Shown here: piece after piece, positions 1-64,000 of the stretch | Layout: every line of letters starts with the position of its first letter | Numbering within the stretch: position 1 is the first letter of the stretch | Assembly: GCA_025782575.1 (NCBI GenBank) | Contig: JALGYY010000035.1 | Coordinates: 1 to 64,000 of the forward strand | Source: a bacterium | GTDB taxonomy: Bacteria > Orphanbacterota > Orphanbacteria > Orphanbacterales > Orphanbacteraceae | DNA length: 64,000 nt | Direction of reading: 5' to 3' | Made by a program: the position numbers and the translations under genes | The notes under the pieces: model-generated | Seen by the model: the letters and a program-made list of their open reading frames with translations, nothing else | Database searches by the model: none | What the model was told of the DNA's origin: nothing

Positions 1-171
1 CGGCTCTGACGCCTCCGGAGTCAACCCGCGAACATTGGCTCCAATGAGCCCACTCTGCCACCATAATGATGGCATGAGCTTACGATCGCGAGCCGGTCGT
101 TCCATACACACTGAAACAAATACCTCCCCCCGTTTCCTGATCCTCCACATCCCCTGCAAAATATGAACCAC
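1..171 (-). CDS. possible partial divergent gene cut by the left edge
   Basis: On the minus strand a frame stays open for 57 codons from a GTG at 171 to the window edge. An AAGGAG sequence at 176-181 precedes it, only 4 bases from the GTG. Internal ATG codons at about 150 and 105 are alternative starts. I do not recognise the short peptide. An open frame of this length can occur by chance at this GC content, so it is reported only because it would explain the otherwise empty left end and would be divergent from the flagellar island. Confidence 0.25.
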   Translation of the reverse strand, partial: MVHILQGMWRIRKRGEVFVSVCMERPARDRKLMPSLWWQSGLIGANVRGLTPEASEP

Positions 172-186
172 CTAACTCCTTATAAA

Positions 187-199
187 TTGTAAGTTACAA
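187..199. promoter_or_regulatory. 13-bp palindrome, operator-like
   Basis: TTGTAA-G-TTACAA is a perfect inverted repeat in an AT-rich stretch (about 160-300) that stands out from the GC-rich surroundings. It lies between the possible divergent gene at the left edge and the first gene of the island, where an operator would be expected. No regulator for it is visible in the window. Confidence 0.3.
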
Positions 200-359
200 G
201 TGTGTTCTCAAGTAATTTCTAGATAACCCTGTTCAAAATATTGGCAAATAAAAGGCTCAAGTGGTTCCGTTGAATTGCGATTAGCTTATTAGGGATGGTG
301 TCTTGGAGAATCGCAGCTACCGGTCCACGCCATGGGGCAGGACACCGGAGGGTATGACA

Positions 360-1373
360 ATGGACGGCATCACGATTCCAAAAGCGGATACGGCGGCCAC
401 CCTGATCCGGACCGCAATCAGCGGCCAGTCGCAGGCGAGTCGACCTGATCGAGATGATGAGGTCGCCCGGTCGGCCGAATCCGTCAGATACGCTCAAAAA
501 GAAGCGGTCAAGGTAACCATCACCGAGACCGGTCGTACGATCGCGGACGAGCAGTCGGCCCCGTTCCAGGAGGACTCGGCCATGAATAACTCCCCATCTA
601 GAGAGGAGGACCTGATCGATCACCGCGGCCTTGCAAGGGACGGTACGCTGACAGAGGAGAGAAACAGTAGCAATCAGGCTCGAGTATCAGATATGGAGAG
701 GATCGATCGACGGGTCCGTTCAACGGAGCAGGCCAAGTTCGTCGCTCTCGGCCCCCACTCGAGGGGGGGGGTTACATTCGAATATGAACAGGGACCTAAT
801 GGTCAGCAATACGCTGTGGATGGCAAAGTGCCGATCAATTCATCCCCCTCCACTACTCCGGAGCAGACCATACGAAAAGCGGATACGATCAGACGGGCGG
901 CCATGAACTACGGCAAGCTATCCAAGAATGACCGGAAACAGGCGGCTATCGCCGAGCAGCTGGCGCACGAGGCACGTGCCCAGATGGCCCGCATGGCGAC
1001 GGCCGGAGTGGGGGAGGGTGCGATCGCCCCCGAACTGACCCCAGACCCGGGCGAAGAGGAAGTTAATCCATATACTCCCCGATCAGTGGAGATCAACCTG
1101 ATTGGAGCTCCCAGCGCAGGCGCAATCGAGCCCGATGCCGAATCCATCCCTGAATCGGTCGGACTCCCCGCTACGCCTGGCCCGATCGACACGGTAAGGC
1201 CACAAGGAGAAGTAGCGAAACCCGAATCGGCAGGTATGGAGAAGGCCGTGAATCTGGACGAGAACCCCCCTCTCGACGATACACTCGACTCCCATCCTGA
1301 GGGTGAAATCGGAAACGAATCCGGACCGATGGGAGGGAAAAGAGGAGATAGCTCCCTCAATCTATTTGCCTGA
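360..1373 (+). CDS. SprA-type metalloprotease-like protein, catalytic motif lost
   Basis: A 337-residue protein whose middle part (about residues 115-220) matches the SprA-related putative metalloprotease family (CJM1_0395 type): a conserved ALGP segment, a YEQGPNGxxYAVDGKVPI block, and a TPEQTIRKAxxIRRAAM block. Where the family has HExxH, this protein reads TEQAK at residues 122-126, so both zinc-binding His are replaced. A full paralog with intact HEQAH lies at 50073-50663 (minus), at the far end of the flagellar island. The C-terminal third is acidic and proline-rich with no domain I recognise. ATG at 360 is preferred because GGAGGG (347-352) sits 7 bases upstream; ATG at 354 would be too close, and a TTG at 303 is also in frame. 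A run of nine G lies at 763-771. Probably a non-catalytic paralog, function unknown. Confidence 0.7.
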   Translation: MDGITIPKADTAATLIRTAISGQSQASRPDRDDEVARSAESVRYAQKEAVKVTITETGRTIADEQSAPFQEDSAMNNSPSREEDLIDHRGLARDGTLTEERNSSNQARVSDMERIDRRVRSTEQAKFVALGPHSRGGVTFEYEQGPNGQQYAVDGKVPINSSPSTTPEQTIRKADTIRRAAMNYGKLSKNDRKQAAIAEQLAHEARAQMARMATAGVGEGAIAPELTPDPGEEEVNPYTPRSVEINLIGAPSAGAIEPDAESIPESVGLPATPGPIDTVRPQGEVAKPESAGMEKAVNLDENPPLDDTLDSHPEGEIGNESGPMGGKRGDSSLNLFA

Positions 1374-1704
1374 TCCGGCGCAAGACCAATCTCTATTGTG
1401 AAGACCGCTAGTGACAGGCGGCGGGAATCGGAAGCGATCCCGCCGCCTCTGCATGATATCCCCGATTTCCCTGCATGAGAACACCACCGCAATAGGCACG
1501 ACAGGGGTAGAAAATTCCCCTGGACCGAGGGCATTCCCCCCCGTTTTCCCCAATTCCGTCAGAACAGGAAACTTTTTCTAAAGGTTTTCCCCTATTCACC
1601 GAAAAGAGGAAGGATTGCGGATTCACGTTTCCCCTCATGGGGAAACCACCAACCTCGACAGCGACAGGTCATTGCCGGTCTCTAGAAAGGGAAAAGAAAT
1701 CCCC
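1374..1704. other. intergenic gap before the kinase gene
   Basis: This 331-base gap holds a strong hairpin near its start (1416-1448, listed separately) and a pyrimidine-rich stretch at about 1520-1600. I see no clear sigma-70 or sigma-54 promoter with correct spacing, although the kinase/activator pair should have one here. An in-frame TTG at 1615 would extend the kinase into this gap, but the ATG at 1705 looks better. Confidence 0.5.
1416..1448 (+). terminator. strong hairpin after the SprA-like gene
   Basis: An 11-bp perfect outer stem (1416-1426 with 1438-1448, GC-rich) continues into a 3-bp inner stem past one bulged A at 1427, closing on a GAAG tetraloop. It starts 43 bases after the stop codon. 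There is no T tract, so it may be a Rho-dependent or RNA-stabilising structure rather than a classical intrinsic terminator. Confidence 0.5.
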
Positions 1705-2967
1705 ATGGGTACTCCTTCCAGGCCTTCCACCGAGAGTCATGATGATACCGGCGACACGATCGGATTCACTCTCGGCCAATTTCGCCAGAGTGTGACCGCA
1801 CTGGAAGAATCGTGCGCCATCCTGGAAAAGAGGAGCAGCCGCCTCGACTGGGCTCTTCGGGATGCAAACGAGGACCTTCGGCGGAGCCTGCGTGATCGTG
1901 ACCGTCTCGCTTCCCGGCTCGACAGCATTCTCAGATGCCTCCAGGTAGGGGTAATCGCGGTAGATCTTGATGGCATCATCATCGAGTTCAATGAGTCCGC
2001 AGCTGAAATCAGCGGCAGGACTCGTCAGGAGGTGATCGGCAGGCCCTATTCGGAGATAGTCGGGCTTGCCGGGCCGACCAGGCAGGGTCCCCTCTTTACA
2101 CTCGAGACGGGAACCGCCATACGAAATGAAGAGAGGACCATCGGCACTCCCTCTAGTGACAGGCTTCCCGTCGGCTACAGCACCTCCCTGATCGAGTCGA
2201 AGGAAGGGTGGCCTCTCGGAGCTGTCGAAGTTCTCACCGATCTTTCCGACACGAGAGCGATTACTGAGGAACTCTCCCGCGTCCGGACGACAGCCGCGCT
2301 CGCGGATCTCGCCGTCGAAATGGCTACACAGATCAGGAATCCCCTTTCCGGCGTGAGCGGTTTTTCAGATCTGCTGCTCCATGACATGCAGGAGGATGAT
2401 CCACGACGGGAGCTCGCAAAGAAGATCAACCAGGGAGTTCACGCCGTGGAGAGTGTGGTCACCCGCCTTCTCGACGGAACGGGCGACTACACTCCGTCAC
2501 CCCGCGCGGAGGATCTCCCCCGACTCATTGAAAAGTTACTCGACCGGTTCGAATCATCCAGTCGGAACGAGCCATCCATCAGGATCCACCGTGATTTCGG
2601 TATCGGACCGCTCATGGTCAAAATGATTCCTGACCAGTTGAGTGAAGCGTTTCGCCAGCTTCTCTTGAACGGTGTCGAAGCGATGCCGAACGGGGGCGAC
2701 CTGACCGTGAGAATTGAACGGGTGCCGGCAGATGGGAATGCCCGTCCGATGGTGAACGTTCTTATCAGCGATGTCGGCATGGGGATGACCGACGATGTTG
2801 CGGGAAAGGCACTCTCCCCGTTCTTTACAAGCAAAGTCAATCGACCTGGACTCGGACTGACGACAACCGAGCGCATTGTGACGGGCCACGGAGGAGAGCT
2901 CCACCTGTCTCGAAGGGCCGAAGGTGGCACGACGGCACGTGTACAACTTCCCAGGGAACTGGCATGA
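1705..2967 (+). CDS. PAS sensor histidine kinase, FlrB/AtoS-like, phospho-acceptor His missing
   Basis: A cytoplasmic kinase of 420 residues with no membrane segment. An N-terminal coiled coil (about 20-75) is followed by a PAS domain (about 75-190), a HisKA-like helix (about 190-260) and a HATPase domain (about 280-420). The ATPase parts look intact: an N-box LLLNGVEAM, a DVGMGM box, an FFTSK segment and a GLGL lid. The H-box reads EMATQIRNPL where the family has (A)HEIRNPL, so Thr208 (ACA at 2326-2328) replaces the phospho-accepting His. The frame is clean on both sides, so a frameshift does not explain it. The stop overlaps the activator start in ATGA (2964-2967), so the two are translationally coupled. 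The role is inferred from the family: a flagellar two-component kinase. ATG at 1705 is chosen over TTG at 1615. Confidence 0.85.
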   Translation: MGTPSRPSTESHDDTGDTIGFTLGQFRQSVTALEESCAILEKRSSRLDWALRDANEDLRRSLRDRDRLASRLDSILRCLQVGVIAVDLDGIIIEFNESAAEISGRTRQEVIGRPYSEIVGLAGPTRQGPLFTLETGTAIRNEERTIGTPSSDRLPVGYSTSLIESKEGWPLGAVEVLTDLSDTRAITEELSRVRTTAALADLAVEMATQIRNPLSGVSGFSDLLLHDMQEDDPRRELAKKINQGVHAVESVVTRLLDGTGDYTPSPRAEDLPRLIEKLLDRFESSSRNEPSIRIHRDFGIGPLMVKMIPDQLSEAFRQLLLNGVEAMPNGGDLTVRIERVPADGNARPMVNVLISDVGMGMTDDVAGKALSPFFTSKVNRPGLGLTTTERIVTGHGGELHLSRRAEGGTTARVQLPRELA

Positions 2968-4532
2968 AGCGCCGAAGCACGATCAAAGCGCTCATCTTTG
3001 ATGAGGAAGTGCTGATGAGGGAGTTCCTGGAAGAGCTTCTCTCTCGTAAAGGGCATGGCGTACATCAGGTGGATCGCCCGGCAGACGTAGTCGCCGCGCT
3101 CCACTCCGAACGATTCGACGTCGTATTCATGAGTGCATCCGGAGGAAAGGGAGACAGGCTCGACCTTCTCCGGCGGATTCGAGAAATCGATTCTGCGATC
3201 GGCGTTGTCGTGACGACTGCTGTCGCCCGGCTGGAAGACGCCGTAGAAGCGATGCGACTTGGTGCCTGCGACTATCTGACCAAGCCGGTTACGGCGGAAT
3301 CGATAGACGAAGTCCTCGGTCGCATTTCCGGTGGCCCGGTCGAGCCGGCCTCCGGCCTGTCTGATAAGTCGAAAGAGAGGCTTCTCATCGGAGAGAGCCC
3401 ACCCATGCAGGAACTGGATTCGCTGATCCGTCTTGCGGCATCGACGGATGCCACTGTTCTCGTATCCGGCGAGACCGGAACGGGGAAAGAGCTGATCGCG
3501 CGGGCCATTCATGTCCGAAGCACCAGACGGCACGAGCCTTTTGTACGGTTGAACTGTGCCGCCCTTCCCGAAGCGCTCTATGAGAGTGAACTCTTCGGGC
3601 ATGACCGGGGCGCGTTTACCGGTGCGATTCAGCAGCGAAAGGGGCGGTTCGAGCTCGCTCACCGCGGCACACTGCTCATGGATGAGATTTCCGAAGTGGG
3701 GCTCGGCGTTCAGGCCAAACTGCTCAGAGTGCTGCAGGAAAAAGAATTCGAAAGGGTGGGGGGAACAAAGACGATTCAGGTGGATACCCGCGTCATCGCG
3801 ACGACCAACCGCGATCTCGCCTGTGAGATCCGCGAAGGGCGTTTTCGGTCCGACCTCTACTACAGATTAAGCGTGTTTCCCATCGCCGTCCCCCCCTTGA
3901 GGGAGCGCCGCGATGACATCCCCATGCTGGCAGAGCACTTCATTCGCCTGCAGTCCGGACGACGTGGCCAGGCGCCGAAAGTGATCGCCCCGTCTGCGAT
4001 GGAAATCATGCAGTCTCATGATTGGCCCGGTAACGTACGCCAGCTCGAGAACTGCCTGGAACGGGCGGATCTCATTGCATCCGGCTCGATGATCGGACCG
4101 GAACACCTCGGCGCGATCGCCGGCCCGGAATTAGTTCGTCCCCTGGCTCCGATTCCGCAGGAACGATATGTCGCCCCCTCACTTCGCGATATGGAAACCG
4201 ATCTTCTTCTGCGCACGCTTGACGAGTTCCAGGGAAATCGAACCGAAGCGGCCCGACGTCTCGGAATCACGACGCGTACATTGCGCAACAAGCTTCATCG
4301 GATCGGCATGATGGACTATCTGAAACCTGACGGACGGCAGAGGAAAGATCTTCCCGGTGATGGGAAAGAAGAATCCCACTCCCGGAATCAGACTCCGGTC
4401 TCAATAACCGATACGAATCTCCCTAGCCTTTGCAGCGACAAGGGGATCGGGATACCGGAATCGAATGGTCCGGAATTTGCGGGGACCTCCGGTCAAGGGG
4501 AAAACCGAAGAATCTCAGAGGGGAGACATTAA
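2964..4532 (+). CDS. NtrC/FlrC-type sigma-54 activator with Ser in place of the receiver Asp
   Basis: A 522-residue response regulator: receiver (1-120), AAA+ sigma-54 activation domain (about 140-380), Fis-type helix-turn-helix (about 415-450), and a polar tail of about 70 residues. The AAA+ domain has Walker A GETGTGKE, the GAFTGA loop that contacts sigma-54, Walker B LLMDEI and the YYRLSVF/PLRER arginine-finger region, so it should be active. In the receiver the acidic pair (Asp13-Glu14) and the TKP Lys remain, but the phospho-accepting Asp is Ser57 (AGT at 3132-3134) in FDVVFMSAS. Together with the His-less kinase this removes both known phosphotransfer residues. It most likely activates the sigma-54 promoters before flgB and flgF. 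The 3' end carries the predicted flgB promoter inside its coding sequence. Confidence 0.92.
   Translation: MKRRSTIKALIFDEEVLMREFLEELLSRKGHGVHQVDRPADVVAALHSERFDVVFMSASGGKGDRLDLLRRIREIDSAIGVVVTTAVARLEDAVEAMRLGACDYLTKPVTAESIDEVLGRISGGPVEPASGLSDKSKERLLIGESPPMQELDSLIRLAASTDATVLVSGETGTGKELIARAIHVRSTRRHEPFVRLNCAALPEALYESELFGHDRGAFTGAIQQRKGRFELAHRGTLLMDEISEVGLGVQAKLLRVLQEKEFERVGGTKTIQVDTRVIATTNRDLACEIREGRFRSDLYYRLSVFPIAVPPLRERRDDIPMLAEHFIRLQSGRRGQAPKVIAPSAMEIMQSHDWPGNVRQLENCLERADLIASGSMIGPEHLGAIAGPELVRPLAPIPQERYVAPSLRDMETDLLLRTLDEFQGNRTEAARRLGITTRTLRNKLHRIGMMDYLKPDGRQRKDLPGDGKEESHSRNQTPVSITDTNLPSLCSDKGIGIPESNGPEFAGTSGQGENRRISEGRH
4466..4481 (+). promoter_or_regulatory. sigma-54-type promoter for the flgB operon
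   Basis: TGGTCCGGAATTTGCG has GG at -24 and GC at -12 with the exact 10-base spacing and a TTTGC core. The expected start of transcription is near 4492, leaving a leader of about 42 bases with a GAGGGGAG ribosome binding site before flgB. It lies inside the end of the activator gene. Confidence 0.6.
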
Positions 4533-4533
4533 C

Positions 4534-4932
4534 ATGTCAGACGGTCGCCTCTTTGCCGGAACGAGTATTCCGGCGCTCAAAAAGATCATGGATCTTGGGG
4601 CAGCGAGACAGAGAGCCCGCGCAGGCAACCTGGCGAACGCCGCAGTCGAGGGTTACGAACGCCGAGATGCCCGATTCGCCGACGAAATGAATCGGGCCGG
4701 TCGCAAGAGGGTCAAGATGGCCCACACCCATCCGGGGCATATGGGATCGCCGAAGACCGCAGGTGTAGAAATCGCGGTCAAAGTCGAACCCGGCCTCGAT
4801 GGCACGACAAAGGTCGACATGGAAGAGGAGCTCGTCTCACTGGCGGCGAATCAATTGAAATTCAATCTTGCTGCACGCCTGGCCAATCTTCGGATCATGG
4901 GTCTCCGGGCGAGTATTCAGGGTAGATCGTAG
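4534..4932 (+). CDS. flgB: flagellar basal-body rod protein FlgB
   Basis: 132 residues, the usual length for FlgB, the proximal rod subunit exported through the flagellar type III gate. The N-terminal rod motif is divergent: an ARAGNLANAAVEGY segment (about residues 29-42) matches the NIANxxTPGY pattern of rod proteins. The C-terminal half (VEPGLDGTTKVDMEEELVSL, then AANQLKFNLAARLANLRIMG) is typical for the family. GAGGGGAG at 4518-4525 sets the ATG at 4534; a longer in-frame start at 4465 has no ribosome binding site. First gene of a long operon running to flhA, 11 bases before flgC. Confidence 0.93.
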   Translation: MSDGRLFAGTSIPALKKIMDLGAARQRARAGNLANAAVEGYERRDARFADEMNRAGRKRVKMAHTHPGHMGSPKTAGVEIAVKVEPGLDGTTKVDMEEELVSLAANQLKFNLAARLANLRIMGLRASIQGRS

Positions 4933-4943
4933 GGAGTGAATCG

Positions 4944-5441
4944 ATGAGTTCGGACCTCTTTGGAGCAATGTCCATCAGCGCGTCAGGAATGAGCGCACAG
5001 AGATTACGGATGGAAGCGATCGCGAAGAATCTGGCCAATGCCGATGCCACACGGTCGGCGGACGGCGAGGTCTATCAGAGGAAGCGAGTCTCGATCACGG
5101 CGTCAGAAGCGGGACAGAACGATCCCGGCCGCCGGCACTCGAGCCGTATCACCCTTACCCGAACTGCGCCGGGGCACATTCCGGCGGCGGGTCTTCGGCA
5201 AGCTCCGGAGAAGTCCCTTCCTGTGGTTACAGCAAAGGAAGTGACCAGCGAATCGGATGCTTTCATCTACGTCTACGAGCCCCATCACCCTGACGCGGAC
5301 GAGAAGGGTTATATCAAAATGCCCGACATCGACACGATGACGGAGATGGTCGACATGGTGGCGGCCACACGGGCCTACGAAGCCAATCTGGCGGCAATGA
5401 AGGCCTATCAGAACATGGTGAACAAGTCCCTCGACATCTGA
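4944..5441 (+). CDS. flgC: flagellar basal-body rod protein FlgC
   Basis: 165 residues, somewhat longer than the common 135-150. The N-terminus (FGAMSISASGMSAQRLRMEAIAKNLANADA) and the C-terminus (GYIKMPDIDTMTEMVDMVAA, then TRAYEANLAAMKAYQNMVNKSLDI) are diagnostic for this proximal rod protein. The N- and C-terminal helices form the coiled coil shared by axial proteins. It is placed between flgB and fliE as in most flagellar operons, with short intergenic spacing. Confidence 0.96.
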   Translation: MSSDLFGAMSISASGMSAQRLRMEAIAKNLANADATRSADGEVYQRKRVSITASEAGQNDPGRRHSSRITLTRTAPGHIPAAGLRQAPEKSLPVVTAKEVTSESDAFIYVYEPHHPDADEKGYIKMPDIDTMTEMVDMVAATRAYEANLAAMKAYQNMVNKSLDI

Positions 5442-5461
5442 GTCGAGCAGGAGAGGTTTCG

Positions 5462-5782
5462 ATGACTTTCGATCTGTCCCGATCCATTCCGATACCCCAG
5501 GGGATCCCGGGGACCGGCATACAGGGAGTGAATCCCCTTCGGCCGGGAAAGAACGATGGGGGTCCCAGCTTCGCAGAAACGCTCAAAGGTTATCTGAATG
5601 ACGTGAGTCGCCTCGAACAGGAAGCGGACAAGCAGGTGCAGGGCATTCTGGAAGGGAAAGCAGTCGATCCCCACGAAGTGATGCTCGCCGTGCAGGAGGC
5701 CAATCTGGCGCTCGACCTGCTGATTGAGATACGAAACAAGCTGATGGAAGCATACAGGGAAATCCAGAGAACCCCCGTTTAG
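5462..5782 (+). CDS. fliE: flagellar hook-basal body complex protein FliE
   Basis: 106 residues. FliE joins the MS-ring to the proximal rod. The second half (FAETLKGYLNDVSRLEQEAD, then the VDPHEVMLAVQEANLALDLL segment and the NKLMEAYREIQRTPV ending) is the conserved FliE domain. The preceding GGAG is 6-9 bases from the ATG. It lies directly before fliF, its structural partner. Confidence 0.96.
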   Translation: MTFDLSRSIPIPQGIPGTGIQGVNPLRPGKNDGGPSFAETLKGYLNDVSRLEQEADKQVQGILEGKAVDPHEVMLAVQEANLALDLLIEIRNKLMEAYREIQRTPV

Positions 5783-5815
5783 AAACGGTAGCGGCTCCTG
5801 GAGGAGGAAGAGCAC

Positions 5816-7381
5816 GTGGCGGAAGCAGTGAAGAATCTGGTGGCTCGCTTCGGCGTCCAGTGGAAGGGGCTCGGTCCCGGACAACGTTTTCTGGCGGTCT
5901 CCCTCGTGGTCGGCGCCGTACTTACCATTGCCGTTTCCGTTTTAGTCACCCGTCACGTGACCTACGCCATTTTATATGCCGGGCTCGAGTCTACCGAGGC
6001 GAGCGAAGTGGTAGACAAACTGCGTGAGACCAAGACACCGTTCCGACTGAAAGATTCCGGACGCACGATTCTGGTTCCCGAAGCAGAAGTCTATTCGATC
6101 AGACTTCAGATGGCCGGAGAAGGGGGCCCCGGATCAGGAGGCACGGGTTACGAGATTTTCGACGAGAGCAGCTTCGGTATGACTAATTTCATGCAGAAAG
6201 TTAACTACCGGCGGGCGCTCGAAGGAGAACTGACCCGCACCATCCGTCAAATGGATGAAGTGATCTCCGCACGGGTCCATCTCGTAATCCCGGAGAGAAC
6301 GCTATTCGCTGACGACCTGGCCCAGACATCCGCGTCGGTCATGATTCGCGTCAAACCGAGTGTGCGACTTTCCCGCAAACAGGTCGAAGGGATTGCGAGG
6401 CTCGTTTCGGGAAGCGTTCAAGGGCTGGAACCGGCGAACGTCAACATCCTGGATTATTACGGAAACCTGCTCACTGCGGGCGACTCCGAGCTGAGCCTCG
6501 ACGGATCGGGCACGGGGCGATTCGAAGTGGAATCAAACCTGGAGCGAGCGCTCGAACGGAAAGCTCAAACCCTCCTTGACCGCGTAGTCGGCCCGGGGAA
6601 CGCGATCGTTCGCGTGAACGCGGTGCTCGATTTTCAACGCGTTGAGCGGGACTCCGAGACATACGACCCGGACAACGCCTCCGTTCGGAGCGAAGAGGTG
6701 AGCGAAGAATCCGGCTCGGAGCGCGGAGAGTTCAGGAACTCCGTTACCAACTACGAATTGAACCGGACAGTAGAGAAGCTGACCAAGACCCCCGGCGACG
6801 TGATCAAGCTGAGTGTGGCTGTAACTGTGGGAGGCCACTATGTGATGCCCGAAGGAGCCGAGGGCGAGGGAAAAGACGTGGGACCCCAGTGGGTTCCTCG
6901 AGATGTCGCTGAACTCGAGGAGCTGGCGGCCCTCGTCAGAAATGCCGTCGGTTTCGACCAGGAACGGGGCGACCAGTTTCATATCGCCTGTGTCCCGCTC
7001 GACCGGGAGCACCTGATGACAGAGAGAGCCGATCTTGCCAAGGCGGAACGAAATCTCATGATCAGGGAGATCGTCGAGAAACTGCTCTGGCTCATTGGTG
7101 CAATCGTCTTCTTCGTCATCATGCGCCGGATCATCGGTTCCATTGCACGGGTGATGTCCGAGGCGGTCCCGCCACCGGTCGCGGCAACGGAAGCAATGCC
7201 CGCCGCTCAGTCAGCAATTGCTCCGGGCAGGTCGGGAGCAGCGCCCGCAGGCGGTGGTGAAGTGGGTCGGGTTGAACAGGAAATCGGTTCGGTCTCCGCT
7301 CGGATATCCGAGCTCGCGACGGAACGGCCGGGCGAATCGGCAGGCGTGCTTCGTAGCATGATCACGGAGGATGACGCCTAG
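5816..7381 (+). CDS. fliF: flagellar MS-ring protein FliF
   Basis: 521 residues forming the inner-membrane MS-ring. An N-terminal membrane helix (about 24-46) is followed by the ring-building motifs (YAGLESTEASEVVDKL, NFMQKVNYRRALEGELTRTI, RVHLVIPERTLF), a periplasmic region, a second membrane helix (about 423-442, LLWLIGAIVFFVIMRRIIG) and a cytoplasmic tail that should bind FliG. The start is GTG with GGAGGAGG about 8 bases upstream. The C-terminal tail is alanine- and glycine-rich before the FliG-binding end. It ends inside a possible early start of fliG. Confidence 0.96.
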   Translation: MAEAVKNLVARFGVQWKGLGPGQRFLAVSLVVGAVLTIAVSVLVTRHVTYAILYAGLESTEASEVVDKLRETKTPFRLKDSGRTILVPEAEVYSIRLQMAGEGGPGSGGTGYEIFDESSFGMTNFMQKVNYRRALEGELTRTIRQMDEVISARVHLVIPERTLFADDLAQTSASVMIRVKPSVRLSRKQVEGIARLVSGSVQGLEPANVNILDYYGNLLTAGDSELSLDGSGTGRFEVESNLERALERKAQTLLDRVVGPGNAIVRVNAVLDFQRVERDSETYDPDNASVRSEEVSEESGSERGEFRNSVTNYELNRTVEKLTKTPGDVIKLSVAVTVGGHYVMPEGAEGEGKDVGPQWVPRDVAELEELAALVRNAVGFDQERGDQFHIACVPLDREHLMTERADLAKAERNLMIREIVEKLLWLIGAIVFFVIMRRIIGSIARVMSEAVPPPVAATEAMPAAQSAIAPGRSGAAPAGGGEVGRVEQEIGSVSARISELATERPGESAGVLRSMITEDDA

Positions 7382-7382
7382 C

Positions 7383-8393
7383 ATGGCTGAATTGACGGCC
7401 ACGGAAATGACGGCCCGACAGAAAGCGGCCGTCGTGGTACTCAGCCTAGGAGCAGGGGCCGACACGATTTTGAGAGAGCTTGGAGGGAGCGAAGTGGAGC
7501 TCCTGGCCGAACAGATTCTTCAGCTCGGTGACGTACCGGAAGAGGTAAGAGACGAAGTGCTTACGGAATTCCAAAACAGATTGTCGGCCACGCAGGCGCC
7601 GACCAGCGGACCGTTGGAACGGGCGGCTGAAGTGTTGGAAGTCAGCCTTGGAAAAGCCGCGGGTGACGAGGCGCTGAAGCGCATGGAATGGCGGGCCAAT
7701 CAGGATCTCATCCGTTTCGCGAAGAAGGACCCGGCCAAGATGGCTGAACTCGTTGCCGTAGAACATCCGCAGACGATCGCTTTTCTCATGACCCAGATCG
7801 ATGCCGAGCTTTCCGGACGGGTCATCTCGGAGATGGACGAAGAGATCAGGCCCGAAATCGCCTGGAGGATCGCCAACATGTCGGAAATCGCACCTCACAC
7901 CGCCGGGGCTGTGCATCGGGCGTTGGGCCCGATGGTCAAGCCGGAAGAGGCTGGTGTGGTGGTGGAGCGTCTCGAGCAGGTGGGGGGCGAAAAGAAGGTC
8001 GCCGACCTTCTGAACATGGTGACTGTGGAGATGCAGCGGGATGTGTTCGAGAGCATGGAATCCAAAGATTCCGACCAGGTCATGCGCATCCGAAAGCTGA
8101 TGTTCGTCTTTCGCGATCTTCTGCTGCTCGACGATCGGGGCATGCAGAGAGTCCTCAAAGAGGTGGATCAGAAAGATCTGAGTCTCGCTCTCTATGGGGC
8201 GGACGAAGATGTGAAGGATAAGTTCTTCCGGAATATGTCCTCCCGTGCGGCCGAAACGATCAGGGATGAGATGGAATTCATGGCCCAGGTCAAGAAAGAG
8301 GATGTGGAAGCGGCTCGCGATCGGATTATCGAGTCAGTAAGAACGCTCGAAGAGCAGGGTGAAGTCGTTGTCAACCGGGGAGGGGAAGAGTAG
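7383..8393 (+). CDS. fliG: flagellar motor switch protein FliG
   Basis: 336 residues, normal length. FliG links the MS-ring to FliM and meets the stator. The N-terminal MTARQKAAVVVLSLGAG, the middle EHPQTIAFLMTQIDAE motif and the C-terminal torque helix region (VFRDLLLLDDRGMQRVLKEV, then DVKDKFFRNMSSRAAETI) are all present, with the charged residues typical of the torque helix. ATG at 7383 is taken as start; an ATG at 7371 that overlaps fliF lies immediately after GGAGG and is too close to it. Confidence 0.96.
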   Translation: MAELTATEMTARQKAAVVVLSLGAGADTILRELGGSEVELLAEQILQLGDVPEEVRDEVLTEFQNRLSATQAPTSGPLERAAEVLEVSLGKAAGDEALKRMEWRANQDLIRFAKKDPAKMAELVAVEHPQTIAFLMTQIDAELSGRVISEMDEEIRPEIAWRIANMSEIAPHTAGAVHRALGPMVKPEEAGVVVERLEQVGGEKKVADLLNMVTVEMQRDVFESMESKDSDQVMRIRKLMFVFRDLLLLDDRGMQRVLKEVDQKDLSLALYGADEDVKDKFFRNMSSRAAETIRDEMEFMAQVKKEDVEAARDRIIESVRTLEEQGEVVVNRGGEE

Positions 8394-9035
8394 ATGGCCC
8401 CCCGGGTGATCAAGTCGCAGCACATTCTGGCGGAACGCTTCCCCCTGGTGATACCCGAATCATTCCTCGGTACCGAAGCCGGGGCGAGCATGGACGATCT
8501 TCGCGCACGAATCCTCGAGCTCGAAACACTGCTCGAGGCACAGGAAAGAGACGGGCAGGAAGCGGTGGAAACGGCGATCAAGGAGACCGAATCCGCTCTT
8601 CGCTCGGAAGTGGCCGAAGTAGTCGGGCGATTCGAATCGGCTGTGAAGCAAATCAATGTCGATCGGAGAACCCTGCTTCGTGAGGCCGAGAGCGAAGTCA
8701 TCAGACTGGCGATCGCCGTAGCCGGCCGAATCGTTCATGCCCATATCAAAGCGGACGAGCAGGTTGTTCGTGAAACTGTCAGCCGTGCTCTTACACTCGC
8801 GGCGGATCGTGAAACGATCGTCGTTCGAGTCCACCCGGATGATAAGCATGTCATCGAGGAGCAGCGAGCAACCTGGCTGGCCGAGCTGGAATCATCACGG
8901 TCACTCGACATTCGAGCCGACGAGCGAATCGCCCGCGGCGGGTGCATCGTGGAGACTGAAAGTGGCAACGTGGATGCGCGAATTGATGAGCAGCTCGAAG
9001 TACTCGCCAGCGCTCTTCAGGAGAAAGTACAGTGA
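8394..9035 (+). CDS. fliH: flagellar export ATPase regulator FliH
   Basis: 213 residues. FliH holds the FliI ATPase at the export gate. A long coiled coil (about residues 35-95, [18 protein letters not shown] and following) precedes the FliH/YscL C-terminal domain with the [33 protein letters not shown], and [20 protein letters not shown] segments. The ATG directly follows the fliG stop and the end overlaps the fliI start, so it is coupled on both sides. Confidence 0.93.
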
Positions 9036-10345
9036 GCCCTCTGGCTATCGATCGCTATCTGGAGACGGTAGACGCCGTCGAACCGATCCGCCAGACCGGG
9101 CGGGTGGCTGAAGTGGTCGGTCTCGTTCTCGAATCGCAGGGGCCGGCTGTTTCGCTTGGCGAATCCTGTCTCATCGAAGCGTTTGGCGGCGAACGTCAGA
9201 TTCCGGCGGAAGTCGTAGGCTTCCGGGGGGACCGCGTTCTGCTCATGGCGCTCGAAGAAATGAGTGGAGTGGCGTCAGGCGCTTCTGTGGCGGCGACGGG
9301 ACGCCCACAGACCATTCCGGTGGGAACAGAACTTCTCGGCCGCGTCCTGGACGGCATGGGCCGACCGATCGACCGCCTCGGGGAGCTCACCACCAAGCAA
9401 TCCCGCCCGCTGATCGCCTCACCTCCCGGGCCCCTGTCCCGTAAGCGGATCACGACACCCCTCTCCACGGGGATCCGCTCGATCGACTCTCTCATTACGT
9501 GCGGACGTGGTCAGCGGGTCGGAATCTTCTCAGGAAGCGGCGTCGGAAAGAGCACCGTGCTCGGCATGATCGCCCGCAACTGCGATGCCGACGTGAACGT
9601 AATCGCTCTCATTGGTGAGCGGGGGCGTGAGGTGCGGGAGTTCCTGGAGCGCGATCTGGGCGAAGAAGGGCTCAAGAAATCGGTGGTAGTCACAGTTACC
9701 TCCGATGAGGCCGCCCTCATGCGCGTCAAGGGGGCGCTCGCGGCAACGAGCATCGCTGAATATTTCCGAGATCAAGGGCTCGACGTCCTGCTTCTCATGG
9801 ATTCCGTTACGCGGGTAGCGATGGCACAGCGCGAAATCGGTCTTGCCGCCGGGGAGCCGCCGACGACCAAGGGCTACACCCCTTCAGTATTCGCTCTCCT
9901 TCCCAAGCTGCTCGAACGGGCGGGAACCTCCTCCCGAGGGAGTATCACGGGGCTCTACACCGTTCTGGTTGAAGGGGATGACATGAACGATCCGGTGGCC
10001 GACCACGCGCGATCGATTCTCGACGGCCACGTCACATTGTCCCGGAATCTGGCTAGCCAGAATCACTATCCCCCGGTTGATGTCCTCGAGTCGGTGAGCC
10101 GGGTCATGCGTGATGTCGTCGACCAGGATCATCTGCGCGCCGCCGCCGAAACACGAGAGCTTCTCGCCACATACCGGGAAGCGGAAGACCTGATTCGAAT
10201 CGGCGCCTACGTGAAAGGGAGCGATCCCCGGATCGACAGGGCGATCGTCAAGATTGAAGCGATACGCGGTTTTCTGCGCCAGGGGATTGAAGAGTACGCG
10301 GAGTTCGGTGAGACAATCACCGCACTTCGGGAACTGTTGAACTGA
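9032..10345 (+). CDS. fliI: flagellum-specific export ATPase FliI
   Basis: 437 residues, homologous to the F1 ATPase beta subunit. The P-loop [10 protein letters not shown] is at about residue 167, followed by an [13 protein letters not shown] segment, a Walker [18 protein letters not shown], and the family motif [27 protein letters not shown]. It powers unfolding and delivery of axial proteins together with FliH and FliJ. The GTG start overlaps the fliH stop (GTGA). All catalytic residues visible to me are conserved. Confidence 0.97.
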
Positions 10346-10352
10346 GGGCCCG

Positions 10353-10808
10353 ATGAAGAAGTTTCACTTTCGACTGCAACGGGTGCTCGACACGAGAAGA
10401 AACTGGGAGGACAGGTTGAAACAGGCATTCGCATCGGCTGAACGAATCGCGATGAGGGAGGAGGAGAGGCTCGTTACTTACATGGAGGAGCAGGAATCCA
10501 CCCAGGGTCAGCTTGTGAGAGCCCGTCAGATTTCGATCGATCCGGTAATCGAAAACCGGTTCGTCACCTATTTTACTCAGCTGGCTGAATGGATCAAACA
10601 CCAGGAGCGGGCTGTCGAGCACACAAAAGAAGCCGCGGAACGGAAGCGACAGGAGCTGATTCGCTGCTCTCAGGATCGGAAGGCTCTCGAGAAGCTTCGA
10701 GAGAAAGCACTCGTCCGATACAGGCTGGAGCAGGATCGGGAAGAAATAAAGGAACTCGATGAGATCGGGCGGAACGGCTTCATCCGAAGCGCTCGTTCCG
10801 CGCACTGA
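10353..10808 (+). CDS. fliJ: flagellar export protein FliJ
   Basis: 151 residues, almost entirely coiled coil and rich in Arg, Glu and Gln, starting with the family signature MKKFHFRLQRVLDTR. FliJ is the stalk-like partner of FliI and shuttles export chaperones. It follows fliI by 7 bases. Its identity rests on the N-terminal motif, length and position, since FliJ sequences are otherwise poorly conserved. Confidence 0.9.
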   Translation: MKKFHFRLQRVLDTRRNWEDRLKQAFASAERIAMREEERLVTYMEEQESTQGQLVRARQISIDPVIENRFVTYFTQLAEWIKHQERAVEHTKEAAERKRQELIRCSQDRKALEKLREKALVRYRLEQDREEIKELDEIGRNGFIRSARSAH

Positions 10809-10834
10809 TTCACCGGAAAGCGAGGGATTCGCAA

Positions 10835-11539
10835 GTGGCGGATGACAAAGAGAAAAAAGAAGAGAAGAAAGACGGCATGAACCCGATCGTCCCGCTCGTA
10901 GCGGGGGGAATCGGTATCTTCCTCTTTTCGATTCCGATCTTCCTGTTCGCCAAAGGGATGATCAGCATTGAAGCGCCCCGGCTCCGACCGTCGGAGGAGC
11001 TTGTTATGGCGGACACCGTTCTGACCGCGCTTTACCTTGCCGCCGAGGAGCAGAAGGCAGCCGATCAAGCGGGTGAGTCGTCCGCGATAGCGCCACCTGC
11101 CACGAAGTCGGAATCGACCGATGGGCAGCCTGACCCGACAGGTGAGACAGTGCCGGCCGTCACGGAGCCCGCCGAGACCGGGGAGAAAGAATCGGATCCC
11201 GTTGAAACTGTCGTAACCGGCTCGCCGGAAGACGAGCAGCCAGGTGAAGCGCCTGCCGTTTCCGAGAGTGAAATACCTGTTCCGGATGTCGTTCCCGCGG
11301 CAACGCCCCCCGAATCGTTGCTGCCGTACGACCCGGCGAAACTGTCCAGGCTCGTAAAAGTGTACGACAAGATGCGCCCCAAGCAGGTTGCGACAATTCT
11401 GAGCACCATGCCCGACCGTCAGGCGGCACAGATTCTGGGGAGTATGAAAGACAAAACGGCCGCCCAGACGCTGGCGGCGATTACACCGAAGCGTGCAGCC
11501 CGGCTGAGCGAACTGATAGTGAGGATGTATCAAGATTGA
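10835..11539 (+). CDS. MotE/YlxF-like flagellar protein with MgtE-N-type domain
   Basis: 234 residues. A lysine- and glutamate-rich start precedes one membrane helix (about 17-39, IVPLVAGGIGIFLFSIPIFLFAKG), then a Ser/Thr/Pro/Glu-rich low-complexity linker (about 75-160). The C-terminal MgtE-N-like domain (about 165-234) has the segments LVKVYDKMRPKQVATILSTM and AAQILGSMKDKTAAQTLAAI. This architecture and the place between fliJ and fliK match YlxF of Firmicutes and MotE of alphaproteobacteria, which stabilises a stator protein in the periplasm. GTG start. Its stop overlaps the TTG start of fliK. Confidence 0.75.
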   Translation: MADDKEKKEEKKDGMNPIVPLVAGGIGIFLFSIPIFLFAKGMISIEAPRLRPSEELVMADTVLTALYLAAEEQKAADQAGESSAIAPPATKSESTDGQPDPTGETVPAVTEPAETGEKESDPVETVVTGSPEDEQPGEAPAVSESEIPVPDVVPAATPPESLLPYDPAKLSRLVKVYDKMRPKQVATILSTMPDRQAAQILGSMKDKTAAQTLAAITPKRAARLSELIVRMYQD

Positions 11540-13635
11540 AGACTGACCTGTCACTTCTGTCGTTCTTCGGTCCTCCTGCTGGTGGCCCAAGCTTGCCAAA
11601 GGGAGGCGACATTCCCGGATCGATTGATCCGGAAACGGACCCCCATAAGGAACTCTCTTTCGTAGGGCTCCTTAGAGGGCTCGAATCGACCGGAAACGGC
11701 CAACTCGATTCCGAGGTCCTGTATCCCGGCGAGATGAGTGATGCAGGGGATCTGATTGAGACCGAGTATGAGGAACCTTCTTCGAACGTCGAAATAGAAG
11801 ACGAAGTCAAGAACCTGGTCGAGGCGAAAGAGACCATGATCACGGACCGTCTTCAGGGTCTTCATCAAAACAATGAGGTCAGCGGAAATTCCGCCTCCCC
11901 TGCAAGACTCAAGTGGAGCGAGCCTCTTTCGAGCGCAGCCAAATCGGAGGAGAGCGGATCGCCGATCATCAAAGCGGCCGGCTCTTCCGCGGTGACCGCC
12001 GAGGCAGGTCCATCGAACGTCTTTCTGACTTCCATGCGGCCCACTGAATCGAATAACGGGGCATCACCTCCCCTGGTAGAGACTGTCTCGGTAACTGCAG
12101 AAGCAGTTACGGACGCAGCGGTGCTGGACGGACCGCAGGAAACAGAAGCGTTTCAAGCGCCCGAACCGAGCACGGATCGGACACTTCGAACGGTTGTCAG
12201 TCTCCCCGTGGGGGACCTGGACCCGGCAGAGATAGGGAGCGACGACCTCGAAGCGATCGATCCGGAGACAGATCCGAAACCTGAGCACACGTACGTAACG
12301 CTTCTCGAAGAGTTCAAGATGGAAGGGACGGATGGAGCCGAGAATCGGGTCACGCCGGAAGAGACTGAAATCCCGGACCGTCTTCCCGTTCTTCAGCAGA
12401 ATAGTGAAATCATCGGAGATTCCGGCCCCCATGAAACAGTCAGGTGGATCAGCGCTTTACAAAATACGGCCGGACCGGAGGAGAGCGGATCAACGAACTC
12501 CGAAGCGACCGGCTCTCCCGCACCGCCGGTCCTGGCAGGTCCATCGAACGATATGGTCAGTTCTATTCCGCCTGCAGAATCGAGTGACGGGGAAACACCC
12601 GCTTTGGTAGAGACTGACCTGACGGCACGAACTTTAACGGATTCCGCGGCAATGAACGAGCAGGAAGATACGGAGGCGATAGAAGTACCGGAAGCGGGGA
12701 CTGATCCGGTCCCGACCAAGCCGGATATGACCGATACCGCCACACTGACCGAATCAAATGAGCCGCCGGCCACCACGACTGTTGAGCGGTCGCTGTCGGC
12801 CGTACCTGCACCCAGGTCCGTTAATGAGGAAGTGAAAGTGGGGGAGACTGCTCGGAATCCTGAAAATGAAACGTCTCCGCCGGCCGGCCCCCGAATCGAC
12901 ACGACCGGTGACAGCGAAGCAGACGCCCCCGATCAGGAGGAAGAGCGTCCAGCTCATTCAATCGCCTCCCATGAAAAGGGATCCCGAGGCGCAAATTCAG
13001 AGGGACTTTCCAGCCTGACCGAACCGGCCCGCTTCCGGATTGATGCACCGATCCCCCGACTTGACCTGAAAACCGGGACCGGGACTCTGGAATCGAAGAT
13101 TCCATCGGACGCCATCATGAACGGACCGGGCGAAGTTCCTGTTCCATCTATGATGACGACCGCTCCGCCGGCACTGTCAGGAATGACAACGCGCGTACCT
13201 CACCTCCCCCTTTCGGAATCAGGATCCGCCATTCGAAACCAGGTGGGTGACAGAATCCGTTTTCTGATCGGCACGGGGAGGACCGAGGCGGAAATCGATC
13301 TCCGACCGCCCGAACTGGGGAGGCTGACCATTCGTCTTCAGGTAACAGACGGGAAAGTACATGGAATCGTTCAAGTAGAGAGCGCCCAGGTCAAGGAGAT
13401 CCTCCAGGCGGAGTTGCCGAAGTTGAGCGCCGCACTCGCGGAGAGCGGCCTTGATCTGGCGTCATTCGACGTCTCTGTAGCTGATGAAAAGCGTGGGGAG
13501 CAGGAGGAATTCCTGAAACGTCACGCATGGAAATCGTCTTACGCCGATGAAGGATCATCGGGAACTGAGCAGGGAGAAGCCGAACCGGTTGCACTGGCAG
13601 CGGGGAGCGGCGGGCTCGTGGACTATCTCTTCTAA
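11536..13635 (+). CDS. fliK: flagellar hook-length control protein FliK with duplicated ruler region
   Basis: 699 residues, much longer than the usual 400-450. The C-terminal Flg_hook domain (about 565-660) has the substrate-switch signature EIDLRPPELGRLTIRLQVTD and the VQVESAQVKEILQAELPKL segment. The N-terminal ruler is acidic and low in complexity and contains an internal duplication: unit 1 from about 11620 to 12217, and unit 2 from about 12253 to 12717. Both begin with IDPETDP and share ITDRLQ/IPDRLP, EESGS and AGPSN landmarks. The DNA offset is 633 bases at the start and 531 bases later, and includes an identical 17-base stretch (12003-12019 and 12534-12550). TTG start overlaps the upstream stop. 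It is secreted as the molecular ruler for the hook and interacts with FlhB. Confidence 0.9.
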   Translation: MKTDLSLLSFFGPPAGGPSLPKGGDIPGSIDPETDPHKELSFVGLLRGLESTGNGQLDSEVLYPGEMSDAGDLIETEYEEPSSNVEIEDEVKNLVEAKETMITDRLQGLHQNNEVSGNSASPARLKWSEPLSSAAKSEESGSPIIKAAGSSAVTAEAGPSNVFLTSMRPTESNNGASPPLVETVSVTAEAVTDAAVLDGPQETEAFQAPEPSTDRTLRTVVSLPVGDLDPAEIGSDDLEAIDPETDPKPEHTYVTLLEEFKMEGTDGAENRVTPEETEIPDRLPVLQQNSEIIGDSGPHETVRWISALQNTAGPEESGSTNSEATGSPAPPVLAGPSNDMVSSIPPAESSDGETPALVETDLTARTLTDSAAMNEQEDTEAIEVPEAGTDPVPTKPDMTDTATLTESNEPPATTTVERSLSAVPAPRSVNEEVKVGETARNPENETSPPAGPRIDTTGDSEADAPDQEEERPAHSIASHEKGSRGANSEGLSSLTEPARFRIDAPIPRLDLKTGTGTLESKIPSDAIMNGPGEVPVPSMMTTAPPALSGMTTRVPHLPLSESGSAIRNQVGDRIRFLIGTGRTEAEIDLRPPELGRLTIRLQVTDGKVHGIVQVESAQVKEILQAELPKLSAALAESGLDLASFDVSVADEKRGEQEEFLKRHAWKSSYADEGSSGTEQGEAEPVALAAGSGGLVDYLF

Positions 13636-13657
13636 TCGAAGAAGGAGGTGAAGAACA

Positions 13658-14341
13658 ATGGAAATCGGACTGGTGACAGAAACGACAGGAACGGAGATCG
13701 TGCCTCAGGGCTACGATCCCGGGGCTGAACTAGGCAAAGAGGAGTTCATGACGTTGCTGCTGACCCAGCTCCAGATGCAGGACCCGTTCGAGCCGCTGGA
13801 CAACCAGGACATGATCGCGCAGCTCGCGCAGTTCAGTTCATTGGAGCAGCTTCAGAACATGAGTGGCGGGTTCCAGCAGAATCTGGAAATGGACCTGCTT
13901 CTCGGGCAGCTCCTGAACAACACGATGGCGACCACCATGATCGGCCGTTCGGTTCAGGTAGAGGGGAACGCGATCTCGCTCGGCGAATCGGGCGAAGTAC
14001 CGAAACTCGCTTACCGGCTCGACGGGAACGCGACCGACGTCACCCTCACGGTAACCGATGAAAACGGCACCGTGGTGGCGACTCTCGACGAGCTCGATGG
14101 CCTGGTCGGCTTCCACACGATCGAATGGGACGGACGGGGAGAGAACGGCGAGAGCCTTCCACCCGGGAACTACTCATTCAGCGTGTCGGCGACCGACGCC
14201 GAAGGAAACCAGATCGGTACTGCGGAGCATATTGTCGGCAACGTGAAGGGAGTTCGGTATCGCGACGGGAATGCACTTCTGGTTCTCGGAGACACCGAGG
14301 TGTTAATGAGCCAGGTGCGAGAAGTGACGGAGTCGATCTAG
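13658..14341 (+). CDS. flgD: flagellar hook cap / assembly protein FlgD
   Basis: 227 residues. FlgD caps the growing hook and is needed for FlgE polymerisation. The N-terminal LGKEEFMTLLLTQLQMQDPF followed by the EPLDNQDMIAQLAQFSSLEQL segment is diagnostic; the C-terminal FlgD Ig-like and Tudor-like parts (IEWDGRGENGESLPPGNYSF) follow. A near-perfect ribosome binding site AAGGAGGTGA lies just upstream (about 13641-13650), the strongest in the operon. It sits between fliK and the TIGR02530-like gene, as usual. Confidence 0.96.
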   Translation: MEIGLVTETTGTEIVPQGYDPGAELGKEEFMTLLLTQLQMQDPFEPLDNQDMIAQLAQFSSLEQLQNMSGGFQQNLEMDLLLGQLLNNTMATTMIGRSVQVEGNAISLGESGEVPKLAYRLDGNATDVTLTVTDENGTVVATLDELDGLVGFHTIEWDGRGENGESLPPGNYSFSVSATDAEGNQIGTAEHIVGNVKGVRYRDGNALLVLGDTEVLMSQVREVTESI

Positions 14342-14365
14342 GCTCCGGGAAGGGAGGGAGACCTC

Positions 14366-14752
14366 ATGAATGAAATCAGAAACGTCGACGCCCTTCGAAT
14401 CGGGATCGGAGATGCGAAACCCCCCAAGGGGCCGGAAGGAGGAGGAAACGGTACCCGAGCCGATTTTGAGAAGGAGCTCGCCGAGGCGGGGAAAGAGCAC
14501 GACATCAAGTTTTCGAAGCATGCCGCCAGCCGGCTTCAGTTTCGGAACGTCGAGCTCGGAAAGTCAGAACTCGACAGGCTCGGAAGTGCGGTCGAACGGG
14601 CCGGCAAGAAGGGGGCGAATGAATCGCTGGTCCTTCTCGACGAACTGGCGCTCATCGTGAGCATTAAGAATCGCACCGTAATCACGGCAATGAGTAGCGC
14701 CAACGCCAAAGAAGGGGTTTTTACCAAGATCGATAGTGCAGTAATCGCCTGA
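14366..14752 (+). CDS. TIGR02530-like flagellar operon protein
   Basis: 128 residues. The segment from FEKELAEAGKEHDIKFSKHA through SRLQFRNVEL to AMSSANAKEGVFTKIDSAVI matches the small protein found between flgD and flgE in many clusters (TIGR02530 type). The family is secreted-protein-like and its role is not established; a function tied to hook assembly is inferred from position. Good GGGAGG upstream. Confidence 0.82.
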   Translation: MNEIRNVDALRIGIGDAKPPKGPEGGGNGTRADFEKELAEAGKEHDIKFSKHAASRLQFRNVELGKSELDRLGSAVERAGKKGANESLVLLDELALIVSIKNRTVITAMSSANAKEGVFTKIDSAVIA

Positions 14753-14768
14753 CAAAACACATAAACAG

Positions 14769-14794
14769 AACCGGACCTCAAATGAGGAGGTTCT
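14769..14794 (+). promoter_or_regulatory. hairpin in the flgE leader
   Basis: GAACC and CCTC pair with GAGG and GGTTC around an AAAT loop with small internal bulges. The 3' arm contains GAGGAGG, and a GGA occurs in the 5' bulge. It may be a weak terminator or a CsrA-type site in the leader of the abundant hook protein; the sequence does not decide. Confidence 0.35.
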
Positions 14795-14836
14795 TCACCG
14801 CCGACCGACTGACGCGGTGAGAGAGGAAGATTCACC

Positions 14837-16780
14837 ATGGCTGGAATGAGCTCTTTTTATAGCGCTGTATCCGGAATGCAAGGACACTTGTTCAGCATGA
14901 GCATCGTAGGAAACAACATCGCCAACGTGAACACCAACGGCTTCAAGTCAGGCCGGGCGACGTTTCAGGAATCATTGGTGCAGACGTTGCGTGACGGCTC
15001 CGCCCCTCGAGGTAACTCGGGAGGGATGAACGCCATGCAGATCGGGCTTGGCATGAGCGTGTCGAGCGTGACCAACAACATGAACCAGGGCACTCTTCAG
15101 AGTACGGGTATCGTCACCGATCTCGGAATCGACGGTGAAGGTTACTTCGTACTCAAGGGCGGGCAGAATACGTTTTACACCCGTTCAGGGAACTTTGTCT
15201 TTGATGCGGACGGAAATCTGACTGATCGGGCGAGCGGGAATATCGTGCAGGGCTGGATGGCGGATGCCTCCGGTACGATTACCTCCGGTACGCCGGTTAC
15301 GAATATCAAGCTGCCATTCGGTGAGACAGTTCCGGGCCAGGCGACGACAGAAGTGAAATTCAACTCCAACCTGGACGCCACGGCGACCACGAGTACGGCG
15401 ACACTGAACAACGCCGGCCTGACCGGCATTGACTATATCAACGGCACAGCAACTAATGGCGCCGGCGGCCAGCATACCCTGACGATCACAGGCGCTAACG
15501 CGACCAACAGCGAAGCGAGCGGGGGGAATATCCCAGCGCTCGTACTGACCGGCTCCGAAGTTCTCGGGACCGATCTCGGCGTCGTTGACGCCGGCGATTT
15601 TGCCATCAGCGTGGATGGCGGAACTGCTGTACCGGTTCTCGGCCTGACCACATCATCAACCGTTACCGATCTCATCAACGCCATCAACAACCTGAACATC
15701 GGTGTGACGGCGAGTATCGACACGGGCGAGGTTAAGCTCACCAGAGACTTCGCGGGAGTTGGTACCACTTACAACATCGCGACTTCGGTAGCTGTCGCGA
15801 CTGCCGGATCGGAAAACATAAGCAACCGCGTATTCGGCGCCGCGGATACGACTGCCTTCACAGCCAGCAGCGGCGTGGCCCACACCATGGCCGTCCAGGA
15901 TAGTTTCCTCGCGACCGGGCAGGTGATCGCCGGCGGCTCGACCTCTCTGAACGTCACTATCGATTCCCTGACCGGTCTCGTGAACGGCGTGGAGGGGATC
16001 GGCGGGGGTGGAGTCACCCTTACCGCTACGAGCGGACTGGCTGCCGGTACCGCAATAGTGGACACGGCCGCCACCGAGCATCGTACTTCGCTCCTGGTTT
16101 ACGATTCGCTCGGTAACGAGCATACGCTCAATCTGACCTTCGCCCGCTCAGGCCAGACGAATCATTGGTTCTGGGAAGCTTCCTTTGACGGTAGCGAATC
16201 GATAACCGCCGGCGGAAAGGGTTCAGTCGAGTTCAACGAAGACGGATCGATCCGTACCTGGGCAGCTGACGACAGCTCGCTCTCACTCGATTTCGAACCG
16301 GGCACGGGGGCGAGCGCCGTGTCGGTCTCGCTCGATACAGGCAGCATCGGCCGGTATGACGGCCTCACGCAGTTCTCGTCCCCCTTTACGGCCAAAGCGA
16401 TTTCACAGGACGGCTTCGGCATGGGGAATCTGAACTCGATCGCCATCGGCGGCGACGGGAAGATCACCGGAATTTTCTCGAACGGCATCCTGCAGGATCT
16501 CGGTCAGGTCGTTCTGGCAAAGTTCGCCAACGAAGACGGCCTGTTCCGTACAGGAGGAAATCTGTACCAGCAGTCCTCCAACTCCGGCCAGGCCATCGTA
16601 GGCGCAGCCGGCGTTAATCTGGATGCAACAGTCGTATCGCGGACGCTCGAAATGTCGAACGTCGATCTCGCGGAACAGTTTGTAAACATGATCGTCGCTC
16701 AGCGTGGTTTCCAGGCGAATGCCAGGGTAATCACGACAGGTGATGAGATGACAACGGAGCTGATCAACCTCAAGAGGTAG
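14837..16780 (+). CDS. flgE: flagellar hook protein FlgE
   Basis: 647 residues, well above the roughly 400 of enteric FlgE. The N-terminal SFYSAVSGMQGHLFSMSIVG/NNIANVNTNGFKSGRATFQE and the C-terminal SNVDLAEQFVNMIVAQRGFQ/ANARVITTGDEM motifs are the axial D0 helices. The extra length lies in the surface domains (about residues 190-430), which are rich in Thr, Ala, Gly and Asn with no Cys that I noticed. The ATG at 14837 has AGAGAGGAAG upstream. It polymerises as the universal joint and is exported through FlhAB-FliPQR; its length is set by FliK. Confidence 0.96.
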   Translation: MAGMSSFYSAVSGMQGHLFSMSIVGNNIANVNTNGFKSGRATFQESLVQTLRDGSAPRGNSGGMNAMQIGLGMSVSSVTNNMNQGTLQSTGIVTDLGIDGEGYFVLKGGQNTFYTRSGNFVFDADGNLTDRASGNIVQGWMADASGTITSGTPVTNIKLPFGETVPGQATTEVKFNSNLDATATTSTATLNNAGLTGIDYINGTATNGAGGQHTLTITGANATNSEASGGNIPALVLTGSEVLGTDLGVVDAGDFAISVDGGTAVPVLGLTTSSTVTDLINAINNLNIGVTASIDTGEVKLTRDFAGVGTTYNIATSVAVATAGSENISNRVFGAADTTAFTASSGVAHTMAVQDSFLATGQVIAGGSTSLNVTIDSLTGLVNGVEGIGGGGVTLTATSGLAAGTAIVDTAATEHRTSLLVYDSLGNEHTLNLTFARSGQTNHWFWEASFDGSESITAGGKGSVEFNEDGSIRTWAADDSSLSLDFEPGTGASAVSVSLDTGSIGRYDGLTQFSSPFTAKAISQDGFGMGNLNSIAIGGDGKITGIFSNGILQDLGQVVLAKFANEDGLFRTGGNLYQQSSNSGQAIVGAAGVNLDATVVSRTLEMSNVDLAEQFVNMIVAQRGFQANARVITTGDEMTTELINLKR

Positions 16781-16849
16781 TTCCTTACTTCGAGACGGGG
16801 TAGCGTCCTCGTTCTCCCTGTAGGGATCAACCCGTAAGGAGAACATGTC

Positions 16850-17401
16850 GTGGCTGGTGAAGTGAAATCAGCGGCAGAGGGCGCTACTCCCGCCGAGGGA
16901 GCGGAAGAAGAAGCGAAGAAGGGTAAGCTGGGCGGGGTCATGATGATTCCCATCGTCGTCCTTGCTTACGGTGGAATCTTACTCGCTTCCTGGACCGTGA
17001 CCGACGCCATTGTGGTTCCCCAGATCTCGCGCGTGCTGATCGAAAAGGAGAAGGCCCTTCTGCAGGTGGAGGGATCCGAAGAGGGCTCCGCGACCGATAT
17101 CGGGGAGATCATCATTATTGAGGATCTCGTCGTTAACCCGGCGCAGTCTAACGGATCACGCTACGTAGCGGCGAGCATCGGGTTCGAGACTTACGAGCCC
17201 GGCATGGCCGAAGAGATCGAGAAGAGAAATCCCCAGATTAAAGACTTCCTGATTCGAGCTTTAGGATCAAGGACCGTAGAAGAACTCACAAACGTCGAAG
17301 CCCGTGAGAGTCTGCGCGCCGAGATCCAGGCTGAGGTGGAAGAGATGTTGCCGGGGAAATCGATCAAATCAGTCTATTTCGTGAATTTCGTTCTGCAATA
17401 G
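16850..17401 (+). CDS. fliL: flagellar basal body-associated protein FliL
   Basis: 183 residues. A short charged cytoplasmic start is followed by one membrane helix (about 26-50, GGVMMIPIVVLAYGGILLAS) and a periplasmic FliL domain containing the EIIIIEDLVVNPAQSNGSRY motif and the C-terminal EEMLPGKSIKSVYFVNFVLQ. FliL surrounds the stator and helps torque under load. GTG start with AAGGAG 8 bases upstream. It precedes fliM by 11 bases. Confidence 0.93.
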   Translation: MAGEVKSAAEGATPAEGAEEEAKKGKLGGVMMIPIVVLAYGGILLASWTVTDAIVVPQISRVLIEKEKALLQVEGSEEGSATDIGEIIIIEDLVVNPAQSNGSRYVAASIGFETYEPGMAEEIEKRNPQIKDFLIRALGSRTVEELTNVEARESLRAEIQAEVEEMLPGKSIKSVYFVNFVLQ

Positions 17402-17412
17402 ACGGGGAAGAA

Positions 17413-18288
17413 ATGGCGGTAAAGCAAAATAAGGGGAGCAGTCCCCGCATACGACCATACGACTTTCGCCGCCCCCAGAGGCTTGCGCTGTCGGGGAGGG
17501 AAGTCGTTGAGGCGGACATGAAGATTCTCGCCGGCGCGATCGCTACCGATCTGGGTAGCCTGCTCCGAAAAGAGTGTCCGGTCGTCTGCTCCGCCATGCG
17601 TGAAGATAGTGCGGAGGCTCTCTTCGACAAGGAGATCAACCCCGCCTATTCCTTGGCGCTCGATAAAGACTCACCCCCGATTCTGATCCAGGTCGAAGGC
17701 AGCATCGCCCAGGCCTGGGTCGACGGTCTGCTGGGAGGTGAGGGAACCCCCCGGGAAATCGACCGTCCCCCCACCACGATTGAATCCATATTGATCGGCG
17801 GCCTGATCAGGGACATGGGGCGGACGATTCAGCGTCACTCCGGATCGGACGATACGGTCGCCGAGCCTGTCTCGACACTCATCGAGAAAGAGGATCGTGA
17901 CGAGCTCCGCGCCCGCTCAGGCATTCTGACCATATTTACCATTCAAGCGAGTGAAGAAGAGAACGGCGTGATACGCATCCTGTTCGGATTCGATGAGCTT
18001 GCCCGGCGGCTCGGCCTCGGCACAAGCCGCGCCGGTTCCGTGAAGAGTGAGGATACCATCGATGTGGAGCAGCTCGCGGAGGTGATGATTCACGTGAGCG
18101 CACATTACCCGCACATCACTGTTCCGATCAGGGATCTGACCGGCCTCGAAGTAGGTGACATTCTCTACCTCGACCGAAAATGGAATGAAGAAGTCGAAGT
18201 CCACGTGGCTGGGAAGCTCGCCTACTTCGGCCATCCTGGTTGTATCGATCAATCGCTGGGCATCCGGATCAGCCGGACAGGCTCATAG
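17413..18288 (+). CDS. fliM: divergent flagellar motor switch protein FliM lacking the CheY-binding peptide
   Basis: 291 residues, short for FliM (usually about 320-350). The RIRPYDFRRPQRLALSGRE segment begins at about residue 12, and the middle domain (LLGGEG at about 110) and C-terminal SpoA domain (ITVPIRDLTGLEVGDILYLD) are recognisable. The N-terminal LSQxEIDALL peptide that binds phosphorylated CheY is absent: only 11 residues, rich in Lys, Gln and Ser, precede the RPYDF motif. No upstream in-frame start would add it. No che gene occurs in the window. The switch may respond to another signal, or the motor may not switch. fliN follows directly. Confidence 0.85.
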   Translation: MAVKQNKGSSPRIRPYDFRRPQRLALSGREVVEADMKILAGAIATDLGSLLRKECPVVCSAMREDSAEALFDKEINPAYSLALDKDSPPILIQVEGSIAQAWVDGLLGGEGTPREIDRPPTTIESILIGGLIRDMGRTIQRHSGSDDTVAEPVSTLIEKEDRDELRARSGILTIFTIQASEEENGVIRILFGFDELARRLGLGTSRAGSVKSEDTIDVEQLAEVMIHVSAHYPHITVPIRDLTGLEVGDILYLDRKWNEEVEVHVAGKLAYFGHPGCIDQSLGIRISRTGS

Positions 18289-18304
18289 AGAGGAGAGGGT
18301 TTTC

Positions 18305-18856
18305 GTGGGAGACGAAGAAAAAGAGGCCACAGAAGTAGCCGAAAAAGACGCGCCGGAGACCGCTGAAGAGGAAACGGCCCCGAAAGAGGCTTCCGAAGAT
18401 GCCGGAACGGAAGAGACCGTCGAGACCGGTGAGGAATCGGAGACGGATCAAGCCGGCGTCGTTGGGGAAGAGGGAGCTGAAGATGGTGCAGGTACCGTCG
18501 ACGAGTCAGCCGAAGACGCGGATGAGCCGACCGAAGCGGAGATCCGACAGGCCGAGTTTCAGGCGATCTCTTCGGCGGAGACTATCGCTGCGGTAGACAG
18601 CATGTCACTCCTCCTGGACGTCATGGTTCCTGTCACGGTCGATCTCGGCCGGACCGAGATGACGATAAATGAAATCATGAAACTGGGTCCGGGCGCGGTA
18701 GTCAAACTTGACCAGCCGATCGGAGAGCCGGTGGAGATCCGGGTGAACGGGGAACTCGTCGGACGCGGTGAGGTAGTGGTCGTGGACGATCAGATGGGCG
18801 TTCAATTGACCGAACTCTGTAAGCCGAAGAAGACAAGCGAATCGCAGGGGGAATGA
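18305..18856 (+). CDS. fliN: flagellar motor switch protein FliN
   Basis: 183 residues. A long, very acidic N-terminal region (about 1-85, Glu/Ala/Thr/Asp-rich) precedes a standard SpoA domain with the LLLDVMVPVTVDLGRTEMTI, GPGAVVKLDQPIGEPVEIRV and GELVGRGEVVVVDDQMGVQL segments. It builds the lower C-ring and docks FliH. GTG at 18305 is chosen for its GAGAGGAGAG about 8 bases upstream; an in-frame ATG at 18155 would overlap fliM by over 100 bases. Its end overlaps fliO in ATGA. Confidence 0.93.
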   Translation: MGDEEKEATEVAEKDAPETAEEETAPKEASEDAGTEETVETGEESETDQAGVVGEEGAEDGAGTVDESAEDADEPTEAEIRQAEFQAISSAETIAAVDSMSLLLDVMVPVTVDLGRTEMTINEIMKLGPGAVVKLDQPIGEPVEIRVNGELVGRGEVVVVDDQMGVQLTELCKPKKTSESQGE

Positions 18857-19377
18857 CGATGGGCATGACGATCAGATTCACATTGGCTCTTCTGATTCTG
18901 TTCGCTCCGGCTTTCTGCTGGGCGTCAGAAGAAACGGAGACAATTTTTCCAACGGATGATGGCGAGCAGGAATCCGCTTCTCCCATGCCCACATACGATT
19001 CCTGGGGCGGCAAAAAAAGCAATATCGGGGGGCTTGCCTCCCGTGTGGGACTCGGCCTGGGACTCATTCTGCTTCTTATCGTCGGGGCGGTCTTCGGGCT
19101 TCGGGCCTTGGGTGGTGGCCGCCGATTCGGAACCGAACGGCACGTTCATGTCCTCGATCGCTGCTTTCTGGCGCCCAAGAGAGCGCTCTACACGGTCCGA
19201 ATGGGGGAAAGGGTAGTCGTCGTCGGTGTCACCGACTCCTCGATCACGCCTGTACTCGAGCTCTCGCCCGATGAGAGGGACCGCGTATACCCGCCCACGG
19301 ATAGTCCTGCCGGGGATAACCGCCGCTTTTCGGGGATTCTCGGTTCCCTGATGCGAAAGAACGGGGAGAAAACGTGA
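18853..19377 (+). CDS. fliO: flagellar biosynthesis protein FliO
   Basis: 174 residues. A signal peptide (IRFTLALLILFAPAFCWA) is followed by a short periplasmic part, a membrane helix (about 60-83, GLGLGLILLLIVGAVFGLRAL) and the FliO cytoplasmic domain (RHVHVLDRCFLAPKRALYTV, then MGERVVVVGVTDSSI). FliO is the scaffold for FliP assembly. It overlaps fliN and fliP by 4 bases each, as in a tightly coupled export-gate operon. Confidence 0.88.
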   Translation: MTMGMTIRFTLALLILFAPAFCWASEETETIFPTDDGEQESASPMPTYDSWGGKKSNIGGLASRVGLGLGLILLLIVGAVFGLRALGGGRRFGTERHVHVLDRCFLAPKRALYTVRMGERVVVVGVTDSSITPVLELSPDERDRVYPPTDSPAGDNRRFSGILGSLMRKNGEKT

Positions 19378-20141
19378 GCATGAATCGACGTCCCAGTTCA
19401 AAGATGAGCCTCACTATTATCGCACTCCTGTTCATCATGCTCGGTTTGGCGGTAGTACCCGCCTGGGCACTCCCCCAGATCAGCCTCGAAATCGGTGAAG
19501 AGGATGATCGATCCGGAATTCCGATGACGTTGAAGATTGTCGGAATCCTGACCGTTCTTTCTCTCGCGCCGGCCATGGCGGTCCTCGTTACTTCTTTCAC
19601 GCGGATCGTGATCGTCTTCTCCTTTCTGAAACACGCTCTCGGCCAGCAGCAACTTCCGCCCAATCAGATCCTGATCGGATTGGCCCTCTTTCTCACGATC
19701 TTCATTATGGCGCCGGTCTGGCAGAACATCAACGAACATGCGCTTTCACCGCTCATGGAAGGGACCATCGAAGAGACGGAAGCGTGGAATCGCGCGATTA
19801 CACCTGTTCGGGAGTTCATGTTCCAGCAGACGCGTGACAAGGATCTCGAGCTGTTCATTCGCATTGCAAAACAGAAGGACATTGAATCGCGTACTGACAT
19901 CCCGACCTATCTGGTCGTTCCCGCATTTGTCATAAGCGAACTGACTACAGCGTTTCAGATCGGCTTTCTGCTGTTCATACCCTTTCTGGTGATCGACATG
20001 GTGGTCGCGAGCGTACTCATGTCCATGGGGATGATGATGTTGCCCCCTGTCATGATCTCCATGCCGTTCAAGATCCTCCTTTTTGTTCTTGTGGACGGCT
20101 GGTTTCTGATCATCCGCTCGCTCGTAACGAGCTTCAGCTAA
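19374..20141 (+). CDS. fliP: flagellar export gate protein FliP
   Basis: 255 residues, normal. An N-terminal signal sequence (LTIIALLFIMLGLAVVPAWA) is followed by the conserved membrane core: VLTSFTRIVIVFSFL-like region, the ALGQQQLPPNQILIGLALFL motif and the FQIGFLLFIPFLVIDMVVAS segment. FliP forms the central pore with FliQ and FliR. The GTG at 19374 overlaps the fliO stop; an ATG two codons later is an equally good start. Confidence 0.96.
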   Translation: MSMNRRPSSKMSLTIIALLFIMLGLAVVPAWALPQISLEIGEEDDRSGIPMTLKIVGILTVLSLAPAMAVLVTSFTRIVIVFSFLKHALGQQQLPPNQILIGLALFLTIFIMAPVWQNINEHALSPLMEGTIEETEAWNRAITPVREFMFQQTRDKDLELFIRIAKQKDIESRTDIPTYLVVPAFVISELTTAFQIGFLLFIPFLVIDMVVASVLMSMGMMMLPPVMISMPFKILLFVLVDGWFLIIRSLVTSFS

Positions 20142-20154
20142 GGGAGGCATTGTC

Positions 20155-20424
20155 TTGAGCGAAGAACTCCTCATTCATCTCGGAAGGGAAGCGGTGATGA
20201 CCATGCTTCAAGTGGCCGGCCCGCTCCTTCTCTGCGGCCTGGCTGCCGGTCTGTCGATCAGCATCCTGCAGGCGGTAACCCAGATCCAGGAGGCGACCTT
20301 GAGTTTCATTCCCAAAATCGTCGCCGTCTGTGCCGCCCTCCTCTTCTTTTTGCCCTGGATGATTCAGAAGCTCGTTCACCTCACGTTGTTTCTCTACACC
20401 GATTTTCGGATCTTTATCACCTAG
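20155..20424 (+). CDS. fliQ: flagellar export gate protein FliQ
   Basis: 89 residues with two membrane helices, a standard FliQ. The ISILQAVTQIQEATLSFIPK motif is invariant in the family. TTG start at 20155 with AGGGAGG 7 bases upstream. It lies between fliP and fliR. Confidence 0.96.
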   Translation: MSEELLIHLGREAVMTMLQVAGPLLLCGLAAGLSISILQAVTQIQEATLSFIPKIVAVCAALLFFLPWMIQKLVHLTLFLYTDFRIFIT

Positions 20425-20433
20425 GGAGGGACT

Positions 20434-21216
20434 GTGGGCGCGATCGATCTATTGTTCCAGCAGCTCCCTGCCTTTGCGCTCACTACGGTGCGCATATCAG
20501 GGCTCTTCCTGATCGCACCTGTGTTCGGGCAGAAGTCGATTCCTCCGCTTGCCAGGGTCTGGATGATTCTCCTGCTGGCGTTTCTGCTTCTCCCGGTCGT
20601 ATCAGGCGATCAGGTGCGGGAAAGCGACCTGCTCCATCTGACGGTTCTTGCCGTGAGGGAAGCAGCGGTCGGATTGACCCTCGGATTCATAGTCGCACTG
20701 TTCCTGGGATCCGCCCAGTTCGCCGGCAAGCTCGCCGGCGTGCATATCGGTTTCGGCCTGGCCACCGTTCTCGATCCGATCACGGAGGAGCAGGGAACCC
20801 TGATCGATCAGCTGCACGGGCTGATGGTGCTCGTTCTCTTTCTGACTCTCGGCGGCCACCGTTTTCTCTTGCTCGCCCTCGGGACGAGCTTTGATCTCAT
20901 ACCCCTCGGAACCGCTGTTCTTCCCCCATCGATCGGTGAAGGCATTCTCAGATTGTTCGTGGAGGTCGTGATTCTCGGCATTCAGATCGCCGTTCCGGTC
21001 ATGGCCAGCGTATTCCTGACAGAAGCGACGATCGGAATCCTGTCTCGCGGCGCTCCCCAGTTCAACATCTTTTCGATCGGGCTGCCTCTCCGGATCGGGG
21101 TAGGCTCCATCGTGCTCGCGTCCACCATGCCGGTTACGATGAAACTCATGCGGAATTTCATTCTTCGACTACCTGACGAGCTGAGCAGCCTGCTGTATCA
21201 GCTTTCGGCCATGTAG
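20434..21216 (+). CDS. fliR: flagellar export gate protein FliR
   Basis: 260 residues, multi-pass membrane protein. Family features include RISGLFLIAPVFGQKSIPPL near the start, FAGKLAGVHIGFGLATVLDP in the middle and RGAPQFNIFSIGLPLRIGVG near the end. It completes the FliP-FliQ-FliR pore. GTG start at 20434 with GGGAGG upstream; 12 bases before flhB. Confidence 0.96.
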   Translation: MGAIDLLFQQLPAFALTTVRISGLFLIAPVFGQKSIPPLARVWMILLLAFLLLPVVSGDQVRESDLLHLTVLAVREAAVGLTLGFIVALFLGSAQFAGKLAGVHIGFGLATVLDPITEEQGTLIDQLHGLMVLVLFLTLGGHRFLLLALGTSFDLIPLGTAVLPPSIGEGILRLFVEVVILGIQIAVPVMASVFLTEATIGILSRGAPQFNIFSIGLPLRIGVGSIVLASTMPVTMKLMRNFILRLPDELSSLLYQLSAM

Positions 21217-21228
21217 GGGGAACGTAAA

Positions 21229-22326
21229 ATGGCCGAATCAGATCATGAAAAATCAGAACAGCCAACACACCGAAAGAAGACGAAAGCCCGAAGTAAGGGC
21301 GATGTCGTCAAGAGTACGGAGCTCAAGTCGGCCATCATAATCTTGTCGAGCGCACTCATCATGAAATCGGCCGGCCCCTGGATGAAAGTTCAATTCATGG
21401 AACAGGTCACTCTCGCATTTGCGAATTCCACCACACTTCCGGTTACCGAGGATACCGTTCCCGGCATCGCGGCGGAATGGGTCCTCTGGGCAGGTCACCT
21501 TCTGGGACCGCTCTTCCTTGCATTTGCGGCAGTCGCGATTGTCACTACGGCAGCCCTGCAAGGCGGTTTCGTATTCACCACTCAGAAGCTGGCGGTCAAT
21601 ATCGGACGGCTGAACCCGATTTCCGGGGCCAAACAACTTTTCTCCAGCCGGATGATATTCAATCTTCTGCGAGACCTCGTCAAAGTCATCCTGTTGGCGA
21701 TGGTCTCTTATTCAATCGTGCGGAGTGCAGTCGACCTCTTCCTGAACATTCCCGACAACGACCTGGGGCGTACGCTTACAAACGTAGGCGGTCTCGTCAC
21801 CGATCTTCTCTGGCGAACCGGTCTCGTTCTCCTGGTGATCGGCATGGCCGACTACGCTTTTCAACGCCGGAAGCACAACAAAGATCTGATGATGTCGAAG
21901 CGAGAGGTGAAGGACGAGATGAAGGAATCGGACGGCGACCCTCTAGTAAAGGGGAGGATTCGAGCCGCGCAGAAGGAACTCGCCCGGAAACGGATGATGC
22001 TTGCCGTTCCCGACGCCGACGTCGTCCTTACGAACCCGACCGAGTACGCGGTGGCACTCAAGTACGATCCTGCGGAGATGTCAGCACCGACCGTCGTCGC
22101 CAAGGGACGCCGCCTGATCGCTCAGAAAATCAAAGAGATCGCTATCGAGGCCGGTGTTCCGATTGTTGAAAACAAAGCCCTTGCTCGCTCGCTCTGGAAG
22201 CTTGTGCCGGTAGACGGCATCGTGCCTGGGGAACTCTACCGTGCGGTCGCCGAGGTTCTCTCCTTCGTTTACAAACAGAAGAACCGAGTCAAGGATTTCA
22301 CTCAACCCATAGGACGGGACTCCTGA
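21229..22326 (+). CDS. flhB: flagellar export switch protein FlhB
   Basis: 365 residues. Four membrane segments (about 30-220) are followed by a cytoplasmic domain with the autocleavage site, here Asn-Pro-Thr-Glu at about residue 268 (LTNPTEYAVALKYD), where the commonest form is Asn-Pro-Thr-His. Cleavage occurs between Asn and Pro, both present, so the substrate switch should work. The N-terminal TEQPTHRKKTKARSKGDVVKS-like start is typical. It switches export from hook to filament substrates on contact with FliK. Confidence 0.96.
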   Translation: MAESDHEKSEQPTHRKKTKARSKGDVVKSTELKSAIIILSSALIMKSAGPWMKVQFMEQVTLAFANSTTLPVTEDTVPGIAAEWVLWAGHLLGPLFLAFAAVAIVTTAALQGGFVFTTQKLAVNIGRLNPISGAKQLFSSRMIFNLLRDLVKVILLAMVSYSIVRSAVDLFLNIPDNDLGRTLTNVGGLVTDLLWRTGLVLLVIGMADYAFQRRKHNKDLMMSKREVKDEMKESDGDPLVKGRIRAAQKELARKRMMLAVPDADVVLTNPTEYAVALKYDPAEMSAPTVVAKGRRLIAQKIKEIAIEAGVPIVENKALARSLWKLVPVDGIVPGELYRAVAEVLSFVYKQKNRVKDFTQPIGRDS

Positions 22327-22327
22327 T

Positions 22328-24442
22328 ATGAGCGCCAATCCAGCCGTCTTGCCGAATAAACAGAGAAGGGTGCCGAGCGCGGACATCGTCCTCGTAGTCG
22401 GCGTAATTTCCATCATCGGCATCATGATCGTTCCCCTACCCACCTGGATTCTAGACATCCTGCTGACGTTCAATATTGCCTTCTCACTGGTAATACTCGC
22501 GAACTCGCTTTTCGTGAGCGCCCCGCTTCAGATATCCGTCTTTCCGTCACTCATGCTGATCGTGACTCTCTTTCGCCTGTCGCTGAACGTCGCATCCACA
22601 CGACTCATCTTGGGCCAGGCCTACGCAGGGGACGTCATCTCCGCCTTCGGTTCGTTCGTCATTCGAGACAACTACATCGTCGGTTTCGTGATCTTTATTA
22701 TCCTGGTGGCGATCCAGTTCTTCGTGATCGTCCGTGGTACGGAACGAAACGCAGAGGTGGGAGCACGATTTACGTTGGATGCGATGCCCGGAAAACAGAT
22801 GGCCATCGACGCCGATCTGAGTGCGGGGTTGATCAACGAAGAAGAAGCCCGGCAGCGCCGTGATGACATTTCGCGGGAGGCGAACTTCTACGGCTCAATG
22901 GACGGCGCCGCCAAATTCGTCAAAGGGGATGCGGTAGCCGGTATTATTATCACCCTCGTCAATATACTCGCCGGATTCATCGTCGGGATGGTACAGCTCG
23001 GCATGGCTCCCGATGAATCGCTCAGGGTCTACACGCGGCTTACAATCGGTGATGGTCTCGTCAGTCAGATTCCGGCCCTCCTCGTTTCGACTGCGGCCGG
23101 TATCGTGGTCAGCCGGGCCGCTGCGGCCGGGAACCTCGGCACCGAGATCAAAGACCAGCTGTTCAGCAATCGCAAACCACTCACTATTGTAGCAGGAGCG
23201 CTCGTCTGCCTGGCAATCGTGCCGGGGATTCCTGCGGTTCCGCTCATCGTTCTTGCCGGGGGACTCCTCCTCGTTGCCCGATCAGCAACGGCCGCCCGGT
23301 CTACCGAGAAAGCAGATGAAAAGCCGGAAGAGACCGAGGAGAAACCGGAGGAGACTCCCGAGGATTACCTGCGGATCGACCGGCTGGAGTTGGCGATCGG
23401 ATACGGCCTCATCCCGATGATGGACGCCGAAGGGGGGAGCGACTTTCTGGACCGGGTCGTCGCTCTCCGCCGTCAGGTGGCAAGCGACGTCGGGATCATC
23501 GTCCCCCGCATTCGGGTACGTGACGATATCCGGCTCCAGCCTGACGAATACGAGATTCGTATCAAGAGCCATCGTGTGGCGGGCGGGACCGTCCGTGCCG
23601 GACACTTCCTCGCAATGGGAGCCGAAAGCGGGCTGAACAAGATCGAGGGAATCGAAACGAAGGAACCGGCGTTCGGCCTTCGTGCCAAGTGGGTCAATTC
23701 CGCGCAGAAAAGCGCCGCAGAGGACCAGGGTCTTACCGTAGTCGGAACGAGCGTCGTCCTCGCGACTCACCTAACCGAGATGATCAAGAAGCATGCATGG
23801 GAAGTTCTTTCCCGACAGGATGTCCAGAGTCTTCTCGATGAAATCAACAAGGAGAATCCGGCACTGATCAAAGATGTAATCCCGGACCAGGTGAGCCTCG
23901 GAACGATTCACCGGGTTCTTCAAAGTCTACTGAAGGAGCGAGTGCCCATAAGAGATCTGGGGTCGATCCTCGAGACCATCATCGATTATTCATCAACCGT
24001 CAAGGATATCGATCTTCTTACGGAATACGTCCGCGCCGGTCTCAGTCGGGCCATCTGCAACGACCATATGGGGAAGAATCGGCAGCTTCCGGTGATCACG
24101 ATTGATCCCGCGTTGGAACAGGAATTTACGCAGGCGCTTCGGGATGGAGGGGGGCAGCTCGTAACAGCTCTGGCTCCCGTCAAGGTCCAAAGAATCCTGG
24201 ACAACCTCAAATCCATGATCAAGGGAGCCCTTGATCGAGGAGAACGGCCGGCGATCATATGTTCCCCGCAGATCCGTCTAGGGATACGCAGGCTCACGGA
24301 GGCCTCTTTCCCGAATCAGCCGGTGCTCTCCTATCATGAAATTGCACCAGATGTCGATCTTTCGTCAGTAGGGGTCCTGAGTGCCGATGCACCGGCTCCA
24401 CCGGAACCGGTTGGCGCACTGGCAGGAGCAACGACGGAGTGA
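22328..24442 (+). CDS. flhA: flagellar export gate protein FlhA
   Basis: 704 residues. The N-terminal membrane half carries the FHIPEP signature region (VRGTERNAEVGARFTLDAMP, GKQMAIDADLSAGLINEEEA, GAAKFVKGDAVAGIII). An acidic linker (about 325-340, EKPEETEEKPEETPED) precedes the cytoplasmic ring domain that docks chaperone-substrate complexes. Start ATG is one base after the flhB stop. The end is followed by fliA without the flhF and flhG genes that commonly intervene. Confidence 0.97.
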   Translation: MSANPAVLPNKQRRVPSADIVLVVGVISIIGIMIVPLPTWILDILLTFNIAFSLVILANSLFVSAPLQISVFPSLMLIVTLFRLSLNVASTRLILGQAYAGDVISAFGSFVIRDNYIVGFVIFIILVAIQFFVIVRGTERNAEVGARFTLDAMPGKQMAIDADLSAGLINEEEARQRRDDISREANFYGSMDGAAKFVKGDAVAGIIITLVNILAGFIVGMVQLGMAPDESLRVYTRLTIGDGLVSQIPALLVSTAAGIVVSRAAAAGNLGTEIKDQLFSNRKPLTIVAGALVCLAIVPGIPAVPLIVLAGGLLLVARSATAARSTEKADEKPEETEEKPEETPEDYLRIDRLELAIGYGLIPMMDAEGGSDFLDRVVALRRQVASDVGIIVPRIRVRDDIRLQPDEYEIRIKSHRVAGGTVRAGHFLAMGAESGLNKIEGIETKEPAFGLRAKWVNSAQKSAAEDQGLTVVGTSVVLATHLTEMIKKHAWEVLSRQDVQSLLDEINKENPALIKDVIPDQVSLGTIHRVLQSLLKERVPIRDLGSILETIIDYSSTVKDIDLLTEYVRAGLSRAICNDHMGKNRQLPVITIDPALEQEFTQALRDGGGQLVTALAPVKVQRILDNLKSMIKGALDRGERPAIICSPQIRLGIRRLTEASFPNQPVLSYHEIAPDVDLSSVGVLSADAPAPPEPVGALAGATTE

Positions 24443-24452
24443 TCGATCATTC

Positions 24453-25196
24453 ATGGGTGAATCACCTGGAACAGAAGTTTATCGGGACGCCACTTTCGAA
24501 CGTCGAGAAAGATCGATACTCGACGGGATGTCTCTCGTAAAGAAAATTGCGAGGGGGATTGCCGGAAAGGTCCCCAACACGGTCGATCCTCTCGACCTGG
24601 AAAGTGCCGGCACGATCGGATTGATCCGCGCGGTCGATCTATTCGACCCTGACCGGGGTGTCCCGTTCGAAGCGTTCGCCTCCCACTATGTCCGAGGAGC
24701 GGTTCTCGACCATCTTCGTGCTCTCGACCCTCTTCCGTACTCGACACGATCGAGAATCCGAAAGATCGAAAAATCCTACATCGATCTCGAGAGGGAGACC
24801 GGCCGAACACCTTCAGATGAAGAGGTTTCCCGACACACCGGAATTGACGAGAGGGATATCTCACGACTTCTTGGAGAAGCGGCCAACCTTACTATTCGGT
24901 CGCTACAGGACGATCAGGACTCTGCCACGCCTGATATTCCGGACAAGGGGGAGGCGGCCGCCAAGATCTATGAGCAAGTGGAAAACCAGCAGCTCGCTGA
25001 AATCCTTGTCGGTTTTCTGGGGCACCTCCCGGAAAGAGATCGCCTCATTCTCTCGCTCTACTATTTTGATGAACTCAAAATGAAGGAGATTGCCGAGCTG
25101 TTCGAGCTTACGGAATCTCGTGTTTCTCAGCTCCACAGCAGGGCCATTACAATCCTTCGAGCCCGAATGAGAACCGTTCTCGAGGAGAAGTCATGA
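24453..25196 (+). CDS. fliA: flagellar sigma factor FliA (sigma-28 / WhiG family)
   Basis: 247 residues. Region 2 (DPLDLESAGTIGLIRAVDLF, then FEAFASHYVRGAVLDHLRAL), region 3 (RTPSDEEVSRHTGID) and region 4 (LPERDRLILSLYYFDELKMK, then EIAELFELTESRVSQLHSRA) are all present. It directs late flagellar promoters and is normally held by FlgM, here at 46179-46481. ATG at 24453 follows flhA by 10 bases; a start inside flhA at 24381 is unlikely. Its stop overlaps the next small gene in ATGA. Confidence 0.93.
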   Translation: MGESPGTEVYRDATFERRERSILDGMSLVKKIARGIAGKVPNTVDPLDLESAGTIGLIRAVDLFDPDRGVPFEAFASHYVRGAVLDHLRALDPLPYSTRSRIRKIEKSYIDLERETGRTPSDEEVSRHTGIDERDISRLLGEAANLTIRSLQDDQDSATPDIPDKGEAAAKIYEQVENQQLAEILVGFLGHLPERDRLILSLYYFDELKMKEIAELFELTESRVSQLHSRAITILRARMRTVLEEKS

Positions 25197-25435
25197 TCTC
25201 CTCTCCCGAACATGTCGAGCTGCCCCGAAAGCCGACACCGCCGCCACCGTTCGAGCGGATCAATCCCCAGGTCCGCACGGAAAAGAAAGGGGATCGCAAG
25301 AAGAAAGAGGCGGCTGAGGAAAAGCGAGACGATGAGGATCACGCGACCGGAGCCGCGGGGCCCCACTCGAAGAAGAGTCCCCAACCTCCCGGCAAGAATC
25401 CCTCGCGAGGCAAGCGGCTCGATTTGCTGGTCTAG
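25193..25435 (+). CDS. small basic/proline-rich protein coupled to fliA
   Basis: 80 residues, unrecognised. It overlaps the fliA stop in ATGA, so it is probably translated by coupling. It is hydrophilic and disordered: PRKPTPPPPFERINPQ near the start, then a Lys/Glu-rich stretch, then a short C-terminus KRLDLLV. The next gene ends in RRLNLEV, a similar C-terminal signature. It may be a small cytoplasmic or exported flagellar factor. Confidence 0.5.
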   Translation: MISSPEHVELPRKPTPPPPFERINPQVRTEKKGDRKKKEAAEEKRDDEDHATGAAGPHSKKSPQPPGKNPSRGKRLDLLV

Positions 25436-25480
25436 CATTTCATTGGTTGGAGAAGCAGGCGGTACACCCTTGAGGTTTCT

Positions 25481-26695
25481 ATGAGAGCACTTGAGCCCGG
25501 AAGAGAATACCCGGCAACAGTCGCCGGATTCCTGCCCGGAAGAAGGGTGATTCTTGATATCGGTGGAGACACGTATCTTGCGTGGACCGATCTTCCGCTC
25601 ATCCGGGGTTCCCGAATTCGTACCAGGGCGGAGCGGGCGAAGGGCGGGATCTGTCTCAAACTGCTTGACCAGGAAGATCACTCAGGCGACAGAGACCATT
25701 CCTCCCACGCTGGTGCAGATGAGTTGGATCGCCTGATCGAAGCCGTTGCGACCGAAGGGGGTCGAAAGCCGGCCGCCGAAGTCGTCAACCAGATCCGGTA
25801 TTGCCTGAGGTGGGCCGATTCCCGGCTCGACAATGAGGCAGTCCCTCTCACCAAGATCGAGAAAACCGTTCACACTGTCGTGACGCTGTTCCAGCGCCGG
25901 GTACCTGTCCGGCCCCGCACATTGAGGGCGCTCGAGACCTGCGAGGAAGCGAGGCTCGGCACCACCCTGGCCCATCTGGAATCGAGCCTCCTGCAGACGG
26001 CCGATTCGATTGAGGGCCCGCGAGCGATCACTATGGAAAACCTGGCCAGGGAAGCGGCTCGGTTCTTCCATCCGATCCGGTCGGACCGGGCGACGTTTTG
26101 TCTGGAGCCTATCGTGCGTAAGGCGGGCTACTTGCTCGAGTCTGATCTCACAGCCCTCGGCAGGCATGACTGGCGATCGGTCGAAGACTTTCGCGAACGG
26201 AGTCTGAAGGCGTTTCTGCTTCTCTCCCGATCGGAGCTGACTGTTTTCCGGTCCTGCACATCTCCCGGACTCGGAGAGAAGGGGAGAAGGATTCTGGAAC
26301 GAGCCGTAGCCTGGTGTAATCGATCACTGGAAGTTCTCGAGGGTCTCCAGATTCTGAACCTCCCCACAACCGACGGCAGTAAAGTCACGCCTACCTATCA
26401 GATCCCCGCGACGTTGAACGGGCGGCGCGCGACTCTTCATCTGATCGTCTCCCCGGAACGCTATCGCTTCTGGCTCGACCGTGGATCGAAGGATCCCGTG
26501 GGTGCGCAGGTCGAACTCAACGGGAATCATTTCGCCGTCCAGGTTTTCGGAGAGGCTGAATCGGCCTGGGAGCTGGAAGCTACAAAGTCGAGCCATCGCT
26601 TTGATGCCACTGTCACGGTGGAATCAGCCGGCGAGGAGTCTTTTATCGACCTTGGCCGGAGCTTGCCGGATCGGAGGCTGAATCTTGAAGTCTGA
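25481..26695 (+). CDS. unrecognised protein, possibly FliK-like
   Basis: 404 residues. The first 60 residues form a predicted small beta barrel (YPATVAGFLPGRRVILDIGG, then TYLAWTDLPLIRGSRIRTRA), similar in pattern to the N-terminal barrel of some FliK-type hook-length proteins. A helical middle (about 75-280) is followed by a beta-rich C-terminus (LNGRRATLHLIVSPERYRFW, then VQVFGEAESAWELEA), which may be a distant Flg_hook-like domain. Neither match is secure. It lies between fliA and the flgF promoter. It could be a second ruler-like or assembly-control protein; a cytoplasmic regulator is equally possible. Confidence 0.65.
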   Translation: MRALEPGREYPATVAGFLPGRRVILDIGGDTYLAWTDLPLIRGSRIRTRAERAKGGICLKLLDQEDHSGDRDHSSHAGADELDRLIEAVATEGGRKPAAEVVNQIRYCLRWADSRLDNEAVPLTKIEKTVHTVVTLFQRRVPVRPRTLRALETCEEARLGTTLAHLESSLLQTADSIEGPRAITMENLAREAARFFHPIRSDRATFCLEPIVRKAGYLLESDLTALGRHDWRSVEDFRERSLKAFLLLSRSELTVFRSCTSPGLGEKGRRILERAVAWCNRSLEVLEGLQILNLPTTDGSKVTPTYQIPATLNGRRATLHLIVSPERYRFWLDRGSKDPVGAQVELNGNHFAVQVFGEAESAWELEATKSSHRFDATVTVESAGEESFIDLGRSLPDRRLNLEV

Positions 26696-26909
26696 TCGCA
26701 TACGAGGCCTGGCCAACATCCGGCCCATCAAGATTATCGATCGAGACCGGCCTCCGACTTCCACACCCGATCCTTTCTTCGCCTGCCTGGCCCGTTCCGG
26801 TTGTCCGCCGGAAGAGGCCGCAGGCCCGAAGAGCATGGCCATGCTTCTCTCCGATCTCCTGGATGCTCTCGCGATCGCAGCCGAATCAGAAAAAACTTCT
26901 TTCCTCTAG
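26685..26909 (+). CDS. small protein overlapping the end of the upstream gene
   Basis: 74 residues, unrecognised. TTG start overlaps the previous gene by 11 bases, suggesting coupling. The N-terminal IRPIKIIDRDRPPTSTPDPF and the Leu/Ala-rich helix near the end (LLSDLLDALAIAAESEK) resemble the general build of small axial or chaperone-like flagellar proteins, but no family is identified. Confidence 0.4.
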   Translation: MKSDRIRGLANIRPIKIIDRDRPPTSTPDPFFACLARSGCPPEEAAGPKSMAMLLSDLLDALAIAAESEKTSFL

Positions 26910-27029
26910 GGAATATCTTTCCTCCTTACTCGTCCGATTTCCATAAGAAATGTCGCTCGGGCCATCGCTGATCGCCACGAATCCGGCTCTATATGGCCCC
27001 TCCGTCCTGTTTCACCGGCGCAGACCGCG

Positions 27030-27045
27030 TGGCACGCGCTTTGCA
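27030..27045 (+). promoter_or_regulatory. sigma-54 promoter for the flgF operon
   Basis: TGGCACGCGCTTTGCA is a near-perfect sigma-54 element: the TGGCACG -24 box and TTGCA -12 box with exact spacing. Transcription should start near 27056, leaving about 44 bases with GAGGAGAGAGG before flgF. It lies in a 190-base gap (26910-27099) that otherwise shows nothing I recognise. It starts the second main flagellar operon. Confidence 0.85.
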
Positions 27046-27099
27046 ATTGCCCTGACCGAACAAGAACCACCAATCCGTCCGTTTGAGTGAGGAGAGAGG

Positions 27100-27816
27100 A
27101 TGAGCGACGAAATCTATCTTGCCGGCGCTTCGTTGGTTTCGCGACAGTACCGCCAGGAGGCGCTCGTCAATAATATTGCGAACGGTTCCACACCCGGATA
27201 CAAGGCCGCTCGCGTTTTTGCCGAGGTCCTTACGGAAGTCTCCAGTTTCGCTGATCTCCAGGCAATCGGGCGGAGCCAGAAGCAATACCTCGATCTCTCG
27301 CAGGGTAACATCCGTCCCACCGGCCGGCCCCTCGATTTCGCCCTCGACGGCGATGGTTACTTCGTAGTCCTCGCTCCCGAGGGGGAGCGCTATACCAGAA
27401 ACGGCAATTTCTCCATCGATGGTGAAGGGACACTGGTCACCCAGAACGGCCATCCGGTTTCAGGAGACGGGGGGCCGATCACAATCGAGGGAAGCCGGAT
27501 TGAAGTGAGCGCCGACGGTGAGATCCTCGTGGACGGGGAATCACTAGGCAAACTCAAGGTGACTAATTTCACCAATCCCCAGAGCCTAGCCCGCAAGGGG
27601 GGAAGCCTCTTCGGTCCCCGTGAGGGGGAGAACCTGCGTAGTGCGGAGCCTACAGCCGTGGTCTGCCAGAACTGTCTCGAAGAATCCAACGTAAAGACAT
27701 CAGAAGAAATGATGCGAGTTCTCGCTCAGTTGCGGCAGTTCGAAGCATCTCAGAAGAACCTCACGCTCCAGAGCGAGACCTTGAGGCGTGTGGGCAACGA
27801 ACTACTCAACGGTTAG
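27100..27816 (+). CDS. flgF: flagellar rod protein FlgF
   Basis: 238 residues. Rod signature near the N-terminus (RQEALVNNIANGSTPGYKAA), the DFALDGDGYFVVLAPEGERY motif and the YTRNGNFSIDGEGTLVTQNG motif are conserved in proximal and distal rod proteins. The C-terminus has the NVKTSEEMMRVLAQLRQFEA helix. Unusually it carries a Cys-x-x-Cys pair (VVCQNCLEESNVK) just before that helix, where most homologs have (Q)GxLExSNV. First gene of the second operon, 18 bases before flgG. Confidence 0.93.
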   Translation: MSDEIYLAGASLVSRQYRQEALVNNIANGSTPGYKAARVFAEVLTEVSSFADLQAIGRSQKQYLDLSQGNIRPTGRPLDFALDGDGYFVVLAPEGERYTRNGNFSIDGEGTLVTQNGHPVSGDGGPITIEGSRIEVSADGEILVDGESLGKLKVTNFTNPQSLARKGGSLFGPREGENLRSAEPTAVVCQNCLEESNVKTSEEMMRVLAQLRQFEASQKNLTLQSETLRRVGNELLNG

Positions 27817-27834
27817 CGCCGGGAGGAAGAAACT

Positions 27835-28623
27835 ATGATACGAGCGATGCGAACTGCCGCCACGGGAATGAAAGCGCAGCAGCTGAACGTGGACAACATC
27901 GCAAACAATCTCGCCAATGTGAATACTACCGGCTTCAAGAAGAGCCGAGTGGAATTTCAGGATCTGTTTTATCAACTGACCCGCGTGGCGGGTAACCCGA
28001 CAGCATCGGGAGCAGTTTCGCCGTCATCGCTGGAAATCGGGTATGGCGCCACGCCGGTTTCTACGCAGAGGATGTTCACGCAGGGTGATCTCGTCTCCAC
28101 GGGGAATCCGACAGATCTGGCGGTCAAAGGGGACGGCTTTTTCCGCATTCTCCTTCCAGAAGGGGGCGAAGCCTATACCAGAGACGGCAGTTTTAAAGTC
28201 TCGGCGGAAGGTCAGCTCATGACGTCCGACGGCTATCTTCTGGATCCCGAAATCACGATTCCGGCGGAAACATCTCACATCAGCTTCTCACCGGACGGAG
28301 TGGTTTCCGTGACACTCGGGAATGAAAATGAATCACAGATCGTCGGTCAGATCGAGTTGATGCGATTCGTCAATCCATCAGGGCTTCGCGCCATCGGTCA
28401 GAATCTCTTTACCGAGACACCGGTTTCGGGTGAATCCATTCCCGGTACGCCGGGATCGGACGGGCTCGGACGGCTCTCCCAGGGATTTCTAGAAGTATCG
28501 AACGTTGATATTGTCGAGGAAATGATCGCGCTTATCGCCGCCCAACGTGCTTATGAAATCAATTCCAAAGCGATCAAGGCGTCGGAGGACATGATGTCCA
28601 TGGCGAATAATCTAACCAGGTAA
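27835..28623 (+). CDS. flgG: flagellar distal rod protein FlgG
   Basis: 262 residues, standard. The N-terminal MIRAMRTAATGMKAQQLNVD and the NIANNLANVNTTGFKKSRVE segment, the DLAVKGDGFFRILLPEGGEA motif and the C-terminal SNVDIVEEMIALIAAQRAYE/INSKAIKASEDMM are diagnostic. It forms the drive shaft between proximal rod and hook. GGAGGAAG upstream. Confidence 0.97.
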   Translation: MIRAMRTAATGMKAQQLNVDNIANNLANVNTTGFKKSRVEFQDLFYQLTRVAGNPTASGAVSPSSLEIGYGATPVSTQRMFTQGDLVSTGNPTDLAVKGDGFFRILLPEGGEAYTRDGSFKVSAEGQLMTSDGYLLDPEITIPAETSHISFSPDGVVSVTLGNENESQIVGQIELMRFVNPSGLRAIGQNLFTETPVSGESIPGTPGSDGLGRLSQGFLEVSNVDIVEEMIALIAAQRAYEINSKAIKASEDMMSMANNLTR

Positions 28624-28649
28624 ACGACAACCAATAGGGGCGTTCAGGG

Positions 28650-29399
28650 ATGACACCCGTAAGAATCGAAAGCTCGAACATAATCCGAAGACTGCACTGG
28701 CTCATCTGGTTTCCATTTCTTGCGGCCGGCATGGCGAGTGGGTCAACGATTACGCCCGACGCCGTCCGGGAAGAAGCGAACAGGTTCCTGGAGCGGTCTT
28801 TTCAAGGGCAGGGGGAGATCCGAATCCAATTGGGTGACCTCCCGGACCTCGGCGATCTTGCCGGTCAGGATCGGGAGATTCGCTTCCGGCCCATGCGTCC
28901 TCTCGACCGGCGAGGCCCCGTTTCTCTTTCAGTCGAATTCTACGCTGACGGCAATCGTACTGACCGTCGATCGTTGACAGCCGATGTCCAGGTGTTTCGC
29001 GCGATACCGATCTCCACTCGCCGGATCGACCGGCATCAAATGATACGAGAAGAGGACCTCGCTCTCGAGATCCGCGACGTTCGGACCATCCCCGGGGCGC
29101 TTCACACTCTGGAAGAGGCGCTCGGTATGCGAGCTGTTCGCCTTCTTCCGGAAGGCAAACCGATTACGGAAGACCGTATCGAGCCTGTTCCCGTTGTTTC
29201 CCGAGGAGAGAAGGTCATGGTGAGTCTCCGTCTCGGATCGATCGCCATCACCGCTTCAGCCATCGCTCTCGGCGATGGCGCGGTGGGTGAACAGATCGAC
29301 GTCCGGAACGAACGAAGCGGGAAGCGGGTCACGGCGACAGTCGTTCGCGCCGGTCTCGTTCGTATTGAATTGATCGACGGAGCGGGGGGTTGGTCATGA
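28650..29399 (+). CDS. flgA: flagellar P-ring assembly chaperone FlgA
   Basis: 249 residues. Signal peptide (about 14-33, LHWLIWFPFLAAGMASG) and the SAF domain in the second half with the RRIDRHQMIREEDLALEIRD, RLLPEGKPITEDRIEP and RNERSGKRVTATVVRAGLVR segments. It is a periplasmic chaperone for FlgI. The stop overlaps flgH in ATGA. Its presence with flgH and flgI indicates a diderm envelope. Confidence 0.92.
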   Translation: MTPVRIESSNIIRRLHWLIWFPFLAAGMASGSTITPDAVREEANRFLERSFQGQGEIRIQLGDLPDLGDLAGQDREIRFRPMRPLDRRGPVSLSVEFYADGNRTDRRSLTADVQVFRAIPISTRRIDRHQMIREEDLALEIRDVRTIPGALHTLEEALGMRAVRLLPEGKPITEDRIEPVPVVSRGEKVMVSLRLGSIAITASAIALGDGAVGEQIDVRNERSGKRVTATVVRAGLVRIELIDGAGGWS

Positions 29400-29983
29400 A
29401 TCGAATCGCCATTCTCGCAATCGTCCTCCTGATCACCCTCGGAAGTGCGGTGGCCGGCGGCAGAAATGTCACCACCGTGCGCCAGGTTTCCCTCTACGCC
29501 GATGTCAAAGCACGCGCTGTCGGCGATATCGTGACCGTCATGATCATTGAGAAGATGAGCGGCAGCAATTCGACCAAACTCTCGACCAAGCGGAAAGACA
29601 AATTCGCTCATAGTGGAAATGAGGGGACGGGCCTCTTTGATTTCGTTCCTGACTTCGGGCTTTCCGCCAGTTTCGACAAAAGTCTCGAAGGAACCGGGCA
29701 GCAATCCCGCCAGGGAAGGCTCACCGCGCAGATGGCAGCTACCGTGTCAGACATTCTACCGAACGGCGATCTTGTAATCCGCGGTGAGAAAGAAGTGGAG
29801 GTAAACGGCGAAACCGAAATCCTGTCATTGTCGGGAACGGTACGCCCGGCTGACATCAGTGCGGGCAACGTCGTCTTTTCCACCAATATCGCAGGCGCCA
29901 AAATCGCATACAAGGGGAAGGGAGTCGTCTCCAAGGGGACGAGCCCGAGTCTGTTCTCGAGGGTCCTGTCATGGATCTTCTGA
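29396..29983 (+). CDS. flgH: flagellar L-ring protein FlgH without lipobox
   Basis: 195 residues, slightly short. The GDIVTVMIIEKMSGSNSTKL motif, the VSDILPNGDLVIRGEKEVEV motif and the VRPADISAGNVVFSTNIAGA/KIAYKGKG segment identify FlgH. The signal peptide (IAILAIVLLITLGSAVAGGR) has no Cys, whereas FlgH is normally a lipoprotein, so the L-ring would lack the lipid anchor. ATG at 29396 is within the flgA stop (ATGA). It overlaps flgI by 13 bases. Confidence 0.93.
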   Translation: MNRIAILAIVLLITLGSAVAGGRNVTTVRQVSLYADVKARAVGDIVTVMIIEKMSGSNSTKLSTKRKDKFAHSGNEGTGLFDFVPDFGLSASFDKSLEGTGQQSRQGRLTAQMAATVSDILPNGDLVIRGEKEVEVNGETEILSLSGTVRPADISAGNVVFSTNIAGAKIAYKGKGVVSKGTSPSLFSRVLSWIF

Positions 29984-31137
29984 CCAGGAACTTCAGGCCT
30001 GTCCGATTGCTTCGGCCAGACGGGGAGCTCCCTCCGAGATGGAGTCGTGCCGGCCTCGCGCTGCTTTCTCTCGCCTGTCTGATCAGTTCGGTCCAGGCGG
30101 GTCCTCGCCTGAAGGACATAGCCCACATTGACGTAGGTGGGGATCTTCAGCTCATCGGTTATGGACTTGTGGTCGGCCTGGACGGATCAGGGGACTCCAA
30201 ATCTTCTCTGTTCACCATGCAGTCCATGGCAAACATGCTGAATCGGCTCGGGGTGACAGTCCCTGCGAACAAGATCAAGACGAAGAACGCAGCGGCTGTG
30301 ATGGCCGTCGCCCGGCTCAGCCGGCACCACCGGAAGGGAGCCACCATGGACGTCACGATCTCCTCGATCGGTGACGCCGGAAGCCTCGAAGGAGGGACTC
30401 TCCTTCTCACCCCCCTTGCGACGCCTGACGGACAGGTTTATGCCACGGCACAGGGACCGCTCTCGGTCGGGGGATTCTCCGTATCCGGAAGCGGAAGCGA
30501 AGAGGTGAGCCAGAATTACGTTCTTGTCGGTCGTGTGCCGGGAGGGGCGATAGTGGAACGGCAGTGGACCGACGGGAAAGTATCGGAGACTGTGACGATC
30601 CTGCTGTATGAGGCGGACTTCACAACCGCCCGGCGCGTCGTGGATGCGATCAACCGTGAGCTGGGAGTCGAAGCCGCGCGCGCACTCGATGCGGGAACGA
30701 TCTCGCTCGACCCGGCAATCGCCGGAGGCAGCACCGATCGAGTCACTCTGCTCTCTCGTATTGAGAGAGTGGAGGTCGATCCGGACGCCGCGGCACGGAT
30801 CGTCGTGAATGAGCGGACAGGGACGATCGTCGCCGGTCAGAATGTAACGATCTCCAGCGTAGCAATCGCCCACGGCAATCTCACCGTCCAGATCCGAAGC
30901 GAGCCCGTAATCTCCCAACCCGCTCCCTTCTCCGAGGGCGAGACAATCCAGACCGAGAGGTCACATGTGACCGTCAACCAGGAGAGCACAGGACTGATCC
31001 CCCTTACCGAGTCCGCCAATGTGGGCGATCTCGCCCGGGCACTGAACGCTCTTGGAGTAACTCCGCGAGACATGATCGCCATTTTTCAGGCCTTAAAAGA
31101 AGCCGGCGCCCTGCGGGCCGAGCTGCGGATACTTTAG
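29971..31137 (+). CDS. flgI: flagellar P-ring protein FlgI
   Basis: 388 residues. After a signal peptide (about 25-43, RAGLALLSLACLISSVQAGP) comes the diagnostic start RLKDIAHIDVGGDLQLIGYG and LVVGLDGSGDSK, then the VMAVARLSRHHRKGATMDVT motif and the C-terminal VGDLARALNALGVTPRDMIA/IFQALKEAGALRAELRIL. It forms the periplasmic bushing around the rod. The n-region before the hydrophobic core is long, so the true start could be a few codons later. Confidence 0.95.
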   Translation: MDLLTRNFRPVRLLRPDGELPPRWSRAGLALLSLACLISSVQAGPRLKDIAHIDVGGDLQLIGYGLVVGLDGSGDSKSSLFTMQSMANMLNRLGVTVPANKIKTKNAAAVMAVARLSRHHRKGATMDVTISSIGDAGSLEGGTLLLTPLATPDGQVYATAQGPLSVGGFSVSGSGSEEVSQNYVLVGRVPGGAIVERQWTDGKVSETVTILLYEADFTTARRVVDAINRELGVEAARALDAGTISLDPAIAGGSTDRVTLLSRIERVEVDPDAAARIVVNERTGTIVAGQNVTISSVAIAHGNLTVQIRSEPVISQPAPFSEGETIQTERSHVTVNQESTGLIPLTESANVGDLARALNALGVTPRDMIAIFQALKEAGALRAELRIL

Positions 31138-31139
31138 AC

Positions 31140-31988
31140 ATGCCCACCGAGTCGATCACACTGCAGACGAATCTGATCCCCCTCGAACGGAAGCATTCCG
31201 GCCGATCATACAAGCTTGGTGATGATGCCCTTCCACCGGAGCGGGAGGGAGAGGGTCTCCGTCGGGTAGCGCAGGAGTTCGAAGCGCTGTTTCTAACGAA
31301 GCTCATCCGTTCCATGCGCTCCGCCTCCGAGATCCTCTCGAGCGATGACGAGGCGGCGGGGGCGGGCATGATGCGGGAGATGATGGACGAGCATCTGGCC
31401 AGGGAACTGAGCGCCCAAGGAGGAATCGGTCTCTCCAGACTGTTTGAGGATCGTTACGGCGACCCGGCCGGGCAGATCAGGCGGATTGGGAGAGGATCAT
31501 TGGAACCCCCCGTACGGATTGCATTTGAATCCTATGAAAAGGTCCGATCAGGGGAAACTCAGGGAAAGGGTGGTCTCGATCGATACAGTGCAATCATTGA
31601 CCGGGTGGCTAAAGAAAACGATCTCAGCCCCGATTTGCTTCGTGCAGTCATTCTGCAGGAATCAGGGGGCAATGCGAGGGCGATCTCGTCAGCCGGAGCC
31701 AAAGGACTGATGCAATTGATGGATACAACTGCAACGGACATGGGTGTACGAAGGCCGTTCGACCCGGCCGAAAACATTGCCGGTGGAGCGCGGTATCTCC
31801 GGCTCCAGCTCGATCGATGGGAAGGGGATCTCAAGAAGGCTCTCGCCGCCTACAACGCCGGCCCCGGAACAGTCGAGCGATACGGTGGCATCCCCCCCTA
31901 TCCCGAAACACAAGAATACGTGCGGAACGTGATGGGTTACTACGAAGGCCTGGAACGGCTCGGTCAACCCGGCACTACGGAGGATTAA
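31140..31988 (+). CDS. flgJ: FlgJ rod-cap domain fused to an SLT lytic transglycosylase
   Basis: 282 residues in two domains. Residues about 35-105 are the FlgJ rod-binding domain (RRVAQEFEALFLTKLIRSMR, then AGAGMMREMMDEHLARELSA). Residues about 140-270 are a GH23/SLT transglycosylase with catalytic Glu at about 174 in ILQESGGN, plus SSAGAKGLMQLM, ENIAGGARYL and ALAAYNAGPGTVERYGG. In gamma- and betaproteobacteria the partner domain is a GH73 glucosaminidase instead. The protein would be exported through the rod and open the peptidoglycan for it. Start is 2 bases after the flgI stop. Confidence 0.92.
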   Translation: MPTESITLQTNLIPLERKHSGRSYKLGDDALPPEREGEGLRRVAQEFEALFLTKLIRSMRSASEILSSDDEAAGAGMMREMMDEHLARELSAQGGIGLSRLFEDRYGDPAGQIRRIGRGSLEPPVRIAFESYEKVRSGETQGKGGLDRYSAIIDRVAKENDLSPDLLRAVILQESGGNARAISSAGAKGLMQLMDTTATDMGVRRPFDPAENIAGGARYLRLQLDRWEGDLKKALAAYNAGPGTVERYGGIPPYPETQEYVRNVMGYYEGLERLGQPGTTED

Positions 31989-31991
31989 TCG

Positions 31992-32489
31992 TTGGAGAAC
32001 CTCATGCACGATCTGGGTGCCCTTCTGAATGAACAGGTGGGAGCCCTCCAACTCCTCGAGGAGGTCATCCGCAGGCAAAGGAAATTCCTGAGAGGACGGG
32101 ATGTCCCCGGAATCATCGAGACCGTATCCGATCAAGGCCGCTGCCTGGAGAAGGTACACAGACTCGACCGTGAGAGGGCCCGGATCGTCCGCTCTCTCTC
32201 CGCCGATCTCGGCCTTCCGGGTGATTCTACTCTGACAACGGTTGCGAACCGGATGGACGGTGCCGCCGGTGAGGAGATTCGAGCGCTCGGTGTTGCCATG
32301 CGATCGACGCTCGAGAATATCGAGCGAGTCAACCGGGACAACCGGAGAGTGCTGCAACAATCCCTGAAACTCGTGCAGGAAATGATGAGCGCCGCGGTGG
32401 GGTCGAAATCGACAGCCACCACATACGGTGACTCCGGAGCAATCGAACCCCAGCGGCAGTCGAGAACGCTCGTCGACCGAACTACCTGA
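31992..32489 (+). CDS. flgN: flagellar export chaperone FlgN
   Basis: 165 residues, helical throughout (LGALLNEQVGALQLLEEVIR, then RQRKFLRGRDVPGIIETV), matching FlgN, the chaperone of the hook-filament junction proteins FlgK and FlgL that follow directly. TTG at 31992 has GGAGG 8 bases upstream; an ATG at 32004 is possible. The C-terminal 30 residues are polar. Confidence 0.85.
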   Translation: MENLMHDLGALLNEQVGALQLLEEVIRRQRKFLRGRDVPGIIETVSDQGRCLEKVHRLDRERARIVRSLSADLGLPGDSTLTTVANRMDGAAGEEIRALGVAMRSTLENIERVNRDNRRVLQQSLKLVQEMMSAAVGSKSTATTYGDSGAIEPQRQSRTLVDRTT

Positions 32490-32498
32490 GGTGTTGAG

Positions 32499-33878
32499 AT
32501 GGTCAGTCTACACGCCAGTCTAGAAATCGCCCGTCGGGCGCTGCAAACCCATCAGCTCGCGATGAGCGTCATCGGATCGAACATCGCGAACGTAAACACT
32601 CCGGGCTACTCCCGCCGGACTACCGTGATTCGTCAAACCACCGATTTCGATACACGGGCGGGCATGGTCGGTACAGGTGTGGAAGCGATCGACGTCCGGC
32701 GAGGCCGCGACATCGTTCTCGACGGTCTCTTCAGGCGTCAAAACTCCAATGTCGGTCGCTGGGACGCCCAATCCAGTTATTTGCGCCGAGTGGAAACCAT
32801 ATTGAGCGAGCCGGGCGAGGGTGGACTCAGCAGCTCCATGGCACGGTTCTGGGAATCGTGGCATGAGCTTGCCAAGGAACCGGATAACCTTGCACTCCGT
32901 GGCCAGGTCATTGCGCGTGCTAATGCACTGGCCGATACGTTTCACGGGCTCGACTCTCATCTCACGTCGCTTCAGGGAAGTCTGACAAATGATATTACGG
33001 GCGAGATAGACCAGATCAACCGGATTTCGGACCAGATCGCGACAATCAACAAGTCGATTGTCGAAGGAGAAGTGGAAGGGCACGAAGCGAATGCTCTCCG
33101 TGACCAGCGGGACCTTCTTATCGATCAGCTTTCTGAAATCGTCGACGTTCAGGTAACGGAGCAGGCAGCCGGATCCGTTCTCGTCCAGATCGGCTCCCAG
33201 GTTCTCGTCCAGGACGGCACGAGTCGCAATCTGGAGCTCGAAACCGGAACCGGGAACACAACGTGGTCCTCCCGCCTTGTATGGAAGGGGGGCACCACCG
33301 AGGCTGTCGTCACCGGAGGCAGGCTCCGCGGTTACCTGGTAGCCAGAGATGAAGCGATCGCGAGCTACCGCAATGATCTCGATGCGCTCGCCTCGACATT
33401 CGTGAGCCAGGTGAACGCCACGCATGCGGCCGGTACCGCTCTGGACGGCTCAACCGGCAATCTATTCTTTGATCCCACCGGCACGACTGCAAAGGACATC
33501 AGCATCAGCGATGCCGTCGCGGCCAATCTTGATTTGATCGCTGCTTCGGCAGGCGGGCAGGTCGGCGACGGTGACCAGGCCCTGGCAATTGCCAATCTGC
33601 AAACCGGCCTTACCATGTCAGGCGGATCCGCTACTTTCGACAGTTTCTATAACACACTGACAGGGAGAATCGGCCTGGAAGCCCAGGAGTCAAACTCGCT
33701 CCTGGACATGGAAGAAGTTCTACGACTTGATATCGAGAATCAACGACTCCAGGTGAGCGGTGTTTCCCTCGACGAGGAGATGTCGCTCCTCATATCCCAT
33801 CAGCATGCTTACCAAGCAATGGTCCGGGTCACCGCCACCATCGACGAAATGATGTCGACGCTGATCAGCGCCATCTAA
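32499..33878 (+). CDS. flgK: hook-filament junction protein FlgK (HAP1)
   Basis: 459 residues. The N-terminal LEIARRALQTHQLAMSVIGS and NIANVNTPGYSRRTTVIRQT segments and the C-terminal VSLDEEMSLLISHQHAYQAM/VRVTATIDEMMSTLISAI segment are diagnostic. Internal FlgK helices (SSMARFWESWHELAKEPDNL, LRDQRDLLIDQLSEIVDVQV) are conserved. It joins hook to filament together with FlgL. Confidence 0.96.
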   Translation: MVSLHASLEIARRALQTHQLAMSVIGSNIANVNTPGYSRRTTVIRQTTDFDTRAGMVGTGVEAIDVRRGRDIVLDGLFRRQNSNVGRWDAQSSYLRRVETILSEPGEGGLSSSMARFWESWHELAKEPDNLALRGQVIARANALADTFHGLDSHLTSLQGSLTNDITGEIDQINRISDQIATINKSIVEGEVEGHEANALRDQRDLLIDQLSEIVDVQVTEQAAGSVLVQIGSQVLVQDGTSRNLELETGTGNTTWSSRLVWKGGTTEAVVTGGRLRGYLVARDEAIASYRNDLDALASTFVSQVNATHAAGTALDGSTGNLFFDPTGTTAKDISISDAVAANLDLIAASAGGQVGDGDQALAIANLQTGLTMSGGSATFDSFYNTLTGRIGLEAQESNSLLDMEEVLRLDIENQRLQVSGVSLDEEMSLLISHQHAYQAMVRVTATIDEMMSTLISAI

Positions 33879-33889
33879 AGGAGGATCCC

Positions 33890-34999
33890 GTGCGTATTCC
33901 GTCAAACTCCTTGCAGCTGAACATGACTTTCACGCTGAACCGGACCCTGGAACGCATTCAGCAGCAACAGATCCGTCTTGCCACCGGGAGGAGGATCCAG
34001 CGCCCCTCCGACGATCCCGGCGGAGTCATGCGGGCTCTCTCTCTCCGAAGGCAGATCAATGAGAACAGGCAATATCAAAGCAATATTCAGGACGGGCTGA
34101 CATGGGTCACGGGTACGGAAGGGCCGCTGAACAACATAGTGGACCTTTTGAACGAACTGAAAGAAACCGCGATCCGGGCGGCGGATGACTCAGCGGATGA
34201 TCGGGCACCGTTCGGCACGATCGTAGACGATCTCCTGAACGCGATGCTGGGGGAAAGCCGCGCCAAAGTGAACGGGCGTTATGTCTTTTCTGGTTTTCAG
34301 ACAGACACTCCGCCGTTCATTACCAATAGTTCCATCAGCGATGAAGTATTAACAGCCGGGGCCACCGGGACAGCCGTCAATCTGATCAACGCACGAATTG
34401 AATCGGGCACCGTCGTCCTTACCGATCTCTCCGGTGCAACGACCTACACCGAAGGGGTAGACTACTCCGTCGATTACGACGTGGGGACGATCACCCCCCT
34501 TTCCGGAGGGGCCCTCGCGAGCGGCACCGATTATCTCGCATCCTATGACACACAGAACACCAGTTCCGTAACTCCGATCGCCGATCTCGGGGGAGATGTT
34601 GTCAGGCAGATCGACTCGGACAGGACCATTCAGGTCAATCTCCTTGGCACTGATTTGTTCCAGGGGTCCGTGGACGTCTTCCAATTGACGATTGACTTGA
34701 AGAACGCACTTTGGAAGAACGATTCCGATGCTGTACGCGGCCTGCTCGATTCGATCGATCAAGCAATCGATCACACCACAGAACAATTGGGAGTCATCGG
34801 CACTCGGGCCGCCTCCCTGCAACGAAACAATCAAATGCTGGCCTCCACCGAAATCGGGTTGGAGGAGTATCTATCCTTGGTCGAGCATACCGATCTCGCC
34901 GAAGCGGTAATTCAGCTTCAGACCGAACAGGCCGCCTATGAGTCGGCTCTGGCCGCCACGGCCCGATTGATGCAGGTCAACATGTTGAGCTTCCTGTAG
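33890..34999 (+). CDS. flgL: hook-filament junction protein FlgL (HAP3)
   Basis: 369 residues. A flagellin-like N-terminus (NRTLERIQQQQIRLATGRRI, then QRPSDDPGGVMRALSLRRQI) and C-terminus (YLSLVEHTDLAEAVIQLQTE/QAAYESALAATARLMQVNML) frame a variable middle with GVDYSVDYDVGTI-type beta repeats. GTG start with AAAGGAGG about 6 bases upstream. Confidence 0.95.
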   Translation: MRIPSNSLQLNMTFTLNRTLERIQQQQIRLATGRRIQRPSDDPGGVMRALSLRRQINENRQYQSNIQDGLTWVTGTEGPLNNIVDLLNELKETAIRAADDSADDRAPFGTIVDDLLNAMLGESRAKVNGRYVFSGFQTDTPPFITNSSISDEVLTAGATGTAVNLINARIESGTVVLTDLSGATTYTEGVDYSVDYDVGTITPLSGGALASGTDYLASYDTQNTSSVTPIADLGGDVVRQIDSDRTIQVNLLGTDLFQGSVDVFQLTIDLKNALWKNDSDAVRGLLDSIDQAIDHTTEQLGVIGTRAASLQRNNQMLASTEIGLEEYLSLVEHTDLAEAVIQLQTEQAAYESALAATARLMQVNMLSFL

Positions 35000-35009
35000 G
35001 AGAATCAGA

Positions 35010-35480
35010 GTGAATGACAATCACCAGATGATCTCCACATCCCGCTTCGGAACGATTCAGGTATCCCCGGACAATCTCTACGAATTCCCCGGCGGTCTTT
35101 TTGGCTTTCCTGATTGCCGGCGGGTCGTGCTGATCGACCGGGATTCGGATGCACCGTTCCTTTGGCTCCAGTCGGTCGATGACGGGAATCTGGCCTTCGT
35201 CCTCATCGACCCGACCCTCTTTGATTCAAGCTACGCCCCGCCCGAGTCGCCGGAGGTTCTTACTTCGCTCGAGTGTCCTGATATCACCGAACTCGTAACT
35301 CTCGCGATCGTGGGAATCCCTGATGACGTAAGCGGTATGACCGCCAATCTCAAAGGCCCGATTCTGCTGAATCCGACGTCCCATCTGGGTAGGCAGATCA
35401 TTCACAGCGGCGACTATTCTTCGCGGGTCCACATTCTTGACGCCATTCAATCCGGGTGCCGGGCATCCGGAAGCACCTAG
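35010..35480 (+). CDS. fliW: flagellar assembly factor FliW
   Basis: 156 residues. FISTSRFGTIQV-like start, FPGGLFGFPDCRRVVLID, LWLQSVDDGNLAFVLIDPTL and LKGPILLNPTSHLGRQII match FliW. FliW binds flagellin and CsrA and frees CsrA when flagellin is used up by export, linking secretion to flagellin translation. GTG start. csrA follows by 11 bases, the classical pair. Confidence 0.95.
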   Translation: MNDNHQMISTSRFGTIQVSPDNLYEFPGGLFGFPDCRRVVLIDRDSDAPFLWLQSVDDGNLAFVLIDPTLFDSSYAPPESPEVLTSLECPDITELVTLAIVGIPDDVSGMTANLKGPILLNPTSHLGRQIIHSGDYSSRVHILDAIQSGCRASGST

Positions 35481-35491
35481 CGAGAAGACCC

Positions 35492-35683
35492 ATGTTGCTC
35501 ATCACAAGAAGATCAGGCCAGTCGATCCGAATCGGCGAAGACATCGTCATCACGATCCGGACCGTCCGAGGCAAGCAGGTTCAGGTTGCGATAGAAGCGC
35601 CACTCGACATCATCGTCGTTCGCACCGAGCTCCCCCCGAAGGAAATCGCCGGCGGGGCGGAGGAACCGGCCCATGATCGTTGA
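35492..35683 (+). CDS. csrA: carbon storage/translational regulator CsrA
   Basis: 63 residues. MLLITRRSGQSIRIGEDIVI starts the protein, then TIRTVRGKQVQVAIEAPLDI and VVRTELPPKEI follow. Leu-rich strand 1 and the Arg in VVRTEL, used for binding GGA in RNA hairpin loops, are kept. ATG at 35492 is the conserved family start; an upstream in-frame ATG at 35456 lies inside fliW. The end overlaps the GT9 gene by 11 bases. The likely target is the fliC leader at 43381-43403. Confidence 0.94.
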   Translation: MLLITRRSGQSIRIGEDIVITIRTVRGKQVQVAIEAPLDIIVVRTELPPKEIAGGAEEPAHDR

Positions 35684-36812
35684 TCTCGATTGCCGCCATT
35701 TCCCCGGCGACAGGCCGTGCGTCCATCACAAGACTTCCGGGGCTATCTGTGAAACCTGTAAACATGGCGAGAAGGTCGGATTCCGAGTCCTGATTATTAA
35801 GCTCGATGCCCTGGGCGATGTCCTTCGGACCACGTGCATCCTTCCGGCAATCAGGAGCGAGTGGCCCAGGTGTCAGATCACATGGATTACCTCGCCTGAG
35901 GCGATCCCCCTGCTCTCCGGCAATCCACTGATCGATGAGCGCTGCTCACTGCATGATGCGCCTGCCCGCCTGGCCGCAGAGCATTTTGACCTTGTCCTCA
36001 ATCCCGATGCCTCCAAACGAAGCGCCGCCCTGGCGTCGATGGCGAGTGCGAATGAGAAGCGAGGTTATCTGCTTCGCCCAGACGGCCAGGTCGTCCCCGC
36101 GAACGACGAAGCGGCTGACTGGCTCGTGCTGGGGGCGAGGGATGACATGAAGAAGGCCAACCGTGAAACTTATCAGTCCCACATTCATCGGCAGCTATGC
36201 CTTGATCCGTCCGAGCAGCAAATCTCACTGATTTTGACAGCCTCCGAACGTGAAGACGCGCGCCGGCTTCTCGCTAAGTCAGGTGTATCGGAGCGACCGA
36301 TGGTCGGATTGAACACCGGATCCAGCAAGAGATGGAAACACAAGAGCTGGATACCGGAGAGATTCGCGGAACTGGCTAGACTTCTTGCAGGAGAAAAGTG
36401 CGGACCGGTTGTTCTTATCGGCGGACCTGCGGAGCAGGATCAGAACCGCTGGATTGAAAAAGCGAGCGGTGGGTCGGCAGTGGCGATCGACACGGGGTCC
36501 GGCCTCAGAGCGTATGCGGCTCTCGTAGGATCGTGCGGCGTGCTCGTTACCGGCGACACCCTGGGACTCCACGTTGCGATCGCTCTTGAGCGGCGGGTGG
36601 TGGCGCTTTTCGGACCGACATCATCGTCGGAGATCGATCTATACGGCTGCGGAATCCGCGTGGTTCCCGACCTGGATTGTATTTGCTGTTATCAAGGAGA
36701 CTGCGATGTCTCTCCCCATTGCATGGAATCCATTTCTGTTGAATCGGTCCTTTCAAAAATTCTCGATCAGGCCGGCCTCGTCCCTGAGGGGATGCTCGCC
36801 CAAACCATCTGA
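35673..36812 (+). CDS. GT9 (heptosyltransferase-like) glycosyltransferase with Cys-rich N-terminus
   Basis: 379 residues. Residues about 7-30 hold four Cys (CRHFPGDRPC, then CETCKHG), a metal-binding-like knuckle found in a GT9 subgroup. The catalytic part begins VGFRVLIIKLDALGDVLRTT and ends with the GDTLGLHVAIALERRVVALF and FGPTSSSEIDLYG segments typical of GT9. The C-terminus has more Cys (CICCYQGDC, then PHCM). It is likely an ADP- or NDP-sugar transferase. Translationally overlapped with csrA and within a block before fliC, so flagellin glycosylation is the best inference; LPS or surface glycan is an alternative. Confidence 0.85.
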   Translation: MIVDLDCRHFPGDRPCVHHKTSGAICETCKHGEKVGFRVLIIKLDALGDVLRTTCILPAIRSEWPRCQITWITSPEAIPLLSGNPLIDERCSLHDAPARLAAEHFDLVLNPDASKRSAALASMASANEKRGYLLRPDGQVVPANDEAADWLVLGARDDMKKANRETYQSHIHRQLCLDPSEQQISLILTASEREDARRLLAKSGVSERPMVGLNTGSSKRWKHKSWIPERFAELARLLAGEKCGPVVLIGGPAEQDQNRWIEKASGGSAVAIDTGSGLRAYAALVGSCGVLVTGDTLGLHVAIALERRVVALFGPTSSSEIDLYGCGIRVVPDLDCICCYQGDCDVSPHCMESISVESVLSKILDQAGLVPEGMLAQTI

Positions 36813-36829
36813 AGGAGGAAGTGAAGAAA

Positions 36830-37831
36830 ATGGAGTTTACCGGCGAGCGACTCGTTCCCACGGCGGATGGCTGGGACGACCTCTTCTTCGAGCACATCAC
36901 TCGCTATCGGTTCGCGGCGTCATTGGTGAAAGGCAAGCACGTTCTCGACGCGGGATCAGGGTGCGGTTACGGCGCCTGTCACATGGCACGTCGCGGCGCT
37001 CAATCTGTTTCCGGGATCGATATCGCGTCGGAAGCGGTGAATTACGCACGTGAGCACTTCAAAGAGGATGGTCTCCGGTTCGATACCGCCGACGTGCTCG
37101 ACACCGGCCTCGAGACGGGGAGCTTTGATCGCATCGTCTCTTTCGAGGTTTTTGAGCATGTGGAGCGGCCCGATCGATTTCTGAACGAGATGAAACGTCT
37201 GCTCGCTCCAGGCGGCCTCTTTCTGGTTTCCACTCCCAACGTGCATACATATGTGGCCGGGGGCAAGGACGGTGAGAATCCATTTCATGTAAAGGAATAT
37301 TCCCCGGATGAATTCCAGGAGCTGCTGGAAGCGAGCTTCTCTGTTATTGAACTCTACGCTCAGACAGGGACTGCCGGTATCGGAATCATTCCCTGTCACA
37401 CAGGCGAAGACCGAAGCCCGGAATGCCACGCCCGTCTCGGGCTCGTTTTCCCACCCTCCGAATCTCCGTGGGGCGAACCGGCTCCCCCACGTGTCGACAT
37501 CGACACATGCTCCTACATGATTGCGATCTGCGCCATGGAGCCGATCCCCGCCGACCTTCTTCCCTCGCCGGAATGGTACGTGCTCGGGGAGTCACTTTCC
37601 GGCAGGGATGCCGATTATCAGTCCGTTCAAGAGCTTCAGGAAAACCTGATCTCTCGCACGCGGTGGGTAGAAGAGTTGCAGCGAGAAATCGATCACCGTG
37701 ATCAGACGATTCGCACACTCCAGGCAGAATTTGATGACCGATCCAGATGGGCGCTCGAACTCGATGCGAAAGTCAGGGAGCTGACCAGCCAGATCGGCAA
37801 GCTTAAGAACCGGGCGGGAATCAGCCCGTGA
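36830..37831 (+). CDS. class I SAM-dependent methyltransferase with C-terminal coiled coil
   Basis: 333 residues. MEFTGERLVP is the standard start of a methyltransferase family linked to glycan clusters. The SAM-binding motif VLDAGSGCGYGACHMA is at about residues 38-53, followed by the SGIDIASEAVNYA acidic loop and FDRIVSFEVFEHV (motif III region). The last 80 residues form a coiled coil (VQELQENLISRTRWVEELQR and DHRDQTIRTLQAEFDDRSRW). ATG at 36830 is preferred over GTG at 36821, which is too close to AAGGAGG (36812-36818). It probably methylates a sugar or glycan made by neighbouring transferases. Confidence 0.85.
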   Translation: MEFTGERLVPTADGWDDLFFEHITRYRFAASLVKGKHVLDAGSGCGYGACHMARRGAQSVSGIDIASEAVNYAREHFKEDGLRFDTADVLDTGLETGSFDRIVSFEVFEHVERPDRFLNEMKRLLAPGGLFLVSTPNVHTYVAGGKDGENPFHVKEYSPDEFQELLEASFSVIELYAQTGTAGIGIIPCHTGEDRSPECHARLGLVFPPSESPWGEPAPPRVDIDTCSYMIAICAMEPIPADLLPSPEWYVLGESLSGRDADYQSVQELQENLISRTRWVEELQREIDHRDQTIRTLQAEFDDRSRWALELDAKVRELTSQIGKLKNRAGISP

Positions 37832-37853
37832 ACTCCAGGGAAGGAGCTTCGTC

Positions 37854-40800
37854 ATGAAGACAGTGTCAAAGGGACCGAAACGAGCGCCGGTCATCGCCAT
37901 CTTGAGTTATAATCGGGTGAAACTGCTCCGAAAGTGCATCGAGAGCATTTTCGCCAACACGAGCGCCGACTACCGAATCTGCGTGGTGGACCAGGCTTCC
38001 ACCGACGGTACGCGAAACTATCTGAAGAAACTGGGTGACCGGATCGATCATATGGCCACCGACGAGAATCACGGCTTCGTCGATGGAAACAATCTCGTCA
38101 TGGAGGAGTACGCCGAAAGCGACGTCGTACTCCTGAACAATGACACGGAAGTTCAGCCCGGCTGGCTCACGGCTCTGGTCGATCGTGCCTATTCTGATCC
38201 GACGATCGGAGTGGTCGGGGCTAAACTGATCTATCCGGACGGGCTCCTGCAGGCAGCCGGATGTGAGATCTTTTCTGACGCTTCGGGTCGGGAAATCGGC
38301 AAGTACGACGATCCCTCTCGTTTTATTTACAACCAGACCGCCGACGTTGACTACTGTTCGGGTGCTTGCTTGTACGTGAAGCGTGAGACTCTGAATCAAA
38401 CAGGGTTCTTCGACACACAATACGCGCCGGCCTACTGGGAGGATACCGACCTCTGCTTCGCCGCTCGTGACGCGGGCTATCGGGTGGTCTACGAACCACA
38501 GTCGGTCGTCGTTCATCACGAGGGGGGGAGCTTCGGCTCGGCCCATGCCCAATCCCGTTCAAGCGAACTTCAAGATCGAAACAGACCGAAATTCATCAAG
38601 AAATGGTCCAGCGCGCTTGCTGCGCAACGAGACAGTATCTATCGCATCCCCGGGCAGGAAGGGAAGGAGAAGATCCTCGTCATCCTGCCGTTCCTCCCGC
38701 TTTACGATCGAGCTGCGGGAGAGATGCGCTGGTTCCATACTCTGAAACTGTTAACGAAACGCTATCAGGTCGTCTTCCTTGCACGAAACGGGCAGGACGG
38801 CATCAAGTACATCAATCCCCTCGAGAAGATGGGCATTACCGTATTCCATACCGATCAGGAGCGGCTCCGCCAGCTCGGGACTGAAATGACAGGGCCCGTC
38901 TGGATCGATTTTCCCGCCTTGCTGCAAGCGAATGATTTCAAGGCGGTAATCGTCGGCTTCTATCATGTGGCCGCCCAGTACTACAAGGATATCAGGCAGT
39001 TTTCTCCTGAAGCGAAACTGATTGTCGATTCATTCGATGTAGCCTTCCTGCGCGAAAGGCGCCGGGCGGAGATCACAGGCAAGGACGAGGACCTCTGGCA
39101 TGCGGAGGAAGTGCGGCGGATTGAACTGGGATGGTACGAAAAGTTCGACATGGTTCTCACGGTTACCGAAGAAGACCGAGACATTCTTCTAAAGGAGAAC
39201 CGGTCCCTGGCAATCGGTATCTCGACAGATATTCATCCCGTTCCGGAAGGAGAATGGACACCGGGGCGGCATGATCTCGTTTACATCGGAAACTTCAAGC
39301 ATCAGCCCAACGAAGATGCCGTCCTCTATTTTGCTGAAGAGGTCCTCCCGAAGATTCACGAGGAGATCCCGGACGCCCGGTTTCTCATTGTCGGCAATGC
39401 GCCGACCAAGAAGATCAAAGCATTGGCAGGCGACCGCGTTGTGGTTACCGGATTCGTCCCCGATATCGTTCCCTACCTCCGGCGGGCGGCTGTCTGTGTC
39501 GTCCCTCTTCGATACGGAGCCGGGCTGAAAGGCAAGGTCGGCCAGGCGATGGCAGCGGGCTGTCCCCAGGTCATGACTTCGATCGGTGCAGAGGGGATGG
39601 GCATCGTCCACGAAAGAGACGCTCTGATCGCCAATGGTGCGAATGAATTTGCTCGAGAGACGATTCGACTCTATCAGGATCCCGCCATGCAGGAGAAGAT
39701 CGCCCGGAATGCCAGACAACTGGTGGCCGATCGATACAGCTATGAGAAAGCGGCGGAGTATTGGGAGGAAGTGTTCGAGTTCATCGAGAACAAGACACCG
39801 CCGGAAATTAGCAGGCTGGAGGAGAAAAAGATATCCGGAACAGGATATCTCCGCCTGGCGGAGAGCCGGTCGATCGTCCCCCGGGTAAGTATCATCATTC
39901 CCGTACTCGACAATCTCTCCCTCACTACGAGCTGCTGGACGAGTATTCGCAAGAACACGCGAATTCCGTATGAGCTCTTGATCATCGACAACGGCTCCAC
40001 AGAACCCATCGCTCTCGATGCAACCCTGAACAACTATCGTTGCATTCGAAACGATACGAATCTCGGGTTCGCCGCGGCGATCAATCAGGGTATTCGAAAC
40101 AGCCAGGGAGAGTACGTCGTTCTCCTGAATAACGACACGGTCGTCACGCCCGGTTGGCTGGAGAGCATGATCAAACACATCGACAGGGATTCGACGATCG
40201 GCATCGTCGCCCCCCTCACCAACTACGCCAATACGGAGCAACGAATTCCGGTTGACTACCATGACGAGAAGGAGCTTTACCGGTTCAGCAGCAAACTGGC
40301 CAAACGGAACCGTGGACAGAGCAGACAGCTTCGGAAGGTGATCGGGATGTGTATGGTAATTCCGCGGCGGGTGATCGAAGAAATCGGGCTCTTCGATGAG
40401 CGCTTCGGTATCGGGAATTTCGAGGATGATGATTTTTGCCTCCGGGCCCGGTTGGCGGGATACAAAGTAGTCTGTGCGCAGGATTCCTATATCCATCATG
40501 AGGGAGGCAAGACCTTCGAAAGAATCGATTTGGACTATGCGGCTCTTCTCAAGACCAACTCAGAAATCTATATGAAGAAATGGGCTCCCGTTCTTTCCAG
40601 AAGCTCGAACCAGGAGGAGCCCGAGGTTGCGCCACTTACGACGATTCTCTATCAGGATAATGGATCATTGGTACCTGAGGAGATTCAGTCCACCCTGGAG
40701 GATCTCCCCGCCGGTACGGATCTCAGAATTCTCTGCACGGATGAGTCGAAGTTCTCCGTCTTTCAAGACAGCAAGATCCCGATCGACAACGTCCCCGCGG

Positions 40801-41759
40801 GAGATTTCTATGGCCGCCTCGACGAGATCATCCGATCGTGCCGGTCCCCGTTTATTATGCTGCTTTCTACTTCAATCAAAGGTGAGAAGGGATGGTTCGA
40901 CCAGATGCTCGAACTGGCCGAGGCACGGCAATCCTTCGGTATGATCCTCCCGAAGACGGATGACTTCGAAGGACACTGTCTCCTGATCAAGAGAAGCGAT
41001 TATCTCACGGCAGGCGGATTCTCAACTCTCTTCCATTCTGCGGCCGGGTGGGCCGATCTCGCGGGTCGCATGGAAGCCGGGGGATCACCCACGAGCATCG
41101 CTCGCGGAGCGAAGGTTGCGTATACCGGCGGTCCCGACGGGTTCTCACGGATCGATGGCCGGGAGCGCAAGGCGGTAACCCGTCTGCATGAGGCTGCGGG
41201 CCATTTCGCATCGGGAGACAACGCGAGCGCGGAAAGCTGCATACGTGAATCGCTCGCCTTCAAGCCGGACTACACGTCCGCTCTCCATCTTCGGGCCGCT
41301 CTTCATATAGCGGCATCCGAACCGGGCCTCGCCGAGTCCGATCTCGCCGAGATACTCAGGATCGAGCCGAATGACTGCCGTGCCCTTAACGCCCTCGGTT
41401 GTCTCGCCTTCAATCAGGGGAGTACAGGTGAAGCCGAGAAGCGCTTCCTGGAAGCCTTGGTGCATGAACCGAAGAACAGCGACGTTCTGCGGAACCTGGC
41501 CGATATTTACTTCGGACGTGGAGCGATCGTCCAGGCGATGACGCTATACGGCCGTCTGGTCGAACAGGATCCCGACAATACGGAAACGTATCTGGCCCTC
41601 GGCGCCTGGTTCGAGGAGTTGGGGGAGTGGGAGGGAGCGGCAGACTGGTACAGGCAGGCTCTTCGCGTAGATGAGACGTGCGACGGGGCGAGCGAGCGAC
41701 TCGCGGCGATCACCGCCGCGGGTGCAGGCAGCAACACCGGCTCGAGCCATGTCCACTAG
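37854..41759 (+). CDS. giant multi-domain glycosyltransferase (GT2-GT4-GT2-TPR)
   Basis: 1301 residues. Domain order: GT2 (about 12-240; VVDQASTDGTRNYL, LLNNDTEVQPGWL, WEDTDLCFAARDAGYRVVY), GT4/GT1-like (about 275-620; DLVYIGNFKHQPNEDAVLYF, GYGAGLKGK-like RYGAGLKGKVGQAMAAGCPQ), a second GT2 (about 675-910; VSIIIPVLDNLSL, LLNNDTVVTPGWL, FEDDDFCLRARLAGYKVV), a remnant region (about 930-1090) that looks like a degenerate third GT2, and TPR repeats (about 1110-1290). The two GT2 copies are similar in DNA as well as protein, indicating internal duplication. Such fusions can extend a chain with alternating sugars. It is likely cytoplasmic and acts on flagellin or a lipid-linked glycan. Overlaps the next gene by 11 bases. 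Confidence 0.88.
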   Translation: MKTVSKGPKRAPVIAILSYNRVKLLRKCIESIFANTSADYRICVVDQASTDGTRNYLKKLGDRIDHMATDENHGFVDGNNLVMEEYAESDVVLLNNDTEVQPGWLTALVDRAYSDPTIGVVGAKLIYPDGLLQAAGCEIFSDASGREIGKYDDPSRFIYNQTADVDYCSGACLYVKRETLNQTGFFDTQYAPAYWEDTDLCFAARDAGYRVVYEPQSVVVHHEGGSFGSAHAQSRSSELQDRNRPKFIKKWSSALAAQRDSIYRIPGQEGKEKILVILPFLPLYDRAAGEMRWFHTLKLLTKRYQVVFLARNGQDGIKYINPLEKMGITVFHTDQERLRQLGTEMTGPVWIDFPALLQANDFKAVIVGFYHVAAQYYKDIRQFSPEAKLIVDSFDVAFLRERRRAEITGKDEDLWHAEEVRRIELGWYEKFDMVLTVTEEDRDILLKENRSLAIGISTDIHPVPEGEWTPGRHDLVYIGNFKHQPNEDAVLYFAEEVLPKIHEEIPDARFLIVGNAPTKKIKALAGDRVVVTGFVPDIVPYLRRAAVCVVPLRYGAGLKGKVGQAMAAGCPQVMTSIGAEGMGIVHERDALIANGANEFARETIRLYQDPAMQEKIARNARQLVADRYSYEKAAEYWEEVFEFIENKTPPEISRLEEKKISGTGYLRLAESRSIVPRVSIIIPVLDNLSLTTSCWTSIRKNTRIPYELLIIDNGSTEPIALDATLNNYRCIRNDTNLGFAAAINQGIRNSQGEYVVLLNNDTVVTPGWLESMIKHIDRDSTIGIVAPLTNYANTEQRIPVDYHDEKELYRFSSKLAKRNRGQSRQLRKVIGMCMVIPRRVIEEIGLFDERFGIGNFEDDDFCLRARLAGYKVVCAQDSYIHHEGGKTFERIDLDYAALLKTNSEIYMKKWAPVLSRSSNQEEPEVAPLTTILYQDNGSLVPEEIQSTLEDLPAGTDLRILCTDESKFSVFQDSKIPIDNVPAGDFYGRLDEIIRSCRSPFIMLLSTSIKGEKGWFDQMLELAEARQSFGMILPKTDDFEGHCLLIKRSDYLTAGGFSTLFHSAAGWADLAGRMEAGGSPTSIARGAKVAYTGGPDGFSRIDGRERKAVTRLHEAAGHFASGDNASAESCIRESLAFKPDYTSALHLRAALHIAASEPGLAESDLAEILRIEPNDCRALNALGCLAFNQGSTGEAEKRFLEALVHEPKNSDVLRNLADIYFGRGAIVQAMTLYGRLVEQDPDNTETYLALGAWFEELGEWEGAADWYRQALRVDETCDGASERLAAITAAGAGSNTGSSHVH

Positions 41760-43254
41760 GCACTCGCTCTCTGTCTGCTATATCGCGAAGAATGAATCGG
41801 ACAACCTCGCTCGATCGATCGCCTCGATTGCCTCGGTCGCCGATGAGATTATCGTCGCCGACACAGGATCGTGCGACGGAACACAGGATCTTGCCCGCAG
41901 TCTTGGAGCGAGGTTGATCGATATTCAGTGGACGGATGACTTTTCCCAGGCGAGAAACGCGTCACTCGAAGCGGCGAGCGGCGACTGGGTACTTTGCCTG
42001 GACGGAGACGAACGATTTGAAACAGGGCAGAACAAAACTCTCCGACGTCTGATCCGTCCGGGGGGGGGAGGGGGAGGAGACGCCTACACCGTCTGTCTCG
42101 TGAGCCGACTGGCAGGTGATCAGACCGGACAGGTCTACGAACATCTTTATCCCCGCCTGTTTCGAAACCGTCCTTCTTATCGATTCCGGGGCCGGGTTCA
42201 TGAGCAGATCGGTCCTTCCATCATGCAGGCGGGAGGCAAAATCAAGCCGTCCGGACTTCGCATCGATCATACAGGCTACACTCTTCAAGGTGACGCCCGT
42301 CTTGCGAAATCAAGAAGAAACCTAACTCTTCTTCTTCTCGATGAGAATGACAATCCCCATGACGGCCTCATTCAATATCATTTAGGGGAGACCTATTCCG
42401 TTCTCTCCGACAACGTCCGCGCGGTCCTTGCCTATGAAAATGCGATACGGTCCGGCGAACTGAGTATGAATCACATGTCGTTCGCCCATCAGAATCTGGC
42501 AGCAGCCGAGAACAAGTTGGGAAACCATCGGGAAGCGGAGGAACACGCTCGCCAGGCGATTCGCATCGACCGGACAGCCGGCCCCGCCTACCTGATCCTT
42601 GCTTCCGCCCTCATTCGCCTCGGAAGCTATGATGAAGCGGTCCGCGCCGCCGATCGCCACCTGAAAGTGAAGCCCGGCGCGCATGCAGCCGTTCGCTTCC
42701 GTCCGGATCCTGCCAAGGCCTGGTTTCTTAAAGGGGAGGCTCTTCTCCGCGGAAAGCGGGTCGACGAGGCACTCGAATCGGCCGAAAAATCGGTTCACGC
42801 CGCTCCCGGGCTTGCGGCGGGGTACCGGCTTCGAGCAAGGGTCCATATTGCAACTGGAGAGGCTCTGAGGGCAGAGGCCGACTGGAAGAAGGCCCTCTCT
42901 ATCGATCCGCGTGATCCGACCACGTGGCAGGCGCTCCTGACCCTCCAGACAAGAAGCGGCACACCGGCCGCCCTTCTTTCAACAGCCGATCGAGCGGTCG
43001 CGGCCACCGGCCATCCGTCGCTTTTCGAGATTCAGGCCTCGCTCCGGCTTCAATCGGGCGATCAGACAGGTGCGATTCAGAGTTTCGAGTCCGCGCTCCG
43101 CGGATCGTCCGACCCGGCCCGGATCCACAGGCTTCTTGCCGGGCTTCACCACCGGAACGGCCACGCGGAACGCGCCCGCTATCATTTCGATCAGATCAAC
43201 CAGATTGTCTCCTCTACGGTCATCCCTTCCCACGAGCATCAAAAAACTCCGTAA
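41749..43254 (+). CDS. GT2 glycosyltransferase fused to TPR repeats
   Basis: 501 residues. N-terminal GT2 domain (LSVCYIAKNESDNLARSIAS, then IVADTGSCDGTQDLARSLGA, WVLCLDGDER) of the SunS/YcbB type that glycosylates proteins or peptides, followed from about residue 215 by TPR repeats (YHLGETYSVLSDNVRAVLAY, AYLILASALIRLGSYDEAVR). The start is ATG at 41749 inside the previous gene. A run of nine G at 42060-42068 followed by five more G at 42070-42074 encodes a Pro-Gly6 stretch near residue 105, a possible slippage site. It lies directly before fliC. The TPR part may hold the acceptor protein, perhaps flagellin. Confidence 0.87.
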   Translation: MSTRHSLSVCYIAKNESDNLARSIASIASVADEIIVADTGSCDGTQDLARSLGARLIDIQWTDDFSQARNASLEAASGDWVLCLDGDERFETGQNKTLRRLIRPGGGGGGDAYTVCLVSRLAGDQTGQVYEHLYPRLFRNRPSYRFRGRVHEQIGPSIMQAGGKIKPSGLRIDHTGYTLQGDARLAKSRRNLTLLLLDENDNPHDGLIQYHLGETYSVLSDNVRAVLAYENAIRSGELSMNHMSFAHQNLAAAENKLGNHREAEEHARQAIRIDRTAGPAYLILASALIRLGSYDEAVRAADRHLKVKPGAHAAVRFRPDPAKAWFLKGEALLRGKRVDEALESAEKSVHAAPGLAAGYRLRARVHIATGEALRAEADWKKALSIDPRDPTTWQALLTLQTRSGTPAALLSTADRAVAATGHPSLFEIQASLRLQSGDQTGAIQSFESALRGSSDPARIHRLLAGLHHRNGHAERARYHFDQINQIVSSTVIPSHEHQKTP

Positions 43255-43380
43255 ACCACGCGCCAGGGGTCAAGTTCTCCCTCTCTCTTGCGATTAGATC
43301 TACAGAAGAAGATTCATAGGGAATCACCGGTTGCTCACGGATGAATAACCGACACAGTGCGGCAGGGACGCCAAGAGAAC

Positions 43381-43403
43381 TTCGTGAGATTTCACGAAAG
43401 GAG
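43381..43403 (+). promoter_or_regulatory. hairpin abutting the fliC ribosome binding site, CsrA-type
   Basis: TTCGTGA (43381-43387) pairs perfectly with TCACGAA (43392-43398) around GATT. The Shine-Dalgarno AAGGAG begins at the base of the stem. A GGA lies in the Shine-Dalgarno and another upstream at about 43339-43341. This resembles the flagellin leaders repressed by CsrA in Bacillus, and FliW and CsrA are encoded 8 kb upstream. Confidence 0.5.
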
Positions 43404-43412
43404 AATGCGGAA

Positions 43413-44255
43413 ATGGCCGGTGCCGATCTTTCTAGGATTAACACAAACGTAGCCGCCCTGAATGCGCTGAAAGCCCTCCGGGACACTAACCAGAAACTTG
43501 CTATCCACCAGCTGCGCCTCGCGACCGGTAAGCGTATCAACAGCGCCGGCGAGGATCCGGCGGGTCTCGTCTTCGCCAAGCGTCTCGAGTCACGTGCCCG
43601 CGGCCTTGCCGTTGCACGGGACAACGTAGGTGATGTTCAGAATCTGCTTTCCACCGCTGAAGGCGGCGCGCAGAGCATCAGCGAGATTCTTCTCACAATG
43701 AAAGAGAAGATCCTGCAGGCAGCGAATGATACGCTGGGAACTGAAGAGCGGGCCGCGGTCGAATCGCAGCTCGATGACCTCGCCGCGGAAATTGACGATA
43801 TTGTCGGCGCCACACTCTGGGGGGGCCAGCAGCTCCTGGACGGCTCCTTCACCGGGAAGCAGTTCCAGGTCGGTGAGCGGGCAGCCGATACGATGAGCTT
43901 CGGTGTCACCCAGAACCACGGTGCTGCGACGCTCGCCGTCGCCGACTCTGATCTCGACGTCAGCAGCGCGGCGACTTCGTCGACCGCTCTCTCCAATGTC
44001 AATACCGCAATCAACACGATCAACACGAGCCTCCAGAATCTGGGGTCGACCCAGCTCCGTGTGGGGATCAAAGAGGCGAACATCTCCGTGTCGATCAACA
44101 ACCAGCTTGCGGCTCATAACCGGATCTTTAACGCCGATATGGCCGCCGAGCAGATCGAGCTCTTGAAAAACTCCCTCCTGCAGCAGTCGGCGACCGCGAT
44201 GCTCTCCCAGGCAAACCTCGCGCCGCAATCGGTGTTGCAGCTGATTCTGGGATAA
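43413..44255 (+). CDS. fliC: flagellin FliC
   Basis: 280 residues, the short two-domain form with little outer domain. The N-terminal INTNVAALNALKALRDTNQK, LRLATGKRINSAGEDPAGLV and the C-terminal LKNSLLQQSATAMLSQANLA/PQSVLQLILG are typical. The central part (about 140-200) is only a short loop rich in Ala, Ser, Asp and Gly, giving several Ser/Thr for O-glycosylation by the neighbouring transferases. ATG at 43413 is 9 bases after AAGGAG; an in-frame ATG at 43341 would hide the leader hairpin. The gene ends with a strong terminator at 44272-44297. Confidence 0.95.
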   Translation: MAGADLSRINTNVAALNALKALRDTNQKLAIHQLRLATGKRINSAGEDPAGLVFAKRLESRARGLAVARDNVGDVQNLLSTAEGGAQSISEILLTMKEKILQAANDTLGTEERAAVESQLDDLAAEIDDIVGATLWGGQQLLDGSFTGKQFQVGERAADTMSFGVTQNHGAATLAVADSDLDVSSAATSSTALSNVNTAINTINTSLQNLGSTQLRVGIKEANISVSINNQLAAHNRIFNADMAAEQIELLKNSLLQQSATAMLSQANLAPQSVLQLILG

Positions 44256-44271
44256 TTAGCCGGATAGTCCG

Positions 44272-44297
44272 CCCGGAGGGGGTTTTCCCCCTCCGGG
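44272..44297 (+). terminator. intrinsic-type terminator after fliC
   Basis: An 11-bp perfect stem CCCGGAGGGGG / CCCCCTCCGGG closes on a TTTT loop, followed by TTCCCCCTT, a weak pyrimidine tract. It lies 17 bases after the flagellin stop and can reduce read-through into fliS, giving high flagellin to chaperone ratio. Confidence 0.75.
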
Positions 44298-44350
44298 TTC
44301 CCCCTTATCTCGAGCGACATAAAGGCCGATATAAGGAGTAGGTGCAGACC

Positions 44351-44722
44351 ATGAAAGAGGGACCGATGACATTACAAGGAAACGTATTGCCAGGTGAGGC
44401 GGCCGAAGCCTACGGCACTTCCGCGATTGAAGGGGCCACGCCCGGCCGGCTCGTACTCCAGACGTACGACCATATTATCAAGTGCTGCCGGAAAAAGGAC
44501 GTCGGGAGAGGAAAGAAAGGTCTGGTCGAGCTGCAGAGCGCGCTGAACCTGGACTACCTCGAAATCTCCGGCCCTCTCTATCGCATCTATGAATACTGCA
44601 CCGACCGCCTGCGAGATGAAAAATTCGCAGAAGTGGCACAAGTAATGACCGACCTTCGCTCATCCTGGTCCAAGATCGTGAGGATCTCCGAGAGGGGTGG
44701 CGGGGGGAACAGCGAAGGCTGA
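44351..44722 (+). CDS. fliS: flagellin chaperone FliS
   Basis: About 123 residues, helical. AYGTSAIEGATPGRLVLQTY, then DHIIKCCRKKDVGRGKKGLV and LQSALNLDYLEISGPLYRIY, match FliS, which keeps flagellin unfolded and blocks early assembly. Start could be GTG 44342, ATG 44351 or ATG 44366; AAGGAG at 44333-44338 favours 44351. A GCCGATAT sequence at 44325-44332 resembles a sigma-28 -10 box, but no good -35 box is present. Confidence 0.9.
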   Translation: MKEGPMTLQGNVLPGEAAEAYGTSAIEGATPGRLVLQTYDHIIKCCRKKDVGRGKKGLVELQSALNLDYLEISGPLYRIYEYCTDRLRDEKFAEVAQVMTDLRSSWSKIVRISERGGGGNSEG

Positions 44723-44727
44723 CCGGG

Positions 44728-46146
44728 ATGATTGAATTTCAATCCATACGATCTGCTGAACTGAACCAGTTCCTGGAAGTCTTTCAGGCACGGTCGACGT
44801 TTCAGCTGGATTCGGTCAAGAGCCTTCGAGACGCGCTGGAACTGAAGACCACGATCTATAACGATCTGAAGACCAAGCTCAAGGCCCTGAAAAAAATGAC
44901 GGACGACTTCTCCCAGACGGGTAGTCTTTCCGCATTCGGGGCGAAGACCGTATCGGTGAGCGACGAGTCGATCCTGCGGATCTCCGCGGGCGGCGGTTCC
45001 TCGGCATTGTCTCACTCGATTCACGTCGATCAGCTCGCAAGGGCTCACTCCGTACTCTCTGACCGATACACACAGACCGGTACAGAGTTGAGCGCGGCTC
45101 ATGCCGGCACCAAGAATTTCTCGATCACAGTAGATGGAACACAGTACGACGTCAGCGTGGTCATCAATTCGGGCGACGACAATCAGACTGTTCTGAAATC
45201 CGTCGTCGACGCGATCAATGCCGTGGACGACATCGAAGCGGTCGGATCCAGCATCAACGACACCGATACGACGACGAAATTGTCCATCACGAGTGAGGAG
45301 ACCGGGACGAAGAATAAAATGACGTTCACGGACACCGACGGCCTTCTCGCTTCACTCGGAGTGACCAATACATCGGCCGCGACGGATACGGCCGGTGGGT
45401 ACATCTACCAGGACTCCGGCGGAAGCGAGTTGGACGCCAAGCTCACCGTGGACGGCATCAATATCGTTCGCTCGAGCAACACCCTGACCGATGTGGTCGC
45501 AGGGGCGACTCTGGAGCTTCTCGGAGCCCAGGAGGCGACAGACCCTGACGTATCGGTAAGTATTGCGGTCGACACTGAAGCGATTACCGCCAAAGTGCAG
45601 GAATTCCTTGATGCATTTAATGATGCCCATGGATATATCACAGCCAAAGTCAACGTCGATCCGACCACTTATGCACGCGGCGACCTTGCCGGAGACTCTC
45701 CTTACGTTAATCTCTGGCAGAATCTCCGCTCATCCATGGCGAATTCAGTCCCGAGCTCCTCGAGCGAGGTTTTCTCGGCCCTTTCCCAGATCGGGATCAC
45801 CTCCGGAGCGACCGGGAATTTTTCGATTACCAATACGTCCAATTTCGATGATGCCCTGAACGAGAATCTGGACGCCGTTGAAGCACTGTTCAACGCATCT
45901 GACGGCATCGCTGTCCGACTCGAAGAGCTCCTGGATAACTACACGGATGTCAGCGGGATCATCGACTCGAGTAAGAATTCCGTAACCGACAGGGTCGATC
46001 TTCTGGACAATAAGATCGACCGGCTTGAGCGACTCCAGGCAATGGAGGAGAAGCGCCTGATCGAACAGTATGGCGCGATCCAGGAGGCCACGATTTTGAA
46101 TCAGTCGATTCTCCAGATGGTGAATAGCCTGTATTCAGGATTCTAA
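44728..46146 (+). CDS. fliD: flagellar filament cap protein FliD (HAP2)
   Basis: 472 residues. The N-terminal part has FQLDSVKSLRDALELKTTIY/NDLKTKLKAL, the middle carries the FliD domains (LSHSIHVDQLARAHSVLSDR, FSITVDGTQYDVSVVINSGD) and the C-terminus the coiled coil ending in EKRLIEQYGAIQEATILNQS/ILQMVNSLYSGF. It caps the filament and inserts flagellin. It starts 5 bases after fliS. Confidence 0.94.
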   Translation: MIEFQSIRSAELNQFLEVFQARSTFQLDSVKSLRDALELKTTIYNDLKTKLKALKKMTDDFSQTGSLSAFGAKTVSVSDESILRISAGGGSSALSHSIHVDQLARAHSVLSDRYTQTGTELSAAHAGTKNFSITVDGTQYDVSVVINSGDDNQTVLKSVVDAINAVDDIEAVGSSINDTDTTTKLSITSEETGTKNKMTFTDTDGLLASLGVTNTSAATDTAGGYIYQDSGGSELDAKLTVDGINIVRSSNTLTDVVAGATLELLGAQEATDPDVSVSIAVDTEAITAKVQEFLDAFNDAHGYITAKVNVDPTTYARGDLAGDSPYVNLWQNLRSSMANSVPSSSSEVFSALSQIGITSGATGNFSITNTSNFDDALNENLDAVEALFNASDGIAVRLEELLDNYTDVSGIIDSSKNSVTDRVDLLDNKIDRLERLQAMEEKRLIEQYGAIQEATILNQSILQMVNSLYSGF

Positions 46147-46178
46147 CGTGGCCATGCGAAAGGAGAAGGGGGGGTGAC

Positions 46179-46481
46179 ATGAGAATCGAATCAGGAGCAC
46201 CCATCCAACCCTCGGGAAGAGGGGACAAAGCGACGAACGATCGAAAGGTCGAGAAGCGCGCCGAGAAGAAGAGTGATCGTGACTCGGTCCAGATCTCGCC
46301 TGAAGCGCGAAGCCTGCATGATGGGAGCATCATCAGCAAGAGTGCGGCGCGCGTTTCCGATTCCGCTCTTGACGAGAGCAGAATCTCCGAGATCAGAGAG
46401 CGCCTGGAATCGGGTTACTACGATTCCAAAGAGGTTCTGCTGACCGTGGCCGTCCGTGTCCTCGAAGTCTTCGGCATTTGA
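46179..46481 (+). CDS. flgM: anti-sigma-28 factor FlgM
   Basis: 100 residues. A polar, disordered first half with Lys/Glu/Arg repeats and DSVQISPEARSL, then the FlgM C-terminal helices (ESRISEIRERLESGYYDSKE, then LLTVAVRVLEVFGI) that wrap FliA. It is normally secreted once the hook is finished, releasing FliA (24453-25196). Identity is based on the DxVxISxEARxL and IxEIRxxIExGxY patterns. GGGGGGTGAC-type binding site upstream, atypical. Confidence 0.75.
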   Translation: MRIESGAPIQPSGRGDKATNDRKVEKRAEKKSDRDSVQISPEARSLHDGSIISKSAARVSDSALDESRISEIRERLESGYYDSKEVLLTVAVRVLEVFGI

Positions 46482-46487
46482 CGCACC

Positions 46488-46514
46488 GGACGACTTAAAA
46501 GTTTCCGGTCGTCC
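46488..46514 (+). terminator. hairpin between flgM and flbD
   Basis: GGACGAC pairs with GTCGTCC across a 13-base loop containing TTAAAAGTTT. It starts 7 bases after the flgM stop. No T tract follows, so it may be a weak terminator or an RNA-processing hairpin. Confidence 0.4.
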
Positions 46515-46530
46515 TGGACATCGGTTTGCC
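46515..46530 (+). promoter_or_regulatory. possible sigma-54 element before flbD-motA
   Basis: TGGACATCGGTTTGCC has GG and GC with the right 10-base spacing and a TTTGC core, but the -24 box is poor. The predicted start near 46541 would fall inside the flbD Shine-Dalgarno (46540-46544), which weakens it. Its 3' end also forms a small hairpin (TTGCC/GGCAA, 46526-46539) that touches the Shine-Dalgarno. Confidence 0.25.
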
Positions 46531-46556
46531 ATCCGGCAAGGAGGCCACGCTGATAC

Positions 46557-46754
46557 ATGATCGTTCTTACACATCTCAACGGAAATAAGATCGTGCTTAA
46601 CGCCGATCTCATCGAGAGCCTCGAGGCGACTCCCGACACGTTGATCACCTTGACCAACGGGAAAAAATTCCTGGTCAAGGAATCGGTAAATGAGGTTACC
46701 GAGAGGATTGAAGCGTATGCGCTGAGAATCCATTGCCACTCCCATGAAGCCTGA
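46557..46754 (+). CDS. flbD: FlbD/SwrD family protein
   Basis: 65 residues. MIVLTHLNGNKIVLNADLIE, SLEATPDTLITLTNGKKFLV and KESVNEVTERI match the small FlbD/SwrD family, found next to motA in many bacteria and linked to stator torque or swarming. The C-terminal His-rich tail (IHCHSHEA) is unusual. ATG at 46557 has GGAGG 12 bases upstream. It precedes motA. Confidence 0.9.
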   Translation: MIVLTHLNGNKIVLNADLIESLEATPDTLITLTNGKKFLVKESVNEVTERIEAYALRIHCHSHEA

Positions 46755-46788
46755 ATCCGGCAATTGCCGATCCGGAAAGGACTAGAAA

Positions 46789-47565
46789 GTGGATCTGGGA
46801 ACCGTTATCGGCATTGTCGCCGGCTCGGCTCTTCTTATCGGTTCCATTCTCATGGGGGGGAGTCTCGGCGCCTTCATCAACGTCCCCTCGCTCCTGATCG
46901 TGATCGGGGGAAGCATGGCCGCTACCCTGATCAATTACCCTCTCCCGGACTTCTTGGGGGTTATGAAGGTGGTCAAGAACGCCTTCATGAACAAATCGGT
47001 CAGCGCCGAAGATACGATCCGCACTCTCACCGGCTTCGCAGAAACCGCCAGGCGGGAAGGCCTTCTCGCCCTCGAAGAACAGCTGAAATCCGTGGAGGAC
47101 AAGTTTCTCCGGGGAGGAATGGAATTGGCCATCGACGGAATGGACCTCGAACGGATCGACGGTCTTCTATCGATGGAAATCTCTCTGCTCGGTGACCGTC
47201 ACAAGCGGGGCCAGGACATGTTCAAGCAGATGGCGAAATACGCCCCCGCATTCGGCATGATGGGCACTCTTATCGGTCTGATTCAGATGCTCAAAAATGT
47301 GAACGATCCCTCCAGCATCGGTCCTGGTATGGCCGTCGCTCTTCTGACGACCTTTTACGGTACTTTGATGGCCAACCTGATCTGTCTTCCCCTTGCGGGG
47401 AAGCTGGAGACGATTTCAGAGAACGAGAAACTCGTCAAAGAACTGACCCTCGAGGGAATCAAAGCGATTCAGTCGGGCGACAACCCGAAGCTCGTCGAGA
47501 AGAAGCTCATGACCTTCTTGCCACCGGCGATCCGAGAGGGAGTCGAGAGCGAGAAAGCAGCGTAA
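46789..47565 (+). CDS. motA: flagellar stator protein MotA/PomA-type
   Basis: 258 residues, four membrane helices. The start MDLGTVIGIVAGSALLIGSI and INVPSLLIVIGGSMAATLIN resemble sodium-type PomA more than proton-type MotA. The cytoplasmic loop with the FliG-facing charged residues (RREGLLALEEQLKSVEDKFL, RRGGMELAIDGMDLE-type) and the last two helices (APAFGMMGTLIGLIQMLKNV, GPGMAVALLTTFYGTLMANL) are normal. GTG start. One MotA for two MotB-like partners. Confidence 0.94.
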   Translation: MDLGTVIGIVAGSALLIGSILMGGSLGAFINVPSLLIVIGGSMAATLINYPLPDFLGVMKVVKNAFMNKSVSAEDTIRTLTGFAETARREGLLALEEQLKSVEDKFLRGGMELAIDGMDLERIDGLLSMEISLLGDRHKRGQDMFKQMAKYAPAFGMMGTLIGLIQMLKNVNDPSSIGPGMAVALLTTFYGTLMANLICLPLAGKLETISENEKLVKELTLEGIKAIQSGDNPKLVEKKLMTFLPPAIREGVESEKAA

Positions 47566-48312
47566 GTGGCGAAGGAAAAGCGGGAGGTAATACAGGAAGA
47601 AAACGCTTCCTGGCTCGCGACATTCGGTGATCTCGCCACACTGCTATTCACGTTCTATTGCCTGATCTACGCATCCTGCACTTATCGGCCCGGGGATTGG
47701 GAGACAGCCAAGAGCGCCGCCCTCGAGAAGATGCTCTCCGTGCTTGCCGGCGGTTCGAAGATGAGTCTCGTGGAAGGTCAGGGAGACGGCCCGATGACCG
47801 GCCAAAACGGGGTGATCCCGCTGTTCGCCTCCGGATCGGAGATGGCGGAGGAAGAGCGTAGCCGGATGTCCGATCGGATCGAAGAGGCGAGCGCCCTCAT
47901 GCCGGAAAAGGGGGGCATCGAATTGGAGGGAACCGAAAGCGGCATCGTGTTTCGGATCGGAGACGCCATCGTGTTTCCATCGGGGAGCGTCACGCCGGCG
48001 CCGAGAACGATGCCCTTCCTCGCGGCGGTGGCAGCGCTGATCCGTGTCAGACCGGCTGAAGTGACCGTCGTCGGTCATACCTGTGACCTCCCCACATACA
48101 GCTTGCGCTACCCGTCCAACTGGGAGTTATCCGGATTCCGGGCGGCTGCAGTCGCGCGAGAACTCATCCGAGAGGGGCTCGGAGATTCCAGTCTTAAGAT
48201 CCGAGCCGCCGGTGAGCATTATAGCCGAGTGCCGAACCTCGATGAGGAGAGCCGCAGGCTGAACAGGCGAGTCGAGATCCGAGTCGATTTCCCCGAACTT
48301 ATCGGAGAGTAG
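47566..48312 (+). CDS. motB: stator protein MotB with intact ion-binding Asp
   Basis: 248 residues. One membrane helix (about 16-38, WLATFGDLATLLFTFYCLIY) with the ion-binding Asp at residue 22. A periplasmic linker and OmpA-like peptidoglycan-binding domain follow (VVGHTCDLPTYSLRYPSNWE, then SRRLNRRVEIRVDF). A Cys occurs in the helix and in GHTCD, where most homologs have GHTDD. GTG start one base after motA ends. It lies before a second MotB-like gene. Confidence 0.92.
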   Translation: MAKEKREVIQEENASWLATFGDLATLLFTFYCLIYASCTYRPGDWETAKSAALEKMLSVLAGGSKMSLVEGQGDGPMTGQNGVIPLFASGSEMAEEERSRMSDRIEEASALMPEKGGIELEGTESGIVFRIGDAIVFPSGSVTPAPRTMPFLAAVAALIRVRPAEVTVVGHTCDLPTYSLRYPSNWELSGFRAAAVARELIREGLGDSSLKIRAAGEHYSRVPNLDEESRRLNRRVEIRVDFPELIGE

Positions 48313-48314
48313 AC

Positions 48315-49040
48315 ATGGCGGGCAAGAAGCTGAAGCCGCTAATTATCCCGGCAGATGAGTCATTCGAAATGACTTATATTGCGCTCATGCTCCTCCTGCT
48401 TTGCTTCATGGTCATCATGGTCTCACTCGCCCAGATCGATGATCCCCGATTCAAAGAGGCTATCGGTTCCGTTCGAGGCGCGTTCTCCTTTCTTTCCAAC
48501 AAACAGGAAAGCAGCATGATCGCGAGTGGAGGCCCGGGTGTCCTGTACCACATGAAGGGTGAGGAATCCAAAAAGCATAGAGTAGAGAGGCTGAGGGAGA
48601 CTCTGGAGGCGAAGCTGGGTGACGACTTTAAGAGCCTCGTCAGGATCGAGGAGACCGAGCACGGCATCCAGGTAACACTCGGCGGCCTGATTCTCTTCGA
48701 CCCGGGCGCAGCGAATACGCGGACGAATGCAGCTCCGGTTCTCGATGAAATCGCCGCCATCGCCCAGGAATGGACCGCTCGTGTGATCGTCAGCGGCCAC
48801 ACCGATGACCTCCCGATCCGAAGTCCTGTCTATGCGTCGAACTGGGAACTGTCGGTCAGCCGTGCGGCGACCGTCGTCCGGTATCTCGAAAACAAGGGTG
48901 TGCCGGGTACCGACCTTACCGCTCTAGGATTGGCCCATACAAGACCACTGGTTCCCAACAATTCAATTGTCCACCGACTATTGAATCGACGTGTGGAGAT
49001 CTCTATTGAGTACGATGATCCCTCGTCCGATCTGTTGTAG
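48315..49040 (+). CDS. second MotB-like stator protein lacking the ion-binding Asp
   Basis: 241 residues with the MotB build: membrane helix (about 18-40, FEMTYIALMLLLLCFMVIMV), linker and OmpA domain (VSGHTDDLPIRSPVYASNWE, then VHRLLNRRVEISIEYDD). In the helix, the MTYIALM segment replaces (V)TYADMM, so Ala23 stands where the ion-carrying Asp is expected, and the peptidoglycan-binding motif is kept. It starts 2 bases after motB. The most likely role is as one half of a mixed MotB/MotB' dimer or a regulator of the stator plug; it cannot itself conduct ions by the known mechanism. Confidence 0.88.
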   Translation: MAGKKLKPLIIPADESFEMTYIALMLLLLCFMVIMVSLAQIDDPRFKEAIGSVRGAFSFLSNKQESSMIASGGPGVLYHMKGEESKKHRVERLRETLEAKLGDDFKSLVRIEETEHGIQVTLGGLILFDPGAANTRTNAAPVLDEIAAIAQEWTARVIVSGHTDDLPIRSPVYASNWELSVSRAATVVRYLENKGVPGTDLTALGLAHTRPLVPNNSIVHRLLNRRVEISIEYDDPSSDLL

Positions 49041-49069
49041 AGAGGAATGACTACCGGGAGAAGCGTCAT

Positions 49070-49942
49070 ATGCTGACAAAGATCGAGATCAATTCGAAAG
49101 ACTTTCTTCATGGTCATTGTTCCTTGCCTCCTCTGCCTGAGGTGGTCGGCAAGGTTCAGTCGATGATCAATGACGATAACGTAGAAATCACAAAAGTAGC
49201 CGACGTTATCAGTTCAGATCCGGCCATGCTCGCCCAGGTTCTCAAAGTGGTGAATTCCGCTTACTATGGCCTGCCGCGGGAGATCACAAAGGCGCGCTAC
49301 GCGATCACGTTTCTAGGCTACAATGAAATCTATCGAATGGTCCTCTCCCTCTCGGTAATCAAGACGATCGGAGTCAAGGACAAGAAAGCAATCTCCGACT
49401 ACTGGCGCCATTCGTTCTACACGGCGATCTGCGCTCGCCACCTGGCGGTTGTACACGCCCCGACACTCTCGCTCGAGGAGTTATGGTCGGCTGCAATCCT
49501 CCACGATATCGGCAAGCTTGTTTACCTGAAGTTCTTCCCCGAGCACTACGAAGAGATCTCTAAGCTCGCGGAGAAGGACGGGCTCCTCTTCAGCGATGCC
49601 GAGTCCGCGCTTGAACAGCCCCCGAGCTCCGAGATGGGCTCTTTACTCTGCGGGAACTGGCGACTGCCCGATACCATACGGGTAGCGTGTGAATGCCATT
49701 CTCTTCAGTCCCTGAAGGATCTCAAATCAACTGATGACGATTATGACTTCAAGCGAATGATCTGCCTCGCCAATCTTCTGGCAGCCCTCTCAGCCAGTCC
49801 GCTTTCCGTAGAAAGCCGTGAACTTGTCTATGATGCTGTGTCTGGGGCTCTGGCGCTCGACGAAACCGAATTCCTTCTGCTGATGGCGGATATCCGCGAT
49901 CTGCAGACCGAAGTGGACGGTTTCATGGCCCAATTTTCCTGA
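49070..49942 (+). CDS. HDOD domain signalling protein
   Basis: 290 residues. A single HDOD domain (about 10-215): LPPLPEVVGKVQSMINDDNV, ISSDPAMLAQVLKVVNSAYY, and an HDxGK-like ILHDIGKLVYLKFFP, which is closer to an HD motif than in many HDOD proteins. HDOD proteins regulate two-component and cyclic-di-GMP signalling, and are often near flagellar genes. It follows motB' by 29 bases and ends the island. The last 75 residues are helical and unassigned. Confidence 0.88.
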   Translation: MLTKIEINSKDFLHGHCSLPPLPEVVGKVQSMINDDNVEITKVADVISSDPAMLAQVLKVVNSAYYGLPREITKARYAITFLGYNEIYRMVLSLSVIKTIGVKDKKAISDYWRHSFYTAICARHLAVVHAPTLSLEELWSAAILHDIGKLVYLKFFPEHYEEISKLAEKDGLLFSDAESALEQPPSSEMGSLLCGNWRLPDTIRVACECHSLQSLKDLKSTDDDYDFKRMICLANLLAALSASPLSVESRELVYDAVSGALALDETEFLLLMADIRDLQTEVDGFMAQFS

Positions 49943-50072
49943 GACCCACTCTGCCTGAAACTGAAGATACGATGATACGGAGGGCCGGTAGGTAGGCTTT
50001 GATTCCGGGTAATTCGTATTCCGCGCGACAACCAACTCGACGAAATTACCGCCGTCTATCTGAGTACTTAGG

Positions 50073-50663
50073 CTAAATCAATTCGTCGAATAGAGTCTGA
50101 GAAGAGTCGTCTGAATAGGGGCTTTCTACCGAGGCAGGTCCGGAAAATTTTCCCTCCCCATGATCGGCACCCGTCTCCGGAACCGTCTCCTGGTCCGCAT
50201 TCGTCGCTTCAGCCTCACGGGTCAGCTCCGCGCGCGCCTCGGATTCCAGGCTGGCGGCTTCAGCAGCCGCACGACGATCAGCAGTGGATGGGTCAGCCGG
50301 GGCCAGCGCGGCTCCTCTGATCGTCTGTGCCTTCTTGATCGTCTCCCGGGGGGTACTCGCCTCACTCAGATCGATGGGAACTTCACCACCTACGGCATAT
50401 CTCTTCCCGTCGGGCCCCGTCGTGTAGTCGAAACTGGCGGGCCCTGTCCTGTAAGGGCCGAGCGCGCTCAAGTGAGCCTGTTCGTGGGATTTGACCTGCT
50501 GATCTCTCTTGCGGAGCTCCACCACCTCCCGCTTTTCCTCGGGAGAAAGTTCCTGGGTTCCCTTTGCCGCCGTTTCGGGATGCTGCTCGCGCTCTCTCGA
50601 TTGAACGGTCGGAGTGTACGGAACGGGCGTGGCGGTAGTGGATGAGATAGGACCAACTGACAC
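50073..50663 (-). CDS. SprA-type putative zinc metalloprotease, intact HEQAH
   Basis: 196 residues. The catalytic segment SHEQAHLSALGP (HExxH at residues 60-64) is intact, followed by YTTGPDGKRYAVGGEVPIDL and STPRETIKKAQTIRGAALAP. It is the paralog of the degenerate protein at 360-1373, aligned through the whole conserved block. Signal peptide is not obvious; the N-terminus is Ser/Thr/Pro-rich. A gene of this family often sits beside flagellar genes, but its substrate is unknown. It converges on the HDOD gene. Predicted peptidase of the CJM1_0395 type. Confidence 0.85.
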   Translation of the reverse strand: MSVGPISSTTATPVPYTPTVQSREREQHPETAAKGTQELSPEEKREVVELRKRDQQVKSHEQAHLSALGPYRTGPASFDYTTGPDGKRYAVGGEVPIDLSEASTPRETIKKAQTIRGAALAPADPSTADRRAAAEAASLESEARAELTREAEATNADQETVPETGADHGEGKFSGPASVESPYSDDSSQTLFDELI

Positions 50664-50864
50664 TGAACACCTCCGGGATAATGCCTATTCTATCCAATCG
50701 TTGATTTCCCGTAAAACTTGAGGGCCGGCGAGCGTTTTCTTTACGCTTTTCACAATGGTACCGGAAGGACTCCAGCGGAATGGGAGGGCCTGAATGGGAA
50801 TCCGAAGGACCGGTGTGGCTTCTGGTAGTTCACAGAGGCCCGGATCACACATGGGGAAAGTTCG

Positions 50865-50937
50865 TGAGCCGTGCAGGGATCGAACCTGCGACAGCCTGCT
50901 TAAAAGGCAGGTGCTCTACCGACTGAGCTAACGGCCC
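50865..50937 (-). tRNA. tRNA-Lys (anticodon UUU)
   Basis: 73 bases on the minus strand fold as a full cloverleaf: acceptor GGGCCGT with ACGGCTC (one G-T pair), D-arm AGCTCAGTCGGTAGAGC, anticodon arm CCTGCCTTTTAAGCAGG with TTT, and T-arm GCAGGTTCGATCCCTGC. The 3' CCA is not encoded. A sigma-70 promoter lies directly upstream at 50952-50980. Confidence 0.97.
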
Positions 50938-50951
50938 TACGAATGGACTCT

Positions 50952-50980
50952 ATTTTATGACCGGGTACGGTATAACGCAA
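50952..50980 (-). promoter_or_regulatory. sigma-70 promoter for tRNA-Lys
   Basis: On the minus strand TTGCGT (50975-50980) and TAAAAT (50952-50957) are 17 bases apart. The expected start near 50945 is 8 bases before the tRNA. It lies just beyond the purA stop codon. Confidence 0.7.
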
Positions 50981-50981
50981 C

Positions 50982-52277
50982 TCACGATTGTGGTTTTTGC
51001 GGAAGAACCTCGCAGCGGATCGTAGCCGAACGCTCCGGACCGATCGAAATGAGCCTGATCGGAGTTTTCAGTTGATCCGCGACGCCCTGTACATAGCGCC
51101 TCGCTTCTTCCGGGAGCTTCTCGAAAGATGTAATCCCATCGAGACTCCGGCTCCACCCAGGCCAGATCTCGTAGACCGGCTCGACACGGTCAAGATCGTT
51201 AGGAAGATGGGGAAGATGATCGAGCGGTTCGCCGTCCAGCTCGTAACCGGTCGCCACCGGGATCTCATCACGGCCGGTCAGCACATCCAGCTTCGTGAGA
51301 GCGATTTTGCTCAGCCCGTTCCAGAGAACGGACGACCGAAGAAGGGGTAGATCAAGCCAGCCACATCGACGAGGCCTTCCTGTGGTCGTACCGAATTCGC
51401 GGCCCCGCTCCCGGAGCCATTCACCGTCCTCCCCTTCTAATTCAGTGGGAAACGGACCGTTTCCTACCCGCGTCGTATACGCCTTGGCGACGCCCACCAC
51501 CGAATCGATCCGGAGAGGGCCGATTCCGATACCCGTACAGGCCGAGCCGGCGAGGGTACTGGATGAAGTCACGAAGGGGTAGGTCCCTCCATAGATATCC
51601 AGGTGCGTCCCTTGCGCCCCTTCAAGAAGCACGTTTTCGCCGGCCAGGATCGCCTCGTTCACCTCTTTCGCACAATCTCCGAGCAGGGGACCGATGATCT
51701 CCGCCCAGCGACGCCACTCTTTCAGCGTTACGGCCCACTCGAGCCCCCGCTCTCCTGCCTGAGCCAGCTTTCTTATCCCCTGATCATGGGCTGCCTTCAG
51801 CCGTTCTTCTCCATTCTTGTCGAGCAGGGCGGACAGGAGAAGCGTGGTTCGTGCGGTCCGATCCTCATACGCCGGCCCGATGCCTCTCCCCGTGGTTCCA
51901 AGAGCGGCGTTCGGCCTTCTACTCTCCTCCAGATTGTCTCGCGCCACATGATGGGGCAGGACAAATGCGGCGCGGGGACTGATGATGAGCCTCGAACGGA
52001 TGTCGATGCCCCGCTCTTCCAGTCCCTCGATCTCCAGGATCAGCTGATCCGGATCGATCACCATTCCCCAGCCCAGGCCGCATCGGACTCCCGGCCTCAC
52101 GGCGCCGGAAGGGAGGAGGTGAAGGGCAAACTCCTCCTTCGCTGTCTTCACGGTGTGACCGGCGTTCGCCCCCCCCTGGAACCGCACGGTCCAGGTAGCA
52201 TCTCCGGCAAGAAGGTCGATGACCTTTCCCTTACCCTCGTCACCCCACTGCGTACCGAGAACGATACTGGTGGACAT
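50982..52277 (-). CDS. purA: adenylosuccinate synthetase
   Basis: 431 residues. Converts IMP, Asp and GTP to adenylosuccinate in the AMP branch. The N-terminal IVLGTQWGDEGKGKVIDLLA P-loop with Asp-Glu, the NAGHTV motif, TTGRGIGPAYEDR, and the GTTTGRPRRCGWLDLPLLR segment are conserved. Start ATG at 52277 is 2 bases from the stop of the upstream aminotransferase. Housekeeping gene. Confidence 0.96.
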   Translation of the reverse strand: MSTSIVLGTQWGDEGKGKVIDLLAGDATWTVRFQGGANAGHTVKTAKEEFALHLLPSGAVRPGVRCGLGWGMVIDPDQLILEIEGLEERGIDIRSRLIISPRAAFVLPHHVARDNLEESRRPNAALGTTGRGIGPAYEDRTARTTLLLSALLDKNGEERLKAAHDQGIRKLAQAGERGLEWAVTLKEWRRWAEIIGPLLGDCAKEVNEAILAGENVLLEGAQGTHLDIYGGTYPFVTSSSTLAGSACTGIGIGPLRIDSVVGVAKAYTTRVGNGPFPTELEGEDGEWLRERGREFGTTTGRPRRCGWLDLPLLRSSVLWNGLSKIALTKLDVLTGRDEIPVATGYELDGEPLDHLPHLPNDLDRVEPVYEIWPGWSRSLDGITSFEKLPEEARRYVQGVADQLKTPIRLISIGPERSATIRCEVLPQKPQS

Positions 52278-52279
52278 CC

Positions 52280-53407
52280 CTATTCTCCACTCTCTTGAGC
52301 GGCGGCCACGCCCGCCCCACGGGGGAAGGTGTGGCCCAACTCGGCGAGTACTGATTCGAGTGCTCCAAGTACGGCCAGAATATCAACATGATCGTAGTAG
52401 CCCATGTGGCCGATTCGGAAGATCTTCCCCTTGAGCTCCGCCTGTCCGCCGGCAACCCGGATACCGTGTCGCTCGGCGAGGAGGGATCGGATCTTCTCGG
52501 CATCGATTCCCTTCGGGCCCAGGATCGCCGTAAGTCCGTTGGAGGGGTGCTTGCTGAAGAGCTCGAGTCCAATCGCTTGGACACCGGCCCGCGTAGCTCG
52601 GCCGAGCCCGGCATGGCGCTCGACAATCGCCTCGATCCCCTCTTCACGGATCCGCCTGAGCGATACCGCCATCGCGACAAAGAGAGGAACGGCCGGCGTG
52701 TAGGGTGTGAGGTCCTTCGCCTGTGATTCCCGCGCTTTCTGGGCCGAGAAGTAGTACTTGGGAAGATCAGACCTCTCCGCAGCTTCCCATGCGCGATCTG
52801 AGAATGAAAGAAACGCCAGGCCGGGGGGGCACATGAACGCCTTCTGCGAGCCGCTGACAACAGCATCGAGACCCCAGTCATCCGGCTTCAGATCGTGAAC
52901 ACCGAGCGAGGTAATTGCGTCGACAACGATCAGCGGATCGAGATCACTTACTTCACTTACAATGCGACGCACATCTTGAATGGTCCCGGTAGAGGTCTCA
53001 CTATGGGTCAGGAAGAGTCCGCGGACATTCCCCTGATCACCCAGCCACTGCCTGAGTACCGCCGGATCCGGCGCATCGCCCCACTCCACATCGTACACGC
53101 GAACATCCAGCCCATATACCAGACCGATGTCCCGCCAGCGCTCCCCGAATTTACCGGCAACGACAACCGCTACGGTGTCTCCGCAGGAGAACAGGTTGGC
53201 TACGGTCATCTCCATCGCCCCTGATCCTGAAGCGGTCAGGATCAGCGGCTCCTGGGCTGTCTGAAAAGTGTATGTCAGGTTGTCGGTCACTTCTCGGAAG
53301 AGAGCCTTGAACTCATCCGTCCTGTGATGAAGGGGGGCCTCACCGAGGGCGGTCAAGACGTCGTGGGGCACCTCGGTCGGTCCGGGGGTGTACAGGCGGT
53401 TCTTCAT
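52280..53407 (-). CDS. class V pyridoxal-phosphate aminotransferase
   Basis: 375 residues. The YTPGPTEVPHDVLTA start, the HRTDEFKALF motif, and the PLP lysine in SGSQKAFMCPPGL (about residue 190) match the alanine-glyoxylate/serine-pyruvate aminotransferase family. The substrate cannot be fixed from sequence; serine or glycine metabolism is plausible. It is coupled to purA by a 2-base gap and lies 3 bases from engB. Confidence 0.92.
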   Translation of the reverse strand: MKNRLYTPGPTEVPHDVLTALGEAPLHHRTDEFKALFREVTDNLTYTFQTAQEPLILTASGSGAMEMTVANLFSCGDTVAVVVAGKFGERWRDIGLVYGLDVRVYDVEWGDAPDPAVLRQWLGDQGNVRGLFLTHSETSTGTIQDVRRIVSEVSDLDPLIVVDAITSLGVHDLKPDDWGLDAVVSGSQKAFMCPPGLAFLSFSDRAWEAAERSDLPKYYFSAQKARESQAKDLTPYTPAVPLFVAMAVSLRRIREEGIEAIVERHAGLGRATRAGVQAIGLELFSKHPSNGLTAILGPKGIDAEKIRSLLAERHGIRVAGGQAELKGKIFRIGHMGYYDHVDILAVLGALESVLAELGHTFPRGAGVAAAQESGE

Positions 53408-53410
53408 AGG

Positions 53411-53992
53411 TCAGGCTTTCCCCTGGGTCTCGATCCAGCGTATGAGTTCCTTCTTCCCGTCACCAGTCTTAGCTGAAAACGGGAGCACGGAAAAGCTGTC
53501 CAGTTCGAGGACGGATTGGATCTTATGGAGGGACCGGGCGACCTTGCCCCGGCCGAGCTTATCTGATTTGGTTGCCACCGCGAGAACCTTTATCCCTCGC
53601 CGAACGAGCCACCGGCTCATGATGATGTCCAGCTCAGACGGATCATGACGAATATCCAGAATGTGAACACCGGCAACGAGCGATTCCCGGCGGGTGAGAT
53701 AGCCCTCGATCAATCCCTTCCAGGTACGACGTACCGAATCCGGAACCTTGGCGTACCCATATCCGGGAAGGTCGACAATTATATAATTCTTGGCGTTATA
53801 GAAATTAAGAGCCTGCGTCCGACCGGGCGTTTTACTCGTTCTCGCGAGCCCCTCTCGCCCGGCAACGCAATTCAAGAGAGACGATTTTCCCACGTTGGAA
53901 CGGCCAAGAAGCGCAATCTCAGGCCGTAACGGGCTGGGCAATCCGCTCAGCTTGACAACGGACAGATCAAATGTAAGAGCGAGTGGTTTCAA
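53411..53992 (-). CDS. engB: ribosome biogenesis GTPase EngB (YihA/YsxC)
   Basis: 193 residues, a small TRAFAC GTPase. P-loop LLGRSNVGKSSLLN at about residue 30, Switch II DLPGYGYAKV and TKSDKLG motif are intact. It helps mature the large ribosomal subunit. The typical ALxFDLSVVKLSGLPSP-type start and overall length are standard. It follows lon with 13 bases between. Confidence 0.95.
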   Translation of the reverse strand: MKPLALTFDLSVVKLSGLPSPLRPEIALLGRSNVGKSSLLNCVAGREGLARTSKTPGRTQALNFYNAKNYIIVDLPGYGYAKVPDSVRRTWKGLIEGYLTRRESLVAGVHILDIRHDPSELDIIMSRWLVRRGIKVLAVATKSDKLGRGKVARSLHKIQSVLELDSFSVLPFSAKTGDGKKELIRWIETQGKA

Positions 53993-54005
53993 GTGTTCGG
54001 AATTT

Positions 54006-56420
54006 CTAGTGGGTGTAGTAACCGGTCGCCTGAGACCGCGCCCCCCCCCTCGCCAGGAGAGGGATCGATTTTTTTGCCTGCTCGACCATCACGAGTGGGA
54101 GGACCTGATCCATCCGCTCCACCGTATAAATCGTAAGACCTTTCTTTGCCTCTTCCGGTATCTCGACGAGGTCCTTCTCGTTTTCTTTCGGGAGAATGAC
54201 CGTCCGCACACCCGCTCTTAGAGCGGCGACCAGCTTCTCGTTCAAGCCGCCGATAGGGAGGACGTGTCCCCGAAGAGTAATTTCACCCGTTAGCGCCGTG
54301 TCCCGCCTGAGGGCGATGCCGGTAAGTGATGATATGAGAGCGGCCGCGATCGAGATCCCGGCGGACGGACCGTCCTTGGGTATTGCTCCTTCCGGGATGT
54401 GTACATGGAGATCGATCGTCTCGTAAAAATTCTTGTCCAAACCGAGCGCTTCCGCTCGCGACCGGATGTAGGTCAACGCCGCCCGCGCCGATTCCCGCAT
54501 GACATCACCGAGAGTACCGGTAAGAATGAGATTCCCCTTCCCGGGAATTGTCGAGACCTCAATATGAAGCGTTTCCCCCCCCGTTGACGTCCAGGCCAGG
54601 CCGGTCGCCACACCGATCCAGTTTTTCTTATCCACCCGCTTCGTCGAGAACCGAGGAACCCCGAGAAAATCGTCCAGATTCCGGCCGTTTACAGAAATCT
54701 TCTTTCTCTTCTTGCTCCCGACGACCTTGCGGGCCACTTTTCTGCAGACCCGGGCGATTTCCCGTTCGAGATTACGAACACCCGCCTCTCTCGTGTAGCC
54801 GCGAATGATCGAGCGCAGTGCTTCATTGGTAACTGTAATATCTCTCTTCGAGAGACCGTGCTCTTCCACCTGGTGGGGAACCAGAAACCCCTTGGCGATT
54901 TCAACTTTCTCAGGTTCCAGATATCCGGGAAGTCTGATGAGTTCCATCCGGTCGAGGAGGGGGGGAGGAATACCGTGCAGCGTATTCGCCGTGGTCAGGA
55001 ACATGACGCGCGAAAGATCGCATTCCACTTCCAGGTAGTGATCACTGAACGTGTGGTTCTGCTCGGGATCAAGTACTTCCAATAAGGCAGACGCCGGATC
55101 GCCGTGGAAGTCCTTGCTCATTTTGTCCACTTCGTCGAGCAAGAAAACGGGGTTCATGGTGCCCGCTTTCTTGAGTGACTGAATAATACGACCTGGAAGC
55201 GCACCGATGTAAGTCCGCCTGTGACCTCTGATCTCCGCCTCATCCCTCACTCCGCCGAGTGAAACACGAATAAACTCGCGGCCGAGGGCTCGGGCGATCG
55301 ACTTCCCCAGCGATGTTTTTCCAACACCCGGCGGTCCGACGAAGCAGAGGATCGGCCCGCGGATCTTACGCGCCAGTTGAATGACAGCGACATATTCGAC
55401 AATTCGCTGTTTCACTTTTTCGAGTCCAAAATGATCCTCATCAAGAATGCGCATCACATCGTTCAGGTCGCCCGTATCATCGGACTCCACTCCCCATGGC
55501 ACGTTAAGAAGCCAATCGATGTAGTTCCTCGCCACGGTCGCCTCCGGTGAGAGGGGGGGCATCTTCCCCAGCTTCTCGATCTCCTTCAACGCCTTGTCAG
55601 CTACCAGATCAGGCATATTCGATTCGGCCACCGCCTCGGCCAGTTCGCCGACTTCGGAGCCCCCTTCCGTCCCGGCACCCAGTTCCTTCCTGATCGCCTT
55701 CAACTGCTCGTTCAGGTAGAACTCTTTCTGATTCTTCTGAACCTGGGAGCGGACCTCGCCTTCGATTTTCTTTTCGATGCGAAGTATTTCGAGTTCGTTG
55801 GAGAGGATTCGAGATAGCTCCTGAAAGCGGGCTTTGGTCGTCCCCTTGTCGAGCACACTCTGTTTGGTTGCCAGCGAAACCGACAGATGAGCCCCGATCA
55901 TCTCTACCAGGTGATCCCGGTCGGTCACATTACCGATCGAGATCAGGATCTCCTCGGGAATCTTCTTGTGGAGCTTGACGTACTCTTCAAACTGTCCTTC
56001 CACGGAGCGGACAAGAGCTGACAGCTCGGAACCGGCCCTGGAAGCTTTTCCGTAACCGGAAATACCGACCGTCACGTGGGGCTGCGTCTTGACATACTCG
56101 CCGAGTTCTACGCGCCCGAGGCCCTCGACCAGAACCTTGATCGTGTTGTCGGGGAGGCGTAGGAGCTGAAGCACACGAACCACTGTGCCCACACTATGGA
56201 GATCTTTCCGCTTGGGCTCGGCGATCTCCGCGCGCCTCTGTGCGGCCACGACAAGCAGGCGATCCTTGTCAACTGCGGCTGTGAGAGCCGCAACCGATTT
56301 CGGCCGCCCCACAAGAAGCGGAATGATCATATAGGGAAACACGACGACGTCCCGGAGAGGGAGCAGTGCTAATTCCTCCGGGACCCGAATGGTCTCATCT
56401 TCGCGCCGAATCTTGATCAT
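54006..56420 (-). CDS. lon: ATP-dependent Lon protease
   Basis: 804 residues. N-terminal substrate-binding domain (about 10-205), AAA+ domain with GPPGVGKTSLGKSIARALGR (about residue 360) and C-terminal protease domain with the Ser in PKDGPSAGISIAAALI and the Lys in PIGGLNEKLVAAL. It degrades misfolded and regulatory proteins. A run of nine C on the plus strand at 54041-54049 lies near the end of the gene. It is in a cluster with clpX, clpP and tig. Confidence 0.97.
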   Translation of the reverse strand: MIKIRREDETIRVPEELALLPLRDVVVFPYMIIPLLVGRPKSVAALTAAVDKDRLLVVAAQRRAEIAEPKRKDLHSVGTVVRVLQLLRLPDNTIKVLVEGLGRVELGEYVKTQPHVTVGISGYGKASRAGSELSALVRSVEGQFEEYVKLHKKIPEEILISIGNVTDRDHLVEMIGAHLSVSLATKQSVLDKGTTKARFQELSRILSNELEILRIEKKIEGEVRSQVQKNQKEFYLNEQLKAIRKELGAGTEGGSEVGELAEAVAESNMPDLVADKALKEIEKLGKMPPLSPEATVARNYIDWLLNVPWGVESDDTGDLNDVMRILDEDHFGLEKVKQRIVEYVAVIQLARKIRGPILCFVGPPGVGKTSLGKSIARALGREFIRVSLGGVRDEAEIRGHRRTYIGALPGRIIQSLKKAGTMNPVFLLDEVDKMSKDFHGDPASALLEVLDPEQNHTFSDHYLEVECDLSRVMFLTTANTLHGIPPPLLDRMELIRLPGYLEPEKVEIAKGFLVPHQVEEHGLSKRDITVTNEALRSIIRGYTREAGVRNLEREIARVCRKVARKVVGSKKRKKISVNGRNLDDFLGVPRFSTKRVDKKNWIGVATGLAWTSTGGETLHIEVSTIPGKGNLILTGTLGDVMRESARAALTYIRSRAEALGLDKNFYETIDLHVHIPEGAIPKDGPSAGISIAAALISSLTGIALRRDTALTGEITLRGHVLPIGGLNEKLVAALRAGVRTVILPKENEKDLVEIPEEAKKGLTIYTVERMDQVLPLVMVEQAKKSIPLLARGGARSQATGYYTH

Positions 56421-56427
56421 GTGATGC

Positions 56428-57693
56428 TCACGATGCCTTGCCGCCGCTCTTTCGTTTCTTCTTCCGGCCGTAAGTCATGAGGGGGGCATCTCCCCGATCA
56501 ATCACGCCATCGGTGATCACACATTCCGAAACATCGGTCATGGAGGGGAGATCGTACATGACATCGAGAAGCGCCTCTTCAAGAATGGCGCGCAGCCCGC
56601 GAGCACCGGTCTTTCGGCCCATCGCTTTTATTGCGGTCGCACGAAGGGCCTCTTCGGTGAAATCGAGGGCGATATTCTCCATCTCAAACAGGACCTGATA
56701 CTGACGACAGAGGGCGTTTTTCGGCTTTGTCAAAACCTCGACGAGAGCGTCTTCATCGAGGTCACCAAGCGTACAGAGCGAAGGAAGCCGTCCGACGAGC
56801 TCCGGTATGAGCCCGTACTTCAGTAGATCTTCCGGCTCCGCCTTACTGAGAATCGCACTGCTCTGGCGCTCCGCCTTCGTACGGATCTTGGCGTTGAAAC
56901 CCATCACCTTCTCGCCGATCCGCTTCGAGATAATCTGGTCCAGGCCCTCGAAAGCGCCGCCACAGATAAACAGGATGTTTCTCGTGTTCACTTCGATATA
57001 CTTCTGCTGCGGGTGCTTTCGCCCCCCCTGGGGCGGCACGTTCGCCGTTGTCCCCTCGAGAATCTTGAGGAGCGCCTGCTGAACACCTTCCCCCGATACA
57101 TCCCTCGTGATCGACGGATTGTCCGACTTACGGGCCACTTTGTCGATTTCATCGATATAAACAATGCCCCGCTCGGCACTCGGAACATCGAAGTCCGCGT
57201 TCTGAAGTAGTTTGACCAGGATGTTTTCCACGTCCTCACCGACATAGCCGGCCTCGGTCAACGTTGTCGCATCGACAATCGCGAACGGTACGTTCAGCAA
57301 CTTCGCCAATGTCTGTGCGAGAAGCGTCTTTCCTGTTCCCGTCGGACCGAGCAACAGGATATTCGCTTTTTCAAGCTCCACATCGTCGGTGCTCGATTCG
57401 AAGTGAATGCGCTTGTAGTGATTATAGACCGCTACGGAGAGAACCTTTTTGGCGTACTCCTGGCTCACCACATACTGATCGAGAAAACTATGAACCTCGG
57501 ACGGCTTCGGAATCTCCGCCTCGGTGTACACCAGCTCCCGCCCCATCTCCTCGCGGAGAATGTCGTTACAGAGCTTGATGCATTCGTTACAGATGTAGAC
57601 AGACGGCCCCGAGATCAGTTTGGTGACCTCTTCTTGGCCCCGCCCGCAGAACGAGCAGCGAATGGGGTGGGGGGATCCGATCCGTTTCTTCAC
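56428..57693 (-). CDS. clpX: ATP-dependent Clp protease ATP-binding subunit ClpX
   Basis: 421 residues. N-terminal C4 zinc finger ([23 protein letters not shown]), AAA+ with [20 protein letters not shown], Walker [11 protein letters not shown] and the sensor-2 region. The [11 protein letters not shown] pore-loop segment is present. It unfolds substrates for ClpP, encoded just upstream on the same strand. 7 bases from lon. Confidence 0.97.
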
Positions 57694-57724
57694 AAGCTAA
57701 CCTCCGAGATTCCGAATTCGACAC

Positions 57725-58309
57725 TCAGTCGCGGTGAGTAATCACCTCATCAACAATACCGTACTTCCTGGCCTCTTCCGCGGACATGAAGTGATTCCTG
57801 TCCGTATCTTTACCGATCCGAGCGGGAGTCTGGTTGCAATGTTTCGATAGAATGCCGTTCAGGGTCTCCCTGACCTTCAGCAATTCCTTGGCGTAGATCT
57901 CCACGTCCGAAGCCTGGCCCTCACTTCCTCCGAGAGGCTGGTGAATCATGACCCGGGCATTCGGAAGGATCGAGCGCTTCCCTTTTGTACCGGCCGCAAG
58001 AAGCACAGCGCCCATACTGGCCGCCTGGCCCATGCAGATCGTCATCACATCGGGCTTGATATACTGCATCGTGTCATAGATCGCAAGCCCTGCCGTTACG
58101 ACGCCACCCGGTGTGTTGATGTAAAGGTAGATATCCCGCTCGGGATCATCCGCCTCACAAAATAACATCTGTGCAATCGCGAGATTCGCTACGTTATCGT
58201 CGATCGCCGTACCAAGAAAGATAATACGATCCTTAAGCAGTCTCGAATAGATGTCGTACGCCCGCTCACCGCGGCCGGTCTGCTCCACGACCATTGGTAT
58301 CAGACCCAT
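57725..58309 (-). CDS. clpP: ATP-dependent Clp protease proteolytic subunit ClpP
   Basis: 194 residues. Ser in [15 protein letters not shown], His in [10 protein letters not shown] and a downstream Asp form the triad. The N-terminus ([20 protein letters not shown]) matches the processed form. Start ATG 4 bases from tig stop. Confidence 0.97.
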
Positions 58310-58313
58310 TGCC

Positions 58314-59630
58314 CTAACCCTCGCTCAAGTTGGAGTGTTCCTTGACCCACCGGAAGACCTTGTCCTCCCGAATGGCCCGCCGCATCTCGCTTCGGGCGCT
58401 CTCCTCCTCTTCCTTCCGCTCATCCCGCGAAAGGTGGGAGAGATCCTTACGGGCCAATATGGCCTGGACAGCCCGGTCAATTTCCCGATCCGACGGTTCG
58501 AGATCCTCTTTCTTACTAATTTCGGTCACTATGGCAAGTTTCTGAATCGCCCGGGTCGATCCTTTTCGCCGTTCTTCTGTAATTGAGGCCCGCTGTTTGG
58601 CTGCTTCCTCCCGTTTATCCTCCGGAATCTGATCCTCCGGGATGAAATCGGGCATGGAAGACTGTGAGACCCGGTCGATGATCCTGGACGAAAGATCGAC
58701 TTTATTATGCTTCAGAAGCTCGTCAAACAGATGAGCCTGGAGCTCCCTGTCCGCCTCTTCTTCGGCCATTCTGGTCAATTCCGCTCGAATCTCATCTTTC
58801 AGGCTGTCGAGCGTGCCGTCCTCTTTCCCCATGACCCGTGCGGCAAATGAGTCGTCCACAACAGGAAGGGCCTTCTCCAGAATCTCGTGGACGTCGATTC
58901 TGAACTCGACTTTACTTCCCGCGAGTGAGCGGGCGGGGTGATCCTCCGGAAAATCGATGACGATAGACTTCTGATCGTCCACCTCGGCACCGATCAGCCC
59001 TTCCGTCAATGTGAGGGGAACGACATCGCTCCCGGGAGGGGCGTCGAGAATCATCTCCACGTCGGTCACCCGCTTGCCGAACGCCCGGCCGTCTTCCATG
59101 AATCTCTGATAGGAGAGTTTGATCTTATCCCCCTTCATTGACTCCCGTTTGACCGGAATGAAATCCAGATTGTGGTTCTGCAGGCCGGTTAGCTCCCGAT
59201 CGATATCATCGTCACCCACAGGTTTCACACGGCGAGAGAGCTTGAGGTCCCGGTAATTCGAAAGTTCCACCACCGGCCATTCGTCTACTGTCACGCGGAA
59301 CCGGATCGGCTCTCCGTCAGGAGCCTTCAGATCGCCGATTTCGGGATCGAAGAACGGCACGACATCAGCCTCTCGAAGGGACTTCCAGGCCGCGTCCGAT
59401 ACGATTCTCTCGAGCGCTTCGCTTCGAACGGCGTCTTTATATTTCGCTTCCAGGATCGAACGGGGCGCCTTCCCCTTCCGAAATCCCGGAATATTGACCT
59501 TTTTACCGAGCCGGTTGAATTCCATATCCATCTGCCCGGTCAGGGAATTGAGCGCTACTTCGATGGAGAAGATCTTATGCCCCGGCTCCGGTTCCTCGAT
59601 CTCGACGGTTTTGCAATCGGGGCCCTTCAC
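58314..59630 (-). CDS. tig: trigger factor
   Basis: 438 residues. Ribosome-binding domain with [16 protein letters not shown], then PPIase-like domain (about 160-240), and a helical C-terminal chaperone domain ending in basic/acidic repeats ([19 protein letters not shown]-type). It chaperones nascent chains and is the usual first gene of the tig-clpP-clpX-lon cluster. Downstream of tRNA-Leu by 37 bases. Confidence 0.93.
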
Positions 59631-59667
59631 GCTTGGTTCGCCTCACTTTTCTTGCTGTTTGATGGGG

Positions 59668-59749
<82 letters not shown>

Positions 59750-59813
59750 AAGGATCTGGAGTCCCCACAGGGGAACCCATCCGCTCACAATCCTTAGCAG
59801 CAGGCTGCCTAGA

Positions 59814-59842
59814 TGTATACCAGCGAGTAGGGGGGTCGTCAA
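59814..59842 (-). promoter_or_regulatory. sigma-70 promoter for tRNA-Leu and probably tig
   Basis: On the minus strand TTGACG (59837-59842) and TATACA (59814-59819) are 17 bases apart. The predicted start is near 59806, about 57 bases before the tRNA. The tig gene directly after the tRNA suggests shared transcription. Confidence 0.7.
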
Positions 59843-59887
59843 GGACTGGGAACGCTAATTGCTTAATATGCGGGGGCTTGCAGGGGC

Positions 59888-60700
59888 CTACTGAGCACCC
59901 TTCCCGGTGAGGACAACGACGACCGTTCGGAGCAGAATCCTGAAATCCTGCAGCCAGCCCTTGCGGGATACGTAGTCCAGATCGTACTCCAGTTTGACTT
60001 TGACATCATCGAGACACGTGTCGTACTGGTGCTCCACCTGGGCGAGTCCCGTAATGCCCGGTTTGACGCGGAGTCGCAACGCATAATCGGGCATTTCCCC
60101 GATCAGATCCCTCACGAAGGTCGGGCGCTCGGGCCTCGGCCCGACAAGGCTCATATCCCCTCTCAGCACATTGAAGAACTGTGGCGTCTCATCGATCCTC
60201 AGGTGACGCAGGATCTTACCCAGAAACGTGATACGCGGATCATTCCTCGTAGCCCAGATAGGGCCGACACGATTCTCCGCACCGTCCACCATGGTTCGGA
60301 ATTTATAGATGATAAACGGCTTTCCCGGAAGGTCGAGGGTCCGTCGATCGTATACATCATAGAAACTATTGGACGCCGATGTGACGGGGAGGGGGCTCCG
60401 CCGATTCAAACCGATTCTGACCTGCCTGTAGATGATCGGCCCCGGCGAAGTCAGACGCACGAGAAAACCGACCAGACTGTAGAGAGGCAGCAGGCAGATC
60501 ACGGCGAGTAGAGCGAGAAAGCGATCGGTGATCTCCTGGAGAAACGGGGGGTGGATCGGACCGTTGTCGAGGTGAGGCAGGGCGCCGGCAGTCACCTTGG
60601 AGAGGTCGATTACCTTGAGATCCGCTCTCGTCAAGCCGCTCTTCTCCCGCGACCGATCGCGCGCCGCCCCTCGTGTTAGTCCGTTACGTCTCTTCATCAC
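59888..60700 (-). CDS. bacterial sugar transferase (undecaprenyl-phosphate sugar phosphotransferase type)
   Basis: 270 residues. One N-terminal membrane helix (about 59-80, FLALLAVICLLPLYSLVGFL), then the PF02397 catalytic domain with SPGPIIYRQVRIGLN, FIIYKFRTMV, RLRIDETPQF-like LRHLRIDETPQFFNVL, GDMSLVGPRPERP and KPGITGLAQV. It starts polyprenyl-linked glycan chains (exopolysaccharide or surface sugar) at the inner membrane. A well-formed promoter and a leader terminator lie upstream on the same strand. Confidence 0.92.
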   Translation of the reverse strand: MMKRRNGLTRGAARDRSREKSGLTRADLKVIDLSKVTAGALPHLDNGPIHPPFLQEITDRFLALLAVICLLPLYSLVGFLVRLTSPGPIIYRQVRIGLNRRSPLPVTSASNSFYDVYDRRTLDLPGKPFIIYKFRTMVDGAENRVGPIWATRNDPRITFLGKILRHLRIDETPQFFNVLRGDMSLVGPRPERPTFVRDLIGEMPDYALRLRVKPGITGLAQVEHQYDTCLDDVKVKLEYDLDYVSRKGWLQDFRILLRTVVVVLTGKGAQ

Positions 60701-60786
60701 TCTTCCGGACTTCCGCCCGCTATGTCACTTTTCGGCTTCCCATGCCGATCAGTTGCCCCCAAAAATGCCGAAATCGCCCGTATTGC

Positions 60787-60816
60787 AAAAAAAATGCCTG
60801 TCCGAGTTCCGACAGG
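60787..60816 (-). terminator. leader attenuator or small-RNA terminator
   Basis: On the minus strand CCTGTC pairs with GACAGG around GGAACTCG and is followed, after CA, by eight T. Placed about 50-80 bases after the predicted start at about 60867 and 86 bases before the sugar transferase start, it can end a roughly 80-base RNA or control read-through into the gene. The stem is short (6 bp). Confidence 0.55.
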
Positions 60817-60873
60817 AGCCGGGGACGAACCGGTTTGCATACGGCCGATCAAGGGAACGGCTTTGAGATTAGG

Positions 60874-60903
60874 ATTATATCGCAGAAATTGGGATATAGT
60901 CAA
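60874..60903 (-). promoter_or_regulatory. sigma-70 promoter for the sugar transferase leader
   Basis: TTGACT (60898-60903) and TATAAT (60874-60879) on the minus strand are 18 bases apart, very close to consensus. An inverted repeat AAGGCG/CGCCTT overlaps the -35 region, as an operator might. Start of RNA is expected near 60867, giving a leader of about 165 bases. Confidence 0.75.
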
Positions 60904-61137
60904 GGCGAACTAACCGCCTTAACAGTTTGAAACTGCGGGTTTTCCCTCATAGCTGCCCCCCGAAAGGTTTACCGGGGTTCCTGTCCAACGTGCCAGGACT
61001 TACCGGGGGCGTCATAGTAAGAGCCGACGGGGCTCGTAGAAAGGAGTATACATCGCCTGATGAAAGTGTCGAGGAAATCAGGCGGGCGCTCTTGATGCCC
61101 TCGGACCTCAGACAGGCGATATCATACCGGAGGGGCC

Positions 61138-63300
61138 TCAGGGAGCCGAAAGAATGTCCTGTGTCGTGAATGAAAGTACGTCGCTGAAGTTTGATACGTT
61201 CCTGACGTCAGTCACCGTGATCTGATAGAAATACTCCGTATTCGCCACCAGGCTCTCCAGTTCAAGAATATGGGCAATCTGCTGGGTACGGCTCTCGTCT
61301 GACCCGACATCCAGAGTTGTTGGCGAGAGACCCCAGCGGACGGATGCCTCGGTCGGCACATCGGTTCGAACAAGGATAACGGCGGAAGTCTCGCCTGCAG
61401 TCACAGCGATACTTGCAATTGTCGGTAGTCCCGCATCGGAAAAGACCGCCTGAACGATATTGCTCGCAGTTCTGTTCCCGCCGCGATCGACAGCTTCAAT
61501 GAAGTATTGCACGTAAAACGGCGTCTCCACCACTTCCGGGTAGTCAGCATAGGTCGTGGCCACCTGGCTGTTCAGCGTATCGATCCTAGTGAACGACCCC
61601 GGGGAAGGAGTGGTCTGCTTGTCATCCGTATGCCTGTAAATCACGTACGACGCAAAATCAGGATCGGGATTCTGCTGCCAGCTGAGCGAGACATTCTGAT
61701 TAATGAGATCGACATTCGGATTTCCGAGAGAGACGAATGTCGGATCGAGATCGGTAGTAAGAACCGACACGACCTCGGAACCGGACGCGAGACCACCCTC
61801 GTCGACCACGTAGAGCCGGTAAAAATAGTTCGTCGCCTGATCAGAGGTTTCATCCGTAAGGGTTCTTGTGAAAATCTCTGCTGAAATCGTTGTCACCAGA
61901 TCGGAGAGACGACTGACTGCCTCGTCTGTCGATCGCCGAAGCTCATAAGCGGCGAAATCGTGAACGGTAGACGGATCGACCGCCGACCAGGTGAGAGTCA
62001 CATCCGTCGAGGGGGAATCGGCCGCGGCCGCTTCGAACAGAGTAACGGCGACGGGTGCTACGTTCTCAGTCGTGCCGGCCACTTCGTTTGAGCGGGCGAT
62101 CCTGCCGTCCCTGTCTTCGACGAAGACCCTGTAGTAGTAAGTAGTCGCATCGAGCAGACCGCTCGAGTCGACCAGGGTCGTCACATGGCGATCGGTGATC
62201 ACGCCGATCACGCGGTCCTCCGCTTCCACGCTCGGAACTGTCCCCCGAAAGACGCGATAACGCGCGAAATCGAGGTCGCCGTTTACGCTCCAAGAGAGGG
62301 CGATCCAGTCGGGACCGATCTCGGTAGGCGCGGAAAGCAGAACTGCCTCCGGATCGCCACCGGTCTCTGCTATCGTAACGCCCGTTTCGGTAGTCACGTC
62401 ACTCGCGATATTTCCCGCACGATCGACAAACTCGCCGATGAGTACGGTCGTGTCTACTTCGACTCCGGGCCGGATCACGAAATCAGTACGATAGGTCGCC
62501 GAGGCTTCGTCGTAGAGGAGAGGCTCACTCACTAGCACGCCGGGAAGCGTGAACGATGCCGTGCCACCAGGTTCACCGGTTTTCATCACCAGACTCAATG
62601 TGTCACCCGGCTCCAGAATCGCCCCACCCGAAGATTCCGTGAACGAGAGGATCTTCGCCTCGGTATCCAGCATGATTTCATCGGTAAAGACATCGGTCAG
62701 CGTACCCGAAGCCGTTCGGAACTGGACGTAGACCGTTTTTGTTCCGTCCCCCTCTTCGAGGAGCCATCCCCTCGATGACGTGAAGGCTTCAAAAAAGCTC
62801 CCCGTGAAATCGGAATCATTGGCGACCATGATCGAGGCTGCGTCGCCGGGAGTGGTGAATACCAGATTGACTGTTCGAGTCGCCGTAAACTCCGCGCGGT
62901 CATTGATTACAAGACCGAACGTGCCCGGCGTCACCAGAATGGCGGCGGAGAGATTCGACTCGATCCTGTTATCGCCGATCGAGGTCACTTGATAGCTGTA
63001 GGTACGGCCCGGTACGAGCCCGTCGTCCTGATAGGCCGTGGTCGCGGATGTGTCGACCAGAACCGTATCGATACTCGCATTGTCGGCGCGATAGACTCCG
63101 AAACCGGCCACACCACCCAGGCTTGCGATCTCCCAGGTAAGAGAGACGCCATCCTCACCGAGGACGGCACCGAGATCAGTCGGGACGGGGGGGGCGCGAA
63201 GGGGGTCGGGAATCGTGGTCGGAGCATCGTCGCCACCACAACCGGATAGTCCGATCAGGAGGACCACTCCCATCGTGAAAGGAATTCGATTCAGCCTCAT
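61138..63300 (-). CDS. lipoprotein with fibronectin type III repeats
   Basis: 720 residues. Lipoprotein signal peptide with lipobox LSGC (Cys21) followed by a Gly/Asp linker. FN3 domains at about 38-128, 340-430, 432-525, 530-625 and 628-715 (PTDLGAVLGEDGVSLTWEIA, TTYYYRVFVEDRDGR, NYFYRLYVVDEGG, TEYFYQITVTDVRNVS), with an Ig-like segment of unclear type between 130 and 335. Exposed on the cell surface or in the periplasm; the cargo or ligand is unknown. Such proteins with many Thr and Ser are common in FCB-related genomes. It lies 12 bases from the next gene upstream. Confidence 0.85.
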   Translation of the reverse strand: MRLNRIPFTMGVVLLIGLSGCGGDDAPTTIPDPLRAPPVPTDLGAVLGEDGVSLTWEIASLGGVAGFGVYRADNASIDTVLVDTSATTAYQDDGLVPGRTYSYQVTSIGDNRIESNLSAAILVTPGTFGLVINDRAEFTATRTVNLVFTTPGDAASIMVANDSDFTGSFFEAFTSSRGWLLEEGDGTKTVYVQFRTASGTLTDVFTDEIMLDTEAKILSFTESSGGAILEPGDTLSLVMKTGEPGGTASFTLPGVLVSEPLLYDEASATYRTDFVIRPGVEVDTTVLIGEFVDRAGNIASDVTTETGVTIAETGGDPEAVLLSAPTEIGPDWIALSWSVNGDLDFARYRVFRGTVPSVEAEDRVIGVITDRHVTTLVDSSGLLDATTYYYRVFVEDRDGRIARSNEVAGTTENVAPVAVTLFEAAAADSPSTDVTLTWSAVDPSTVHDFAAYELRRSTDEAVSRLSDLVTTISAEIFTRTLTDETSDQATNYFYRLYVVDEGGLASGSEVVSVLTTDLDPTFVSLGNPNVDLINQNVSLSWQQNPDPDFASYVIYRHTDDKQTTPSPGSFTRIDTLNSQVATTYADYPEVVETPFYVQYFIEAVDRGGNRTASNIVQAVFSDAGLPTIASIAVTAGETSAVILVRTDVPTEASVRWGLSPTTLDVGSDESRTQQIAHILELESLVANTEYFYQITVTDVRNVSNFSDVLSFTTQDILSAP

Positions 63301-63312
63301 TCCCCAATCCTC

Positions 63313-64000
63313 CTAAAACCGGTAAGAAATAGCGACGCCGGGAGCATGTGTAGCCGGCGTATGAACCATGCCGAGTTCCGTGGTCGATTCAGGACGGGCG
63401 GAATCCCTCGGGCCGGTGAAGATCGCGTCGATCACCGAAGCCGCCCATACACCTGCGGCGGCAATCGCCCAGGCGTTACGTCGGTCTTCCACGTCATCTC
63501 GATCGCCGATCGCAACGCCTCTTCGAGCCTCGACCTGATTGAAGAACGCCGCCTCTTCTTCCGAATTCGGTGCAAGCACCGCCAGCTCTCTATCCAGCGC
63601 GTCCAGCCGATCTCTCTCTTCTTCCAGATTGAGATGGGCTTCGAGGGCCTGATATCCTACGAACACCGCAGAGGCCGCGTACACCAGACCACGAAGCGAG
63701 TAGCCGGCATAGTCCTGGCCGAGCCCCGGAAAGAGCGCGGATCGAATGGCGCGACGGAAACGGTTCTTCTCGCGAAGTGAAATCTGTAATAGATTGCCCG
63801 ATCCCTCTTGGAGATCGAGTGATTGATGGAAGAAGAGGGCGTCAATGAGATTCCCAGCCCAGAACGCCCCCATGGTCATGAGAGCAAAGTCACGGTTTCT
63901 CTTGGCGGCATCCCGGAGAACTTCGAGTTCCAGTGTGGCGTCGAGTACGAGGGGATCCACGTCGCCCGACGACAATGACTGCTGCAGAACGACATTGGAC
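63313..64000 (-). CDS. membrane protein, DUF5683-like, partial at window edge
   Basis: The frame is open to the window edge, so the true start is beyond 64000. The visible part (229 residues) has NRDFALMTMGAFWAGNLIDALF, then RRAIRSALFPGLGQDYAGY and SLRGLVYAASAVFVGY, and near the end NAWAIAAAGVWAASVIDAIF. The two AFWAGNLIDAxF and GVWAASVIDAIF segments are internal repeats. The SALFPGLGQDYAG motif resembles DUF5683-type membrane proteins. A TTG at 63975 is an internal alternative start. It follows the FN3 lipoprotein on the same strand and may be co-transcribed. Confidence 0.6.
   Translation of the reverse strand, partial: SNVVLQQSLSSGDVDPLVLDATLELEVLRDAAKRNRDFALMTMGAFWAGNLIDALFFHQSLDLQEGSGNLLQISLREKNRFRRAIRSALFPGLGQDYAGYSLRGLVYAASAVFVGYQALEAHLNLEEERDRLDALDRELAVLAPNSEEEAAFFNQVEARRGVAIGDRDDVEDRRNAWAIAAAGVWAASVIDAIFTGPRDSARPESTTELGMVHTPATHAPGVAISYRF

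Follow-up and report, generated by a model that had tools for sequence, protein, structure and literature searches.

A predicted pseudo-histidine kinase paired with a pseudo-receiver sigma-54 activator in a bacterial flagellar operon

The flagellar activator FleQ is a master regulator under the control of c-di-GMP and FleN, and acts without a paired kinase. The FlgS-FlgR, FlrB-FlrC and FleS-FleR pairs use His-Asp phosphotransfer, and related flagellar systems are known to sense the MS ring, the rotor and the export apparatus (PMC7064773). In Caulobacter, FliX regulates FlbD without phosphorylation, and the FlbD receiver lacks key residues (PMC3096577, PMC3930126); in this case, the activator is controlled by direct binding of a non-kinase partner, and the output comprises rod and hook genes. 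The same organism provides DivL, a histidine kinase fold that has lost its His and persists as a binding module, with a conserved Tyr at the His site; DivL is a sensor of DivK~P coupled to CckA, and its ATP binding is weak (PMC4211667). Pseudo-histidine kinases and pseudo-receivers are each known already, and the pairing of both in one flagellar operon is a new variant. The published base rates are low, with the His missing in 0.9% of HisKA domains and pseudo-receivers making up 2.0% of receivers, and the switching mechanisms of bacterial pseudo-receivers are a mystery according to a 2025 review, in which 18 of 20 atypical regulators are orphans (PMC12632262). The pseudo-receiver described here has an obvious partner in its own pseudo-kinase, so its switching can be put to a direct test, and a natural series is available in close relatives whose receivers range from intact to decayed.

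The pair lies in a 64,000-nucleotide stretch of bacterial DNA (the window). It resembles FlgS-FlgR, FlrB-FlrC and FleS-FleR in its cytoplasmic coiled-coil/PAS kinase, its sigma-54 activator, its flagellar linkage and its probable checkpoint role (PMC7064773), but differs from these phosphotransfer systems in that the His is absent throughout its clade, and the Asp is absent in part of it. The features of the operon are as follows:

1705-2967, + strand: pseudo-histidine kinase gene, with N-terminal coiled coil, PAS, DHp and CA domains (translation, Pfam, AlphaFold2)
2326-2328, + strand: ACA, encoding Thr208 at the H-box phosphoacceptor position, in EMATQIRNPL (translation and alignment)
2668-2895, + strand: N, G1, F and G2 boxes, residues N322 to G397 in the CA domain, with ATP-binding residues intact
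2964-4532, + strand: sigma-54-dependent activator gene, with a degenerate receiver, AAA+ domain with GAFTGA, and Fis-type HTH
3132-3134, + strand: AGT, encoding Ser57 at the receiver phosphoacceptor position, in FDVVFMSAS (translation and alignment)
4534-11539, + strand: flgB, flgC, fliE, fliF, fliG, fliH, fliI, fliJ and a MgtE_N/FliG_M-like protein gene, directly 3' of the pair, in an order kept in relatives

The kinase reading frame runs from the ATG at 1705 to the TGA ending at 2967, and no transmembrane helix is evident in the window kinase. PAS and HATPase_c matches lie above the Pfam cut-off and HisKA falls just under it, while an AlphaFold2 model (mean pLDDT of 83.7, with a shallow alignment behind it) comprises a coiled coil, PAS, DHp and CA. 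An initial annotation of this DNA had described a Thr in place of the H-box His and intact ATP-binding boxes, and both descriptions hold: in an alignment with 25 other flagellar kinases, Thr208 occupies the H-box His column, and N322, D356, G358, P372, F373, G382 and G384 are invariant in 26/26 kinases aligned, whereas the His varies. One relative, G001, has a kinase G1 box without its second Gly (DSGEW), and the residues that are invariant in and peculiar to the clade are T386 and T393 in the CA domain and C37 in the coiled coil. The phosphoacceptor His of the canonical FlgSR/FlrBC/FleSR type is thus replaced by Thr208 here and missing in 6/6 orthologs, and the protein combines a histidine kinase fold (DHp and CA), kept by selection, with the absence of this residue, as defines a pseudo-histidine kinase. 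Judging from its sequence, the window kinase would lack autokinase activity on His. As in DivL, the phosphoacceptor His has been replaced and the protein kept, with a binding role that would be comparable; unlike in DivL, no single residue has taken the place of the His, the ATP boxes appear undamaged, and the adjacent gene encodes a degenerate sigma-54 activator.

The kinase stop and the activator start share ATGA at 2964-2967, the overlap that had been annotated, and Pfam recognizes Response_reg, Sigma54_activat, AAA lid and Fis HTH in the activator. Alignment with 23 regulators places Ser57 in the acceptor-Asp column, in agreement with the annotated substitution, so that the window genome carries Ser57 where the canonical flagellar two-component type has its Asp. 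The description of the rest of the activator as intact applies to the AAA+ domain with its GAFTGA loop and to the HTH, but is too strong for the receiver, because D-E replaces D-D as the acidic pair and the MPG loop following the Asp is missing; T85 and K107 are still present, giving an active-site quintet of DESTK. The AlphaFold2 model, again with a shallow alignment behind it, predicts an ordinary receiver (a five-strand alpha/beta fold), AAA+ and HTH. The sigma-54 AAA+ output with GAFTGA, the Fis-type HTH and the flagellar linkage of the canonical systems are all present. The activator also resembles FleQ and FlrA, as an NtrC-type flagellar activator with a pseudo-receiver, but whereas those activators have no neighboring cognate kinase, the genes here form an overlapping pair that is maintained in all orthologs. 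Among the flagellar loci surveyed below, the Asp-less activators outside the clade (L136 2812-4206 and L156) are likewise not in a kinase-regulator pair, unlike those of the clade. At the level of sequence, the pair can be assigned with confidence as a pseudo-kinase and its pseudo-receiver.

The window's phylum was sampled by seven genomes from one family, in which the orthologous pair is present in 5/5 FliG-bearing genomes and absent from both genomes without FliG; a sixth orthologous pair occurs in G277, which is assigned by taxonomy to another phylum. The pair is carried only by these six genomes, and every genome is apparently a metagenome assembly. The HK-RR-flgB-flgC-fliE-fliF-fliG order is identical in every member whose contig extends far enough to show it. 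The H-box position reads Thr in the window genome (G000), Arg in G001 and G003, and Ser in G002, G005 and G277. We reject sequencing or assembly error as the source of the missing His, because independent genomes of other genera also lack it, with different residues.

To place this substitution in a wider context, we surveyed about 120 flagellar loci around FliE from a broad set of families. In this survey, 50 kinase matches near FliE carry His at the H-box position (a few of these rows being one gene counted in two overlapping loci), and the non-His matches come solely from this clade; five kinase matches are partial pieces that lack the H-box column. A clade profile recovers the six orthologs at E values of 1e-180 or better, with the next match at 1e-108, and His is present in 24/24 of the next-best matches in other genomes (a set that partly overlaps the survey), as well as in 14/14 paralogous kinases from the clade's own genomes. 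The many intact kinases in the genome, and the retention of ATP boxes with loss of the acceptor, would suit a heterodimer in which the ATP domain phosphorylates the His of another, intact kinase that signals elsewhere, leaving the neighboring activator to be regulated otherwise. We consider this very unlikely, as no candidate partner kinase is seen in the flagellar cluster, and no genome breaks the tight pairing of the kinase with its activator.

The initial annotation had proposed a switch that is either phosphorylation-independent or phosphorylated on Thr/Ser, with conservation of these residues in related genomes as the check. The related genomes confirm the missing His clade-wide, while Thr208 and Ser57 themselves vary. 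Both residues are phosphorylatable in principle, and Ser takes the H-box position in three of the orthologs (G002, G005, G277); against this, the same position is Arg in G001 and G003, the receiver position reads S, D, D, D, E, E, and the DHp domain has no H/D/S/T/Y/C column with clade-wide conservation. It is therefore barely credible that Thr208 and Ser57 carry phosphate in place of His and Asp, and a new acceptor residue elsewhere in the DHp domain is unlikely for the same reason. We also rejected a nearby alternative His or Asp, since no DHp acceptor column is conserved and the only conserved receiver Asp, D103, is also conserved in outgroups. Of the two proposed switches, what stands is that His-Asp phosphotransfer appears to have been given up throughout the clade.

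The two losses had also been described as coordinated and matched in both partners, which the relatives do not bear out: the His is missing in 6/6 clade genomes, and the Asp in only 3/6. In a tree of concatenated kinase and regulator sequences (30 pairs, 866 columns; the G015 and G037 pairs were left out, as no FliE match was found there and their flagellar role is not established), the six His-less pairs form one clade (100/100) whose sister is the His-bearing flagellar pair of G140 (100/100), and the simplest account of this topology would be a single loss of the His, in the clade's common ancestor. The receiver phosphoacceptor is Ser in the window genome, Asp in G001, G003 and G277, and Glu in G002 and G005. 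The active-site quintet (two acids, Asp, Thr, Lys) is DDDTK in G277 and G001, DGDAK in G003 and EAEAK in G002 and G005, whereas the remaining regulators paired with a kinase in the surveyed flagellar loci all have DDDTK, EDDTK or DDDSK. Judged by this distribution, kinase-paired receivers decayed after His loss, and only where the His is gone. The Asp was lost later than the His, by the window genome and by genus g3 (G002/G005), and an AU test does not separate one Asp loss from two (p 0.476). In G002/G005 (L033, L034 loci), the change from Asp to Glu is found together with loss of the acidic pair, and a long branch (2.07) leads to their genus in the kinase-regulator tree. The losses are thus stepwise rather than matched, since the His went in the clade ancestor and the Asp later, and only in some members.

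The complete receivers in G277 and G001 bring in a further explanation, that of a phosphatase-only role, in which the His-less kinase strips phosphate that has been put on the activator by another kinase or by acetyl phosphate, and the Asp-less species keep the binding function only. The conserved His is dispensable for HisKA phosphatase activity (PMC12632262), and the His+4 residue, thought to serve the phosphatase reaction, is Asn in G000, G001, G003 and G277. However, such a role is inapplicable to the window genome and to G002/G005, because their receivers lack the Asp, and G002/G005 have Ser at +4 and Lys at +1, yet are under strong purifying selection. Taking both sides into account, we regard this explanation as unlikely.

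The pair is under strong purifying selection. We estimated dN/dS by the Nei-Gojobori method for G002 versus G005, which are diverged enough for a rate test, and obtained values of 0.048 for the kinase overall (0.026 for DHp and 0.098 for CA) and, for the activator, of 0.089 for the receiver, 0.064 for AAA+/HTH and 0.49 for the interdomain linker. A pseudogene is rejected on the basis of the open frames and low dN/dS. These values also bear on the proposal that the arrangement is a vestige, with an activator that is constitutive or set by its expression level and a kinase gene that is a relic. In G002/G005, the Glu that replaces Asp may act as a phosphorylation mimic, an effect that is established for NtrC. 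Expression-controlled, constitutively active pseudo-receivers are moreover a proposed class (PMC12632262). Nevertheless, a relic is hard to reconcile with the kinase and DHp values and open frames, or with the presence of the pair in every flagellated member and its absence from non-flagellated ones, and we consider it distinctly unlikely.

Our preferred reading, to which we assign a probability of roughly 0.6, is a two-component pair without a phosphorelay, in which the pseudo-kinase would gate the activator by direct binding. Direct-contact signaling is the most likely mechanism because the kinase His has been lost and, in some species, the regulator Asp as well. The cytoplasmic, dimeric pseudo-histidine kinase probably still binds ATP and would still sense the state of flagellar assembly, without self-phosphorylation on His; it would bind the activator's receiver directly and in a conformation-dependent manner, changing the oligomeric state of the activator, as FliX does with FlbD. 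Within this mechanism, we infer the ATP binding, the signal sensed, the binding of the activator and the promoters activated. After the ancestral loss of the His, the receiver phosphorylation site would have become dispensable and decayed with the rest of the protein kept, in a putative series that runs from intact (G277 and G001) through partial (G003) to loss of the Asp (window genome and G002/G005). We note that the retention of all five receiver active-site residues in G277 and G001 counts against direct-contact gating, as signaling entirely free of phosphate should have no use for them, and that another phosphodonor or a phosphatase role could lie behind these complete receivers. We would give about even odds to the broader reading that a complete pair in one operon has been converted from phosphotransfer to pure contact signaling, with the conversion steps visible in living relatives. 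As read in these relatives, the steps would be the His first, and then the receiver acidic pair, Thr and Asp.

The closest parallel is FliX-FlbD, with which the pair shares a sigma-54 flagellar activator whose receiver is missing key phosphorylation residues, and by analogy with which contact is proposed here. Unlike FliX, which has no kinship to histidine kinases, the partner here would be the activator's own former kinase, encoded in the same operon. No FliX-type partner was found in the six clade genomes. FlhF, which usually accompanies flagellar two-component systems in polar flagellates, likewise had no match above the curated cut-off in these six genomes.

On the output side, rpoN is present in all clade genomes, and the window contains an exact sigma-54 promoter:

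27030-27044, + strand: exact sigma-54 -24/-12 promoter TGGCACGCGCTTTGC, with the flgF start, at 27100, 55 bases further on

Only 0.01 exact -24/-12 matches are expected in the window by chance, and flgF is preceded by an exact site, at a distance of 40-57 bases, in the window genome, G001, G003 and G002; the G277 contig ends short of the flgF promoter region, placing it outside this comparison. A looser pattern, with one mismatch, is no commoner than chance in the window. The sigma-54 output has outlived the phosphorelay, because the exact promoter before flgF has been kept in the clade and rpoN is found throughout. Judging from this arrangement, the adjacent activator likely drives the flgF promoter, and the output of the pair would be this promoter before flgF and the rod genes. 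Control of the sigma-54 flagellar cascade, as initially annotated, is thus supported as far as linkage to a conserved sigma-54 flagellar promoter, while the driving of that promoter by the activator is a probable further step.

Several other observations were made in the flagellar cluster. Two SprA-related proteins (PF12118) flank it, at 303-1373 (+) and 50073-50663 (-), the former lying directly upstream of the kinase and matched by a protein in the corresponding position of G001 (45% identity). The fliG of G277 (loci L193/L039) is 57% identical to that of the window, compared with 39% for the fliG of G140, from G277's own phylum; the likeness of the G277 cluster to the window could reflect whole-cluster transfer or taxonomic misplacement. 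A FliA-type sigma factor gene directly follows flhA (22328-25196), and the product of 10835-11539, between fliJ and fliK, gives a weak MgtE_N and FliG_M match and is conserved in the clade. Finally, glycosyltransferases and a methyltransferase are encoded inside the cluster at 35673-43254, just 5' of a flagellin gene, with one protein of this stretch having 1301 residues and TPRs, and the stretch is possibly a flagellin glycosylation island.
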